Assembly (NCBI GenBank): GCA_949130485.1
Contig: OX422183.1
Coordinates: 5,236,636 to 5,300,635, forward strand
Direction of reading: 5' to 3'
DNA from: Agelas oroides
Taxonomy: Eukaryota > Porifera > Demospongiae > Agelasida > Agelasidae
Length of the DNA stretch: 64,000 nucleotides
The notes beneath the pieces are model-generated. The model worked only from the letters and a program-made list of their open reading frames with translations, was not told the DNA's origin and did not search any database. Below, in pieces: positions 1-64,000 of this stretch; positions within the stretch are counted from its first letter, which is position 1, and every line of letters begins with the position of its first letter. The translations under genes and the position numbers were made by a program.

Positions 1-67
1 CCTCCTCTGGGAAGACACAACTTAGTTCTCCAAAGCATGGCAGTTTTCTCCACAGCTGCGAGATAAA

Positions 68-147
68 ATAACCTGTTACCTAGGTAACACTACTATACAA
101 GAGAGATATGAGCAACAGTCTTATATGTTGCCTAGGTAACAGGTTAT
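68..147. mobile_element. 80-bp foldback MITE (ATAACCTGTTACCTAGG ends)
   Basis: The inverted ends ATAACCTGTTACCTAGGTAAC pair with the right end. The interior shares 'gagagatatgagcaac' with other copies at 45468, 45685 and 46369. Confidence 0.85.
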
Positions 148-179
148 ATTCATTGCATTGATCGGTCTTGTGTTAGCCA

Positions 180-424
180 AAAGTGCATAAGAACGGCAGC
201 TTGAGTAAGAGAGTGTAACTCCATAAAATTTGAAACCGGTCGGCTGCTAGTACTAAAAATAGTAACACATGCACATGCTGCGTAGACAACCTAACCATTG
301 TTGCTACAGCAAATGATCAAGGGTGTTCTATTTTTAGTACAGTTCAACAATTTTGAACGGACTACAGGCTTCTATTGGAGTTACATGCTCTTACTCAAGC
401 CGCCCGTTTTTATGCGCTCTTGTG
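180..424. mobile_element. Inverted-repeat element with GCGCATAAGAACGG-type ends
   Basis: The ends 'gcataagaacggcagctt' and 'agccgcccgtttttatgcgc' face each other, and 'gtactaaaaatag' / 'ctatttttagtac' forms an inner inverted pair. A second copy is at 35814-36064. Confidence 0.75.
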
Positions 425-1400
425 CTTTAGCCAACTAAACTAGACCATCTCACCCTTCAGAACAGAGCTTGATAGATTAGTCATACATAGGTAGGACACG
501 ATCACGTGATAGCGATTGTTAACTGACATTCTAAGGTCAAGAAGTGTGGATGCAAGCTAAACGAACAGCTCTATGGACAAAGTCGCAATGGGCACAATAG
601 GCATACATGATTTTCAACAAAGCTGAAGATGTTTGGCAGCTAAAATGGCCTCCTTTGACTCGCCTTGCGTCAATCTGGCAACCTACAAGCCTAGCTTGTG
701 AGGTGAGTCGTAATAACCTAGCCAAGCTTCAGCTTAGTCAAAAACCCAATGCGCCTGTCGTAACTTAGTCCATAGAGCGATCCGTGTAGCTTGCATCCGC
801 GATTCGTGCCCTTGGAATGTCATCAAAGCGCACTACTTGTCACTACGACGTGACGTCATGTCCACCCTCCTCTGGTCATAACAATGAAGTTCCTATCTTG
901 TAATACCTTATCCAAGGACTGGAGGCCAAAGCGTTCGCAAGACAGCACCAATACAATTATGGCAGAGTTGGGTAGAAACCAAACATTACTCCATTGTGTA
1001 TTTCGATTGTGCTGTCACGTTCAAAACACTGTAGCACAGAACTTCTGTTAAGGGCGGAGCTTGTACACACTGCATAGACTTATGAATACTTGAAACATTT
1101 ACACATGAGCTCCAGAAGTTCTGTGCTGTAGACTAGCCTCGTCCCCAGACCCCACCCTCTCACGAGGAGAAACGGTCTGGTGAACCGAGTCGAATTTCTT
1201 GGGCTAGTGACAGTGTCACATAGCAACGTTCAATACGCCAAACCCCCTCAAAAAAAGGTATGGATACTCAATTGGAAATTTTAAAATTTACCATTGTAAG
1301 GAAAGTGCTATATAATAATTACCGATCTTGCAATCTCATTGGTCCTTACCACTTTTTGTGAATAAGCCCCAGAAATTCGACTTTGTTCCCCATATCATCT

Positions 1401-1490
1401 GGTGGTTTTAGCTCAGTGGCAGAGCACTGGTTGCACAAACCAGGTGTCCTGAGTTTGATTCCCAGCGACTGCCGGCCTTTTCACTTTCCT
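1401..1490 (+). repeat. tRNA-derived SINE fragment
   Basis: An A-box-like TAGCTCAGTGGCAGAGCA and a B-box-like GAGTTTGATTCCC are followed by the tail 'gccggccttttcactttc'. There is no closing acceptor stem. The same family lies at 3213-3277 (minus), 3461-3545 (plus), 13610-13670 (plus) and 40290-40840. Confidence 0.8.
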
Positions 1491-2388
1491 TAACATCTGA
1501 AAATCTCTTCATGAATAGGTTTAGGCTTCATTTGGTTTATATACTAGTTCCCATACTAAATTGACAAGGAGGAGCCGTCCTTGGAATGGGGCAAGAGTCG
1601 GGTTTGTGTTTAGTGCAGCTGTGTGTAAAATACAGGCTAGTAAATGTTACATCGAGTCCTTACCATTAGTGCCGAAAGATAAAAGCTTCTCTCAAAGTGA
1701 AATGTCCACGTTACAGTTGTCTTGCACACTTGCCCTCCGGAAGTAGGACGCTTGATTGACATTTGGAAACCATCTATTGGCCAAAACCAGGGGCCCTGCT
1801 CGAGGCTTTCCATTCTGGATTTTGTCTTTTAGCTTTGGAGCAGCTTTGGAGAATTTTCTTCAAAAGCTGCAAGACAAATCCAGAATAGAAAGTCTGGTTT
1901 TGAGGCTAGGATTCAATTCCCAGCAACTGCCCGTTTTTTTCTTAATTTTCGCAAAACAACTTAATGTACCACCTGACACGTATGACACGTCAGGTGAGTC
2001 TGTTTTTATTTCACCTTCATTTACGCAAAATGACTTAATACACTTTTTTAGTCACCTGACGTGTATGACACACGAGGATAACCTCGTTCCAACCGAACTT
2101 TGTACTGCAAGCAGTGGAAGACTGAGCAAAGCCATGTCAGCAAGAGATGTTTAAATTATCTGAAGTCACTTGGCATTTCCTGTCTAACTTCCTCCGTGTC
2201 TTGGTGTCCATGAATATCATTAAAACTTGATATAAAAATTTGACAGTTTGAACCTAGCCTAACAACGAAGCTCACTCAGTAGGTCCTGGCAGAAAAAGTT
2301 CTAGATAAACAGCTACCTTTTCAGTATGCAGAATTTCCACGGGGAATTTCTAAGAAGCCACTTAAATGTTTTTTTTTAATTAATGGTG

Positions 2389-2456
2389 GTTGCTAGTGGT
2401 TAAACTGCTGGACTGTGAGTCGAAAGGTCCCGGGTTCCAGTCCCACTTGCAGTGAA
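2389..2456 (+). repeat. tRNA-like sequence, SINE or pseudogene
   Basis: TAGTGGTTAAACTGC resembles an A box and GGGTTCCAGTCCC a B box at tRNA-like spacing. No matched acceptor stem was found, so a working tRNA is unlikely. Confidence 0.5.
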
Positions 2457-2602
2457 GATTGATCTGTACTGGGGCCTACCCCCGCAAAGTAGAAGGTTTT
2501 CCGTTGTGCTGGGACGTATGGATTCCAGGGATACCTTAAAATTAGCCTAATTGCACTGTTGAGGTTTTCATCAGAGAGCCTTCATCAGCTAGAACACACT
2601 TC

Positions 2603-3090
2603 TACAATGGAACCCCGCTTAATGGACACCCCTCAACAGCGGACACCCACGATATAACGGACAATTCCGAAAGTCCCGACTGTCCTTCCATTCACTTCAA
2701 TACTTAAGCAACCCCCAAATAGCAGGCACCCCACTACTCCGTATAACAGACAGCTTTCACGGTCCCAACTATACGCAAACAATACCCAATGACCCCGATT
2801 TAGTGGACACTCGTCGACCTTTTCAGCAAGATTGTCCACCATTGCTGCTGGAGTTAACAACTTGACATTAGATTAGCTCTGTTACTCGTAGTACTAGCCT
2901 GTGTTTAGCCTTCCCCACCAGCGTACAGCAAAGGAAAGCTCTGAAAGGTAGCAACGTTGTGCTAAACAGCCCGATTACGCATACCACACCTACCGGAAAT
3001 ATACCGGAAGCCCCACAGTTAGGGACACCTCGCTATAAAGGACAAAATGTTGGTTCCCAATGGTGTCCGTTATTGAGGGGTTCCACTGTA
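2603..3090. mobile_element. Inverted-repeat element with ACARTGGAACC ends
   Basis: The ends 'acaatggaaccccgcttaat' and 'tattgaggggttccactgta' enclose many 'ggacacc' units. A shorter relative is at 53521-53708. Confidence 0.7.
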
Positions 3091-3771
3091 ACTGATGAAG
3101 GCTCTCGGGACGAAATCTCACAGGCCTTTCCTCTTCGTGTTTCGCATACTGGAGCAATCAAAAACTGGAGGCAAGGCAACAAAAAGATATGAGGCAAAAA
3201 TAGAGGAAAGTGAAAAGGCCGGCAGTCGCCGGGAATCGAACCCAGGACACCTCGCTTGTGCAGCTATGACAACCGGAGCCGTAGTTAATGTAGCCCCTAG
3301 CAGTGTTCTGACGGCACACACTGGGTGGCTGCTGGGTGTGCGACTGAGGCATTTCGGAAATAAAGAATTTAGATGAAAATTTTGGTGGGCAAAAGTAGAG
3401 AAGGTTAAAAAACAGCAGTCGCAGTACATATAGAGGATTGTGAGGGCTAGTGGTTGTCCAGTTGTTGTAGCTCAGTGGCAGAACACTGGGAACTCAATTC
3501 AGCCAGTCCTGGCTTCGATTCCCAGTGGCTGCCAGCTTTTCACGTTCTATTTTTGCCTCATACCATATACATAAATCTCCTTATTACAGCCTTGTTTATA
3601 GCTGTGACTATGTTTACTTTTACAAAGCATAAACAAGGATGTTTATACACCTGCATTATAGTTATTATTATAATAGCTGTAAACAAGCTAGTTGTTGGAG
3701 TTTGTGCTCCCAAAAGATGCAAAGACTAAAGCAATGAAGTTTCAATATCATGTTATTGCTTGCTATATGGT

Positions 3772-3774
<3 letters not shown>

Positions 3775-3851
<77 letters not shown>

Positions 3852-3866
3852 CACACACACACACAA
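3775..3866. repeat. (CA)n microsatellite
   Basis: About 45 dinucleotides with two interruptions near the end. Confidence 0.95.
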
Positions 3867-4527
3867 ACACAGGCCCTATCAGAAAACAGTAGTCTCTCGT
3901 TTGTGCATCCCAAATGGATCTTCATATGCCACCAGAAGCAATTATGTGTACCCTTACAGCCATATATAGTTGTTCCAACTTGACCTAGTTGTTAATAGAC
4001 ATTCCCAGTTTCATTAATGTTTTAGACGTCATTTATACAAGTTGGTTGCACTTGTAAATGTTGATCTTTATTTTGGTGTAAATTAAGTGCTCTGTTGACG
4101 TTTTTACTGATGACCAGTCAACTTGAGCGGCTGCTATGTGACGTTTATCTGTGGGGGAAACACGCCTAATATTGAATTCCTTAACGGTTAAATTAGCAAC
4201 GTCACCGTCACAATCAGACTTCCGGATGTAAAATGAGTCGTGTAATCGAGCCGTATGAATACTATCCTCTCTGCCCATCCGTAACTTCCTATATACTTAT
4301 AAAGAACTCGTTACCCTTCCGAGAGGCTGACTTCCGTGCTGTACTTGCCAGAAGCGTGAGCGAGTTTCAAGTGGTGTGGCATTCCACTTCCAAGAAGCGG
4401 AACTCACCGTTTAACGCCTTCCCGTTGGGCCGAAGGGATAAAGACCCTCAGTACATCATAAAGTTTGAACTGGCAAAGGCAGCTCTGTGCTAGCCTGGCC
4501 TTTGTACGAACTGCGTGTGTCGGAACA

Positions 4528-4537
4528 ACTTCCGGTT
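4528..4537 (-). promoter_or_regulatory. ETS-type motif upstream of the SIR2 exon
   Basis: ACTTCCGGTT is the reverse complement of AACCGGAAGT, an ETS consensus, 38 bp before the ATG. A second one (ACTTCCGGAT) lies near 4218-4227. Both are in the GC-richer stretch just upstream of the coding start, so they may belong to the core promoter. Function is inferred from the motif only. Confidence 0.4.
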
Positions 4538-4575
4538 GGTGTTTAGATCTGCAGAGCAGAACGAAGAGAACAAGA

Positions 4576-5422
4576 ATGGCGCTGGATCCTACCGTACATG
4601 TAGACCCCAATCGCTGCATTTGTGTCGTTGGACCGCAGATTGCAGCCGAATATTTGTCGTCGACTGAGCGCGCGCGTACTCCTGCTGTCTTCTCGTATCG
4701 TAGGCTAGTGGAGTCAGGCATCCAGCGCGTCTTAGAGGTCGAATCGTTCCAAACGGACGAGGAGAGGGTGCGCAAGCAGACACTCCTGGTGAATGCATAC
4801 GAACTAGAGCCCGCCTTTGCATCGAACAAGGTGGTGGAGACGCTGAAAGCCCACGGATGCTATGAACAGTGGTTGGCGGAAATCTTCTCTTCTCTTCGCT
4901 GTGCTCCCACGCAGCGAGGCACTAACGCCACAATCGACCATCTCCTTCACCTGCAAGATAAAGGGATGCTGCTAGTGTACTCGCACTGCGATTCCGTCCT
5001 CGATACGGCGCTAGGTTGCGAGCCTATCCTTCCCGACAGCGAAGATGCCGTGAGAAGCTGGGCGTTGAGACGCACTTCCGGTCTTCTGCATATCCACGGC
5101 GTGCATACGCATCCGGCTTCAATGAGATGGGACTGCGTCGCTTACGACAGTGCTGTGGGTGGAAGTATTGGGGGAAGAGTGTTGAAGGATTTGTGCAAAA
5201 CCAGAACAGTCCTTTTTGTTGGATTTGATGGTGACTACTTTGACCCGCTTCTCCCCAAGTTTGCAAAGTTGTTTGCCAGTGCTGCACACACACCAGCACG
5301 ATATCCTCTCATGATGTCCTTAGGCTCCAGGCCTTCCACCCACCCTTCCTTCCTCACTCTCAAGTTTTCACAGTCAATCACCTTGGACAAGATCCTGCAA
5401 CCTTCACTCACACCCAAACATG
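4576..5422 (+). CDS. FAM118-like gene, exon 1 (SIR2-like domain)
   Basis: Codes for 282 residues plus one base. The donor is ATG|GTGAGG at 5423, phase 1. The exon is noticeably richer in CpG than its surroundings, as expected for a 5-prime exon near a promoter. If the donor were not used, the frame would run on 42 more codons to a stop near 5550, and that extension has no protein-like character. Confidence 0.8.
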
Positions 5423-8400
5423 GTGAGGCATTCAGTGAGAGCTTTTGCCAATGTAGTTTCAAATTGAAACAACATGTAGGAGCTTGTTTTCCTGGTATGA
5501 GTGTGTTAATGATAATCACTGATAAGAGTGTTAATTTTTCTAAAATCTGATTTCATGGAAATATTTGAAGATAGAGCATCCTTATGAAGCATAGTTTATT
5601 GTCTTTAGCTACTTGGTGAGAATGAGCATTAATTTACAGCAGAGTAAATTCCCTAACAACTGCAGTAGTAACCGCATAAAATTTTCTTGTGAAGTCATTA
5701 CTGAATAAGGTATCTACCATTATAGGTTGGATTTTCAACATGTTAATGAATATTCATTGTAGCGTAGCCCTTTCTAAGCTACCTTCATGGAAATACCAAA
5801 AGGCAGGTAGGTACCGTTATGAAGCATGTCTACTTTGTGAGAAAGGACCTATCATTTTTTAAGAATAGAGTAAACCCCCTCACAAGTGTGCATAAAGGGG
5901 ACAAGCCTATCTTAAGCCAATCACTGACTTCATGGAAAAGCCAACAGACAGGCACCCTTACAAAGCCTAGCTACTTCAGAAGAAAGAACATCACAGAAGC
6001 AGAGTAAATCCCCTCATAAAGGCTATCTTAAGCTAATCGCCAACTTCATGGAATCACCAAAAGGTACAGCATCCCTACATGTGATGTGTAGTTCTAATGT
6101 TTGCTTAGCAGCTTCATGAGAAAGAACGTTACTTTTTTAAATGGCAGATCTAGAGTAAATCCCCTAACTACGTAGTGACTGCATAAAGAAACTTGCAATT
6201 TTATTAGAATCTATAATTAGGCTGGGGATTATAGCTAATTTTTTTCCTGGTATGATGTTACAAATGGCTTTAGACTATATTCATGGAACTTTATTAGTCT
6301 CTGTGGAAGTTGTATCTAACACAAAGTGTGATCGAATTTGCTGTTTTCATGGAAGCGCAAAGAAAGCCAATGTTGTTGTGAAGTAGACCACTTTAAAGGA
6401 ACGTTTCAAAAGCCTCATCTGTAACAAGAGTGGACAATGAATGCCTAATGTGACTGAACAAAGGTGTACAGGTACCTGAAGTAGGAACTGACAACCAAAG
6501 ATCAACCAATATTAATGCTGAACATGATTATAGCCCATTTTCCTGCCTGGCTTGTCATATTGACCTGAAATGGGACTTTTTGAATAGCCTTTCATGCAGC
6601 AGCCGTAACCAGGGTAACCCATGACAGCTAGTACAATAGGAAGAACACATAAAGGGGAAGCACTTATCTTGTAAATAGCTTATTGAGAAGGGACAATGTT
6701 ATCAATGGTAAGTGTCTAGAGTAGTGGACAGTATCGTTAAGGAATTGGGTTAATAGGTTACAATACCCTGGACATCCTTCCATTTGAGGTAGACATGTGT
6801 AAATGGCGCCAGCGTGGTTTAGCCGTCTTTCCATCTCAGATGGACTGAGATTGTAGTCATCACAAAACTGTAGCCTAGGCAACACACAAAATCGCTGCTC
6901 ATATCAATCTTATACCGGGTGTTGCCTAGTAACGGTTACCTAGGTAATGGGCTACCTTAGGTTATGGGCTACCTAGGTAACCTGTTACCCAGGTAACAGG
7001 TTACCCGCAGGGCGGCAATGTGGACAACCAAATCAAATTTTATGGACTAGCACAACCAGTGTAACCTAGCAACATTGGTGACATTTCAAAAAATGTTGGG
7101 AGATAAAAAACATTTACTGCTGTAAGGGTGGTGGCTAACTACAACAATTATCTCACGATCTCATTCGTCCTTACCACATTTTGGGTAATAGGCCCAAGAA
7201 TCTGACCAGAATATTTTGCACTTGGGCTGCGGGGCTGCGGGCTGTGGGCTGCGCACGACACTAAATATGGAGCCCTTCGTTGAATCTTATCTTGCAGCAG
7301 TCTTAGAGAACAATAGCGCTGGTGTCTAGAAAACTCTATTATGGTTCGGCATTAGCATAAATATGGTTTGTGTCGGGTGCAATTTAACCAAATACCTAGT
7401 GCATAGTTGCATAATTTAGGTGACAATTTACAAGTGATTCACTCCAGTTGCAGTCTGTCCTTCCTGTGTGTTATCGAGCCCTGTAACTGCATTCCATGGT
7501 TTGACACAAAGCCAGAAAACGGGAGGAAACGTGCAGTGATTCTTTTTCAGTGTACGGCTTCACAAACACTACCTGGTGACTGACTTAGGTTGAGCTAAAT
7601 CTACACAGTCTGGCCCAAAACGTTTTTTTTAAGAGGTTGGCGAACTACAAGATAGTTCCGTTTCTCTCCTTCCTATACATATGGTTCATTAATACCTTTC
7701 ACTTGTGAAATTCAGCTATGTCCCAGTGCATTGAGAACTGACATTATGTTACCATGGAGATGCTACTACCCCCACTGTTTGGATAAGGCCAGCCACCTGA
7801 CTGGCATTTTGTGCGTGAGATAGCAGTCCCCATCTCCCGGTCATCCCAGCACAGCTGATAAGGCCTGGGTATTGGCCGAAACATGTCCTGTGCAGTGGAT
7901 GACTTTGCATAACATCTAGGCCTGCCATTTTTCAGGGAGATGTGCTCCATTGCTTGTCACATCAATGGTGGATTCAGTCATGAAATATACGATCTCTGTC
8001 GTGTTTTTACTTATCAAGTGATCTGTTCAAATGCACATCCAATTCAGCATCTTAGGTGGAGCAAAAAATTGGTTACACATTAGCCCCCCAAGTTATTAAT
8101 GCTGGCTAACGTGTCTGTGATGTAGCCCAGTTCCCAGACTCCTTCGTAAACACGTGAAGAGGGTCTGGTGTCACAAGTGACATGCGTTGTCACATAGGTT
8201 GGGGCCTTCTGCGTACAAAACCTACGTTTTACAACTGGGACTTAAGCTGTCTGACAGCTTAGACTGCTGCACGGTATGGTTTACAAAGGGCCGATAAGGC
8301 TACAAAGCCCCTGAGGAAATTTGAGAAGAAGCTATGAGATCATCTTTGCCTCCAGTTTTCGTCGTGTGTATAATTCTGAATTCTGGCAATCTCTCAAATT

Positions 8401-10110
8401 GGAGAACTCTGCACCATGTGACAAGAAAAGTCGCTCAGAACACCAGACCCTCAGATACGTGCATAAGGGTCTGGGCACGAGACTATCTTCAAGGTGGATG
8501 TCTTTACGGAAGATATTTTCTCCATCTTTGAACTGCACTGTTAAATCACCATCATGTCGCTGACATTAGCTACACAGTGTGAAGAGTAACGAGGAATAAT
8601 TGACAGATCGAGTTCATCAATTTTGAAAGTGACAGGAAGTATCGCCTTTTAGCATTCCTTGGCTCTTCCTCTTTGTATAATTATGCCACAATTTTGGTAA
8701 TTTATCATTCTTTCCTGCTTCTTTCCTCCTTTGTTCAATCAACAATAATCCTTTAACTCATTTAAATAATTAATAGTTATGGATTGTTTTTGTTACGCTA
8801 ACAATCAGCATGTGAAAGATTTGTGACTCTTCTATTTTTGAAATCATAGTGAAAAAAATAGCAGCCACGGCATCTGATTGAAGAAATATGGTATTTTGAA
8901 ATCACCCATCTGATTGGGGACCAACAAGAAGATATTTTGTCTAAAGTGGTGGTTTTGTGCCAGACCAAATGAGTCTTCTGGTGAGAGACAGTCGGCTATG
9001 TGATGATGTAATCATACTGGTATGCGGACCGCTTCTATTTTGAAATTGAAGTCGCAAAATAATGTAGCCGCTGCGTCTGATTCAAATCGCAAAAAAGTAG
9101 TAGCCACTGCGTCTGATTTGGGAATACGGTATTTTGAAATCACCCTTCTGATTTGTGACCAACATCCAAATATGTCTAATGTGGTGGTTTAACTAGTTTT
9201 GAGCTAGACCACATGTTCTCTCTTGGTGAGCTACGCGATGATGTAATCATACTGAATTTTCCACAGGAATTTCCACTAAAAGCTTTTGCAAATATGGAAG
9301 AACTTTTGAGCTGTTTGTCTTGAAATCACTTGGCAGTACAGCTGACAAAGTAGATCCAGTTGGGAATATGCGGCACCGGAAATCCCATTCACCTGACCCT
9401 CACCCCACCTGTGCTCCAATGCTAATCCGGACTTCTAGTGCCATGTATCCCAACTGACCCGAGCATATGGGACAAACAAGGGCTGTTTTTATAAACCATT
9501 TTCGCCTTACACTGCTACCGACATCTATGGCAACCCTCCAATTACATCGTTTATGTAGCACTAATTATTGCTAGCTTCCAACCTCCTCCGCCTGTAATTT
9601 ATAGCTGAATAGCAACCCATACGTGTAGTTTGATTACTATTGTGTCAAATTGTTCTTCACCCACCAGAAATGGAAGTATTGAATGAGAAAGGATGTACAG
9701 TGGCATAGTAACGCACTCTAATCGCATGTAAACTTTGTGTAGTTAATTTGGCTTCAAAGGACACTTTCATCGTTTGTGTTTTGGTGTGTTGTTCACAGGT
9801 ATGACAGGAAGTGAAGACAGCGCAAAGCCCGTGAACGTCCTCCTCCTCTATACAGACAAGAACAGCTGTCTGGAAGCAGCGGACAAGCTGAGGAGCATGA
9901 ACGCCATCAACGCCTCTCATTTGCAGCTAAAATTGGAACAGTTTGATCAACTATCCATGTGTGTGGATCGAAATGGATTACAGAACCTCTGGAGACTACT
10001 GTTTGGTGAACCCACGGCAATCCACGTTGGGTTACTCGGAATCAACATCAGTGGTACCATTACTGTGTGGATGAAGGGGAATCCTTATATCGCTATGGAG
10101 CGTAACCATG
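4576..10110 (+). CDS. FAM118-like SIR2-domain protein (exons 1-2; may continue into the ETS gene)
   Basis: Join 4576-5422, 9799-10110. The first exon resembles FAM118A/B, animal proteins with a SIR2-like Rossmann fold related to NAD-consuming SIR2 domains of bacterial defence. The match rests on layout and motifs: a helical stretch, then a HLLHLQDKGMLLVYSHCD strand block (residues 122-139), LHIHGVHTHP (171-180) and TVLFVGFDGDYFDP (211-224), the same order as in FAM118. The ATG at 4576 has A at -3 and G at +4; an in-frame ATG at 4465 has no family support. Odd points: the N-terminal glycine motif reads VVGPQIA (17-23), and the usual Thr-Asn-Tyr-Asp reads Ser-His-Cys-Asp (136-139), so the catalytic Asn appears absent while the later His-Gly is kept. 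Exon 2 (residues 283-386) is a compact alpha/beta-looking segment I do not recognise. The block ends at a phase-1 donor, so the gene continues; the next phase-compatible exon seen is the ETS exon at 18093. Confidence 0.72.
5423..9798 (+). other. Intron 1 of the FAM118-like gene
   Basis: This 4.4-kb intron has no coding signal. At 5560-6200 there are loosely repeated blocks containing 'agagtaaatcccct' and 'ttcatggaa'. At 6893-7006 is a degenerate cluster of CCTAGGTAAC foldback ends. A stretch at 8120-8530 (cagactccttcg... / ...gggtctgggcacgagac) is related to sequence near 48690-49045. At 8840-9260 a block of about 210 bp containing 'gtagccactgcgtctgattt' is repeated imperfectly. The short open frame at 7744-7950 on the minus strand resembles one at 23160 on the plus strand (HISLK-G-PRCY), which suggests a shared repeat rather than a gene. 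Confidence 0.7.
9799..10110 (+). CDS. FAM118-like gene, exon 2 (unrecognised domain)
   Basis: The acceptor is TTGTTCACAG at 9789-9798. The exon opens with two bases completing a Gly codon, matching the phase-1 end of exon 1. It encodes about 104 residues beginning MTGSEDSAKPVNVLLLYTDK, a hydrophobic strand followed by a helix, and later a HVGLLGINISGTITVW strand pair. The donor is CATG|GTGAGT at 10111, again phase 1. Reading through the donor hits a stop within seven codons (10128-10130), so an unspliced short form is possible. No family is assigned. Confidence 0.7.
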
Positions 10111-11128
10111 GTGAGTTTTCTACATTATAGACTGAACGTCCTGTTTCCATGGTATTTGGGACGATTCTGAGCGAGCCCCACACTAGTGTGACTGCATTGT
10201 GCCATGTGCTTGTGTACCAGTGAGCATCCAGTTTCCATGGTGATTACATCATAACGGGGATCGATCACCAAGCATCTGTTTGTTAGCGTAGGGCATTGTA
10301 CAGTAACTCGATAATAGGGCCAGACAAGGAGCGGTAAGCCAGAAGTATTTTGCAGTAAAATTCTCACTGGTCGATCACTGTGATCAAGCGACTTTCATGG
10401 AGTGTCGTAGTGATCAAGCGACTTTCATGGAGTGTCGTAGTGATCATGAGTGAAAAGTCCTGTTATCATACATCTAACTCATGCTAATGTATGGGAGTCA
10501 ATGGGGAAGCCTTGCAGCTGCATGCAGTTTATTACTACAAGTCACGTGAGAATCCATATCAGGTACTACAAGTCACGTGTGTGCGTCTGAACGTGCAATG
10601 AATCGAAGGTTCGTATGATAAAATCATTATCACCATAGTACCACTCATTTGTTGCCGTTGACATTGTTACTCATGATGCGCACTCGTAACAATACAGACG
10701 GCAACAAACTTGTGGTATAGCTTTGTACTATGGTGATACTTATATAGTCTCATCCCCAGACCCCACCCCCAGACCCCACCCTCTCCCGAGGAAGAAAACG
10801 CTCTAGTGAACCAAGTTGATTTTCTTGGGCTAGCACACGCTTTTACAACAGTGTAACCTAGCAACGTTTTACACCAAACCTGTTTAAAAAAAAGGTATAG
10901 ATATTTGAATGGAGATTAACAAATTTTCGAAAGAAGAATTTTACTGTTGTAAGAAACATACTATGTACTAATTACTGATCTTGCAATCTCATTGGTCCAT
11001 ACTACTTTTTGGGCCCAATTTTGTTCACTGTTTCTTGCCGGGAGGTGCACGTGGGCTGGGCACAAGACTTGAGAAATGCAGTACAAAGCAGTACAAAGTA
11101 CCTCTGTCTTACCATTTCCTGTTTGACC

Positions 11129-11534
11129 CCAGGGGGGGTAGGACGAGCTCTAAGAAGCACGTGAAAAAATTACATTCCATTCTTAGGTATGCTGAAAGTT
11201 CACGGGGATTTACAGAGATTAAACAAGTAAGCGCTTGTAGCATCGAAGTTTGCCGGGGTTCAATGGGGTTGGAACACTTTTGTTCTTAGGGTAGAACATC
11301 CCTACATTGTCAGAAAGTCGGAGAAATCCCTGGATATGGGTGAGCTCACCTTCCATGCCGAGAAAACTGCATGCTGCCGATTGAAAACCAAAGTACATGT
11401 TTAGCTTTAGCGCGGCAAACTACTCTCTAAAACTGCACAAAAAGTACTCAATAAAGGCTGCAGCACATGGAATCAGACGATTTCACTAGGCATTACATCA
11501 TCAGATATCTGAGTGGACCTGAACTTGTCCTACC
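11129..11534. mobile_element. Second copy of the CCAGGGGGGGTAGGAC element
   Basis: Closely similar to 49067-49493 throughout. The right end is truncated ('cctacctgg'). Confidence 0.75.
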
Positions 11535-12444
11535 TGGTTTGATCCAATCACTACACAACCTGTTTATGACACTCCGGTAACAGACCACACTCAGCACTTG
11601 ACACAATATCACATAATACCATGGAAACGAGACACCCAGATGGGAGTTATATCCAATTTATACCACATTGAGACAGTAAACTATAACTCATAAACTATTT
11701 TGGTACAATATTATTTACCGAATACACTCCGCTCTTCATCCAATGAAACACTTGGAAAGTGATGTAATGTGGTATATAATATCACATAATACCGTGGAAA
11801 CCAGACGCCCAGACGCGGTTATCATGTGTCCCACTTTAACCCAATGGAATCCTGTTATTGTCAGTGATTCTGTAAAACCTGTATAGACCAGTTTTACCTG
11901 CTTAAATGCTATTGCCGGAAATTGCCAAATTTTATTACTATGCGCCCCATAACTGTGTGTTTTTGCATTTAGAAGGTAGACACGCAAACAGGAGTTATCA
12001 TAAGGTAGCCATATGTGTGCGTCATTTGTGCTTTGAAGGGACGTGCGTAATGCGAAGTGACCTTCAAACCCAACCCAAATGAGCCGGGACATGGCACAAA
12101 GGCGGGAAGCCTTTTGACGGTTGTGAAAAGCACACACTAATTCGATTTCTGTTTTCAGAAAAGAAACGTTTATAAGTTACAAGTTTGAACTCTGGCCTGT
12201 TTCAAGTTTTTGGTCGCTTATCAATCAGTAATGACACTCTGTGATGTCACTAAAGGTAAGTTTTCTCCAGCTGAACCTTTGTCCCAAGGAGTTGCTAATG
12301 ACAACATTACCTCTTTAAATTGTGAGGGTTGCTTTTCCCACTAAAAGAATTACACTTTTTTTCCCTTGAATGAAAGTACACACTGTAGCTATGGAAACAT
12401 AAATAAACGTTCCTTTAGCATGGAGAATAATTATACTGTATATC

Positions 12445-12821
12445 TTGCCTCATTCCCAGGCTCCCATGTACCGGAACACAAATATGCGGGAAGAGCCTGG
12501 TGTCTTTTCTCACATGAGCATGACATAATCGGAAATGCCAGAATTTTCAGAACAGGAAGGCAATGTTTTACACGACATTCATTTAACTATATGTTCAACA
12601 CTTGATGTGCACTCCTTGCTAGCTAGCTAGATATATGAAGTAAGTCACCCACTCTACCTTCACTCTTTCTGCTGTTCTGAGTCTTTGGGTACGCCTTAAA
12701 TAAAGGTCTTTCTACCCTCTATCCTTGACACTGCTCACGTGAGAAAAAATACCAGGTTCTCCCCGCCTGCACAACTTCAATGTTCGCATTCTGGTGCAGG
12801 GGTAGCCTGGGAATGAGGCTA
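12445..12821. mobile_element. Mutator-type foldback element, 377 bp
   Basis: The ends are TTGCCTCATTCCCAGGC / GCCTGGGAATGAGGCTA, flanked by CTGTATATC on both sides. The interior resembles the element at 47464 (cacgtgagaaaa, agcatgac). Confidence 0.8.
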
Positions 12822-12889
12822 CTGTATATCTAAGTCTTTAAAAGAAACCTTTTGTTTTTGTGGGAGCTTGAACTTTGTCCTACAGGGGT

Positions 12890-13075
12890 TTTCAGGTTGC
12901 TTGTCAAACTGCACAAGTGCCAAATACAAAGTCCACTTGTTTAAACTAACCACTAATTAAATTGTTACACAAGCAGCTTTAGTGAAGGCATTAAATCTGA
13001 TTAGTGGTTAGTTTAAACAAGTGGACTTTGCACATGGCACTTGTCCAGTTTGACAAGCAACCTGAAAACCTCTGT
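12890..13075. mobile_element. Palindromic element, 186 bp
   Basis: Arms of about 75 bp ('aggttttcaggttgcttgtc' ... 'gacaagcaacctgaaaacct') also pair 'gtccacttgtttaaactaac'. The loop is short. Confidence 0.75.
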
Positions 13076-13999
13076 AAATGGACTTGTGCTACTGTTATCA
13101 GTGATGATGATCAGTGATGTCACAAAAGTTGTTAGAATATGGTTCTTCATTTCTAGCTGATCCTTTGCCCCAAGTAGTTGCTAAGGAACAGTGTGAGGGA
13201 TACTTTCCAATCAAAAAATTGTAAGCAGTTACTAAGGAATGACGCTTTCTTCCTTGTAATTAAAGTTGCCTATTGTAGCTATGGGAACATAAATAAACTC
13301 CATATATAGCAATAAGCTAAAGCAACAAGAGAAGGCACTTGTGTGAGGGTGGCCAACTTGTTGTTATTATAGTAGTTGCTAAGAAACAACATTACCTTGA
13401 CCTACATGTCCACAATTGGGGGGTTAAGTTATTGGATGTCGTTTTACATCCCAGCTTCGACAAACGTGATAAGAACTGAAGAGCAAATTGTTATTTTGTA
13501 AACAACAAGCAAGGCTTTCATTTTGGATATAAACAATTAACGGTTTTGAGGCTCAGTCATGAGGTGAACCATAGCAACCAAAAGATGAGTGTATCATATG
13601 ATTTTGTCCGTTCCCACAAGAACCGGATGTCCTGTGTTCGATTCCCACCAACTGCCGGCCTTTTTCACTTTAAACATCTAAAAATCTCTTTTAACTATAG
13701 CTGGCAGTTCGTTAGCTCTCACCCTCTCAGTAATAAAGGTAACCATAGCAACCAACTACCTTGTCATCGGCAGGTATGCTAGTGATAATAGCAATCTGAA
13801 AGACTTATTTTGGCTTCGTTTTATGCTTATCTGGAATAAAGCTCCCATTGTTGCTACTCTGCCCCCACCCCTCGTCTATACAACCAATCATGGCAAAGCT
13901 AATTAACCTACGGGAATTGCAAGTTGCAATTTAGGAACAAGAACATGCAAGGCAAGCACAGATACCGCCACGAAACAGACAAGCCAGAGAATGACAGAG

Positions 14000-14351
14000 A
14001 TTGGTCTACACTGGATCAAGTAAGCAATTAAGCTGCGCACAAACAACAAACAAGATGACAGGTTGGTCTACACTGGATCAAGTAAGCAAGCTGTGCACAA
14101 ACAACAAACAAGATGGAAGAGGTTGGTCTACACTGGATCAAGCAAGCAAGCTGCGCACAAACAACAAACAAGATGGCAGGTTGGTCCACACTGGATCAAG
14201 TAAGCAAGCTGCGCACAAACAACAAACAAGATGGCAGGTTGGTCTACACTGGATCAAGTAAGCAAGCTGCGCACAAACAACAAACAAGATGACAGGTTGG
14301 TCTACACTGGATCAAGTAAGCAAGCTGCGCACAAACAACAAACAAGATGGC
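14000..14351 (+). repeat. Minisatellite of about 58 bp, 6 copies
   Basis: The unit contains 'tctacactggatcaagtaag' and 'cgcacaaacaacaaacaaga'. Copies are near-identical. Open frames across it are artefacts. Confidence 0.9.
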
Positions 14352-16403
14352 AGAGATATAGTTTCGTAAAGCTCAGCCCATGTGTACTAGAGTCACAGTT
14401 GCTGCTAGGAAACCATTTTTTTCAGCTGGCTTTCCCAGCATACGTAATTGCCATGTCTGTTGCAGCTGTGAGACTTCATGGCCATATAAATTTTACTCAA
14501 AAATGGCTTCAACCTATGAGAATGTGAATTTAAATTTTCTGGAGGGTATGCCCCTAGTGGTTTGTACTTCACGACCTTCCGCAACCCCCTTCCTTGTTAA
14601 AATCCTGTATGTATAAGGTACCAGGCCCTCTCTCCCACTTGGCCATAAGTTGCTTAGTCTTGTGTGAACCAAGTCAAATTTCTTTGGCTAGCGTACACTT
14701 TGTGACTAGTTGTAACCTAGCAACATTAGCACCACACCCACTCAAAAAATGTTTAGATGTTTAGTTGAGGGACAAAAGTTTACTGCTGTAAGGGAATTGG
14801 TACTATATAATTATCACTATAGTACAAAGCTATACCGGAAAATATCACGAGTTTGTTTCCATCTGTATTGTAACGAGTGCGCAGCAACAATGCCAATGGC
14901 AACAAACGAGTGATATTCTTTCCGGTATAGCTTTGTACTATGGTGATAATGATTTTATCATACGAACCTTCGATTTCATTGCACATTCAGATGCACGCAC
15001 CTGACTTGTAGTACCTGATATGGATTCTCATGTGACTTGTAGTACTGATACGGATTCCCGCGTGACTTGTAGTAAAAAGTGTGGCTTTTTATAAACTGTG
15101 TGCAGCTGCAAGGCTTCCCCATTGACTCCCATACATTAGCATGATTATGATAAATAATAAACAATCTCTTTGAATAGGCCCAAGAAGTTTAGCTTTGCTC
15201 ACCTGACTGTTTCTCAAGGGGGGTTGCATGTAGGCTAGGAACCAGACTACTCATGCTGTGGAAAGCTGGGTGGGGGCCTGGGGCTAATAAATAAGATTTC
15301 TCCTCAGTTATGTGGAGGAAAGCCCAGTAGTAAGGGCTTTGACGGAAGTGGCTTGTCAAAACACTAACCTCCCTCTTAAGTAATAGTTTACATTAGCTAA
15401 CACGGTTAGGGTTCCGGATTCTCCCTAATTGGTAGTAACCAGAAGCGGTTTCAATCCCGCTGTCTTCCTTGATTGCTTGTGGCTACTGCAGCTGATAACT
15501 TCAGCATCTTGGCGCCATTATGCTGTATTTTGGGGCACTCCTAAGACACTATAGTCTGATCTGATTCCCAGACTGAATGGGAATGAGACTTGCTATATAT
15601 GGTATAACCAGTACGCTATAGTATGACTAGTGTATGGGAATGGGAATGAGACTACACTGTTGCTATGGTATGAACAGTATGCTATAGTATATGACTAGTA
15701 TAGTATGATTGGGAATTGGAATGGAATGGGAATGAGACTATACTTGCTATGGTATGAATAGTATTGTATGAAGGGAATGGAATGGGAATGAGACTATACT
15801 TGCTATGGTATGAATAGTATTGTAGGAAGGGAATGGAATGGGAATGAGACTATACAAACTGTTGCTCTAGTAAGCCAAATTACCCAATAAATTTCATTTT
15901 CTTTCTTAATTAACAATTTTTCCTAGAATGGGTGGTTGCTTGGAAATGGTAATCAGTATTTAACATTGTGGTATGGGCAAATCTTCCACTTGTTCCCAGG
16001 CCTCCCCCGTTTTCACCTTCCGTTTGTGTTCACGATAATACACAGAAGCGAAAGAGCGGCAAAAAACAATAACGAGAAAGGCCTGCTGGTCTCATTCATC
16101 ATGTGAATGATGTTAGGTGGACGCAAAGTGGATGTGGGGAGGGGAGGGGGATGAGGGGGAGGGAGCAACCACAAAAAAAAAACACATCAAGTTCTAGAGG
16201 CAGCGAAGACCTCGGAATGAACCTCCGTCAGAGGCACTGCATTAGAGCTAGAGTACCGTGCAGTATCTCAGACATCGCAAGCCTACAGTGAAAACCAACA
16301 AAATTACAGAATTAGAATGGTGCTACGCACCCTTAGAACAGGACACCAAGAACTGTGCATATCTGAAGCCCTGAATATTTTCAGCAGGAAGTCTTGTGCA
16401 ATA

Positions 16404-16789
16404 CCGTATAGCGGGAAATTTTCGCTGGGTGCAAATTTTCGCGATTTTCACGGACAGACCTGCTTCCGCGAAAATAAAAACCGCGAATAAATGAACTAAG
16501 ATGGAAATTGCTGACGTCATTACGTGCGTACGTTGAGTACCGTGTGAACGTGATGGTTCTCTACAGTCTGTCTGCCCTCTAAATGGTTGCTATAAAGAAG
16601 AATCAGCCTCCTACTGTACAAAATACCAACGAAACCGTAAGAGACGGTCCGAAGATGTCGCATCAACCGGTAGGGGTGTGGTCAGAGCGTCCCGCGTTCC
16701 GCGAAAATAAAAACTACGAAAATTTCTTCTGAAGAGTCTGGACGCTTTTCCGCGAAAATTTGCACCAGCGAAAATTTCCCGCTATACGG
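16404..16789. mobile_element. TA-flanked inverted-repeat element (CCGTATAGCGGG ends)
   Basis: CCGTATAGCGGGAAATTTTC and its complement are flanked by TA on both sides, consistent with a Tc1/mariner-type non-autonomous element. Related ends occur near 31020-31230, 56580-56665, 58965-59050 and 60000-60085. Confidence 0.75.
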
Positions 16790-18055
16790 TATGTCGAGCT
16801 TGGCATCGCCACCCTATCCCCACCTCTCCTCCACCTTCTGGTATTCATGTGATGAAAACGCCTGTTTTTCACCACTCTTCCATTTCCGCATATTAAAACT
16901 GAAGAGTGAAAAGAGATTGTGGCTTCTCAAAAGGGAAATATGGGGCAACAGGAGACGGACGTCTACAGTGAAGCCGCATTATGGAGACATCCGTGTGAAG
17001 CCATTATATAAACACACGTGTCCTATATACATGACATCCAGGATGGGCTCGTTTTATGTTATTCGACATTGGGACTCAGGTCAATGATAACAAGCGAAAG
17101 TTCCTGCCACACTAAGGATATGATTACAAAGTATTTCCAACTTATAAAAGCATTTTATTTGCAATCAAACCCCTTCTTGGTCAGTTGGGACTGACTGGAA
17201 ACTGTATGAATGCAGACATCCTTATTGCCAAAGCATCCCATCCTGTCTGTTATGAAGCCCAGTGCATCCCATTGTATTCAGCTGCTGAATAATAAGATCC
17301 TGGCGGAAGTGCCAACAAGGTGACAGTGAGTTGGCAGACACCAACAGAGGAGCTTAACACCTTGAGACATGCCAAGGTGGTAGTTTATACCTCAATGGAT
17401 GCCACCTCTGAATAAGAACGACACCATGTTCCCATGCACACTCCCTGGAGAGTGACACTTCATTTCTATCAGCCATGGAAATTCAATTCGCAATTGTATA
17501 GAAAAGATTCCCTTGAATTTTATGTGTGGGGATGTGCTTAGCAACGCATGAGTACAGTTACAGTATATGCAATAGCTTGTCTGAGTGGTGACTAAACCCA
17601 AGGTCTTACGTCATCTGGATTAGAAGATAGAACTGCTCATTCAGGTATATTCTTAGTGTACAATGTGTACGTGGATTGGAAACACATACAGTAGGCGTCA
17701 ATAAAACGTTCCCCGTAGTTGTACTACGATCATAGTACACTACAGTACGGAATGAAAAGTACGCTAGATGAACGCAATCATTATGTTTCACACGGAACAT
17801 AGGTTAATTCCCTTGAATTTTATGTGCGGGATATGCTTAGCAACGCATGAGTACAGTTACAGTATATGCAATAGCTTGTCTAAGTGGTGACTAAACCCAA
17901 GGTCTTACGTCATCTGGATTTGTTGTATAATCTCATTCCCAGATCCTGGGCCTCTAGTTTCTAACCTCCAATATTTTGATATTTTTTTCCTGATATTTAG
18001 AATGTTCTGATCGAACTTTGACCTGTGCAATTAATACTGCATTTCTTTACATGCG

Positions 18056-18058
<3 letters not shown>

Positions 18059-18092
<34 letters not shown>
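18059..18092 (+). repeat. (CA)n at the acceptor of the Ser/Pro exon
   Basis: Sixteen CA units end in CACAG, which is used as the 3-prime splice site for the exon at 18093. No classical polypyrimidine tract intervenes; TTCTTTACATG lies just upstream of the repeat. Confidence 0.8.
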
Positions 18093-18094
<2 letters not shown>

Positions 18095-20096
18095 CGTACT
18101 GATGCAACCTCCACACCCACCTCACACCCCACACACCCCACCATACCCCTTTCCCTAAGCACAAGTGTCTCCGTAATCAGCTCCGTTTGGGCCCCAATCA
18201 CAAGTCCAACGGTCTCGAAGCTCCCCCCTTCCACTCGTCCCACCCTCCCCTCTCCACTGGTCTGTTCTACTACAAAACTTTCACCCCTGAAAGGAACCCC
18301 TGAAGTTCTGAAGCAAGTTCCGATGCTTGGAAGCAGCGGTTTACACACACAGAAAACACTCTACCTGCACACTCCAAATAAAGCGCACCAACAGGTACGA
18401 CGAATCCAATCAGAACAGGACAAACTGGGCTCTACTGACCGCCTTGACGAATCAAGAAAATCTTCAGCTGAGAGAAAAAACGGAATGCTAATCCACCAAG
18501 AAAGTGCCCCGACATTCGTCTACACTTCAGGGGGCGTAGTTGCTTATCCATCTGATCCTAGCCATACGAATATTTCTCCAAAGTTGATATCCGTACCGAA
18601 CCCATCAACGCTCGCAACCGGTAGCAACCTCACAGAGCACAAGATAGAATACATCGACCAATATCAGCAGGGAAAAGTAGCCAGCGTTCCTGGATCGAGA
18701 GGGCTGGCTCAGAAGAAGCAGAGGGAGGAGGGGAAGGGGAAGGAAGATGCCACTGACCCGAAAAAAGGTGTCACAAAACCTCAACACGATACTGATCCCG
18801 ATTTCGTTCAGGCAAAGCTGAAGTTCATTTCCGAGGCAAGAGAGTGGAGTAAGAATGTCGGTGTCGAGATTTCTAAAAAGGTGAAGCCAAATGTGTCAAA
18901 TCTGCCAGTTACAGTTATGTCCAGTGGCTTTATGATGAACCCTCTGGTGTCCCTAAAAGCACAGAAAAGTTCACCGCAACTCTTGTCTTCCAGCTCAGTG
19001 GTGACTCCCGAGGAGCAAGAAAAAAGTTTAAAGCAGCTCTTTGAACCTTTTGTACCTCAAGGCACCACTGGTGGTGTTTCGATGGCCACAAAGTTGTCTT
19101 TGAAATCCCTCAGCGTGTCCACGGCTCAATCCCCTTCCTCCATGGCTAGTTTGTCTCCTCGGCACTCGCCCCACCTTTCTCCGAGACGCTCGCCAAAACC
19201 ATCACCAAAACCCTCCCCTATTCAACTTCCCATGTCCCCCAAGAGTTCTCCCGTTCATCCCTTTGTCATCGGTCAGTCTGCCCCTGGAGTATTCTCATAT
19301 TTTCCCACAAACCCTACGCTCCCAAGTCCAGCCCCCCTTCTATGTAGTCCCTCTGTGTCCATGTCTCCGTACGCGGCCATGTTAACCACGTACCAAGCTG
19401 CGATGCAGCATCTGATCCCGCCCTCGCCCCAAAGTGGAAAGCCTGTTGTCGTGACCGACCCCTCAGCTGTACTCCAGAGCTTACAGAACCTCCAGGGAGC
19501 CGTCCCGGACAAAGTTCCATGTATCATGCCCGACGGAACTGTCACACTTGTCTCTATGAGTGCACTAACACAGAATGGTAGTAATACTGAAATGGGAATG
19601 AAAGACGACCACCCGAAATCTCCATTATTACAGGGGCAAAAGCGACCCCGGGTGCCCGAAGTGAGTGCAGATTCAAAGTTATCGCCCCCAAAGCGTAGAC
19701 GTTCTAGCTCTCTCCCTGATATCACCATGGCAACAGCTCAGAGGCTAAACCGGGAGCCACAAGAGGCACCCATGCAACAACTGGAGGTGGAACAGGTGCC
19801 ACCAATGAGACGAACTCCGCCACCAAACATGATTCAAATTCCAAAAGAGATGAAACTTGGTGATCCCATGTTGGGATTTCCAACTCCACCTCAAAGTAGC
19901 CCTGCGCCGCACCTCACTGCCTCTCCATTTATCCTGTCAAATGTGGCAGCGTTCCACTCCCCTCACCCAATGACGCCCCTCACACCGGAACACGATGGAC
20001 TGAGCAGAGAGGACATGAAGGAGATTAAAGAAATTGTCGAAGCTCACACACCTGCGATCCTCCCTCCTTCCCCGGAAGGGACCTCCCTACCTCCTT
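18093..20096 (+). CDS. ETS gene, Ser/Pro-rich exon
   Basis: The exon begins after ACACACACAG at 18083-18092 and starts with two bases finishing a Gly codon, then reads [20 protein letters not shown]. The frame is open back to a stop at 18032-18034, so 18093-18322 looks coding although it precedes the first Met. The donor is CCTT|GTAAGT at 20097, phase 1. If unspliced, the frame would end at 20122. Confidence 0.82.
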
Positions 20097-23000
20097 GTAA
20101 GTTCAAAAAATATACCATATAGCAGTGTTTTTTTTTTTGAATAACACAATTCTCAAATCTAGATTTGTGGAAAAAAGTGTGGGATGATTCTGTCGTGAGT
20201 TTCGATTAGAGGTGCGTGGGTTATGAACCATAATTCCAGGCTGCCATGCAATATTCTCCCTCCTCAAGTAATTTTAGGACTTTTTTCTTTATTGCTTTTT
20301 AATTGAGTGAATATACACCCCCTGGTTTAATCTAGAGGGAAGTTTATTTTATAGTGCATAATATATGGCTCAGTGTATATTGGCCGTGTCTCTTGGGAGG
20401 AAGGAAGAAATGTAGCAGGTAATGATACTCCATTATGGTCAATAACCCCCTCGCTTTGTGGACACAGCCTGAGGACAAGGGTTGGGTATTGTCCCGCCTA
20501 ATTGGGTATTGTCCTACCTAATTGGGTATTCTCCCGCCTAATTGGTTCCTGTTATTATTGCAGTATAAACAAGATAGTGACATTTTTTACAACTTCCTGT
20601 GGTACATGGAAATTATACTCCTCCCTCCAGATTACTAGTGAATAGGGGTGCATGGATTATGGCCGGCATTAAAATGAGCATAATAGGTATGCAAAATCAT
20701 TGAGCATAATGTGAGCATAATAGGCAAATTCTCTGAGGAAATTACGTCATTTAATTAAAGTTTTGCGTAAACTTAGTGATTCTAAATTTCAATATTCATT
20801 GCAAATAATTAAAAAATAACCACCTGCATGCCCACATGGTTGAGAATCCCAAAATTGTCTGAGCGGCCAGAAATGTTTTTACCTTTACAAAGTGGGACTT
20901 AATCTGTGTATGTAGAAAAGAATACACAGCAGCTTCTGGCCTTAGCGGACTGTTAGCCTCGTTCCCAGGCTCTCTCCTCAAAAAAGGGGGGGAAGAGAGA
21001 GCCTGGGAACGAGGCTAGCGGACTGTAAACTCTTTTTAAACACCTGAATTTGTTTCACTTGAGACTCTACTTTTAGCATATACCATAGATCTGGAAATTT
21101 TCGTGTTACAAAATTTTCATGTTTTAAATTTTCATGTAAAAATATTTTCGTGGTCTGGGATACCCATGAAAATTTTTTGACGGTATTAAATCGATTCTAC
21201 GTTCCCAAGTTTGGTGATCTGGAACGAGACTACACACGCCGAGAAAACATGGAGTAGGAGCAGCTTGCTGCATAGTGTCTACCACACAGCTGTTGGCGAG
21301 CTACTCGCGTGGGAAAGAGAACCAAAGAACATTGTAGGCACGTACTGTGGTAGTAAAGACAGACGATTCATCGGACACTCGCTGAGCGGAAAGTTGTAAC
21401 TTGTTTTCCATGAGTCACCTGCGGGTATCGAAGAAGAGGCCGTCTCGCGCGAACTGACTAGCTGGCTGTCCTGTGAAACCGTGTGTACAAAAATGTGCTG
21501 ACGGTAATAATTATCCGTTGTAAAATATATTTTATTTTCGTGGTTTAAATTGCGTACCACAAAAATATTCTTACAACGAAAATTTCCAGATCTACGGTAC
21601 ATACCTTTTAATACACCATATCTTCAGAGGCTCTGACTCAAAACTGAACCCGAGTGCACTCTCAGTAAGCAGACTCGTGAGCTTAATGATGCCCACAAGC
21701 ATGCAATAGTCAGCATTCTCGGTTGGCAAACACCTGCTCAGAGCCCAAGCAGCCTTCCCTACAGAGCCTTCCCTACAGGGTGAAAGTAGTGTTTTCTAAG
21801 CCTTTTTTTTGCAGCCAGGGCGTGAATTGGCCCACTTGGTGCCAACCATGGCCCAAGCCTAGCAACCACTAGGTGCACAGCACCCTGCGGGTGGCCCCAC
21901 CCTTTCTGCTAATGCAGAACCCATGTGCAAGCACGCAGAGACTGTCTTTTCTGTGCAGTGCTCAGTATGATGTAACCAAAAGTGCACTATATAGGGTTTA
22001 AGGTTTTAGAGGAAGCTTGACACTAGCCTCGTTCCCAGGCCTACCCCGTTTTTTGTTCTTCGGTTTGCGTTCAATTTAATACACGGAGGCGGAAGAGCGC
22101 GAAAAACGGGGAAGGCCTGGGAACACTTGTCACGTGAATGACGTCTGGTGGACACGAGGTGGACGTAGGGGGGGCGGTGCCCAACTACGAATTCGTGTGC
22201 AATAAACCATAGAGCCTGGGAACACTTGTCACGTGAATGACGTCTGGTGGATGCGAGGTGGACGTAGGGGGGGCGGTGCCCAACTACGAATTCGTGTGCA
22301 ATAAACCATAGAGCCAGTTTCTTACCGGTGAAGTCAAGTACTGTCGATCTCGTGAACGTCTGGGGTCCGGGCTATCGTTGGAGCGCTCGATGATGAAGTA
22401 TAGTACGTTATTTGTAGTTGGGCACCGCCCCCCCTACGTCCACCTCGCATCCACCAGACGTCATTCACGTGACAAGTGTTCCCAGGCCTTCCCCGTTTTT
22501 TGCGCTCTTCCGCCTCCGTGTATTATATTGAACGCAAACCGAAGAACAAAAAACGGGGTAGGCCTGGGAACGAGGCTAGCTTGACACAGTCACATGCACT
22601 ATGTGTTAATGAGCATTCCAAAAACTAGAAGCTGTGAATGCAAGAATCAGAAACGGTCTATGGCCAAGATCATGGGTTTGGGGGTGGGGGGGGGTTCATG
22701 GTGCTGAAATTGTCTAAAGAAACATGGCAACGCTTCTGTGACTTCCAAACATTCATGTGGCTGTTGAGAGCTAGATGAACAACGGTGACCAATCTCAACC
22801 AAAGGCAGCTTCAGCATGGTTGAAAATACCCTCGGACCCTGGTGAACCTAGCAGGTTAGAAGCTTCTGTAGCCCAGAAATCGTTGTTGGAACACAGCAGA
22901 CCTTACCAATCAGGGTCACGTCTGTCTCTGACCTGATTTGAACTAGTATAGGTATCTTTCCCAGAAAAGCTTATCATACTTAGAAATCAGCACCCGGATA

Positions 23001-26000
23001 ACATACTTAGAAATGTAGTGCATACCCAGTCTCTATGGAAACAATGGCCGTCCAGGTGTCTTTCCTGGAAAAGTATTGTGCCATAAATGAAGGCTTATTT
23101 ATGATGTTGTTTCGCTGACCCACCCACGAAAAGTTTGTCCGACAGTAGTCAAAGGATCAATGAACCACATCTCCCTAAAGGAAGGTACACCTAGATGTTA
23201 TACAAAGTCACCCACTGCGCATCACAGCCAATACCAGATTTCATCAGCTGCACTGGGGTGGCTGGGGGATGGGGGTCTGCTACCTCATGCAGTAAATAGT
23301 TTGCTAGACTGGTTTGCCAGACTGGTTTGCCAGACTGGTTTTCCCTGTGAGAGGGTAAGATCTGGTAACTTGACTTGCTTCAACAGGGAAAGTTGTGTTC
23401 TTTCAAACCTGAGCATACGTGGAGGACTTCCTGTAGGAACCTACCTTACGCTTTGTGGCTTACACTTGCTTTGATAAATAATTTGATTAAGACCAAACCC
23501 AGCTTGTTTCTGCCCTAATCGAGCGTGATGGACTTCCTATATGGATGGCTTCACACAAACCATTTCCCTGTCACCATGGTAGTTTCTTGTTACCATGGTA
23601 ACATGGCGCCACCAATCTGTGCCCTGATGCAACATCTCGTAAAGGTTAGGGACAGTGGTGTTTTTATATAGCCACATGGTTCCAGAAGGAATTTAATTGA
23701 TAGAGTTCTGACGCTTATACACCCCCACATGTACCACCATTCACAGACACAATATATCCATCCACCTGCTTCATGTATTATATAAGTATCACCATAGTAC
23801 AAAGCTATACCGGAAAATATCACGAGTTTGTTGCCATCTGTATTGTTACGAGTGTGCAGCACAAGTAACAATGCCAACAGCAACAAACGAGTGATATTTC
23901 CGGTTTTAGCATGAGTTAAACATATGGTGCTCTATATTATCATGCGTCTAACTCATGCGAATGTATGGGAGTCAATGGGGAAGCCTTGCAGCTGCATGCA
24001 GTTTATAAAAAGTTTACTCCAAGTCACACAAGAATCCATATCAGGTACTACAAGTCACATGCGCTATGTCTGAATGTGCAATGAAATCGAAGGTTCGTAT
24101 GATAAAATCATTATCACCATAGTATCAAGCTATACCGGAAAAAATATTACTCGTTTTACCCCCACATGTACCACAGACACAATATATCCATCCACCTGCT
24201 TCATGTATTATATAAGTATCACCATAGTACAAAGCTATACCAGAAAATATCACGAGTTTGTTGCCGTCTGTATTGTTACAAGTGCGCAGCACAAGTAACA
24301 ATGCCAACGGCAACAAATGAGTACGTCTAACTCACGCTAATGTAGGGAGTCAATGGGGAAGCCTTGCAGCTGCATGCAGTTTATAAAAATCCATATTTTT
24401 TACTCCAAGTCACGTAAGAATCCGTATCAGTACTACAAGTCATGTGAGAATCCGTAACAGGTACTACCATGAATGTGCAATGAAATCGAAGGTTCAGATG
24501 ATAAAACCATTATCACCATAGTATCAAGCTATACCGGAAAAAAACATCACTCATTTGTTGCCATTGGCATTGTTACTCATGCTGTGCACTCCTAACAATG
24601 CACACGGCAACCAACTCATGATATTTTCTGGCATAGCTTTGTACTATGGTGATACTTATGTAGTACATAGTAAGCAGCTGCCGTATAACAAGTGCCCGCC
24701 CATTTTAATTTGGGGAGAAATTTACGTACTAAGGACAGTTGTAGTAATTATGATTCCACCTTTCTGACACTGGTAACCATGGTAACCATGATAATACACT
24801 GGTTTGCCAGACTGGTTTTCTCTGTGAGGGATCTGGGCACGAAACTAGTAGGTAACTTCAATGGGGAAAGTTGTGTTCTTTCAAACCTGAGCATTCATGG
24901 AGGACTTCCTGTAGAACCCTACTTTGTAACTGATTGTGGCTTATGCCCGCTTGTTTCAATTGCTAATATTCATATTCAGTTGTTGTCATACAAATGCAAC
25001 AGCTGTGAAGCCTATAAGGTTATTTCCCTCCAAAATTGAGTAAGTGAACTTCCTGTGTGGAATCTTAGTTACTACATCAAGTACAAAGCTTTTCCTTTTG
25101 TGGCTAACACTTGCTTTACTAAATAACTTCATTAAGATGAAGCCCAGATTGTTTCTGCCCACATCTGAGCCTTTCATGGTGGACTTCCTGTATGTAGCCT
25201 TGGTTTCACACAAGTCATTTCCCTGTCACTATGGTAACTTCAGTAATGCTGGAGCCACTGTTCTGTGGTCTGATGCAATATCTTGCCATGTGTTGTACAA
25301 CCAAGTCACAGAATGAGTTCATAAAAGTGATTGTAGTAATGATAGTTGGTACTGTGTGGGTACTGTGTGGGTGATGTGTGGGTGGGTGTAAGCCAAGTGT
25401 CTGAATTTGTTAGTGAAAGAGAATGTGCATATTTAGGGAACCTAACAGCTGATACTTCCTCTTCCTCACAATACCTTGCATGGTTTCTCTTGTGCAACAT
25501 AATGACCTGCATTTCTCTTTCCTTCTCCTCTCCCTTCTCCTGTTCTTCCCTCTCTTTCCCCCTTCTCCTCTCCCTTCTCCTGTTCTTCCCTCTCTTTCCC
25601 CCTTCTCTCCTCTCCCCATCCCTCCTCTCCCCTCCCCTCCCCTCCCCTCTCCTCTCTCTCTCCTCTCCTCTCCTCTCCTCTCCTCTCCTCTCCTCTCCTC
25701 TCCTCTCCTCTCCTCTCCTCTCCTCTCCTCTCCTCTCCTCTCCTCTCCTCTCCTCTCCTCCTCCTTCCCTAGTTCCAGCTGGCAGAGGCCCCATACAGCT
25801 TTGGCAATTTCTCCTCGACCTACTGCTCTCACCTGACAAATCCCACATGATCCAGTGGACGGGAAATGGGTATGAATTTCGTATCGGAAAGCCAGAAGAG
25901 GTTGCAAAGCTCTGGGGTGCCCGTAAGAACAAGCCGAAAATGAACTATGACAAACTGAGTCGAGGGTTACGTTATTATTACAGCAAAGGCATAATGGATA

Positions 26001-26149
26001 AAGTGCCTGGAAAGAAACTAACGTTTAAGTATACCTGCGATGTGCAGCACTATGTGAGATCGCGAAACAGCCAGTCAGTACATCCGTCTTTAAATCAACA
26101 TGCTAACGTAGGTAGCGATTCTGACATTGAGTTGAAATCAGAACTGTAG
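18093..26149 (+). CDS. ETS-domain transcription factor
   Basis: Join 18093-20096, 25773-26149. A long Ser/Pro-rich exon is spliced in phase 1 to an exon with a complete ETS domain (25787-26056): the family's Trp residues in IQLWQF, IQWTG and KLWG, and recognition helix [14 protein letters not shown] with its two DNA-contacting arginines. The domain looks closest to the ETS1/GABP/ERG type by eye. It sits near the C-terminus, followed by about 30 residues ending in an acidic tail ([11 protein letters not shown]). The N-terminal exon has SP/TP-rich tracts ([20 protein letters not shown]), a basic [10 protein letters not shown] nuclear-localisation-like motif and no recognised fold, typical of a regulatory region with MAP-kinase-type SP/TP sites. 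No Pointed domain is visible. The first in-frame Met (18323) has a weak context and the frame is open back to the acceptor at 18092, so at least one 5-prime exon probably precedes it, possibly the SIR2 exons. Confidence 0.9.
20954..21017. mobile_element. Mutator-type foldback element, 64 bp
   Basis: TAGCCTCGTTCCCAGGC ends, almost no interior, and the exact 9-bp target duplication GCGGACTGT (20945-20953 and 21018-21026). Confidence 0.88.
21082..21599. mobile_element. Inverted-repeat element with ATAGATCTGGAAATTTTCG ends
   Basis: The left end 'agatctggaaattttcgtg' pairs with 'acgaaaatttccagatct'. Repeated 'ttttcatg' modules lie near the left arm. It sits in the ETS intron. Confidence 0.65.
22024..22578. 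mobile_element. Mutator-type foldback element, 555 bp
   Basis: Long inverted arms, an internal duplication of about 100 bp ('cacttgtcacgtgaatgacg' occurs twice on one side), and the exact 9-bp duplication GCTTGACAC on both flanks. A related, more decayed copy lies at 38612-38935. Confidence 0.88.
23760..24660. repeat. Array of palindromic CCATAGTACAAAGCTATACCGG units
   Basis: At least three hairpin units of about 120-150 bp with inverted 'aaagctataccggaaaatat' ends and 'ggcaacaaac' interiors are joined by 'cgaaggttcgtatgataaaa'. Single copies lie at 10622-10745 and 14807-14948. Confidence 0.75.
25505..25770 (+). repeat. (TCTCC)n pyrimidine microsatellite at the ETS acceptor
   Basis: About 265 bp of nearly pure C/T, with a CCTTCTCCTCTCCC-type part followed by about 30 TCTCC units. 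It runs directly into the CTTCCCTAG acceptor, so it is the polypyrimidine tract of the ETS-domain exon. Open frames rich in Ser/Leu/Pro or Glu/Arg here are repeat artefacts. Confidence 0.9.
25773..26149 (+). CDS. ETS gene, last exon with ETS domain
   Basis: The acceptor CTTCCCTAG ends at 25772, at the end of a 260-bp pyrimidine tract. The split codon T|TT gives Phe and the frame runs [12 protein letters not shown]. The stop TAG is at 26147-26149. A poly(A) signal follows 260 bp later. Confidence 0.93.
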
Positions 26150-26409
26150 AGAGCCCAAAATGTACATACATTTCTATTTAAACGTAATAATTAGTATTGG
26201 TCTAACCTTTCTAATTTTTCACTGCATGACAGCATCGTGTTTGTTGGTATTATTGTGTTATGTGCATTAGTTTACATACATGCAATTTACACACTGTAAA
26301 CTTGTGTTGTGTAAAACATAATCAATGTAAACACTATAACAGTGTATGTTTGCTGTCATATCTGTACATTTTTGTGTGTTGTTATTAATTGAAGTGTTAT
26401 TTTCAGCTG

Positions 26410-26415
26410 AATAAA
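26410..26415 (+). terminator. Poly(A) signal of the ETS gene
   Basis: A canonical AATAAA lies in an AT-rich 3-prime UTR with a GT-rich stretch just after it (tgtttgtgtac). It is placed as expected for the ETS transcript end. Confidence 0.7.
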
Positions 26416-29081
26416 TGTTTGTGTACACTTTCTTAGTAATGGTTGTAAGTTGGTAGCCAAGGATTTATGTTATGGCCTGGGCAATAACCACCCAACTTGG
26501 CAGAGCCAGAGGACAAGGATCGTTATAATACCGGTAAATCCTGTTATTAGTAAACATGTTATTAGTTTGCACTGTAAACAAGGTAGTTCATAGGAAACTC
26601 TTGTTTTACAACTTCCTGTGGTATAATGACAACTTCATGAGCCCACCTGTTACTATAGAAACAAGGGTGAAGTGGAGAGTGTTTGTTATAGCATGGTAAC
26701 CAAGGATTTGTGATCACTTGAGGGTATAACCCAAGAACAATCAAGGGTTGTTTGTTATTGTAAGTCATAAACCCTGTAGGCTATAGCGAACTATACACAA
26801 TAACGCATGGTAGCCTGGGATTTATGGCCAATAACCACCTGACTCCTTAGGCAGAGCCCGAGGACAAGGGTGGTGGTTATTGTAAACCATAAATCCCAGA
26901 CTAACATGCATGGTTATATGCTCCAATCTGATTGGTTCTTCTTGCTATTAGTAAACATACAAGGTAGTTTACACTGTAAACAAGGTAGCTTATAGGAAAA
27001 CATTCTACAACTTAAATCCTGTGGTATACTTTATGAACAGAATCTCCACCTTTTTGTCAATTCATGACAACTGAAACAAGGGTCAAGCGTGGAAATACCT
27101 TGGTTTTCCTTGTTATTAGTACACATACAAGTAGTTTACACTGTACACAAGGTATAGTTTATAGGAAACATCATTTTACAACTTTCTGTTGCAGATCAAA
27201 TCTACAACTTCCTTGATCTTGTCAGTTGTGGAAAATAGTACCCACCTGTTACCATAGAAACAAGAGTGATATAGCCAGCCCAGTTCCAATGCAGGCCTTC
27301 CCACATGCAGTTTTATAGGAAAAACCATTTTACAACTTACTCACCTGTTAACCTACTTCCCAGCCTCTCTCCTTAGTGGGGAGAGCCTGGGGAAGAGGCT
27401 ACCCACCTGTTACCATAGAAATGAGACTGGATACAGCCAGCCTAGTTCCCACTGGTGCAGTTTTTGATTGTACTGGAAGTGATCAAAAACTGGAGAGAGA
27501 AGAGGCTGGAATATAGCATGGGAGTCAAGGATTTACCACCTGACTCAAGTATAGCCCAAGGATCGAGGAAGATTGGCGTAAATCCCATGACTTAGTGCTT
27601 ATAGAACTGTTCCGTCATGTGACCAGTCTGTAAAGCAGGTTATATCACTTTCTACATTGGACAAACAGCAGAGTATAAGGAGTCATATACTCCTATTATG
27701 TAAAAGTTGTAAATAATAGTTTGCACAAAACTTGCATGTTGTACCAGAATAGTTTACATGTTGTACCAGAATAGTTTACATGTTGTACCAGAATAATTTA
27801 CACAAAATTGAGTGATAGTTTACTGTCTCAATGTGGTATAAGTATAATAGATATATCCCACCTAATATAGTTTTGCCTATACAACAGGTGGGGATTTCCT
27901 GTGATAATTTCCCTCCCTGAGGGTTACAAGGGAAATTATGGCTCATAATTTCCTCTCCATGTATTTTTAGTTTACAGTCTACTACATTGTCAGACTATAG
28001 TTACAGGATTTTACATCATTTTACTGTGACAGTCAATAATATTGAAGTTACTGTAAACACTTGCACATGTACAGATGTGTTTACAATAATAACAACCAAG
28101 GACCAATCAGGTGGGATATATAATAGTTATAGCACAGGTGGCCAGGGATTTATGGCTGTAGTGAACAAACCTCGTCCTCGGGCTACGCCCTCCGACTCAG
28201 TCTGTTTACTGCCATAAATCCCTGGCACCTGTGCTATAACTATAACATAAACCACAGTAGACAAGGATTTATGGTCCACAAAACATTCGAGCCAATTATA
28301 TTCTCCACTCTGATTGGTCCTTGTTGTTATTAGTAAACACACAATCATGGTAGTTTTCACTGTAAACAAGGTGTGTTATCAGTAAACATGTAAAGTAGTT
28401 TACACTGTAAACAAGGTTGCTTATAGAAAACATCATTTTACAACTTCCTGTGGTATATGGAACAGAATCTACAGAATCTACAACTTCCTGTCAGTATATG
28501 GAAAATAATACCCACCTGTTACCATAGAAACAAGGGTGAAGTAGAGTATATATTGGATATACTACCTATACTCCACTAGATTGTTTACCCTCGGCTGCAC
28601 CTTGGGTATAAACCGGCTAGCAGAATACTCCGAGCATAGGTAGTATATCCAATACTGGTAATCACTGCATGTCGCCTTCAGAAGCATTAAATTTTGCAAC
28701 CAGGATCAAGAACTTTGATTGGCAACAATGTGTTTGATCGTTCCCTTCTGATTGCTTGACACTGGTTCGAATGGTAGCCACGCCTCCTAGTATCATTGGT
28801 CCCATGATATTTTTCTTTGATGCAATTTCTTCAGATGTGACTTGAAGGCTGCATTTTGACTTTAAATTGCATTTTGACTTTAAATTGGTATAGTATTTTT
28901 GTTCAGAAATCACCTTGGTCCTCTGAGTTCTGACTAAAACAACATTGCTGGATTCCATTTGGACCCGGGTCACAAATACTTCTGCAGAAGACAAATAAGT
29001 GTCTAACGTAATTTCAATTATATATAATTATAGTCCAGCAACATTCCATTCAATTAGCAGTCATGAACTAATTGGTGGCTG
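26416..29081. other. Intergenic region between the convergent ETS and TTC12-like genes
   Basis: No gene was seen. The region holds many copies of a GTTTACACTGTAAACAAGGTA-type module (26560-28400), often beside 'ttacaacttcctgtggtat' and 'acccacctgttaccatagaaac'. An inverted repeat (28125-28250) pairs 'agcacaggtggccagggatttatgg' with its complement. Another inverted pair lies at 28545-28660 (tatattggatatactacctat). The minus-strand frame at 28662-28994 has no protein character I recognise and overlaps sequence related to the element at 34921-35203. Confidence 0.6.
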
Positions 29082-29134
29082 CTAAGTTCTGCAGTGTTTC
29101 GATTGTTTAACATCCTTCAGTTCTTGAATGTATC
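29082..29134 (-). CDS. TTC12: TTC12-like last exon with early stop
   Basis: The acceptor CTTTCTTCTTCCAG is followed by GA, completing a Gly codon in phase. The exon reads [17 protein letters not shown] then TAG at 29084-29082. The first residues match the GYLNQVD segment following TPR3 in TTC12. No canonical poly(A) signal was seen just downstream. Confidence 0.72.
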
Positions 29135-32100
29135 CTGGAAGAAAGAAAGCCAAAATTAACCAAGTTAAGCAGTTGTCTAAACCGCACTCCCAAGATGCTG
29201 AAAGTTACCATTACAAGGCTAAACCACACCCCAGGACACTCAAACACTACAAATGCTTTCTTAAGTTAGTTTACTTCCATAGTTAGTCTCGTGCCCAGAT
29301 CCCACCCATGAGGAGAGGGTCTGGTGACAATCAGCTGATTCCTTGGGCTTACGAGCCAAAAAAGTGCTGTGTCATTGTGCTGAAGTAGTCAAGAATTTCT
29401 AGTCTTGCAACCACAGATTGTTGTTTTCTGCAATATGATTGGCGGAGGGAAATTCTAATCAACGTTAATGGGTTCTTCGTGGGTGGAGTCTGGGGATTGT
29501 TGTTATTACAAGTCTTACACCACTCATGAATAATTAATGACCAGAAGCTTTGATGTTCAATTAGTCTGGAAGTATTTAAAATACCCCAGAACAACTTAAG
29601 CACCTCTCATGGTGGTCTAAGTCAGTTAGACACCTCGTACTGGTTTCCCTCCCCCTTTTGACAACCTTAGCAGTAACATAGTTATGTTAACTGCTGCGTT
29701 GTTAAAAACCGAGGGAAACCTGTACGAGGCTCATATACTTGTTTATTTTATATCCAGTTTCCAATTATTTTCAAACTGCACACTTTTTGGGGGCAGTAAT
29801 TGATCTTATGCCAACTGTCATGGGCTTTGTGGCTAGCAAAAGCAATACTGTTCAGCTCGCCCATTTGAGGCGTGGTTTACTCGCTTGTTTTGCGCAGCAC
29901 GGTGTTAAAAGACTTGAAGTATATGATTAATATGCAATCACATGGATTCTCATACAATTTGGGAATAATTGCACTCACAAAAGGCATAAATTGCCTGTTG
30001 CTAATGCAATTATTCCCAAATTGCACTCAAATTACGTACCTATACAAACCACACTCCAAGATGTTTTTAGCTGGACAAGTTACCATTACAAGGCTAAACC
30101 GCATGCCAAGACACTCAAACACTAATGCTTTTCTAAGTTTGGCTACTAGATATCCATAGTGGTCTTAGGGATAATTATGTAAATTTTAAACTTCAGCTTC
30201 CTTAGCCCCCAAATTAGTACTGTAAGACAGTATGGTAGTTTTTTGAGTTTTTAGCCGTAGCAAATTCACAACAGGTAGTTGCAAATGTTTCAATCCGACA
30301 AGAATTTGGATTGGTTGATTGATCAATTGATTGGTTGGTTACGCCCTATAGGTTATCGTCACATCTGTAAGACTGAAGCCAAGCTTTGTTGACTTTGGGA
30401 GAAGTCTTCGTCCCGATTTCCAGGAATAGTTTACACAATCAGTGCAACTCAAAACCACTCAGTCAGATTGTTGTGCTCATGTTGGTAAATTTATTATCAT
30501 AATAAGCTTTATTATCATAACTTGTCTAACCCTAATCAATGAAGTCCTGCTAGTGTGGGGCTTGCTCAGGCTTGGACCAATCACATCACTTTTACAGTAG
30601 TGCACTCGTATCGCTAAGATGCCCACTACTGGTATCAGCTATTGTTTTAGTCTGGGTTGTGTGTGGCTTTTCTGCGAATTGGTGAGGGAGCCATAGCAGA
30701 CAGCGTTCCAAAAGAGCTTCTTCATGTAATATTGGTGGTCTGGCAGCGTGCTAGCGTTGAGCTAGCTATAAGCACAGCTTGTGTAGAGGGGTGTCGGGGG
30801 AGGCCAAGAGTGCTACTGCATGCATTACGTCATTACGCGTTGCGGGCAAAAATAATATTGGCGGATTTTAATTTGGCGGTTTCAACCCTGACCGCCAAAC
30901 CGCCAAATTTAATTCCCCATCAAATTTTCTGGCTATATGGTATTATTACCTTTGAGATTTTGTGTTGGTACAATAGTAGCTTCTTGGTGAATGGAGAGAT
31001 ACTAGTAATGCTTCTAGTACTGTTTAGCGGGAAACGTTCACGGGATAAAACTTTTGTGGATTGGTGGAAATAAGATTTTCACGGAGAAAACTTTCGCGGA
31101 TTGCTTGCAGGTGCTGCCAAAAGATGCCACACCCCCAAATTTCGTGGAGAAAACTTTCGCAAATAGCCACAAAACCTCGAAATTCGCTAAAGTTTTCTCC
31201 CTCGAATGTTTCCCGCTATACGATATGTGTTGAATCGAACAATGTACCACTGCTATGCAAGTTAAAACAACTGAAATTGCAGAGCAAGGTTTATTGGAAT
31301 GATGTGGAATTGAAAACACTTCAATCACGCTGCTCAAAGTGGTGCTGTAGGAATTGTGCCGTATATTATTATGCTGAAGAACAAAAATTGAGGTGGGCTA
31401 AGGTTAGTGGGTTTGGACACAAGATAAAAATATCATGATATATCATAGTTTACACAAAATCAAAGTTATAGTTTACTGTCTCAATGTGGTATAAATTGGA
31501 TATATACCTATACTAGTATATTGTGTTTATACTCCAAGTATAGGTAGTACCACATTGAGACTGTAAACTGTAACTTGGTTTTGTGTAAACTATCCTGAAC
31601 ATCACGTAAGTTTGTGAAAACTATTATTTTACACAATTTTTGCATAATGTTGTATAAGATCAAGAGTTTATAACAGTAAGAGTGTGCAACTCCCATATGG
31701 TTTCTACACCCGCCATCTGGATAGGATGACGTAGGCAATCAGCAGTGACTATGCTTAGCTGTGAAACACAGCACCAAAGGAGGTGGGCTTTCACATAAGC
31801 TAATGTACACTAGCACCTAGAATGGCTTCATGTTAAGTACATATTCACTGCAGATTGCCTACGTCATCCTATCCAGATGGCGGGTGTAGAAACCATATGG
31901 GAGTTGCACACTCTTACTGTTATAAACTCTTGATAAGATATATTACCCATCCCTAATGTAGAGGTCTGGGGTTGTCCAATTAGTCTAGGAGGTTACCTTT
32001 TATTTTGTCCGTCTCTTGTGGAAACAGCTTACACACTTCTTGGTAGCAATCTTCAGCCTTTGTAACAGAGAAGATAATTAGTGGAACCTTCACTGACCTT

Positions 32101-33248
32101 TGATCTCCATCAACATATGACCTTTGACCTCCAATGACCTTTAACCTCCAATGACATGACCTTTGACCTCCAATGACATTTTTTAGTAGTACATGGCTAT
32201 ACAAAATATTGGTTTCTTCAATTCCAACCCGAATTTTTACATTATCAAATGCTAACATTTTGATTACAGTGCTGTAGTCTTCTTCAGGACACATCTGCAT
32301 ACAACACTGGGAATACTGCTTAAGTACATAATCAGGAAAGCTAGTTGCTAATGGGAATGCTAGTTGCTAGCTAACAGAAACGTAACACGCTAGGTAGCGT
32401 CTATTGTTCCGTCATCAGTTTCTCGGTGTGGCGTGGCCTGGGTGGAGCTTGTCATCATGGCATGGTCCAGGACCGGTTGCCAGCATTCCGGAATGGTGAC
32501 GCCCTCGTCTCTGTTGATCAGTTCAAGATTAGTGAGGTGGATGTGTAGAGCCTCTTTGATGAGCAATGTGGGTGTTGTTCCACGCTACGCTAGCCTCGAA
32601 CCCAGGCTTTCTGTTCCAGATTTTGTCTTGCAGCTTTGGAGAAACTCCCTAACCCTAACCCTCCGATTTTTCTCCAAAGCTGCGAGACAAAAATCCGGAA
32701 CGGAAAGCCTGGGTTCGAGGGTAACGCTACGCCAGGAAACTGATGATGGAACAATAGACGCTACCTAGCGTGTTATGTTTCTGTTAGCTAGCAACTAAAA
32801 GCATAAACCTCTTACTAAGACAACACTGGTGCGTTATGTTCCAAAATCATACCTGATTTAACTTATGAAGTGATGCGTAGGCCTTTCCTTTCTGTAGATA
32901 AGCTTTGAGAGTGTTTGGGTCAAGCTGTGAGAGAGATTGTGTGTGTGTGTGAGGGTGATACGAACAAGTTGTGCGTGTGCGTGTGTGTGTGTGTGTGTGA
33001 GGGTGATACGAACAAGTGGTGTGTGTATGTGTGTGTGTGTGTGTGTATGCGTATAAGCGGTGTGTATATGTGTCTGTGTGTGTGTGCATGCGTGTGCGTG
33101 TGTGTATGTGTGTGTGTGTTGTATGTGCATGTGTGTGCATGTGTGTGTGTGTGTGTATGTGTGTGTGTGTGTATGTGTGTGTGTGTGTGTGTGTGAGGGT
33201 GATACGAACAAGTTGTGTGTGTGTGTGTGAGGGTGATACGAACAAGTG

Positions 33249-33281
<33 letters not shown>

Positions 33282-36200
33282 TGTGCATGCGTGTGTGCGT
33301 GTGTGTGTGTGTGCATGTGTGTGTGTGTGTGTGTGTGTGCACCTACGTACCTACCTTAATTGCAGTGTCACAGTCGCCAATGGCTTCCTCATACCTTCCC
33401 ACTCTATTGTAAGCCTGAAAATAAGATATTTGGACCATGAAAATTTCAAAGATCGCTAGTAATGCTAAGTTAAGTCCCTCCCTGGGGGGTGACCATTGAG
33501 TGTAAAACTATTATGCAAACTGCCTCAGCCTCCTTTCCCAGCAAGCTAGTCTCATGCCCCGCCCATGTGTACCTCCCAGCGAGAAATAGTCTGGTGAACG
33601 AAGTCAGATTTCTTGGGCTTATTCCCAAAAGTGGTAAGGACCAATGAGATTGTGAGATCGCTAACTATTACATAGCACTTGCCTTTCAACAATTATTTCT
33701 ATTTGGGTATCCATACCTTTTGAGTGGGTTTGACACAAAATGTTTTGAATACACTGTTGCAAGAGCAGGTGCTAGCCCAAGAACAGACCGTTTTTCCTTG
33801 TGAGAGAGTGGGGTCCGGGGATGAGACTACGACCAAGCTGGGCCGGGCCTGGAAACAAGGCTTGTGAGAGAGTGGGGTCCGGGGACGAGACTACCACCAA
33901 GCTGGGCCGGGCCTGGAAACAAGGCTTGTGAGAGAGTGGGGTCCGGGGACGAGACTACCACCAAGCTGGGCCGGGCCTGGAAACAAGGCTTGTGAGAGAG
34001 TGGGGTCCGGGGACGAGACTACCACCAAGCTGGGCGGGGCCTGGAAACAAGGCTGCACTAATATACACCTTTGTAAAAACTAATATTGCTAAAAATAACC
34101 ATGTATAATTTTGTCTCCCTTTTGATAGTTTTGTTTTTTCTTGTCCTTGTCCATGTTGCAACCTTGCTTTGTTCAGTATGTGTGCAGGGGATTGCTGAAG
34201 ACCAGCATGTTGCAGCCCTTGTTTTAAACACAATCCCAACAGGAAGAGTGAAGCCTTAAAATTGTTAGTCACATATCTTTTTATTGCTGTATGCAAAATA
34301 GTTTATTGGAAGTCACGTAGACAGACCTTTTGAACTGTACATAATTGCATATGAGGTCATACCCTACAACAGGGATGTGGTTTACCCTTACAATATTCAC
34401 AGGTGTATTACAAACTGTACACATGTACACTTTGTTAGATAATTGTAGAAGTTGTATTGGCTTCCTGTTATCATTTCTAGCTTCCTTACACACAGACAGG
34501 TTGTCTTGACAACTGAAGTTATTTGATAAATTAACACTTAGAACCAGTATAAAATTGCATAACTGTGTGCTGATGCAACATCCCAGTTTAAATACCAATA
34601 TATTTTATGTGTTGCTTTGGTAACTGGTTATATTAGGACATTGGAGGTACAATCCCTGGGCAAGCCCCAAATGTGTGTTGAAGAGTCTCATGTGGCCACA
34701 CCCCATTCCACAAGAGAGGGAAGAGGTCTGGTAACTTCTTATTTGTTGCACGCACTGTGGAGTGCGGGACCAATCACTGCAGAGCTGAATGCTGATATCA
34801 CAACTTCAACAGGAAATTACAAGGTGTGAAACCACAAGCAGCTGCTTTGTCAGTTCTTCACAAGATAATTAAGTAGCAACACTCAATGCAAGTAAATTAA
34901 ATTTCTGTGTAACGGAAGTAGTCACTTATACGTCGCCTGTAGAAGCGTTTGCAACCGCGATCAAGTTTTTTGATCGGCAAAAAGTGTGCTTGATCGCTTG
35001 ATCATTCCCTTCTGAGGCTCTTGATTGCTTGATTTTCAAGGGTCAAAGGTCAAATTGCAGCAGCGCGTTCTTGATTGTTGATTTTTAGCAGTTCGGAAGT
35101 CACCTTGATCCCTTGATCGGCTCCCCAAAAGGGCTTTTGATCGCTTGATTCAATTTTGATCCTGGTTGCAAACGCTTACACACTGGACATATATAAGTGA
35201 CTACCCCTTGTCTCTTGCCATGCGATACTACCTGTTTGTTCAACTGACAGCTGGAGAAAAAAATTGAAAGCCATGCTATTAAGCAAATAAACTGCACCCC
35301 AAGACGTGTACTTTATGGTGGACTCAGACTGCACAAGACGTTGCCACTTCTTAGAAGTTCAAAGTTCAAAGTTCATCAAATAACCCCTGAGGGGGAAATA
35401 AACTAGGTTCATGCATGCTCAGAGCAAGCCTTGCACATGCAAAGCATATTATAGATGGTTTTCATGGTAGCCTCACTTCCGGAGGGCAAGAGTTGGTGTC
35501 TGTGTGCAAATACAGGCTAGTAAGCGCTTGTTGAGTCCTTACCATTAGTGCCGAAAGATAAAAGAAGCTGCTTCTCTATCGTGCACTTGCCCTGGGAAGT
35601 ATATGCCTCGACAAACCAGGCTAGGCTGGGTTTGGTAGCCCTAGACTTACATAACCATTATGTCTGAGAGTTTGCAGTGACTGTATAGTCACTCAAGTTG
35701 GCCAGTGAAATGTCAGCACTTACAAGTTTTCTTTAAAGGCAAACAAAGTACATTGATAGCATGTATAGCTGATGTAGTCAGTCACAGTGTGTATGACAGT
35801 TGTCAAGAGCGCATAAGAACGGGCGGCTAGAGTAAGAGCGTGTAACTACGTAAAATTCGAAACCGGGCGGAATTTACCGCCAGTACTAAAAATAGTAACA
35901 CGCACTGCGCACGCTGCGTTGACATAAGCCCTTATGCATTGTTGCTAAGCGCACACGTGACCGGATGTTCTATTTTTAGTACGGTTCAATAATTTTGCCC
36001 GGACTACGGGCTTCTATTGGAGTTACACGCTCTTACTCTAGCCGCCCATTCTTATGCGCTCTTGCAGTTGTAGCTAGTGCGGATACTTGTAGTTAGCCTC
36101 ATTCCCAGGCCCTACCCAGCTTTCCGTCGCTTTTTCGTACTGAAAGCGATGGAAAGCTGGGCGGGGCCTGGGAACAAGGCATATATTTATACCCATTCTA

Positions 36201-39200
36201 TTGCCTATTGCAGCTATGTAGTGGGTTGTGTGTATTCCTACACGCTGATTTGTATTGCAATTGTTTCCTCAACTACACTGCAGTTGTACTGTGTAATTTT
36301 ATGCTGAATGGGTATGGCCACACTAACTATTCATTCCTTCATAAGAGGTAACGTGTTTACTAGTCTCGGTCCCAGACCCCAAACCAACTGCAACGCGGAT
36401 CACTTTCAAGTCCTGCGTGTTATACTGAAAGCGATATACGCGCCGGATGAGGTCTGGGGACGAGACTATGTATTAATCAGAGCAGATATCAAGGTGCTAG
36501 ATGGCTAAAACCCAAAGTACTTCTAGACCTTGTTAGCAAATCAAGAGTTTCATTCTTGACCTTGTTAGCAAATCAAGAGTTTCATTCTCGGCCTTGTTAG
36601 CAAATCAAGAGTTTCATTCTCGGCCTTGTTAGCAAATCAAGAGTTTCATTCTCGACCTTGTTAGCAAATCAAGAGTTTCATTCTCGACCTTGTTAGCAAA
36701 TCAAGAGTTTCATTCTCGACCTTGTTAGCAAATCAAGAGTTTCATTCTCGGCCTTGTTAGCAAATCAACAGTTTCATTCTCGGCCTTGTTAGCAAATCAA
36801 CAGTTTCATTCTCGGCCTTGTTAGCAAATCAACAGTTTCATTCTCGGCCTTGTTAGCAAATCAAGAGTTTCATTCTCGACCTTGTTAGCAAATCAAGAGT
36901 TTCATTCTCAACCTTGTTAGCAAATCAAGAGTTTCATTCTCGACCTTGTTAGCAAATCAAGAGTTTCATTCTCGGCCTTGTTAGCAAATCAACAGTTTCA
37001 TTCTCGGCCTTGTTAGCAAATCAACAGTTTCATTCTCGGCCTTGTTAGCAAATCAAGAGTTTCATTCTCGGCCTTGTTAGCAAATCAACAGTTTCATTCT
37101 CGGCCTTGTTAGCAAATCAACAGTTTCATTCTCGGCCTTGTTAGCAAATCAAGAGTTTCATTCTCGGCCTTGTTAGCAAATCAACAGTTTCATTCCCGGG
37201 ATAGCTAGGTGCACCACACAGAATTAGGGCTGCCGCGACAAGGCTAAATTTTATATCATAATTATGTCATGTAATTTTATGTCATGATATGACGATATGT
37301 CGTGACATGAGGTTCATTTCTGAAATTGTAATCTATCACTGCATGAAAACAGTCTTAAGTGACTCATAAACTTAGTATGCTAGTGTTTGGTAAGTTACGA
37401 GAACATGTGACCTTTCACAAGTAGGAATATAGATCTGTTGGCTCAAATCTCCTACATTCTGTGTCAGCGTCTTGTGTGTTCAGGTAAATCCCAGCTAAGT
37501 AATTATGTAAATGCACACTGTTTATAAATATCGATATAGACTTGGCTTATGTCACATCATGTCGAGACTACTTTATGTCATGACATAACGACATACAATA
37601 TATCGTGGCAGCCTGTGGGGACTATTATACAAGACCTCACCAGCAACCACTGTGCTCGCATAATTATGTGTTTCCTGCCAAGACATTCCACAATTAGGCC
37701 CCAATTCGTTGATTATTAGTTTCTCATCAGCCGCCCGCATGAATTTTCTGAGACAGAATTTATCACCGTTATTTTTATTTCGTACACTAAAGACGTATGA
37801 ACCAAATAAGCGCAACGATGAATGCAATGCTAACAAACGTGTCTGTCAACTGCACAGCATACAAAAGAACCCTTCTACAATGGCGTATAACGAGCCCTGA
37901 TCCTCCTGGCATGATGTTTGTCGAGTTCTTTCGTGAGAAATATCTCTTGGCTATGGATAAATACATAATGGTAATACCCACCCGCCCGCATTGTGTGCTG
38001 GGGAAGCACCTGATGAGAAACTAAATATCAACGAATTGGGGCCTTACATGAATGAATCTCATTATCTTGTACCTGGTAATTAATTGGTGTAAATATTGAC
38101 TACTACACCTTGAAGGTACAATCCCAAGGGGGGGCACCAGCCAAGGAACAGACTGTCATCCAAAATGTCTTTCAACTACACAGGAAAACGCACCACGGCA
38201 CTATACAGACTGGATGTCCAGCATTTCTTCTAGATGTGTAGGAGGTACTCAATTAAATGAATCTTAATCTTGTGCCTCGGGGTGTAATTGATGTAAACAT
38301 TGGCTACTTTCATTACCACATACACCTCAAGGTACAGTCCCAAGGGGATACACCAATCTAAAAGGAACTGACCGCCATGCAAGAAGGCTTCGACTATGCA
38401 CAACAATCTTGGCGGCACAGTGGAATCCCTCTAACGCAGACACCTCTGATACAAAGGAGGGAGAGTACCAAAACACCTCGAGATACAACGTAAGAATTTA
38501 CTCAATAAATAAATTTCCAGTAATACATTCTTGGGACAATCTTAAATGTCACAACCTTGATGTAAATGAGGACACGTCATCTCAACAATCAGGACACTGT
38601 CTTTTTTTGTGGAAGGCCTGGGAACACTTGTCACGTGAATGACGTCAGGTGGACGCGAGGTGGACGTAGGAGGGGGCGGTGCCCGACTACAAATACATGC
38701 GCAATAAACCTGAGAGCGGGTGAAGTGGAATACTCGCGATCTTGTGAACATCTGGGGTCTTGCCTAGCGATGGAGTGCTTGACGATGAAGTCTAGTACAT
38801 TATTTCACGTATTTGATTGCAGACCCCTCCCCCCCTACGTCCACCTCGCATCCACCTGACGTCATTCACATGATAAGTGTTCTGAACACAAACCGATAAA
38901 CATAAGCAGGGGCGGTCTGGGAATGAGGCTAAGGAAACCACAATAACCAGGACACTTCCTTTATTTGGTTTTTGGCTCTAAGGTAGTCTCATGCCCAGAC
39001 CCTGCCCTCTCCTGAGAAAAATGGTCTGGTGACACAAACTTGAATCCTTAGGCTCATTCCAGGAATGAGAGCGACCAATGAAATTGCAGAGTGGTGTTTA
39101 TTGAAACAAGGTGGAATAATTAGCAGCAAAAAACCAATCATATCTCATGAATTGATGTGATGAAATTCAAACCAATTCGTAACCTTACACTTCCAACTAC

Positions 39201-40187
39201 AAGGCTCCACCCCCTTTCCTCATGTCTGGACATGACAGCCTCATTCCCAGGCTAGTGGGAAGAGACTGGGAATGAGGTTATGGATGTGAGACAGGATGAC
39301 AGGAAACGAAGCCATGTATATTCACTAGTACCTTGATCTATTAGCCGTGTGAATTGGTGTCTTGTTCGTCAAGAAGTCAGTAAAACTAACAGCATTGACT
39401 GGCTCTTTCACTCTCATCATACACAGTCTACGATTCATAAGCTGTCACTTTAGAGCATCTTGCTTAGTTGTAAATAAGTGTACATATAGAGGATTGTGAG
39501 GGTTGGTGGTTGTCTGTTGGTCGTAGCTCAGAGGTTAGCAACCCTGGGTTTAACAACTGAATAGCCACTGAAATGTTTAGCATTGGCACAGTGGTACTTT
39601 CGCTACAAACTGCCACACCCCTAGTCTCGTGCTGATTCAAATCAAACCACCAGACGTTCTCCGCTGGGGGGCGTGGATGGCTGGGCACAAAACTACTACA
39701 CCCCGCGGAAATTTCACCACACCCACCGACACTAACCCTTTGAATATTGGCTGATCCATGATGTGGATCTGTCAATCAGCTAATTGCTCAATGTCTAGAG
39801 TTTAGAAAATCAGTCCACTATTGAACCAGTTTAGGGCAGCTGTGTAAACACTCAGCTAATGCGTTTGGGAAACACATAGTCTCGTGCCCAGAGAACGTCT
39901 GGTGGTTTGGTTTGAGTCAGCTGGGCAGGAGACCAGGGGATGATGTGGTTCAGCTAAATTAATTAAACCGATTTGAAACTGATTTAAAACTGATTTGAAA
40001 CCGATTTGAAACCAATTTGAACCGCTAGTGTAAACGGGGCTATAAAGCACCCTAATTGCTGTAACAGACAAGTCTAATGTCCTCATCTTACTGGCATCAA
40101 CTGTAACAATGGTGAGAGTGAGGACTCATTTCATGTAAACAACAACAACAACAACAACAAACAACAACAACAACAAACAACAACAAC

Positions 40188-40220
<33 letters not shown>

Positions 40221-43200
40221 ACAACTTTCAGTTTCATCTTATCTGCCCTACAACTTAACTCTGAAGACAGGTTGTTTTGAGGCGAAGGAGAAGAAAGTGA
40301 AAAGCCGGCAGTCGCCGAGAATCGAACCCAGGGCCCCTGTCTTCTTGAGATCCCAGTGCTTTGCCACTGAGCTACAACCAGCGGGCAACCACCAGCCCTC
40401 ATACTCCTCTAAAGGAAAGTGAAATGGCCGGCAGCCGCTGGGAATCGAACCCAGGACACCTGGTTTGTGCTGCCAGTGCTCTGCCACTGAGCTACAACCA
40501 GCGGGCAACCACCAGCCCTCATACTCCTCTCCATGTACCGCACAGGTGGTACTGAATTCTTCAGTCTCACACCTGGCAGCTATGTGTTGTCAACTCTGTT
40601 CAATTCCCACCGACTGCCGGCTTTTTGCTTTCTTCTCCTTCACTTCAAAACAAACAACCTGTCTTTATTTTCCAGCTGAGTTCAAGAACAATGCTCAGAG
40701 CATCTTGCCTCACGCCGGAAATAAATGTTATGAGGCGAAAATAGAGGAAAGTGAAAAGGCCGGCAGTCGAACTCAGGACACCTCTGGCTTGAGCCACCAG
40801 TGCTCTGCCACTGAGCTACGACAACCGGACAACCACCACCTCACAATCCTCTATATGTACTGCACAGGTGGTACTGAATGCCTCAGTCGTACACCTGGCA
40901 GCCACTCAGTATGTGCCGTCAGAACTCCATTAGGGGTCGACCGGAAAATCCTCTCCATCAGGAAAGAACCCATGCTGAGTGGTTTTCTCACTCTAAATGC
41001 TCAGAGCATCTTGCCTCACGCTGGAAATAAATGAATTTAGATGTTATGAGGCGAAAATAGAGGAAAGTGAAAAGGCTCATAACATCTGAATTCCTTTATT
41101 TATTTATGTCCAAGAACAACTTTAACTCTACAACTTTAACCGTATCACTTGTGACAATATGGAAGCTGCCAGCTCTAGTTTGCTGCTCACCAAGGCACGG
41201 TTAGTGTACAACGTCACGTCCCAGGGTATCTGTTGTATAGCCTCCGTGTAATGCTCGACTGCAGAGTGGTAATCTTCCTTCCTGAACGCCTCGTTCCCCT
41301 TCCTCTTCTTCTCTCTCCCCACCCTCTCCCTCTCCTTTCTTCCCTCCGCTCTCTCCCGTGCGTCCTCCTCTAATGCCTGACAAAACCCTACAAGACCAAA
41401 CAAGAAAAGGGACAACATCAGGGGAGAAAGGGCTAAGGAAGGGTTTCATACAGGATTTTTCCTGGGGGATGGGGGGGGGAGGGGGGGGGGGGGGGGGGGA
41501 TGTAGATGCGTGCAAAAGGTGCATGCGCATGCCAGTGTACCCACTAGGATTTTAATGAAATTCTGGACATATTTAAAGATAAGAATCGTCGGATTCAGCT
41601 ATAATGCATTAAGCCTATAATTATGCTGTACTTTGTTATTGTGTTGTATACCCTACTGTAGCTGTCGAGGCAATTATGACATCATAATTTTCACATTTCT
41701 GGGGGGGGGGGACTCTGCCTGGGAGGGGGGAAATCCCAGTGTGCCCCCGGGTCCCCCCCCTCTGTATGAAACCCTGTAAGGTATGGGGAGACAAGAGAAC
41801 TGAAGCAACATTTCAGTGTGCTCTATATAGAACTTGGTTATGATGAATGAGTGAGAGGGTTGTAAGGGCTGGTGGTTGTCTGCCAATCAGAGGACTGACC
41901 TACTCAAGCCAGAGTTCAATTTCTGTTGACTGCAAGAGTTTATTTACAACAAGAGGGTGCAACTCCCCATGGTTTCTACACCCTCCATTTTGACAGTATG
42001 ACACATAGCAATCAGCAGTGAATATACCAAGCTGCAAAACAGCAAAGAGGGGGACTTTTACTCCACAGCTAATGTACACTAGCACCTAGAATGGCTTCAT
42101 GTTAAGTCCCTGCTCAACATATATTCACTGCTGATTGCCTACGTTCGTACTGTCCAGAAGGCTGGTGTAGAAACCTAGCTATACTCACTCCTACTGTTAT
42201 AAACCCTTGGTGTTATGCATACCAGTTTGATCCTAAAATAGGCCGGGGAAGCAAATTGAAAGTGCAGATGCCAGGTTGTGCCTCAAAAAAATTTCGCTGC
42301 AGCACTTTCCACAGTAGCGAAATTTTGTAGAAATGCACAACTTTAGATAGCAAAATAAATCTGGGGTGCTGATGCAAAACTGTGCGGTTCGCTTCACACT
42401 ATATTTTAGCACGAATGTTACAACTTAAAAAACATGCTTTACTGCAAGCAAGTTTGAATCTGGGTTTGCTGAATGCTGATACCCATACCAACTGAGCCAC
42501 AGGAGCTCTGGCATTGGACAGATGGTGTAAATCCATACACACAGTTCAATTCTCCACTGGAGCTCTTTGTAGCACCATGGTGAATACTACGTATACTGCA
42601 ACTGAATCTGGTTTGTTAGTACCATTTGCAAGTCTCAGCTGTCTATTAAGTGTAAGTATGCTTTTTCACACACTGCTGTTCTGTGCTGGTCAGAACTTTC
42701 TTCAACCTGGGGTTTTCATGGCTACCCAGGTCGCTGCAGTGCAGGGGTATCTCTGCCCAAATGGGGCAGTGATAAATTGTAGTTAGACAGTAATAAACAC
42801 AGGTGTGACATTTGCATTGCTGCACTGCTGCACAGCAAACTCAACGATGAGTGTGTGATGTGATTTCCTGCATTGCACATCACTCTGACATGTCTACTGC
42901 ACATGGTATAACTCCAGAAGTTATTTTCTTTCCACTTGAATGAAACGGGCAGTGATAAATTTCTCAGGCACTGGGTCACTGGTTGCAGCACTAGCTACAC
43001 TGACTACATGCGATGTACATGAGAGTCTGAGAGTCTGATCATGGAAGCTTCAAATGAATGACTTTATTTCAAGCAAGTCTGAACTCCGGTCAGATGCTCT
43101 TACCAACTGAGCCACTGGCATTGGAGCAGAGAATAGTCCGTATATCCACAGACAGAGTTTGATTCGGCTGTCAGTAATCACAGGACTGGACTACTAGAAT

Positions 43201-46200
43201 GGACTACTGGAATGACTCTTTTTACACTAAAAATCATGTCAGAAAGCTTCTATCTAATGCATGTATAGGCAGACAAATCTTAATTGTTATAGGCTGTAAA
43301 AGTAGTCCATTCAGTGATTATTGACAGCTGTTTGATTCTTCCACTCATGGATCTCTTTGTAGCTGCATGGTGAATTACTGAATTATGGAGACCGTCTTAG
43401 TCATTTGCAGTGGCTGTTAGTGGCAATTGCACGTGTTGACGAGTTAATCATCAACCATTTATTGTCCTTTCATACACTGCTCCTGCTGACCTTCTGTGCA
43501 TGGTTACTGGCTCATACTTATGGCTACAGTGGAATCTCTCTTTCAAGGGTATCCTTCCACTGTTTGCAAACTGCAGCAGAAAGTACTTTGGTACTAAACA
43601 TGTTGAGTTAATGCCTACATGAGAATCTGAGAATCGAATATCATTAAAGCTTCAAATGAAATGAATAGTGTACCCTTTAGATACCAGCTTGTCAACCCCT
43701 CTGGCTCCCAACGAGGGTTACCCAGTTCACTGATTGCAGCAGAAAGAACTTTGGCACTAACCATACCGAGTTCCAGCCTGAGAATTGAGTCAGGAAAGCT
43801 TCAAGTGAGCTACTTTAATGCAAGCAAGTCCGAACCTGAGACTTCTGATGATGCTGGTCAGATGATCTTACCAACTGAGTCACTGGAGCTCTGGCATTGG
43901 AGCAGAGGATAGAAGGTCATGGACACAGTTTCATGCAGAGTAAATGCCTACTAAGAGATCCCGCTTGAGAACTAAGAATCAAATCTTCATGAAGCACTGG
44001 AGCTCCTGGCATTGGAGCAGAGGATGATGGTATACATCCATAGACATGGTTCAATTCTCAGGTTGCACAATCTGCTTTCTTTACTATGAGTACCAAAGCA
44101 CTCAACGTGAGAGCACTGAAGTACCTTTCAGCTGCAACAATGAAATAGAAAGAATGCCTTGTAGTGCATACTTGTTATGTTCCCAGGATCTGGTGCGGGG
44201 GCAGAGAAAGAGAGCCTGGCACACACTGTTTGTGCATACTTAGTTCTCCCAGGATTTCTGGGAATTTGGAAATTTTCGTAAAATGTGCTCCATTACACTA
44301 ACCTTTGCGAGGCATGCCGGATCCAGCCTGAGAATTTGATTGTGTCTGCAGTTTTTCAAGCTCCTTTTCAAGTTCTTGCAAATTTTGGTTACAAGAGCAT
44401 TAATTGTGTGAACCAATCAGAACATAGAATTCAAAAATATGATTGGATGGCACAATTTTTGCTCTTCAACTGGAGTTGTAAGGATTCTGCTCCAATGCCA
44501 GAGCTACAGTAGCTCAGTTGGTAAGTTCATCTGATCATGACATTACTTTCAAGTTGAAAAATAGTCTCATTCACAGGTACTTGCTCAGTTTTTCATCGCT
44601 GAAAAGCAGGAGCTGCAAGCATTGGGAAGCTAGGAAGCTGGACAGGGGCAGGGGGGGGGTTGGAATAATATCATTGCATGATAGCATTATTCTTGCTCTT
44701 CAGCTAGAAGTTCCAGAAACTATAGTATCATCTGCACCAATACCAGAGCTCAAGTGGCTCAGTTGGTAAGTTCATCTGATCATGACAATAAAATTTTCTT
44801 GCATTGCAGTATACTTTCATTTTAAAATAGTCGTTCCAGACCCTCATCCAGCTTTCCACTGCTTGCAGTACAGAAAAGTGGGAGCTGCAAGCCTGGCAGG
44901 GGCCTGGGAACGAGACTGGTCAGAAAAGGTTTCTTTCATGCTGAAGATTGGATCAAAAGGCAACGAAATAGCCTGCGGCAATTCCCGGTACATGTACACT
45001 ACTACACCTGGCATTTCAGATATTCCAAATATAGCCATTTCCATGCAGTACATGCATGGGTGCCCAACATTTCTTTATCTGGAGGCTGATTTCTAAACAT
45101 GATAATCTTTCTGGGAATGATACCATAGCCAAATTGCATGAAGGCTAGTTCAAAGCTTATACTAAAATGCCAACAGGCTTCTCAGAAAATGTTTGAATTA
45201 GCTGAGTAATATGGTTTATGTGTAGTACCTTTCCAGGAAAGACACCTGTAGCTAGTATGAATAAAGGTTGACTGGTCCAAGGCTCTGTGTATGGCAAACT
45301 TTCCAGGAAAGATAACCCATAGCTAAATTTAATAATAGCCAGACTGATGACTGGTTCTTATAAGTATATATAATAGTCTAGATTGTTAATTATACTTTGT
45401 TTCTGTGGTACATGTACTTTTCCAGGAAAGATACCAGTCCTGTAGCTAAATTGAATAACATTATGATATAACCTGTTACCTAGGCAACATATAAGAGTGT
45501 TGCTGGTATCTCTCTTCTACAGTGATGTTGCCTAGGTAACAGGTTATATAATAGTTATATCCCTCCCTGGGGTGTGGTCTTGCACATTGGTGTCGGGCTA
45601 CAGGGAGGGATATAACTATTACAGAGATAGTTGGTTCTGAGACATCAAAATTAATTATCTAGGTACCTGTTTTTAAATATGAATATAACCTGTTACCTAG
45701 GCAACATATAAGAATGTTGCTCATATCTCTCTTCTACAGTGATGTTGTCTAGGTAACAGGTTATATAATCTTTCCAGGAAAGATGCCCATACCTAAATTA
45801 ATCGCTTGATGGCTGCCAAGTTCCCAGGGCAGTTAGGAGCTTCCAGTATGCGTAAACAGATCGAGGGGAAAGGCCTGCGAGATTTGGTCATGTGCACGAT
45901 GATGTGAGATTATGGTAAGCAGACAGACTGGGAGCAGTGCCCGACAAAGAATCTCGAAGGCCATCTTGTAATACCTTGTCCAAAGACTTGAGACGGTAAA
46001 ATTTGAAAGGCAGCTTCGATACAGTTCATTGTTCGGTAGCCTCGTTCCCAGGCCCATACCCTTACGGCCCTGGGAACGAGGCTAATTGTTCGGTAGACTC
46101 AGTTCAGCTGATCATACAAAGTTTGCAAGTTACAACAATCAGGCACCATCTCCCATTTGTCTACTCTCTGCCCGCCGAACATTGTTGCATGTGATCAAAT

Positions 46201-48414
46201 CTCATGGGCCTTTCCTCTTCGTTTTTGCATACTGGAAGCGATCAAAAACTGGAGGCGGGGAAGGCCTGTATAGGAACAAGGCAATAGCAATAATTATATC
46301 CCTCAATGGAGGTGGTCTTGCACATTGGTGTCAAGCAAAAGACCACCCCAGCTCACAAGACTGTTTACATAACCAGTTACCTAGGCAATACTACTATGCA
46401 AGAGAGATATGAGCAACATTCTTATATGTTGCCTAGGTAATGGGTTAAATATGAGAGTTCACAACCCATAATATAGTCATGCTAATTCAAGCATTCTGAG
46501 AAGCTTTATGGTCTTGTCTAGCCTGGGGCATTTCAAGGTACAAGCTAGTGTTGCTGGTCACAATCTGTTCTGTTGTTAGTGAGACCTGCATTTCTAGATT
46601 GTCTGTGAATTCATTTGAGCCAGAGGAGGTAGGACAATGTCCGTTTCTGAGCCAATTAAGCACACTAGCACACTCTGCTTCCTCATTCATTCTCACTCAT
46701 ACCAGGAGCAGCTTCTATTTATCAAGATAACCATTTTTCCCTTTGCAGGTTTTTTCTGAAAAAATCTACCAAGTAACATTTTGTGCACATGATTTGTCCT
46801 ATCTCTTCTGTAGTCTCGTGCCCAGACCCCACCCAGCTCACGCAAGGAGAAGGGGTCTGGTTCACAAGTCCAAATCCTTGGGCTAGCTCCAGAAGCGTGG
46901 AGCGACCAATTAAATCACAGAGCGGCGTTTATTGGAATAATACAGAAGCGAGAACAATCAATCAATCAATCAAATTTTTATTTTTGTGTCACTTGTATAC
47001 ACAACCAGCCAGAGAAGGCTTATGAGAAAATATTACAAGTACTCAATAAGTGATGTTATGAAATTTCATTATTCGCACTTACAAATTTGTAATCTACACT
47101 AGCAATTACAAGGCTTCAATACTTCCACAAGCGGACCAAGACCCTTCCTTTCTCCTTGCATGGGTGGAGTCTGGGCATGAGACTATCTCTTTTGGTTTTG
47201 AGCAGTAGAGTCATATTGTGTCGTGTGATGTCATGTGAGCATCTTCAGTGTTCAACTTCCTCTGAAGCTACAATTTAATGCGGACTTACATATGTAATAC
47301 ATTAAGGGGTTCCTTAATTAATCTATTATAACTTCTTTCGATTTAGTTACCCCTGCCCGCCTTTTAGGATACAAGTAGCTGCAAGACTTCAGAAATAGGC
47401 TGGGGTGGAAGTGTACTCTGCACCTGGAATGCAGGCACACTTCCAATTGGCTCAGCATGATTGTAGCCTCATTCCCAGGCCCCGCCCAGCTTTCCGTCGC
47501 TTGCAGTACAGAAAAGCGGGGAGAGCCTGGTATCTTTTCTCACGTGAGCATGATGTAATTGGAAAATGGGGAAATTTTGCAGAACTAACAGGCTGCATTT
47601 CGCGTATTGTTCAACTGACTACACACTCAACGCTTGGTGTGTACGACAGTTGCCACCCACTAGCTAGATACGTGTGGTATGTTACCTGGTACCTTGGCTC
47701 TTTTTGCTGTTCTGGGCCCAGTGCGCGCACGTACAATTAAACCCTTTCTACCATCCTTTCTATCCTGAAGTCACTCACGTGAGAAAAGATACCAGGCCCT
47801 CTCCCGCTTTTCCGTACTACAAGTGACGGAAAGCTGGGCGGGGCCTGGGAACGAGGCTAGCATGATTACATATGCTTATTTAAAATGATAACCTCATGAC
47901 ATCTTCCCAAGACACACACACAAAATTACATTTTGGACAAAAAATGATCCAAAAAATGATCTGCTATACTTGTGAAGCAAGCCTGAGCTCACGTGATTCA
48001 TCAGAGGGCGTTGAACTCTCTTGCCTTCTGTTGATCACAGTCCTGTCTTGCACAACCACGCCGGTAGCTCCTCCTCCTCCTTCCCTGCCTCCCTTCCTCT
48101 CTTCCTCCTTCTCCTTCCTGCTCCTCTCCAAATATTCATCTGCTTTTGCTATTGCTTCTGAGCTGGTGTGGGAATCTGATGATGTAAGACCTTTCACAAG
48201 ATCACCTTGAAAAGAGAAAAAGCAAATAAAAATCCGTAGTCAGCCGAACACTTCCGGTCTAGTAGTTGAGGTTGCAGCCGCTTCAGGTTGCATTACAGGG
48301 GATTCCTCTTTCACGCAGCCAGGTAACCACGTACGCACCTATTTCATCCACTTTTTCAAGGAAGTCAGCAAGTTCCTTTCTGTCTTTTGCTGTCGCTTCA
48401 TCATCTTCCTCCAT
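29082..48414 (-). CDS. TTC12: TTC12-like TPR protein, short form
   Basis: Complement of join 29082-29134, 31997-32057, 32853-32924, 33355-33414, 41191-41376, 47970-48205, 48339-48414; 247 residues. All junctions are GT-AG and in phase. The N-terminus has [12 protein letters not shown] (close to human TTC12 DLQKFLKNVDEI), then a Lys/Glu/Gly-rich linker, then [16 protein letters not shown] leading to three TPR-like helix pairs: [21 protein letters not shown] (about 127-160), [20 protein letters not shown] (161-194) and [19 protein letters not shown] (195-228). The order and spacing match the N-terminal third of TTC12, a cytoplasmic factor for dynein-arm assembly in motile cilia. The last exon reads [17 protein letters not shown] then stop, so the armadillo-repeat part of vertebrate TTC12 (about 700 residues) is missing. 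No alternative donor or armadillo exon was visible down to the ETS gene. Introns reach about 7.8 kb. Confidence 0.85.
29135..31996 (-). other. TTC12-like intron 6
   Basis: Non-coding. A block at 29180-29265 ('accattacaaggctaaacc...') recurs at 30045-30140. Two 'attcccaaattgcactcaaa'-type segments face each other at 29955-30030. A CGAAAGTTTTCTCC-type element fragment lies at 31020-31230, and a palindromic element at 31665-31940. 'tgtctcaatgtggtata' inverted repeats flank 31470-31570. The plus-strand frame at 30657-31073 shows no recognisable protein. Confidence 0.6.
31665..31940. mobile_element. Palindromic element, about 275 bp
   Basis: Arms of about 80 bp contain 'gtgcaactcccatatggttt' and its complement. 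A decayed relative lies at 41940-42200. Confidence 0.78.
31997..32057 (-). CDS. TTC12: TTC12-like exon 6
   Basis: The acceptor is TCTCTGTTACAAAG and the donor AAAAG|GTAACC, phase 1. It encodes [20 protein letters not shown], equivalent to TTC12 [20 protein letters not shown]. Confidence 0.82.
32094..32169 (+). promoter_or_regulatory. Cluster of four DR1-like TGACCTTTGACCT motifs
   Basis: TGACCTTTGATCT (32094), TGACCTTTGACCT (32118), TGACCTTTAACCT (32135) and TGACCTTTGACCT (32157) lie within 76 bp of intron sequence next to TTC12-like exon 6. Two are perfect direct repeats of the nuclear-receptor half-site with 1-bp spacing. It may be just a degenerate short tandem repeat. Confidence 0.4.
32361..32798. 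mobile_element. Outer inverted-repeat element hosting the nested one
   Basis: Arms of about 62 bp (32361-32422 and 32735-32798) pair 'acacgctaggtagcgtctat' and neighbours. The interior carries the nested element at 32591. Confidence 0.75.
32591..32723. mobile_element. Mutator-type foldback element nested in a larger inverted repeat
   Basis: The ends TAGCCTCGAACCCAGGC are flanked by ACGCTACGC on both sides (32582-32590, 32724-32732). It lies inside the arms of an outer element. Confidence 0.8.
32853..32924 (-). CDS. TTC12: TTC12-like exon 5 (TPR3 start)
   Basis: A 72-bp exon, phase 0 on both sides. The acceptor TCTCTCTCACAG sits against a long (AC)n repeat and the donor is CAG|GTATGA. It encodes [20 protein letters not shown] plus KLNQ. 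Confidence 0.88.
32936..33345. repeat. (GT)n microsatellite filling TTC12-like intron 4
   Basis: About 410 bp of interrupted GT repeat, with four embedded copies of 'gagggtgatacgaacaag'. It occupies nearly the whole 430-bp intron between exons 4 and 5. Long His/Thr or Cys/Val open frames here are repeat artefacts. Confidence 0.93.
33355..33414 (-). CDS. TTC12: TTC12-like exon 4 (part of TPR2)
   Basis: A 60-bp exon with acceptor ATCTTATTTTCAG and donor AAG|GTAGGT, both phase 0. It encodes [20 protein letters not shown], a classic TPR helix pair. Confidence 0.88.
33800..34053 (+). repeat. 64-bp minisatellite, 4 copies
   Basis: The unit starts GTGAGAGAGTGGGGTCCGGG at 33800, 33864, 33928 and 33992. 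It includes parts of two foldback-element ends (gagactac, gggcctggaaacaaggct). Confidence 0.92.
34921..35203. mobile_element. Inverted-repeat element with GTCACTTATA ends
   Basis: The left end 'gtcacttatacgtcgcctgt' and the right end 'atataagtgac' face each other, with 'aagcgtttgcaacc' / 'ggttgcaaacgctt' inside. Several 'ttgatcgcttgat' modules fill the interior. A related piece is at 28665-28980. Confidence 0.7.
35814..36064. mobile_element. Second copy of the GCGCATAAGAACGG element
   Basis: The ends CAAGAGCGCATAAGAA... / ...TTCTTATGCGCTCTTG are better preserved than in the copy at 180-424. The interior layout is the same. Confidence 0.8.
36526..37197 (+). repeat. 32-bp minisatellite, 21 copies
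   Basis: The unit is built on 'cttgttagcaaatcaagagt' plus 'ttcattctcgac', with two main variable positions (aaGag/aaCag and cGac/cGgc). There are no unique spacers, so this is not a CRISPR. Confidence 0.95.
37692..38043. mobile_element. Inverted-repeat element with GGCCCCAATTCGTTGAT ends
   Basis: 'ggccccaattcgttgattat' and 'atatcaacgaattggggcc' face each other. 'tagtttctcatcag' / 'ctgatgagaaacta' continue the arms. Confidence 0.75.
40138..40224. repeat. (CAA)n microsatellite
   Basis: Interrupted CAA/CAAA repeats. The Cys-rich minus-strand frame over it is an artefact. Confidence 0.95.
40290..40840 (-). repeat. Cluster of tRNA-derived SINE fragments
   Basis: Three minus-strand copies (about 40297-40385, 40420-40510, 40752-40835) carry 'gggaatcgaacccagg' and 'tgccactgagctacaacca', the complements of B and A boxes. 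Flanking 'aaccaccagccctcatactc' is repeated. A partial plus copy is at 40590-40650. Confidence 0.8.
41191..41376 (-). CDS. TTC12: TTC12-like exon 3 (first TPR)
   Basis: The acceptor is GGGTTTTGTCAG and the donor is TTG|GTGAGC, both phase 0. It encodes 62 residues covering the Arg/Glu-rich helix and TPR1, with the TPR hallmarks GNEAF, [12 protein letters not shown] and YTNRA. Confidence 0.92.
42440..44790. repeat. Cluster of tRNA-like SINE pieces
   Basis: Repeated 'taccaactgagccac' or its complement 'gtggctcagttggta' occurs at about 42487, 43099, 43868, 44510 and 44752, with 'gagctctggcattggagcag' beside most. This is consistent with a second tRNA-derived SINE family. No open frame is conserved. 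Confidence 0.65.
45468..45547. mobile_element. 80-bp foldback MITE
   Basis: Same ends and length as the copy at 68-147, with the interior in the opposite orientation (gttgctggtatctctcttct). Confidence 0.85.
45685..45764. mobile_element. 80-bp foldback MITE
   Basis: Near-identical to the copy at 45468, 137 bp downstream of it. Confidence 0.85.
46037..46084. mobile_element. Mutator-type foldback element, 48 bp
   Basis: The smallest copy of the family, essentially two ends joined, with the exact 9-bp duplication ATTGTTCGG on both sides. Confidence 0.85.
46369..46447. mobile_element. 80-bp foldback MITE
   Basis: Same family with slightly decayed ends (ATAACCAGTTACC). Confidence 0.8.
47464..47859. 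mobile_element. Mutator-type foldback element, 396 bp
   Basis: TAGCCTCATTCCCAGGC ends with arms of about 90 bp, flanked by GCATGATTG and GCATGATTA (one mismatch). Confidence 0.82.
47970..48205 (-). CDS. TTC12: TTC12-like exon 2
   Basis: The acceptor is TTCTCTTTTCAAG. The exon opens by completing a Gly codon (phase 1) and ends phase 0 at CAA|GTATAG. It encodes a charged, low-complexity linker with a coiled-coil-like stretch ([17 protein letters not shown]) and a Gly run. Confidence 0.78.
48339..48414 (-). CDS. TTC12: TTC12-like exon 1 (start)
   Basis: The ATG at 48414-48412 is the first Met after an in-frame TAA upstream, and it is followed by [20 protein letters not shown]. The donor G|GTGCGT is phase 1. 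The translated N-terminus is the same length class as human TTC12 before its FLxxVDEI motif. Confidence 0.82.
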
Positions 48415-48549
48415 TCTTTCCACATGTTCCAGGAACACGTCTGCTCTACCGGAAGTGTTTGTTTAGGAGGTCACGTGACATTGTTTTCTGCCGAGCCTCC
48501 GTACCGTGGATCCGACAACTCACTGCCAACGTGCACTGTGCCTGTTACA
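48415..48549. promoter_or_regulatory. Bidirectional promoter between TTC12-like and Death-SH2-UBA genes
   Basis: Only 135 bp separate the two divergent start codons. The gap contains ACCGGAAGTG (48448-48457), an ETS consensus, and the perfect palindrome GTCACGTGAC (48470-48479), an E-box of the USF/TFE type. No TATA box was seen. Short GC-richer divergent gaps with ETS sites are typical of bidirectional promoters; activity is inferred. Confidence 0.7.
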
Positions 48550-48559
48550 ATGGACGATG
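48550..48559 (+). CDS. Adaptor exon 1 (start, 10 bp)
   Basis: ATG GAC GAT G followed by the donor GTAGGT. Kozak context is strong (A at -3, G at +4). Joined to 54845 it gives MDDDIDDLFDAKKELNP in frame. A first coding exon this small is easily missed; it is supported by phase, by its position in the divergent promoter, and by the absence of any other start for the Death exon. Confidence 0.68.
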
Positions 48560-51500
48560 GTAGGTTTATTGAAGGGAGACACCTTCAGACTGATCAATGG
48601 GTTAGATTGATGTCTGTACTCCCTCCCCAGCTTGTGACAAATTTCGCATAGCATAAATTATTTTAACTCTCTGAACCTGGACCCTCTAGACTAATCTCGT
48701 TTCTAGACCCTCCCCAAAAGAAGGTCTATTGTTCTGAGCGACATATCTTGTCACATGGGTCAGGGCCTATGCAAAATTTTTACATCCTGGACTTGAACTT
48801 TCTGACAGTTCTGCTGCACAGTATGGTTTACAAAGCTCAAGAACGCCACAGTCTCTTGGAACAGCTGCAAGGCAAGTTTTCTTTACGTCCACGTCTTTAC
48901 TTATATGTCATGCACATTTAAGTACACATTCTGCAATCCGATTCGAGCTCTGAAATTGGAGAGGAACTCTGCACCATGCGACAAGGAAAGTCTCTCAGAA
49001 CACCAGACCCTCTTTCTCGCACTTACGAGAGGGTCTGGGCAGGAGACATCCAGTACAGTGGAGTACCAGGGGGGGTAGGACAAGCTCTAAGAACCACGTG
49101 AAAAAATTACATTCCATTCTTGGGTATGCGGAAAGTTCACGGGGAATCACAGAGATTAAACAAGTAAGCACTCGTAGCATCCAAGTTTGCCGGGGTTCAA
49201 TGGGGTTCAATGCTTGGAACACTTTTGTTCTAAGGGTAGAACATCCCTACATAGTCAGAAAGTCAGAGAAATCCCTGGATGTGGGTGAGCTCACCTTCCA
49301 TGCCGAGAAAACTGCATGCTGCCGATTGCAGCAGGAAACCAAAGTACATGTTTAGCTTTAGCGTGGCAAACTACTCTCTTAAACTGCACAAAAAGCACTC
49401 CATAGAGGCTGCAGCGCATGGAATCAGACGATTTCACTAGGCATTACATCATCAGATATCTGAGTGCACGTGAGCTTGTCCTATCCCCCCTGGTAGAGTA
49501 CTGCCCCACTGGAGGTCAAAGCAGTTGTCTGTGCATGGGTGAGGGGGATGGGGGGGTATGAACATCAAATGGAAGAACCCAGTGCATGCGCTCTTGGACT
49601 GCATGATACATCATTAGTGCAATGTTGATTTGGGTTGGGGCAAAACTCTCAAAGAGGATTATGCTTTACTCAGGCCACTCCAAATTAGTTTCTGATCCTA
49701 CTTTTCCTTCCTAAATGATGTGGGCAAGTGGGTGATGAAGACTACTGGATTATGTTAACCTTCGCAAAATTTTTATTATTGCGTACAATGTTATAGTCTC
49801 GCAGAGCCAGACTCTCACACGAAATTTCGAAAAGCGGGAGAGAGTCTGGTGACACTCACATATTGAGTTGGTGTTGCACTGTCAGCAAGTCAGTAGATAA
49901 TTGTAAAGGAGGTCATGGAAGTGACATTGAAGCCAGACTCTCAAACGGTAACCTGCTTATGGTCAATTATCGCCCCCAGAAATTCCTGGGCCTATTAGCA
50001 CCAACTCAATATGCGAGTGTCACCAGACTCTCTCCCGCTTTTCGTGTGAGAGTCTGGCTCCACGAGACTAACAATGTTATGTCTTGTGCACTCTTTATCA
50101 TCGGATAGCCACACCTACTTTTGTAATTCACCTGCTGCTTGATAATATGGTATATACCAGCTTTGGAGAATGATGGAAAGTATTTGGGATGTACACAGAA
50201 CTCTGTTCCTTTCAGAACTACACAACAGTTTTATTTCATTCACAGCCTGACTACATAATTTAATGGTATAACTGCTTAACCCTCACATGGAAGCCAAAAG
50301 CATGAGTGAACACAAAAATTTCTGCCCGCAGCTAGCTTCAAGGCCATGAGATGTGTGAGGTGGATGTTATGATATCTGTCATTGTAGCTGTGACTACAGT
50401 ATATAGTGGAGTTGTTTTTTGTTGTGTTTCCTCTGTATAAGTCTTCTAGCTTTCCTAATTAATCCAGTTCATTTCCTTGTTACAGTGACAAGGAAATGTA
50501 GTTTCTTTGCACCTGTGAAGAATGGGCCAACAACCCAGAGTCTAGTCTCATTCCCAGACCATGTTTTTCAACCCAGTCTAGTCTCATTCCCAGACCATGT
50601 TTTCAACCCAGAGTTAAGCAGATCTGGTAAACTGCCTATCTATTTGGGATCGTCTAAGTTCACTTAGCTCCATGAGGTTACGTCATAAAACCTCACATGG
50701 GAGTTCCCCCCTACCGCGTGAAAGCATGTACATGGTAACTTCTTGTCACACACAAGTTGATCAAGATTTCAAGTGTTGGTGTGCATAATTTGTTAGTACC
50801 ATGGCAAACCTGCTGTGTACAGTTAGCTGTGTGCATTGTGAGCTTCCTGTCAGACTATCCATGAAATTTCTACCTTCTCCACTGACTACTTATGTTGCTT
50901 ACTTGATTCTATATATTACACTTGATATGCTAAATTCCCACTCAATGACACTGTCTGAGTCACTGCATACACAGCCAGCCAGGCCCAGCCTCATACTACA
51001 AGCCCAAGACCGTGTCACACAAGTATACCAATCATTACTTTAGCACACTTGTATGTTTGAAATCAACCTTGTTGCCATGGAAGTTCCCACCCAGCTTTCT
51101 GTCAGCACTGCAAGTGATGGAAAGCTAAGTAAGGAAGGCCTGGAAATGAGGTTATGCTCAACTTGTGTATGCACTCCCCTCTCTTCACCAACAAAGTGAC
51201 TACACAAATGCACACAAGTTTTAATACCACTATCATATCACCAAGAAATAGACTAGGGGAAGCTTCTCCCCTGACCCTGAGCCCTGGAGGAGTACTAGGA
51301 AATGGCTTTTGTTAAAGACCACCTAAAAAATTAGTTATAGGTGTGATTTTACCTCTCAGATTGCATCGCAAACAATCTCAGAGCACCTAAAACCCAAATT
51401 TTTGTTGAGGAGCATGCCCCCAGAGCCCCTAGACAATGCTTCAAACAGCTTCCCCCCAAAACTCAATAGAACCCTCTCCTCTCAAAACATGAGGGGACAG

Positions 51501-54500
51501 ACTGCACACAACAGACCTTCCTCTAGCAACCCTCTTGGAGAAAAAGGAGACATCCTATATTTGACGACAAGCATCCTGCAGCTGGGTGTATGTTCCAACT
51601 CTCACTTCAAGTGTCAGGCATCCCATGACCATTTACTGCCCTGTGATCTCTATCTGTGCTGTTCTTTATGGGATACTTCCATCACTTATTCACTCTGATG
51701 AAAATGTCTGAGTCTGTATTTATGAACTCTGTCTGCTGAGAAAAGTTGTGGTAGTGATTGCATGATTAGAAATCAGCAGTCTGGCTGAACCCTTCATTGA
51801 ATCTTGCATCCTCGTGCAAATTTATTCAGTGATCAGTCCCTCACGGTGCATGGATCGTACTTTCCTTAGCCTTGTACCCAGGCTCTCTCAACACAAGGCT
51901 ATGTTCACCTATTTGAAACAGTCTCAGACTTCACCATGCCAAACTATCCCCTACCATTTCTCTCAAAGCATCAACCCTCCTTCTCCTAATTTACATTTTA
52001 GTTGATGTAAGTTGTAAATCAAGACTTGCTGTGTATGCTACAGTGATATAATGGTCGTCATGCGACCAGCTGTTTCAGGCAGGTGGTTACTTTATACAGG
52101 TCATTTTGCACAATTAGTACAACTGGGACCAGGAGTAGGTGGCCGTAACAAACAAGAGCTGGCTGTCTTTAACATGCAGCGACCACTATAGACAGGTTTC
52201 ACTCTAGTGACAATACATTGAGTGAGAATGCAGCATATCAACTAGTAAGCGGTAGAATATGTCAAAGGAGAAGGTACACATTCTACGAAGAGTTTGAGTG
52301 CAGCAAAGTTAGCTTGCAGTACATGCCGATATTAAATGCACACTGTCACTGCTCACTTTGGCCTGGGCTTGCTACGCAACGATGCACACAAATGATCAAA
52401 AAGTAATTGGTGTGGAATAGTAAACCTTTTACAAGCCTTTGCTGCCCAATAGAGCACAAATTTATGGCTCAAAAACAGACTGTACCTTCAAATGGTCATC
52501 TCAGTTGATCCAACATGCCTCTTATGGAGGGCTAGCTCTGAGCTGTACAATCCATTTCTCCCTCCACAGCTGCCACGAATATACACCTTCATGCGGACTA
52601 CTTTATCTTATGCTTACTTGGTCTCTTTTACCTTGACATGCTGCATACTCTCTGAATTAATGCATGCTAGTTCAGAACAATTTTTGGTTAAGTTAAATTA
52701 CGTAGAAAGAGGGTTATCGCGATTATGCGGTGGGCACGGGGAACTCCCATGTGAGGTTTTATGACGTAACCTCATGGAACTATGTGAACTTAGACGATCC
52801 CCTATCTATTTCAGTGGCTTCTCAGTTAGCTCCTATGTGAATGAAGAGGAAGGTTGTCTGTTACCAACTTGAGCTCAGAAAATAACTTACCGACATTTCG
52901 ACTGAATGCACCGAGGTCAATGGTTGGTGAGGATTGCTTCTCCCTCCCTTTCTCCTCATCACAGCAGTCCAGCAACCAGGGACTTCCAGTCCTCCATCTC
53001 GGTTGAAGCACTCCTCTGAGGGTGTCATCTGGATGTGCAGGGCCTCTGCCATGGTCCAGCACTGGGAGGAGACCATTTGCAGTGCTGGACAGGAGCTGTT
53101 GGTGAAGGAGGCCCTGCACATCCAGATGGAGATGATGTGATGAGGAGGCAGGGAGGGAGGCAGGGATGACGACTGGAAGATTCAGTCGAAATGTCGGCAA
53201 GTTATTTTCCGAGCTCAAGTTGGTAACAGATTACCTTCCTCTTCAAACTACCTATCTCTGTCACTACCAATTATCATTCATCTCCCTCTAGATGTGTGGA
53301 GTTCTACTGACATCTCAGAAGTTGATTCCACTCCACTAGGTGTGCTTAAGCTAGTGTTGTCTGCAACTATTCTCCTGATTTTGTCACATTAGCCACCACT
53401 GTACCATAATCATATTCAGGTAGCCCCAGCTTATATATTCTCTCAAAGAAAACAGTCTGGTGACAGCTGCATGACTGTGCATGGCTTGGAGCTTGTAACG
53501 TGGTCTTGTTAAATCAACACTACAGTGGAACCCTCTTAAAGGACACCCCTGAATTAAGAACACCTGGTAAATCAGGACACCTGGTAAATCAGGACACCTG
53601 ACCAAGTCCCAACTTTATATAAATACATGTTATTCTCCCCCTGAAATAAGGACACCTCACTAATTGATTTGGTCCCAAGGGTGTCCGTATTAGAGAGGTT
53701 CCACTGTAGAGGGAAGTGATAAATCAAATGTCACCAGACTATTTTCTTCCAAGCTAGGGTTGAAACTACTTTCGTATCAGTCTGAAAACATAGCATTATC
53801 CAATTGATTTGGTATGTGGTATTATACATTGCGCACTGTTTATACTCTACCAACAATTGATTTGGTATGTGGTATTATACATTGCACACTGTTTATACTC
53901 TACCAACAATTGATTTGGTATGTGGTATTATACATTGCACACTGTTTATACTCTACCAACAATTGATTTGGTATGTGGTATTATACATTGCACACAGTTT
54001 ATACTCTACCAACAATTGATTTGGTATGTGGTATTATACATTGCGCACTGTTTATACTCTACCAACAATTGATTTGGTATGTGGTATTATACATTGCACA
54101 CAGTTTATACTCTACCAACAATTGATTTGGTATGTGGTATTATACATTGCACACAGTTTATACTCTACCAACAATTGATTTGGTATGTGGTATTATACAT
54201 TGCACACAGTTTATACTCTACCAACAATTGATTTGGTATGTGGTATTATACATTGCACACTGTTTATACTCTACCAACAATTGATTTGGTATGTGGTATT
54301 ATACATTGCACACAGTTTATACTCTACCAACAATTGATTTGGTATGTGGTATTATACATTGCACACTGTTTATACTCTACCAACAATTGATTTGGTATGT
54401 GGTATTATACATTGCACACAGTTTATACTCTACCAACAATTGATTTGGTATGTGGTATTATACATTGCACACTGTTTATACTCTACCAACAATTGATTTG

Positions 54501-57500
54501 GTATGTGGTATTATACATTGCACACAGTTTATACTCTACCAACAATTGATTTGGTATGTGGTATTATACATTGCACACAGTTTATACTCTACCAACAATT
54601 GATTTGGTATGTGGTATTATACATTGCACACAGTTTATACTCTACCAACAATTGATTTGGTATGTGGTATTATACATTGCACACAGTTTATACTCTACCA
54701 ACAATTGATTTGGTATGTGGTATTATACATTGCGCACTGTTTATACTCTACCAACAATTGATTTGGTATGTGGTATTATACATTGCACACTGTTTATACT
54801 CTACCAACTTTCGTTCTACACATGTACCTCACTTGCTCACTCAGATATTGATGATCTCTTTGATGCGAAAAAAGAGCTGAACCCTGTCTCTGCAAAATGG
54901 AAGAGCCTTGGTATAGCTTTGCGACTCAAACCTAATATCTTGGATGGCATTAAAGCTGAGAACAGTGGTGATCCTACTGCTTGCCTGACTTCAACTGTGA
55001 CTGAGTGGCTGAATAGGAACTACAATGTGAAGAGGTTTGGTGAACCAACTTGGCGGAGATTGGTGGAGGCAGTGGGTGACCCAGCAGGTGGAGCAAACAT
55101 GGCACTTGCGAGGGACATGGCTGGGAGGCATAAGGCTGGAGGTACGTAAGTTGAATGCAAGTCATGCAATAGCTTCATCTCTGTATAATTTAAATCATTT
55201 TTATTCCATTTCTATAGCTGATCATGAGCAAGCTCACATTTATGAGGTGGGACGTCCTGTTGCACTCCGGGGGGAGGCATGGTATCATGCAGGAATCTCC
55301 AGAGAAATGGCAGAGCAGCAACTTGAGAACACTCCAAATGGCTACTTTCTTGTCAGAGAGAGTGAGACAAAATCTGGTTGCTTTTCACTGTCCCTAAAAC
55401 ATCCAGGAGGCATTGCACATTTCCGTATTGAGAAAAAAGATTCTGGCCTCTACGAAATCCCCGGCACCCACGAGAGCTTTGCAACTCTTCTTGATCTGAT
55501 TAACCACTTCAAACATAATTCTATTTCAGAGCATCCACACTACAAGCTCATCTCTCCCTGTGACAGAGCCGCCCTCCTAGGTGGTGAGTTGAAGTGGGAA
55601 CTTGATGCATGTAGCACTAGAGCTGGGATGATATTGATTTTCACTGTATCAATAAGTTCATAATGTATTATCATGCATGCCCATGAAACTTCTGCTGCAG
55701 TTACAGGGAGCAATAAGCCACATCAGCATCTAGAGGATGAGGAGTTAAAGGTATGTCACAGTCACACAGTAGTGTATCACTTGTGAATTCTGTCTGCATG
55801 TATTTTAGTCTGCATCAGAACCAGAACCTACAGTTTGCTGCTGCAGATTTACCTGAGCTAAAACACTTTAGTTAGAAAGCTTTACATATATCTATCAAAA
55901 TAAGGAGCCAGTGTTGAATAGCAAGGCATGCTTTTACCTGCATTGTAGCAGTTAGTACCTGTAGCATTAATTTTGTATACTGTTTAGCATAGCATAGTGT
56001 ATTAACTTGTGTACAAGTGTGTACTTCTAGTGCTTGCACACTGAGCATTGACGCTTCACCATTACGCTTCATACTCACACTCATTTGAAGAAAAATGAAA
56101 TCAACGGTACAGGCATATGGAATGTGTAATGTCAAATAAATAGGGAAATCCCTTCTGGAGTTATGGGTGAAGGTGGTGTAGCACCACTTTCCCATGCTTG
56201 TTGGTGAATCACATGTTGGGTGCATTGTGGCACTGATCAATATGTACTCAAAATGGATGCATTATATGGTATTATCTGGTGTGAATCATTATCTTGTATT
56301 TTGGAGTCTAGAACACTTCACAACATACTGAATTCCTCCTTGAGTCATTGTCATTTTTCGCCACCTCTTTCTCTCAATGACTCCATAGTCTGACTATATA
56401 AGAGGTTCCTATATGTAGCTGCTTATCTTGTCAGATCTTGTTGGTGGCAACTCGCAGCTCGCCGCTGTTTTAGCTCTCGATCAGCACAAGTGCGCGTGAG
56501 GTTATTATTAATTTGCGGCCACACATAGTACACCCATAGTACACCCATGCAGAATTGGCAGCACCAGCGAACGCTCGAACAATTCACGAAAGTTTTCTCC
56601 GCGAAATCTTATCTTCTACCAATTCGTGAAAGTTTTCTCCCTCGAAAGTTTCCCACTATACGGTAGTTGTGTGACAGTCATGTGATAGTTGTGTGACCGT
56701 CATGTGATAGTTGTGTGACAGTCACGTGATAGTTGTGTGACAGTCACGTGATAGTTGTGTGACAGTCATTCTACAGATCAAACGTTTTCACCAATAAAAG
56801 ATTTTCTTGTATCTGTTGTTCCTGTGCACTCACAGCCTCCCGAAAGATGGACGCTGAGAGGCATTCAGCAGCAGCTACTGCAGGAAAACAGAGCAGGTAA
56901 CTTTACTAGCACTTGCTTACACTGTATGTCATGTGACAGGTACACTTTGCTTCACTGTCCAAGATCTACTAACAGAGAGTCATGTGAGAGTCACCTGATA
57001 ATCATGTGGCAGTTGTTTCATAGTCATCTGCTTCATACAGTGTGTATAGCAGGTACCTCTTTATGAGCTGTTTGTGTGAACTACCCGTGTTCCCGGGTCC
57101 CCGGTTTTCTGTCACTTGCAATACAGTGAACTGGGAGTGAGCCTGGTGCTTTTCTCATGTGAGTAATGTAAAAAGAAGGGTTTAATTGTGTGTGAATGCA
57201 GTGGGCGGGGCTCAGAAGGCACATACTAAGTTAGCCAGCATGGGCAACTGTCATACACACAAGGCATAGTGCATGTAGCTGAGAGTTGGAATTCGGCTGA
57301 GGCCTCTAGGCAATGCTGCTTATGTAGCTTCTCTTCCACTCCTCTGCCAGGGGCCCAAGTGGCTTAATGGTAAGAGCGTCTGACTAGTATTCAGAAGGTC
57401 TTGGGTTCGAAGTTTTGCCAATTTCCAATTATGTCATGCTCATGTGAGGAAAGATACCAGGCCTTCTCCCACTTTACCACACTGTAAGCAATGAAAAGCT

Positions 57501-60500
57501 CAGTGAATGAGCAAGGACACGACACACAAGCAATGGATGAGAAACAGATCATTTCTTTGGTACAAGTGCATGCTCTTATGAGTGTAAATGGTTAGCCAAC
57601 ATGCACTAATAGAGGATGTGCACTAAATGAGAAATTAAAGCCATGCCCAACAAGTATCGGCATGATACGCAGCACTGTGCAGTAGATTGTTAGACATGCT
57701 CATCTGGCGAGTATGGACGTAAAATCAGAAAACTCCATCTTCCCCAGGAGAGTATACTTCCACTTTGCAACCATACAGGGCTCCGCAAAATTCGTAAGCA
57801 GCAAATGGTATGGCTTGCAAGCTTCGTATTATCCAGAATCTCCTCCTCTTGTTTGACTTCAGGATGACCAGTGTGCTGTTAATGCCATGTCAATCTCTCA
57901 CTGCCAGCGTGTGCTCTATTTAGTGCACATTCCGTAGTCTCGCGAAAAAGGGCCCATGGGCGGAGCACCTTACAAGTCTGCCAAAGAGGGGGGTGGGCGC
58001 TCTTTCAGGTGTTCCGCATTTAACCACGAAAGAGCACCCATGTCTTGTTTACAGCGACTCGATGTCCTCGAAGCAAATAATTGGACAAACAGTAACGTGC
58101 AACGGAACCACCAGCGGCTTCGAAATTGAGTCCTAATGGCACACAACACTCTGAACGGCACCACGTCACCGTGAGCATGGTGTAGCTCGCAGTGCACACC
58201 GCATTAGCTATGTCCATCTACGCAAAAATGCCTTGTAGCAATTTCAGTGAAGTATTACACGAAGTTTCTTACCTCAGATACGCATACTGTGCTTCTCAAA
58301 CTCCACGCGAAGCTCGCTCCAGGGTGGGCGCTCATTCGAGTAAACTTTGACCCTGTACAGGAAATTGGGCGAAAAGTAGGGGGTGGGCGCTCTTTCGTAA
58401 GTGGGCCCTTTTTCGCGAGACTACGGTACCAGGAAGGAAGCATGCACCTAATAAAGAATATGTATATACCTAATAGCAAGGTGCACTTAATAACCACAGT
58501 TTACAGTATATTACAAACTTCAGTTGCCACATTCCTGTATGTTTGCTACTGCACAGTTGATATTGAGAGGTTTTAGAGTCATGACCGTTTCTTACTTATG
58601 TATGCATGTAGGACGGGCTAACCCTCCAGTCCCTCCAGCCCGGCGTCAGCAAAACCACTCTGCTCACACCACAAGCACAAGTGTCGCTCCATCAGCCACC
58701 TTCAGCCCTCCTGGTTCAATCACCAGGAGTGATTCACCACCCCTCCCTCCATACAATGTAGTTACGGGGAGCAATAAGCCACCTCAACATCTAGATGATG
58801 ATGAGTTTGAGGTGAGGGTCATGTGTATTCATACATGTATGATAGCCAGGAGATAGTTTTGTGACAGTTCTGTGACACTATAGTTTTTGATACAAGAGTG
58901 ATAGTTTATTCCAAGTACAGAACAGTTGAGGTGGTTCCTGTGACAGTCATGTGATACTGTATAGCAGGAACTTTCGAGGGAGAAAACTTCGCGAATTTTG
59001 AGGTTTTGTGGCTATTTGTGAACGTTTTATCCACGAAAGTTTTCTCCGCGGCACATGTCCAACAATAACATGCATCTCTCTGGACTATGGCTACAGTGTA
59101 AGGATCATGTAGCCTCGTTCCCAGGCTCTCCCCTCGCCCCGACGAAAAATAAAAACGGAGGGGGAAAGCCTGGGACCGATTCGCACGTGATATCGCGACA
59201 TGACAACTTTGCACTAACCATTAAATAGCCTGAAACGTCACTCATGTGAAGACCGCAAAGTAGCTGCGAAGTACTCTCAGCTCAGGAGTTTGTTACTACA
59301 ACTCGTTTATTGTTGTGTAGCTATGTTGGAGCTTTAAAATGTGGTTGTGAGTTTATTTTGTACGCCAGAGTGTAGCGCTAGCCAACTAAAGTCTTTCTTC
59401 ATAGCCTCGTAGCAATTTTTTTTAAAGCGGAACATGGTAACAGTAAATAGGCAAAGTTTTTCCTACGTACTGGGTACTTCTCCGCCGTCGCTGCTGTTTG
59501 ACCCGCGCCGAGGTCTCACCGATGCAGTCACAGCTCACTTGTTTCAGTAGTATACTGTAGCATGTTCGAGTCAGCCAATCACGTGGCTGCATAATTGCGT
59601 CACGACTTTTGTAATTATTGTTGTGACGTCTACGCGCCGCGATATCACGTGCGAATCGGTCCCAGGCTCTCCCCCTCCGTTTTTATTTTTCGTCGGGCGA
59701 GGGGAGAGCCTGGGAACGAGGCTAAGGATCATGTATGATGCCCCATTTCTGCTGGCAAGGCAGAACTTGTCCAATGGTTGCACCCGAAATCCCCTTGTAC
59801 ACGTAGTGGTCTGGAACGATCGTCTATGCTGCATATGTAGCTGCTTATCTTGTCAGATCTTGTTGGTGCCAACTCGCAGCTCGCCGCTGTTTTAGCTCTC
59901 GATCAGCAAGTGCACGTGAAATTATTATTAATCTGCGGCCACACATAGTACACCCATAGTACACCCATGCAAAATTGGCAGCACCAGCGAATGCTCGAAC
60001 AATTCACGAAAGTTTTCTCCGCGAAATCTTATCTTCTACCAATTCGTGAAAGTTTTCTCCCTCGAAAGTTTCCCACTATACGGTAGTTGTGACAGTCATG
60101 TGATAGTTGTGTGACAGTCATGTGATAGTTGTGTGACAGTCATGTGATAATTGTGTGACAGTCATGTGATAGTTGTGTGACAGTCATGTGATAGTTGTGT
60201 GACAGTCATTCTACAGATCAAACGTTTTCACCAATAAAAGATTTTCTTACATCTGTTGTTCCTCTGCACTCACAGCCTCCCGAAGAAAGATGGACGCTGA
60301 GAGACATTCAGCAGCAGGCAAACAGAGCAGGTAATTTTACTAGCACTTGCTTACACTGTATGTCATGTGACAGGTACACTTTGCTTCACTGTCCAAGATC
60401 TACTAACACTTGATTAAGTGTGAGAGTCATGTGAGAGTCACCTGATAATCATGTGGCAGTTGTTTCATAGTCATCTCCATGCTTCGTACAGTGTGTATAG

Positions 60501-62043
60501 CAGGTACCTCTTTATGAGCTGTTTGTGAACTACCCGTGTTCCCGGGTCCCCGGTTTTCTGTCACTTGCAATACAGTAAACTGGGAGTGAGCCTGGTGCTT
60601 TTCTCATGTGAGTAATGTAAAAAGAAGGGTTTAATTGTGTGTGAATGCAGTGGGTGGGGCTCAAAACAAGTACCGCACATACTAAGTTAGCCAGCATGGG
60701 CAACTGTCATACACACAAGGCATAGAGCATGTAGCTGAGAGTGAGAATCAGTTGGAATTCGGCTGAGGCCTCTAGGCAATGCTGCTTGTGTAGCTTCTCT
60801 TCCGCTCCTCTGCCAGGGGCCCAAGTGGCTTAATGGTAAGAGCGTCTGACTAGTATTCAGAAGGTCTTGGGTTCGAAGTTTTGCTAATTTCCAATTATGT
60901 CATGCTCATTTCCAATTATGTCATGCTCATGTGAGGAAAGATACCAGGCCTTCTCCCACTTTACCACACTGTAAGCAATGAAAAGCTCAGTGAAGCCTGG
61001 GAATGAGCAAGGACAAACAAGCAATGGATGAGAAACAGATCATTTCTTTGGTACAAGTGCATGCGCTTATGAGTGTAAATGGTTAGCCAACATGCACTAA
61101 TAGAGGATGTGCACTAAATGAGAAATTAAAGCCATGCCCAACAAGTATCGGCAGATACGCAGCACTGTGCAGTAGATTGTTAGACATGCTCATCTGGCGA
61201 GTATGGACGTAAAATCAGAAAACTCCATCTTCCCCAGGAGAGTATACTTCCACTTTGCAACCATACAGGGCTCCGCAAAATTCGTAAGCAGCAAAGGGTG
61301 TGGCTTGCAAGCTTCGTATTATCCAGAATCTCCTCCTCTTGTTTGACTTCAGGATGACCATTGAGTGTGCTGCGTGCTGTTAATGCCATGTCGATCTCTC
61401 ACTGCCATCGTGTGCTCTATTTAGTGCATGTACCAGGAAGGAAGCATGCACCTAATAAAGAATATGTATATACCTAATAGCAAGGTGCACTTAATAACCA
61501 CAGTTTACGGTGTATTACAAACTTCAGTTGCCACATTCCTGTATGTTTGCTACTGCACAGTTGATATTGGGAGGTTTTAGAGTCATGACCGTTTCTTACT
61601 TATGTATGCATGTAGGACGGACTAACCCTCCAGTCCCTCCAGCCCAGCATCAGCAAAACCACTCTGCTCACACCACAAGCACAAGTGTCGCTCCATCAAC
61701 CACCTTCAACCCACCTGGTTCAATCACCAGGAGTGATTCACCACCCCTCCCTCCATACAACCCCCAGAGACCACCACAACAAGGGCCATCAAGCGTTGAC
61801 AAAAATCCTCCAATCCTTCCTCAAAAGAAGGCAACAAATGGCAGTACTTCTCCTCCCACGAACTCAAGTCCGCGGTCCACCTTGGAGAGAGCAAGAGGAG
61901 GTGGAAACACCACACGTGAAGACATAATTATAGAGATGTGTTCACTCGGTTATTCACGGAGTGACATTGTACGAGCATTAGCAGTTGCCGGGAATGACTA
62001 TCAGCTGGCGAGATTGATTCTTAAAGATTTTGGAACTCGGTAG
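48550..62043 (+). CDS. Death-SH2-proline-rich-UBA adaptor protein
   Basis: Join 48550-48559, 54845-55141, 55218-55583, 55701-55750, 56836-56896, 58612-58811, 60276-60330, 61616-62043; 488 residues, every junction GT-AG and in phase. Residues 5-103 form a Death-like domain (KWKSLGIALRLKPNILDGIK, TEWLNRNY, EPTWRRLVEAV). Residues 124-218 form an SH2 domain starting WYHAGIS, with FLVRES carrying the phosphotyrosine-binding Arg. Two proline-rich stretches (PPLPPYN) could bind SH3 or WW domains. The last 43 residues form a UBA domain (MCSLGYSRSDIVRALAVAGNDY, ending LILKDFGTR) resembling the CBL UBA. There is no kinase or protease domain, so it is probably a cytoplasmic adaptor joining phosphotyrosine, Death-domain and ubiquitin signals. 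The C-terminal half is internally duplicated. I know of no vertebrate protein with this order. Confidence 0.88.
49067..49493. mobile_element. Repeat with CCAGGGGGGGTAGGACAAGC ends
   Basis: The ends are inverted ('ccagggggggtagg' / 'cctatcccccctgg'). About 400 bp matches 11129-11534, including 'cattacatcatcagatatct'. Confidence 0.78.
49794..50070. mobile_element. Mutator-type foldback element with TAGTCTCG ends
   Basis: The arms pair 'agccagactctcacacgaaa' and more. The exact 9-bp duplication ACAATGTTA lies on both sides. This links the TAGTCTCG and TAGCCTCG end types to one superfamily. Confidence 0.82.
52855..53231. mobile_element. Inverted-repeat element with GTTACCAACTTGAGCTC arms
   Basis: 'ctgttaccaacttgagctca' pairs with the complement at 53209-53231. 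A second, central palindrome pairs 'catctggatgtgcagggcct' at 53026 with 53113. Open frames here are artefacts of the palindrome. Confidence 0.75.
53521..53708. mobile_element. Inverted-repeat element with TACAGTGGAACC ends
   Basis: TACAGTGGAACCCTCTTAAA and 'agaggttccactgta' face each other. The interior has 'aggacacctg' repeats. Ends in TA suggest a TA target duplication. Confidence 0.72.
53801..54807 (+). repeat. 53-bp minisatellite, 19 copies
   Basis: 1007 bp is exactly 19 x 53 with no indels. The unit starts CAATTGATTTGGTATGTGGT. Variation is almost confined to GCGCACTG / GCACACTG / GCACACAG. It ends 37 bp before the Death exon. Confidence 0.95.
54845..55141 (+). CDS. Adaptor exon 2 (Death-like domain)
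   Basis: The acceptor is CTTGCTCACTCAG and the donor GGAG|GTACGT, phase 1 on both sides. It encodes 99 residues in the sponge-type Death-domain pattern, with conserved Trp in KWKSLG and TWRRLV and a PAGGAN loop. An open frame running in from the upstream minisatellite is not coding. Confidence 0.88.
55218..55583 (+). CDS. Adaptor exon 3 (SH2 domain)
   Basis: The acceptor is TCCATTTCTATAG and the donor GGTG|GTGAGT, phase 1 on both sides. The exon holds a complete SH2: Trp-Tyr-His start, GYFLVRESETKSGCFSLSLK, a central HFRIEKKDSGLYEI strand pair, and HYKLISP at the end. Confidence 0.95.
55701..55750 (+). CDS. Adaptor exon 4 (small acidic exon)
   Basis: The acceptor is ACTTCTGCTGCAG; the exon encodes VTGSNKPHQHLEDEELK and the donor is AAG|GTATGT. 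It enters in phase 1 and leaves in phase 0. A diverged second copy forms the 3-prime half of the exon at 58612. Confidence 0.72.
56661..56766 (+). repeat. 22-bp repeat, copy A
   Basis: The unit 'tgtgtgacagtcatgtgata' plus 'gt', about 5 copies. The counterpart at 60082-60206 in copy B has about 6, so it changed length after the duplication. Confidence 0.85.
56836..56896 (+). CDS. Adaptor exon 5 (first copy of duplicated exon)
   Basis: The acceptor is CACTCACAG; the exon encodes PPERWTLRGIQQQLLQENRA and the donor is AGCAG|GTAACT, phase 1. The copy at 60276 differs by a 3-bp insertion and a 9-bp deletion, both in frame, which suggests both copies are kept as coding. Confidence 0.75.
57350..57418 (+). 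repeat. tRNA-like sequence in the duplicated intron (copy A)
   Basis: GTGGCTTAATGGTAAGAGCG (A box), an anticodon-arm-like CTGACTAGTATTCAG and GGTTCGAAG (B box). The acceptor stem does not close. An identical copy sits at 60828-60893 in copy B. Confidence 0.55.
57933..58426. mobile_element. Inverted-repeat element in copy A only
   Basis: The ends are CGTAGTCTCGCGAAAAAGGG and its complement. Copy B of the duplication has an uninterrupted site near 61427-61433 (gtgca-tg-taccagg), which acts as an empty site. No clear target duplication was seen. The interior holds no protein I recognise. Confidence 0.8.
58612..58811 (+). CDS. Adaptor exon 6 (chimeric duplicated exon)
   Basis: The acceptor is GTATGCATGTAG and the donor GAG|GTGAGG. 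The first part matches the proline-rich start of the last exon (through SPPLPPYN). It then switches at about 58754 to a copy of exon 4 (VTGSNKPPQHLDDDEFE), including its former acceptor TGTAG, now read as coding. The frame is preserved across the join. Confidence 0.75.
59110..59724. mobile_element. Mutator-type foldback element, 615 bp
   Basis: The inverted ends begin TAGCCTCGTTCCCAGGC and extend about 100 bp. They are flanked by the exact 9-bp duplication AGGATCATG (59101-59109 and 59725-59733). No transposase was seen. Confidence 0.85.
60082..60206 (+). repeat. 22-bp repeat, copy B
   Basis: Same unit as at 56661. More copies, and fewer internal variants. Confidence 0.85.
60276..60330 (+). 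CDS. Adaptor exon 7 (second copy of exon 5)
   Basis: The acceptor is CACTCACAG and the donor AGCAG|GTAATT, phase 1. It encodes PPEERWTLRDIQQQANRA. Phases match both neighbours. Confidence 0.75.
61616..62043 (+). CDS. Adaptor exon 8 (proline-rich plus UBA, stop)
   Basis: The acceptor is GTATGCATGTAG. The exon carries a Pro/Ser/Thr-rich stretch, PPILPQKK and the C-terminal UBA, ending in TAG at 62041-62043. An unrelated frame at 61685-61927 is a shadow. Confidence 0.92.
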
Positions 62044-64000
62044 TATTATATCCTGACAACCATTTTGTAGTGTTTGTGCGTACTTCTACCTGATTCTGAT
62101 GTTTTTGTGATTACACGTATTGTGAACTTGTGATGTAATGCGCCTATCAGTGGTATGCTACCTACAACACCTGTGGCTTGATGGGGGGTAGGAGGGGAAA
62201 TGACATATCGTAATGGAACAAGCCCTCATACCTAGGGCACAAACCTGCGTACCATCCCCTACATTTACTTTACAAATACCCCATATCTCTGTGTCATGAC
62301 AGGGAGATAATTCACAAAGAATTTTTCAAAGACATCACAACTAAAGAGAATGTGTATAAACAATGGTGGGTAACAGTACACGTGTACCTAGCCTCGTTCC
62401 CAGGCCTGTTCAAAAAATTGAATGGGCCTGGGAACGAGGCTTAGCCTAACGTGTGCCACTGTAGTCGCAATTTGTGTCCACGTACCTTAATTTGGCTGTG
62501 ACTAAATAACTAAGCCACTATACATATATGGAGGGGTTATTTCTAATGGTATTGATTCATCTACTCTCATTAATTATCACTTCTGAGCTGGTGTAGGAAT
62601 CGGAGTGTAAAATCTCACTTCGGAAAGAAAGTGGGCCTCCCAACATAAAAATTGAAGGTGCACCAATTTCAAATTACACTAGAACTAAATATCTATCTGA
62701 GAAAAGCCACGCTATAATAGTGTGTAGGCAGAGCTACTTTGTGACCAATTTGTCTTGGACTTGAAAGGGTTAATGTCAGCAATTGGGCAAAATTTGGTTC
62801 AAGTGACTTTTGAAGCTAACTGCAGTATTTCACTAAATGTATCTTGTGCAAGAATGCCTGGACCACTCAAGTTTATATATAGCTGTCAAGAGATTACATT
62901 AGCTGTTATTTTATGTTGCAATACATTTTCCCCATAGAAGAATAATTGATAGTTTGAAGTGACTTTCCATAAGGAAATTTAGCAAGTACCAGTGCAATTA
63001 TTTACCATTGGCAAGGGCATTCGGTGGCTGGATATGCCCTTGCCATTGGTCGAGTATTAAAATAGCTGGACCACTCATGTGGATATCTGTTGAATGTATG
63101 TTCCCCCTATATAAAATTAAAAATCCCAGTCATTATAACTGTTGTTCATAAACAAGGTCAAATTGCTCTTGATTTTCAGCAAACTGGATTCGATCTTTGC
63201 CTTGGGTCTCCAAACAGTTTCCCATAATCCACAAAACACTTTCAGTGTCATGTGAAAATAGGGACCCAGGTCCCCATATTACCAGGAGAATAGGGACCCG
63301 GGGTCCCCCCTGTATGGCTGACTGTTTTCCCAGGTGTATGGGGACCCTCTGTATGGCAGACCATAATCACAGGAATATCGGGATCCCCTGTATGACTGAC
63401 CATTTCTCCAAGAGTAGGGGGACCCTCTGTCTGGCAGATCTTCAATAACCCGCCTCTGACTGACCTGAGCATCCCTCTACTGTAGTTTGGTATAGAACAG
63501 TCTCTAATAGTGAGAGAGAAGTACCGACGAAAGCACTAGCTACATAATATCGGCTGAATATATATACCTACAGCCCAGAAGACTGGCATAAGCATCCCTC
63601 TCTGTAGTTTGGTGGAAGAGTCTTGTGAGAGAAAAGTACCGACGAAAGTACTAGCTGCATAACTAGAGCTTACAAGAGAGCTAAGAGTTTTACTTGATGA
63701 TCACCAACACAAAAGTGATCACCATCCCTTGCACAGAAACATTATGCTCATGGCTTTAGAGAGATATGTAGCTACCTAGTCTGACTTGATATAGCATAGC
63801 CATCGGTGTAGCAGCCATGCATCGCAAAGATTTATACGATGAATTTCAACTGTCCTTGTTCCGAATGTTGTTCTCCAGATTGTTATGAAAGATACTGGCT
63901 TTTTCCCAGGACCGAGTGCGGTGGGGTCCCCAAAATTTTAATTTGCAGGAGATTCGTCTTTCACACAGCCAGGCAACCACGTAGCCTATGTAGCTATTAC
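62044..64000. other. Region downstream of the adaptor gene
   Basis: No gene was recognised. It contains a small TAGCCTCGTTCCC foldback (62389-62448), a hairpin of 'ggcaagggcat' / 'atgcccttgcc' (63011-63041), an imperfect repeat of about 35 bp with 'ggaccc(c)ctgtatgg' (63250-63440), and a 'gaagtaccgacgaaag' duplication (63520 and 63635). The last 50 bases (gattcgtctttcacacagccaggcaacc) match 48301-48330 in intron 1 of the TTC12-like gene. No AATAAA was seen close to the stop. Confidence 0.55.
62389..62448. mobile_element. Mutator-type foldback element, small
   Basis: TAGCCTCGTTCCCAGGCC... with a short hairpin interior. The flanks ACGTGTACC and ACGTGTGCC match at 8 of 9 positions; the exact right end is uncertain. 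Confidence 0.65.

Follow-up and report, generated by a model that had tools for sequence, protein, structure and literature searches.

We found that a gene of the sponge Agelas oroides, located in a 64,000-nucleotide stretch of DNA (hereafter the window; G000:C1:5236636-5300635), is likely to encode a fused protein in which a SIR2_2 domain is followed by a small block, a Ser/Thr/Pro-rich linker and an ETS domain, and to have been duplicated long ago, leaving an inverted sister nearby. Judging from exon structure, it is very likely that the four exons are joined in one mRNA. The fusion, already proposed in a first-pass annotation of this DNA, is supported by the plan of the paralogue, by a gap of only 2 kb at its critical junction, by the lack of a promoter-like island outside a repeat in the gaps between exons 2 and 3, and by the lack of a common extra exon above control in these gaps.

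Plan of the Candidate SIR2-ETS Gene

The features of both loci are listed in table 1. The annotated plan of four ordered exons on one strand was recomputed and confirmed throughout: the joined exons give a frame of 1,179 residues without stops, and all three introns are GT-AG and in phase 1. The ATG of exon 1 is flanked by A at -3 and G at +4; upstream of it the frame is open as far as a stop, without a further Met. Ser, Thr and Pro make up 35% of exon 3.

Table 1. Features of the SIR2-ETS Locus (Window Positions) and Exons of the Inverted Paralogue (Positions on C1)
Feature	Position	Strand	Basis
Exon 1: SIR2_2/FAM118B-like domain with the start codon, aa 1-282	4576..5422	+	phmmer vs PDB
Exon 2: block of 104 aa without a known family	9799..10110	+	Pfam, PDB, paralogue similarity
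Exon 3: Ser/Thr/Pro-rich linker of 668 aa; contains a basic patch and the RSxSxP motif (KRRRSSSLP)	18093..20096	+	Composition, paralogue
Exon 4: ETS DNA-binding domain, C-terminus, stop	25773..26149	+	Pfam Ets, PDB
AATAAA, possible poly(A) signal 3' of the ETS exon	26410..26415	+	Sequence only
5' flank, single-copy; likely holds the promoter and 5' UTR, and includes the left part of the CpG peak entering exon 1	3900..4575	+	
Repeat of high copy number, ends inverted; forms the CpG peak of the exon 2-3 gap	16403..16793	.	
Paralogue exons	5347105-5347975, 5327646-5327981, 5323976-5325616, 5323218-5323528	minus	tblastn and open frames

Taken alone, the window's locus leaves the fusion undecided because the acceptor of exon 3 is mediocre. 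It terminates a (CA)n run and reached the 90th percentile of the 4,044 AG sites in the window on a home-made score, while the remaining five acceptors of both loci exceeded the 99th percentile on the same score. In exon 3 an in-frame Met first occurs at 18323, in a weak context, and all 76 codons back to the acceptor are open, which agrees with the annotation that the ETS block has no convincing start of its own. However, 14% of 5,000 mononucleotide shuffles of these 76 codons were likewise stop-free, so the open frame by itself proves little. Their codon score hardly separated the right frame (9.5) from the other two (8.6 and 7.2); it omits stops, of which the other two frames contain 4 and 2. 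Thus, the phase match and the absence of an obvious ETS start are weak evidence for fusion, and the earlier caution that two adjacent genes form a serious alternative was right at this locus alone.

An Inverted Paralogue with Corresponding Parts

Among 11 ETS matches found genome-wide, one lies on the minus strand, 22.6 kb beyond the window and about 60 kb from exon 4. A tblastn comparison of the four parts of the window's gene with C1:5186637-5400000 recovered, around this match and in the same order on the minus strand, the SIR2 part at 33.7% identity (E 9e-45), 40 residues of exon 2 (E 0.003) and the ETS part at 60% identity (E 5e-39). Between the last two lies an open stretch of 558 codons rich in Ser and Pro. 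The resulting paralogue (G000:C1 5323218-5347975, minus strand) has GT-AG introns in phase 1 at all three junctions and a product of 1,052 residues. When the exons of the two genes were aligned, none of 500 shuffles scored as well for exons 1, 2 and 4; the similarity of the Ser/Pro exon is marginal, since 1 of 300 shuffles was as good.

At the DNA level, the two loci shared 29 scattered matches in a minus-strand comparison at E<=1e-5. Many of these recurred in several positions, and none lay over any corresponding exon pair. Therefore, the duplication looks old. Introns 1 of the two loci shared short matches only (best E 0.002).

The critical junction is clearer in the paralogue, where the Ser/Pro exon follows exon 2 at a distance of 2,029 bp, behind a strong acceptor (TTTTTGTTTTCTTTTAG|G). 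The corresponding parts in the same order, the phase-1 junctions, the short gap and this acceptor all favour one fused gene. Nevertheless, it has to be weighed that a FAM118-like gene and a co-oriented ETS gene may have been duplicated as a block, with a frame match by chance (1 in 3) that both copies inherited. Block duplication of two genes also preserves order and phases, the exon-3 acceptor at the window's locus is weak, the Ser/Pro exon of the paralogue has an in-frame Met 9 codons from its beginning, and both gaps contain poly(A)-like hexamers, 18 at the window's locus and 2 in the paralogue. But under this explanation the 2,029 bp of the paralogue must hold a last exon, a poly(A) site, a new promoter and a first exon, or else the ETS promoter must lie inside the SIR2 gene, and the gap contains neither a CpG island nor a common exon above control. 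Moreover, the similarity of exon 2 ends at the phase-1 donor in both copies, and the reading into the intron does not continue it. Based on these points, we consider two separate genes improbable and a single fused gene the better explanation.

Putative Promoters and the Gap between Exons 2 and 3

The CpG observed/expected ratio was calculated in 852 windows of 500 bp over a 213-kb region, with these two loci as the only calibration. The regional median was 0.42, and values of at least 1.1 were reached in 1.8% of the 852. Near the SIR2 start of the paralogue the best 500-bp value was 1.27, spanning the start codon. Near that of the window's gene it was 1.17, in an interval beginning at 4651 inside exon 1, and the interval from 4251 had 1.06; the flank at 3900-4575 had a ratio of 0.87 and positions 4200-5100 one of 1.07. 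The upstream flanks of both SIR2 starts (676 and 525 bases) are single-copy in the genome.

No CpG island was found in the gaps between exons 2 and 3, where the maximum was 0.73 in the paralogue and 0.86 at the window's locus, omitting the intervals that touch the repeat of table 1. The CpG-rich segment at 16.0-16.8 kb was considered as an ETS promoter and rejected, since its peak is this repeat (about 390 bp), with a ratio of 1.64 against 0.58 and 0.63 in its flanks and with copies 93-97% identical on numerous contigs (1,293 candidate places, 40 of them scored). A peak formed by a high-copy repeat does not point to a separate ETS promoter. Among the results that weigh against fusion, intron 1 of the paralogue matched the window's exon 2-3 gap near 10.5, 12.7, 14.7-15.0 and 16.2-16.8 kb, with E values from 1e-13 to 2e-6 in the 8 matches listed and the best of them on the high-copy repeat. 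We took them as probable repeats, since those at 16.2-16.8 kb lie on or beside it and others where DNA matches recur. The search for an extra exon common to both gaps (41 x 188 translated stretches) yielded nothing clearly above control, with a best E of 0.012 versus 0.015 on the reverse strand. Finally, a query of spliced exon 2 plus the start of exon 3 revealed no retrocopy carrying this junction, both of its matches being the exons themselves.

An internal promoter or an alternative first exon may in addition let the fused gene produce an ETS-only protein. ETS genes commonly have alternative promoters, and the Met 9 codons inside the paralogue's Ser/Pro exon makes such a start possible there, the first Met of the window's copy being the one at 18323. 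On the other side, the gaps hold no second island outside the repeat and no common alternative exon above control, and we regard an additional product of this kind as possible, on the unlikely side.

The SIR2 Part and Its Catalytic Residues

The description of exon 1 as SIR2-like and FAM118-like was upheld. Its best PDB match is human FAM118B (9r3e/9r0p; phmmer E 3.4e-8); 47 residues of the 205 aligned are identical (23%), and FAM118B accounts for both of the distinct PDB sequences found at E<=10. A profile built from both paralogues improved the match to E 3.4e-12. Pfam SIR2_2 (PF13289) reached 18.1 bits on exon 1 (E 0.003), below the curated cut-off of 24.5, and 27.8 bits on the paralogue, above it. 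Searching the whole genome with PF13289 at E<=0.1 returned one match, the paralogue; since the window's own copy was missed, further weak relatives may have been missed too. An alignment of the SIR2 part and exon 2 of the two copies confirmed no relative among 32 pattern matches in viral_contigs or 92 in genome_contigs.

In PMC12700824, the activity of FAM118B:FAM118A is said to need N163 and H206, N163A abolishes it, and D255 and W65 are proposed site residues of FAM118B. A single offset along our alignment places W65, N163 and H206 on the residue types named in that text. At the position of the catalytic Asn, N163, we found His137 in the window's copy and Gln in the paralogue. The catalytic His is kept (H174 in HIHG here, HLHG in the paralogue), the W65 position is Tyr and the GTG loop is replaced by GPQ in both copies, and the D255 equivalent is ambiguous, two alignments placing it differently. 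Structure prediction of exons 1 and 2 used a three-row alignment in which part of the paralogue's exon-2 row was wrongly placed relative to the SIR2 part; it gave a pLDDT of 43.7, too low for the model to be used.

The absence of the catalytic Asn from both copies suggests that the SIR2 part probably does not cleave NAD and is regulatory instead, and on the same ground the NAD-depleting part of the annotation's analogy to defence proteins is not supported. An active NADase that the ETS part targets to chromatin, so that NAD is cleaved there, would be consistent with the kept His of the HIHG motif and with the aromatic residue at the W65 position in both copies. Yet the N163 equivalent is His or Gln, and N163A abolishes activity in FAM118B:FAM118A according to the same text (PMC12700824); with the GTG loop changed to GPQ in both copies and the D255 equivalent uncertain between two alignments, we consider an active enzyme very improbable.

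Exon 2, Linker and ETS Domain

Exon 2 had no match in Pfam at E<=1 or in the PDB at E<=10. In the linker, the RSxSxP-type pattern occurs once in each of the two proteins, at an aligned position directly after the basic run, a combination that may be a motif of the 14-3-3 and nuclear-import type. The identification of the last exon as the domain of an ETS transcription factor was borne out by Pfam Ets (117.4 bits, cut-off 26.9; 114.9 bits in the paralogue) and by ETS1 as best PDB match (E 4e-36). A Pointed (PNT) domain was not found by Pfam at E<=1 in exons 2-3 of either copy, the paralogue giving Ets only. This domain belongs to a subset of the ETS family, and members may be without one. Long pyrimidine microsatellites precede both ETS exons (25521-25765 in the window, and likewise in the paralogue), where they serve as the acceptor tract. 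Elsewhere in the genome, two ETS exons 60 kb apart (G000:C1:7116070-7116312 and 7176199-7176441) have identical translations and represent a recent or an assembly duplicate.

For the protein as a whole, we tentatively propose a SIR2 part without NADase activity that would act as a regulatory head controlling the ETS domain. With the conserved catalytic Asn lost from both copies, the head would not be an NADase; it might bind a nucleotide-type ligand or self-assemble, and in this way it could control the site or the strength of ETS-domain action, with the basic patch and RSxSxP motif of the linker as a putative phosphorylation-dependent nuclear-import switch. FAM118-type filaments form by head-to-tail self-assembly through the F122 and L32 surfaces. 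A rather doubtful extension would make the protein a ligand- or polymer-gated transcription factor, in which a catalytically dead antiphage-type sirtuin fold responds to an immune or metabolic signal derived from NAD and directly drives gene expression, and in which the two copies might co-assemble like FAM118A and FAM118B.

Relation to Known Systems

FAM118B and FAM118A resemble the SIR2 part of both copies as the best PDB match, through the kept H206 and through the aromatic residue at W65. In contrast, the identity is low, the conserved Asn and the GTG loop are absent, and the SIR2 part continues in frame into exon 2, linker and ETS domain. PMC12700824 restricts the FAM118 clade to vertebrates and to at least 41% identity to human FAM118s, and with 47 of 205 residues identical (23%) the sponge protein falls outside the clade so described. 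The SIR2 exon of the paralogue also had weak sequence matches to bacterial SIR2_2 proteins (KomC, E 0.017; SIR2-like chains, E 0.06; a chain named DSR2, E 0.81). KomC and DSR2 are NADases of bacterial defence, whereas the SIR2 part here is probably not an NADase. With ETS1, ETV1/4/5 and GABPA, the protein shares a full ETS domain, ETS1 being closest in the PDB; unlike these, it has a SIR2_2 domain as its N-terminus, and no Pointed domain was found. On the basis of its domains, it may be classed as an ETS factor, neither a FAM118 nor a working sirtuin.

The annotation had also suggested that such a joining would be a new architecture. Among the matches listed from the open literature (subscription papers and sequence databases excluded), no title or abstract opening reported a SIR2-ETS protein; the component domains themselves are known. 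As both domains are known singly and no report of the pairing was found in this literature, the protein would be an ETS factor that carries a new module at its N-terminus.

According to PMC12700824, FAM118/SIR2_2 proteins have recently been linked to innate immunity, to the loss of NAD and to filaments, and PMC13372038 states that in the sponge Amphimedon queenslandica native bacteria induce factors including all ETS family members. If one protein holds both parts, an antiphage-type fold would be linked directly to transcription, and if it is a gated factor, it would form a sensor-to-promoter circuit in a single protein, kept as two diverged copies. The two natural copies offer paired material for studying ligand binding, polymerisation and the gating of DNA binding.

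Neighbouring Features

To the right of the ETS exon, the window contains open frames with an SH2 domain (Pfam, 73 bits) at 55031-55660 and a UBA domain (24 bits) at 61498-62040. Near-identical open stretches and tandem repeats also recur about 3.4 kb apart at 56.5-58.9 and 59.9-62.0 kb (56520/59940 and 56664/60088), which suggests a local duplication.
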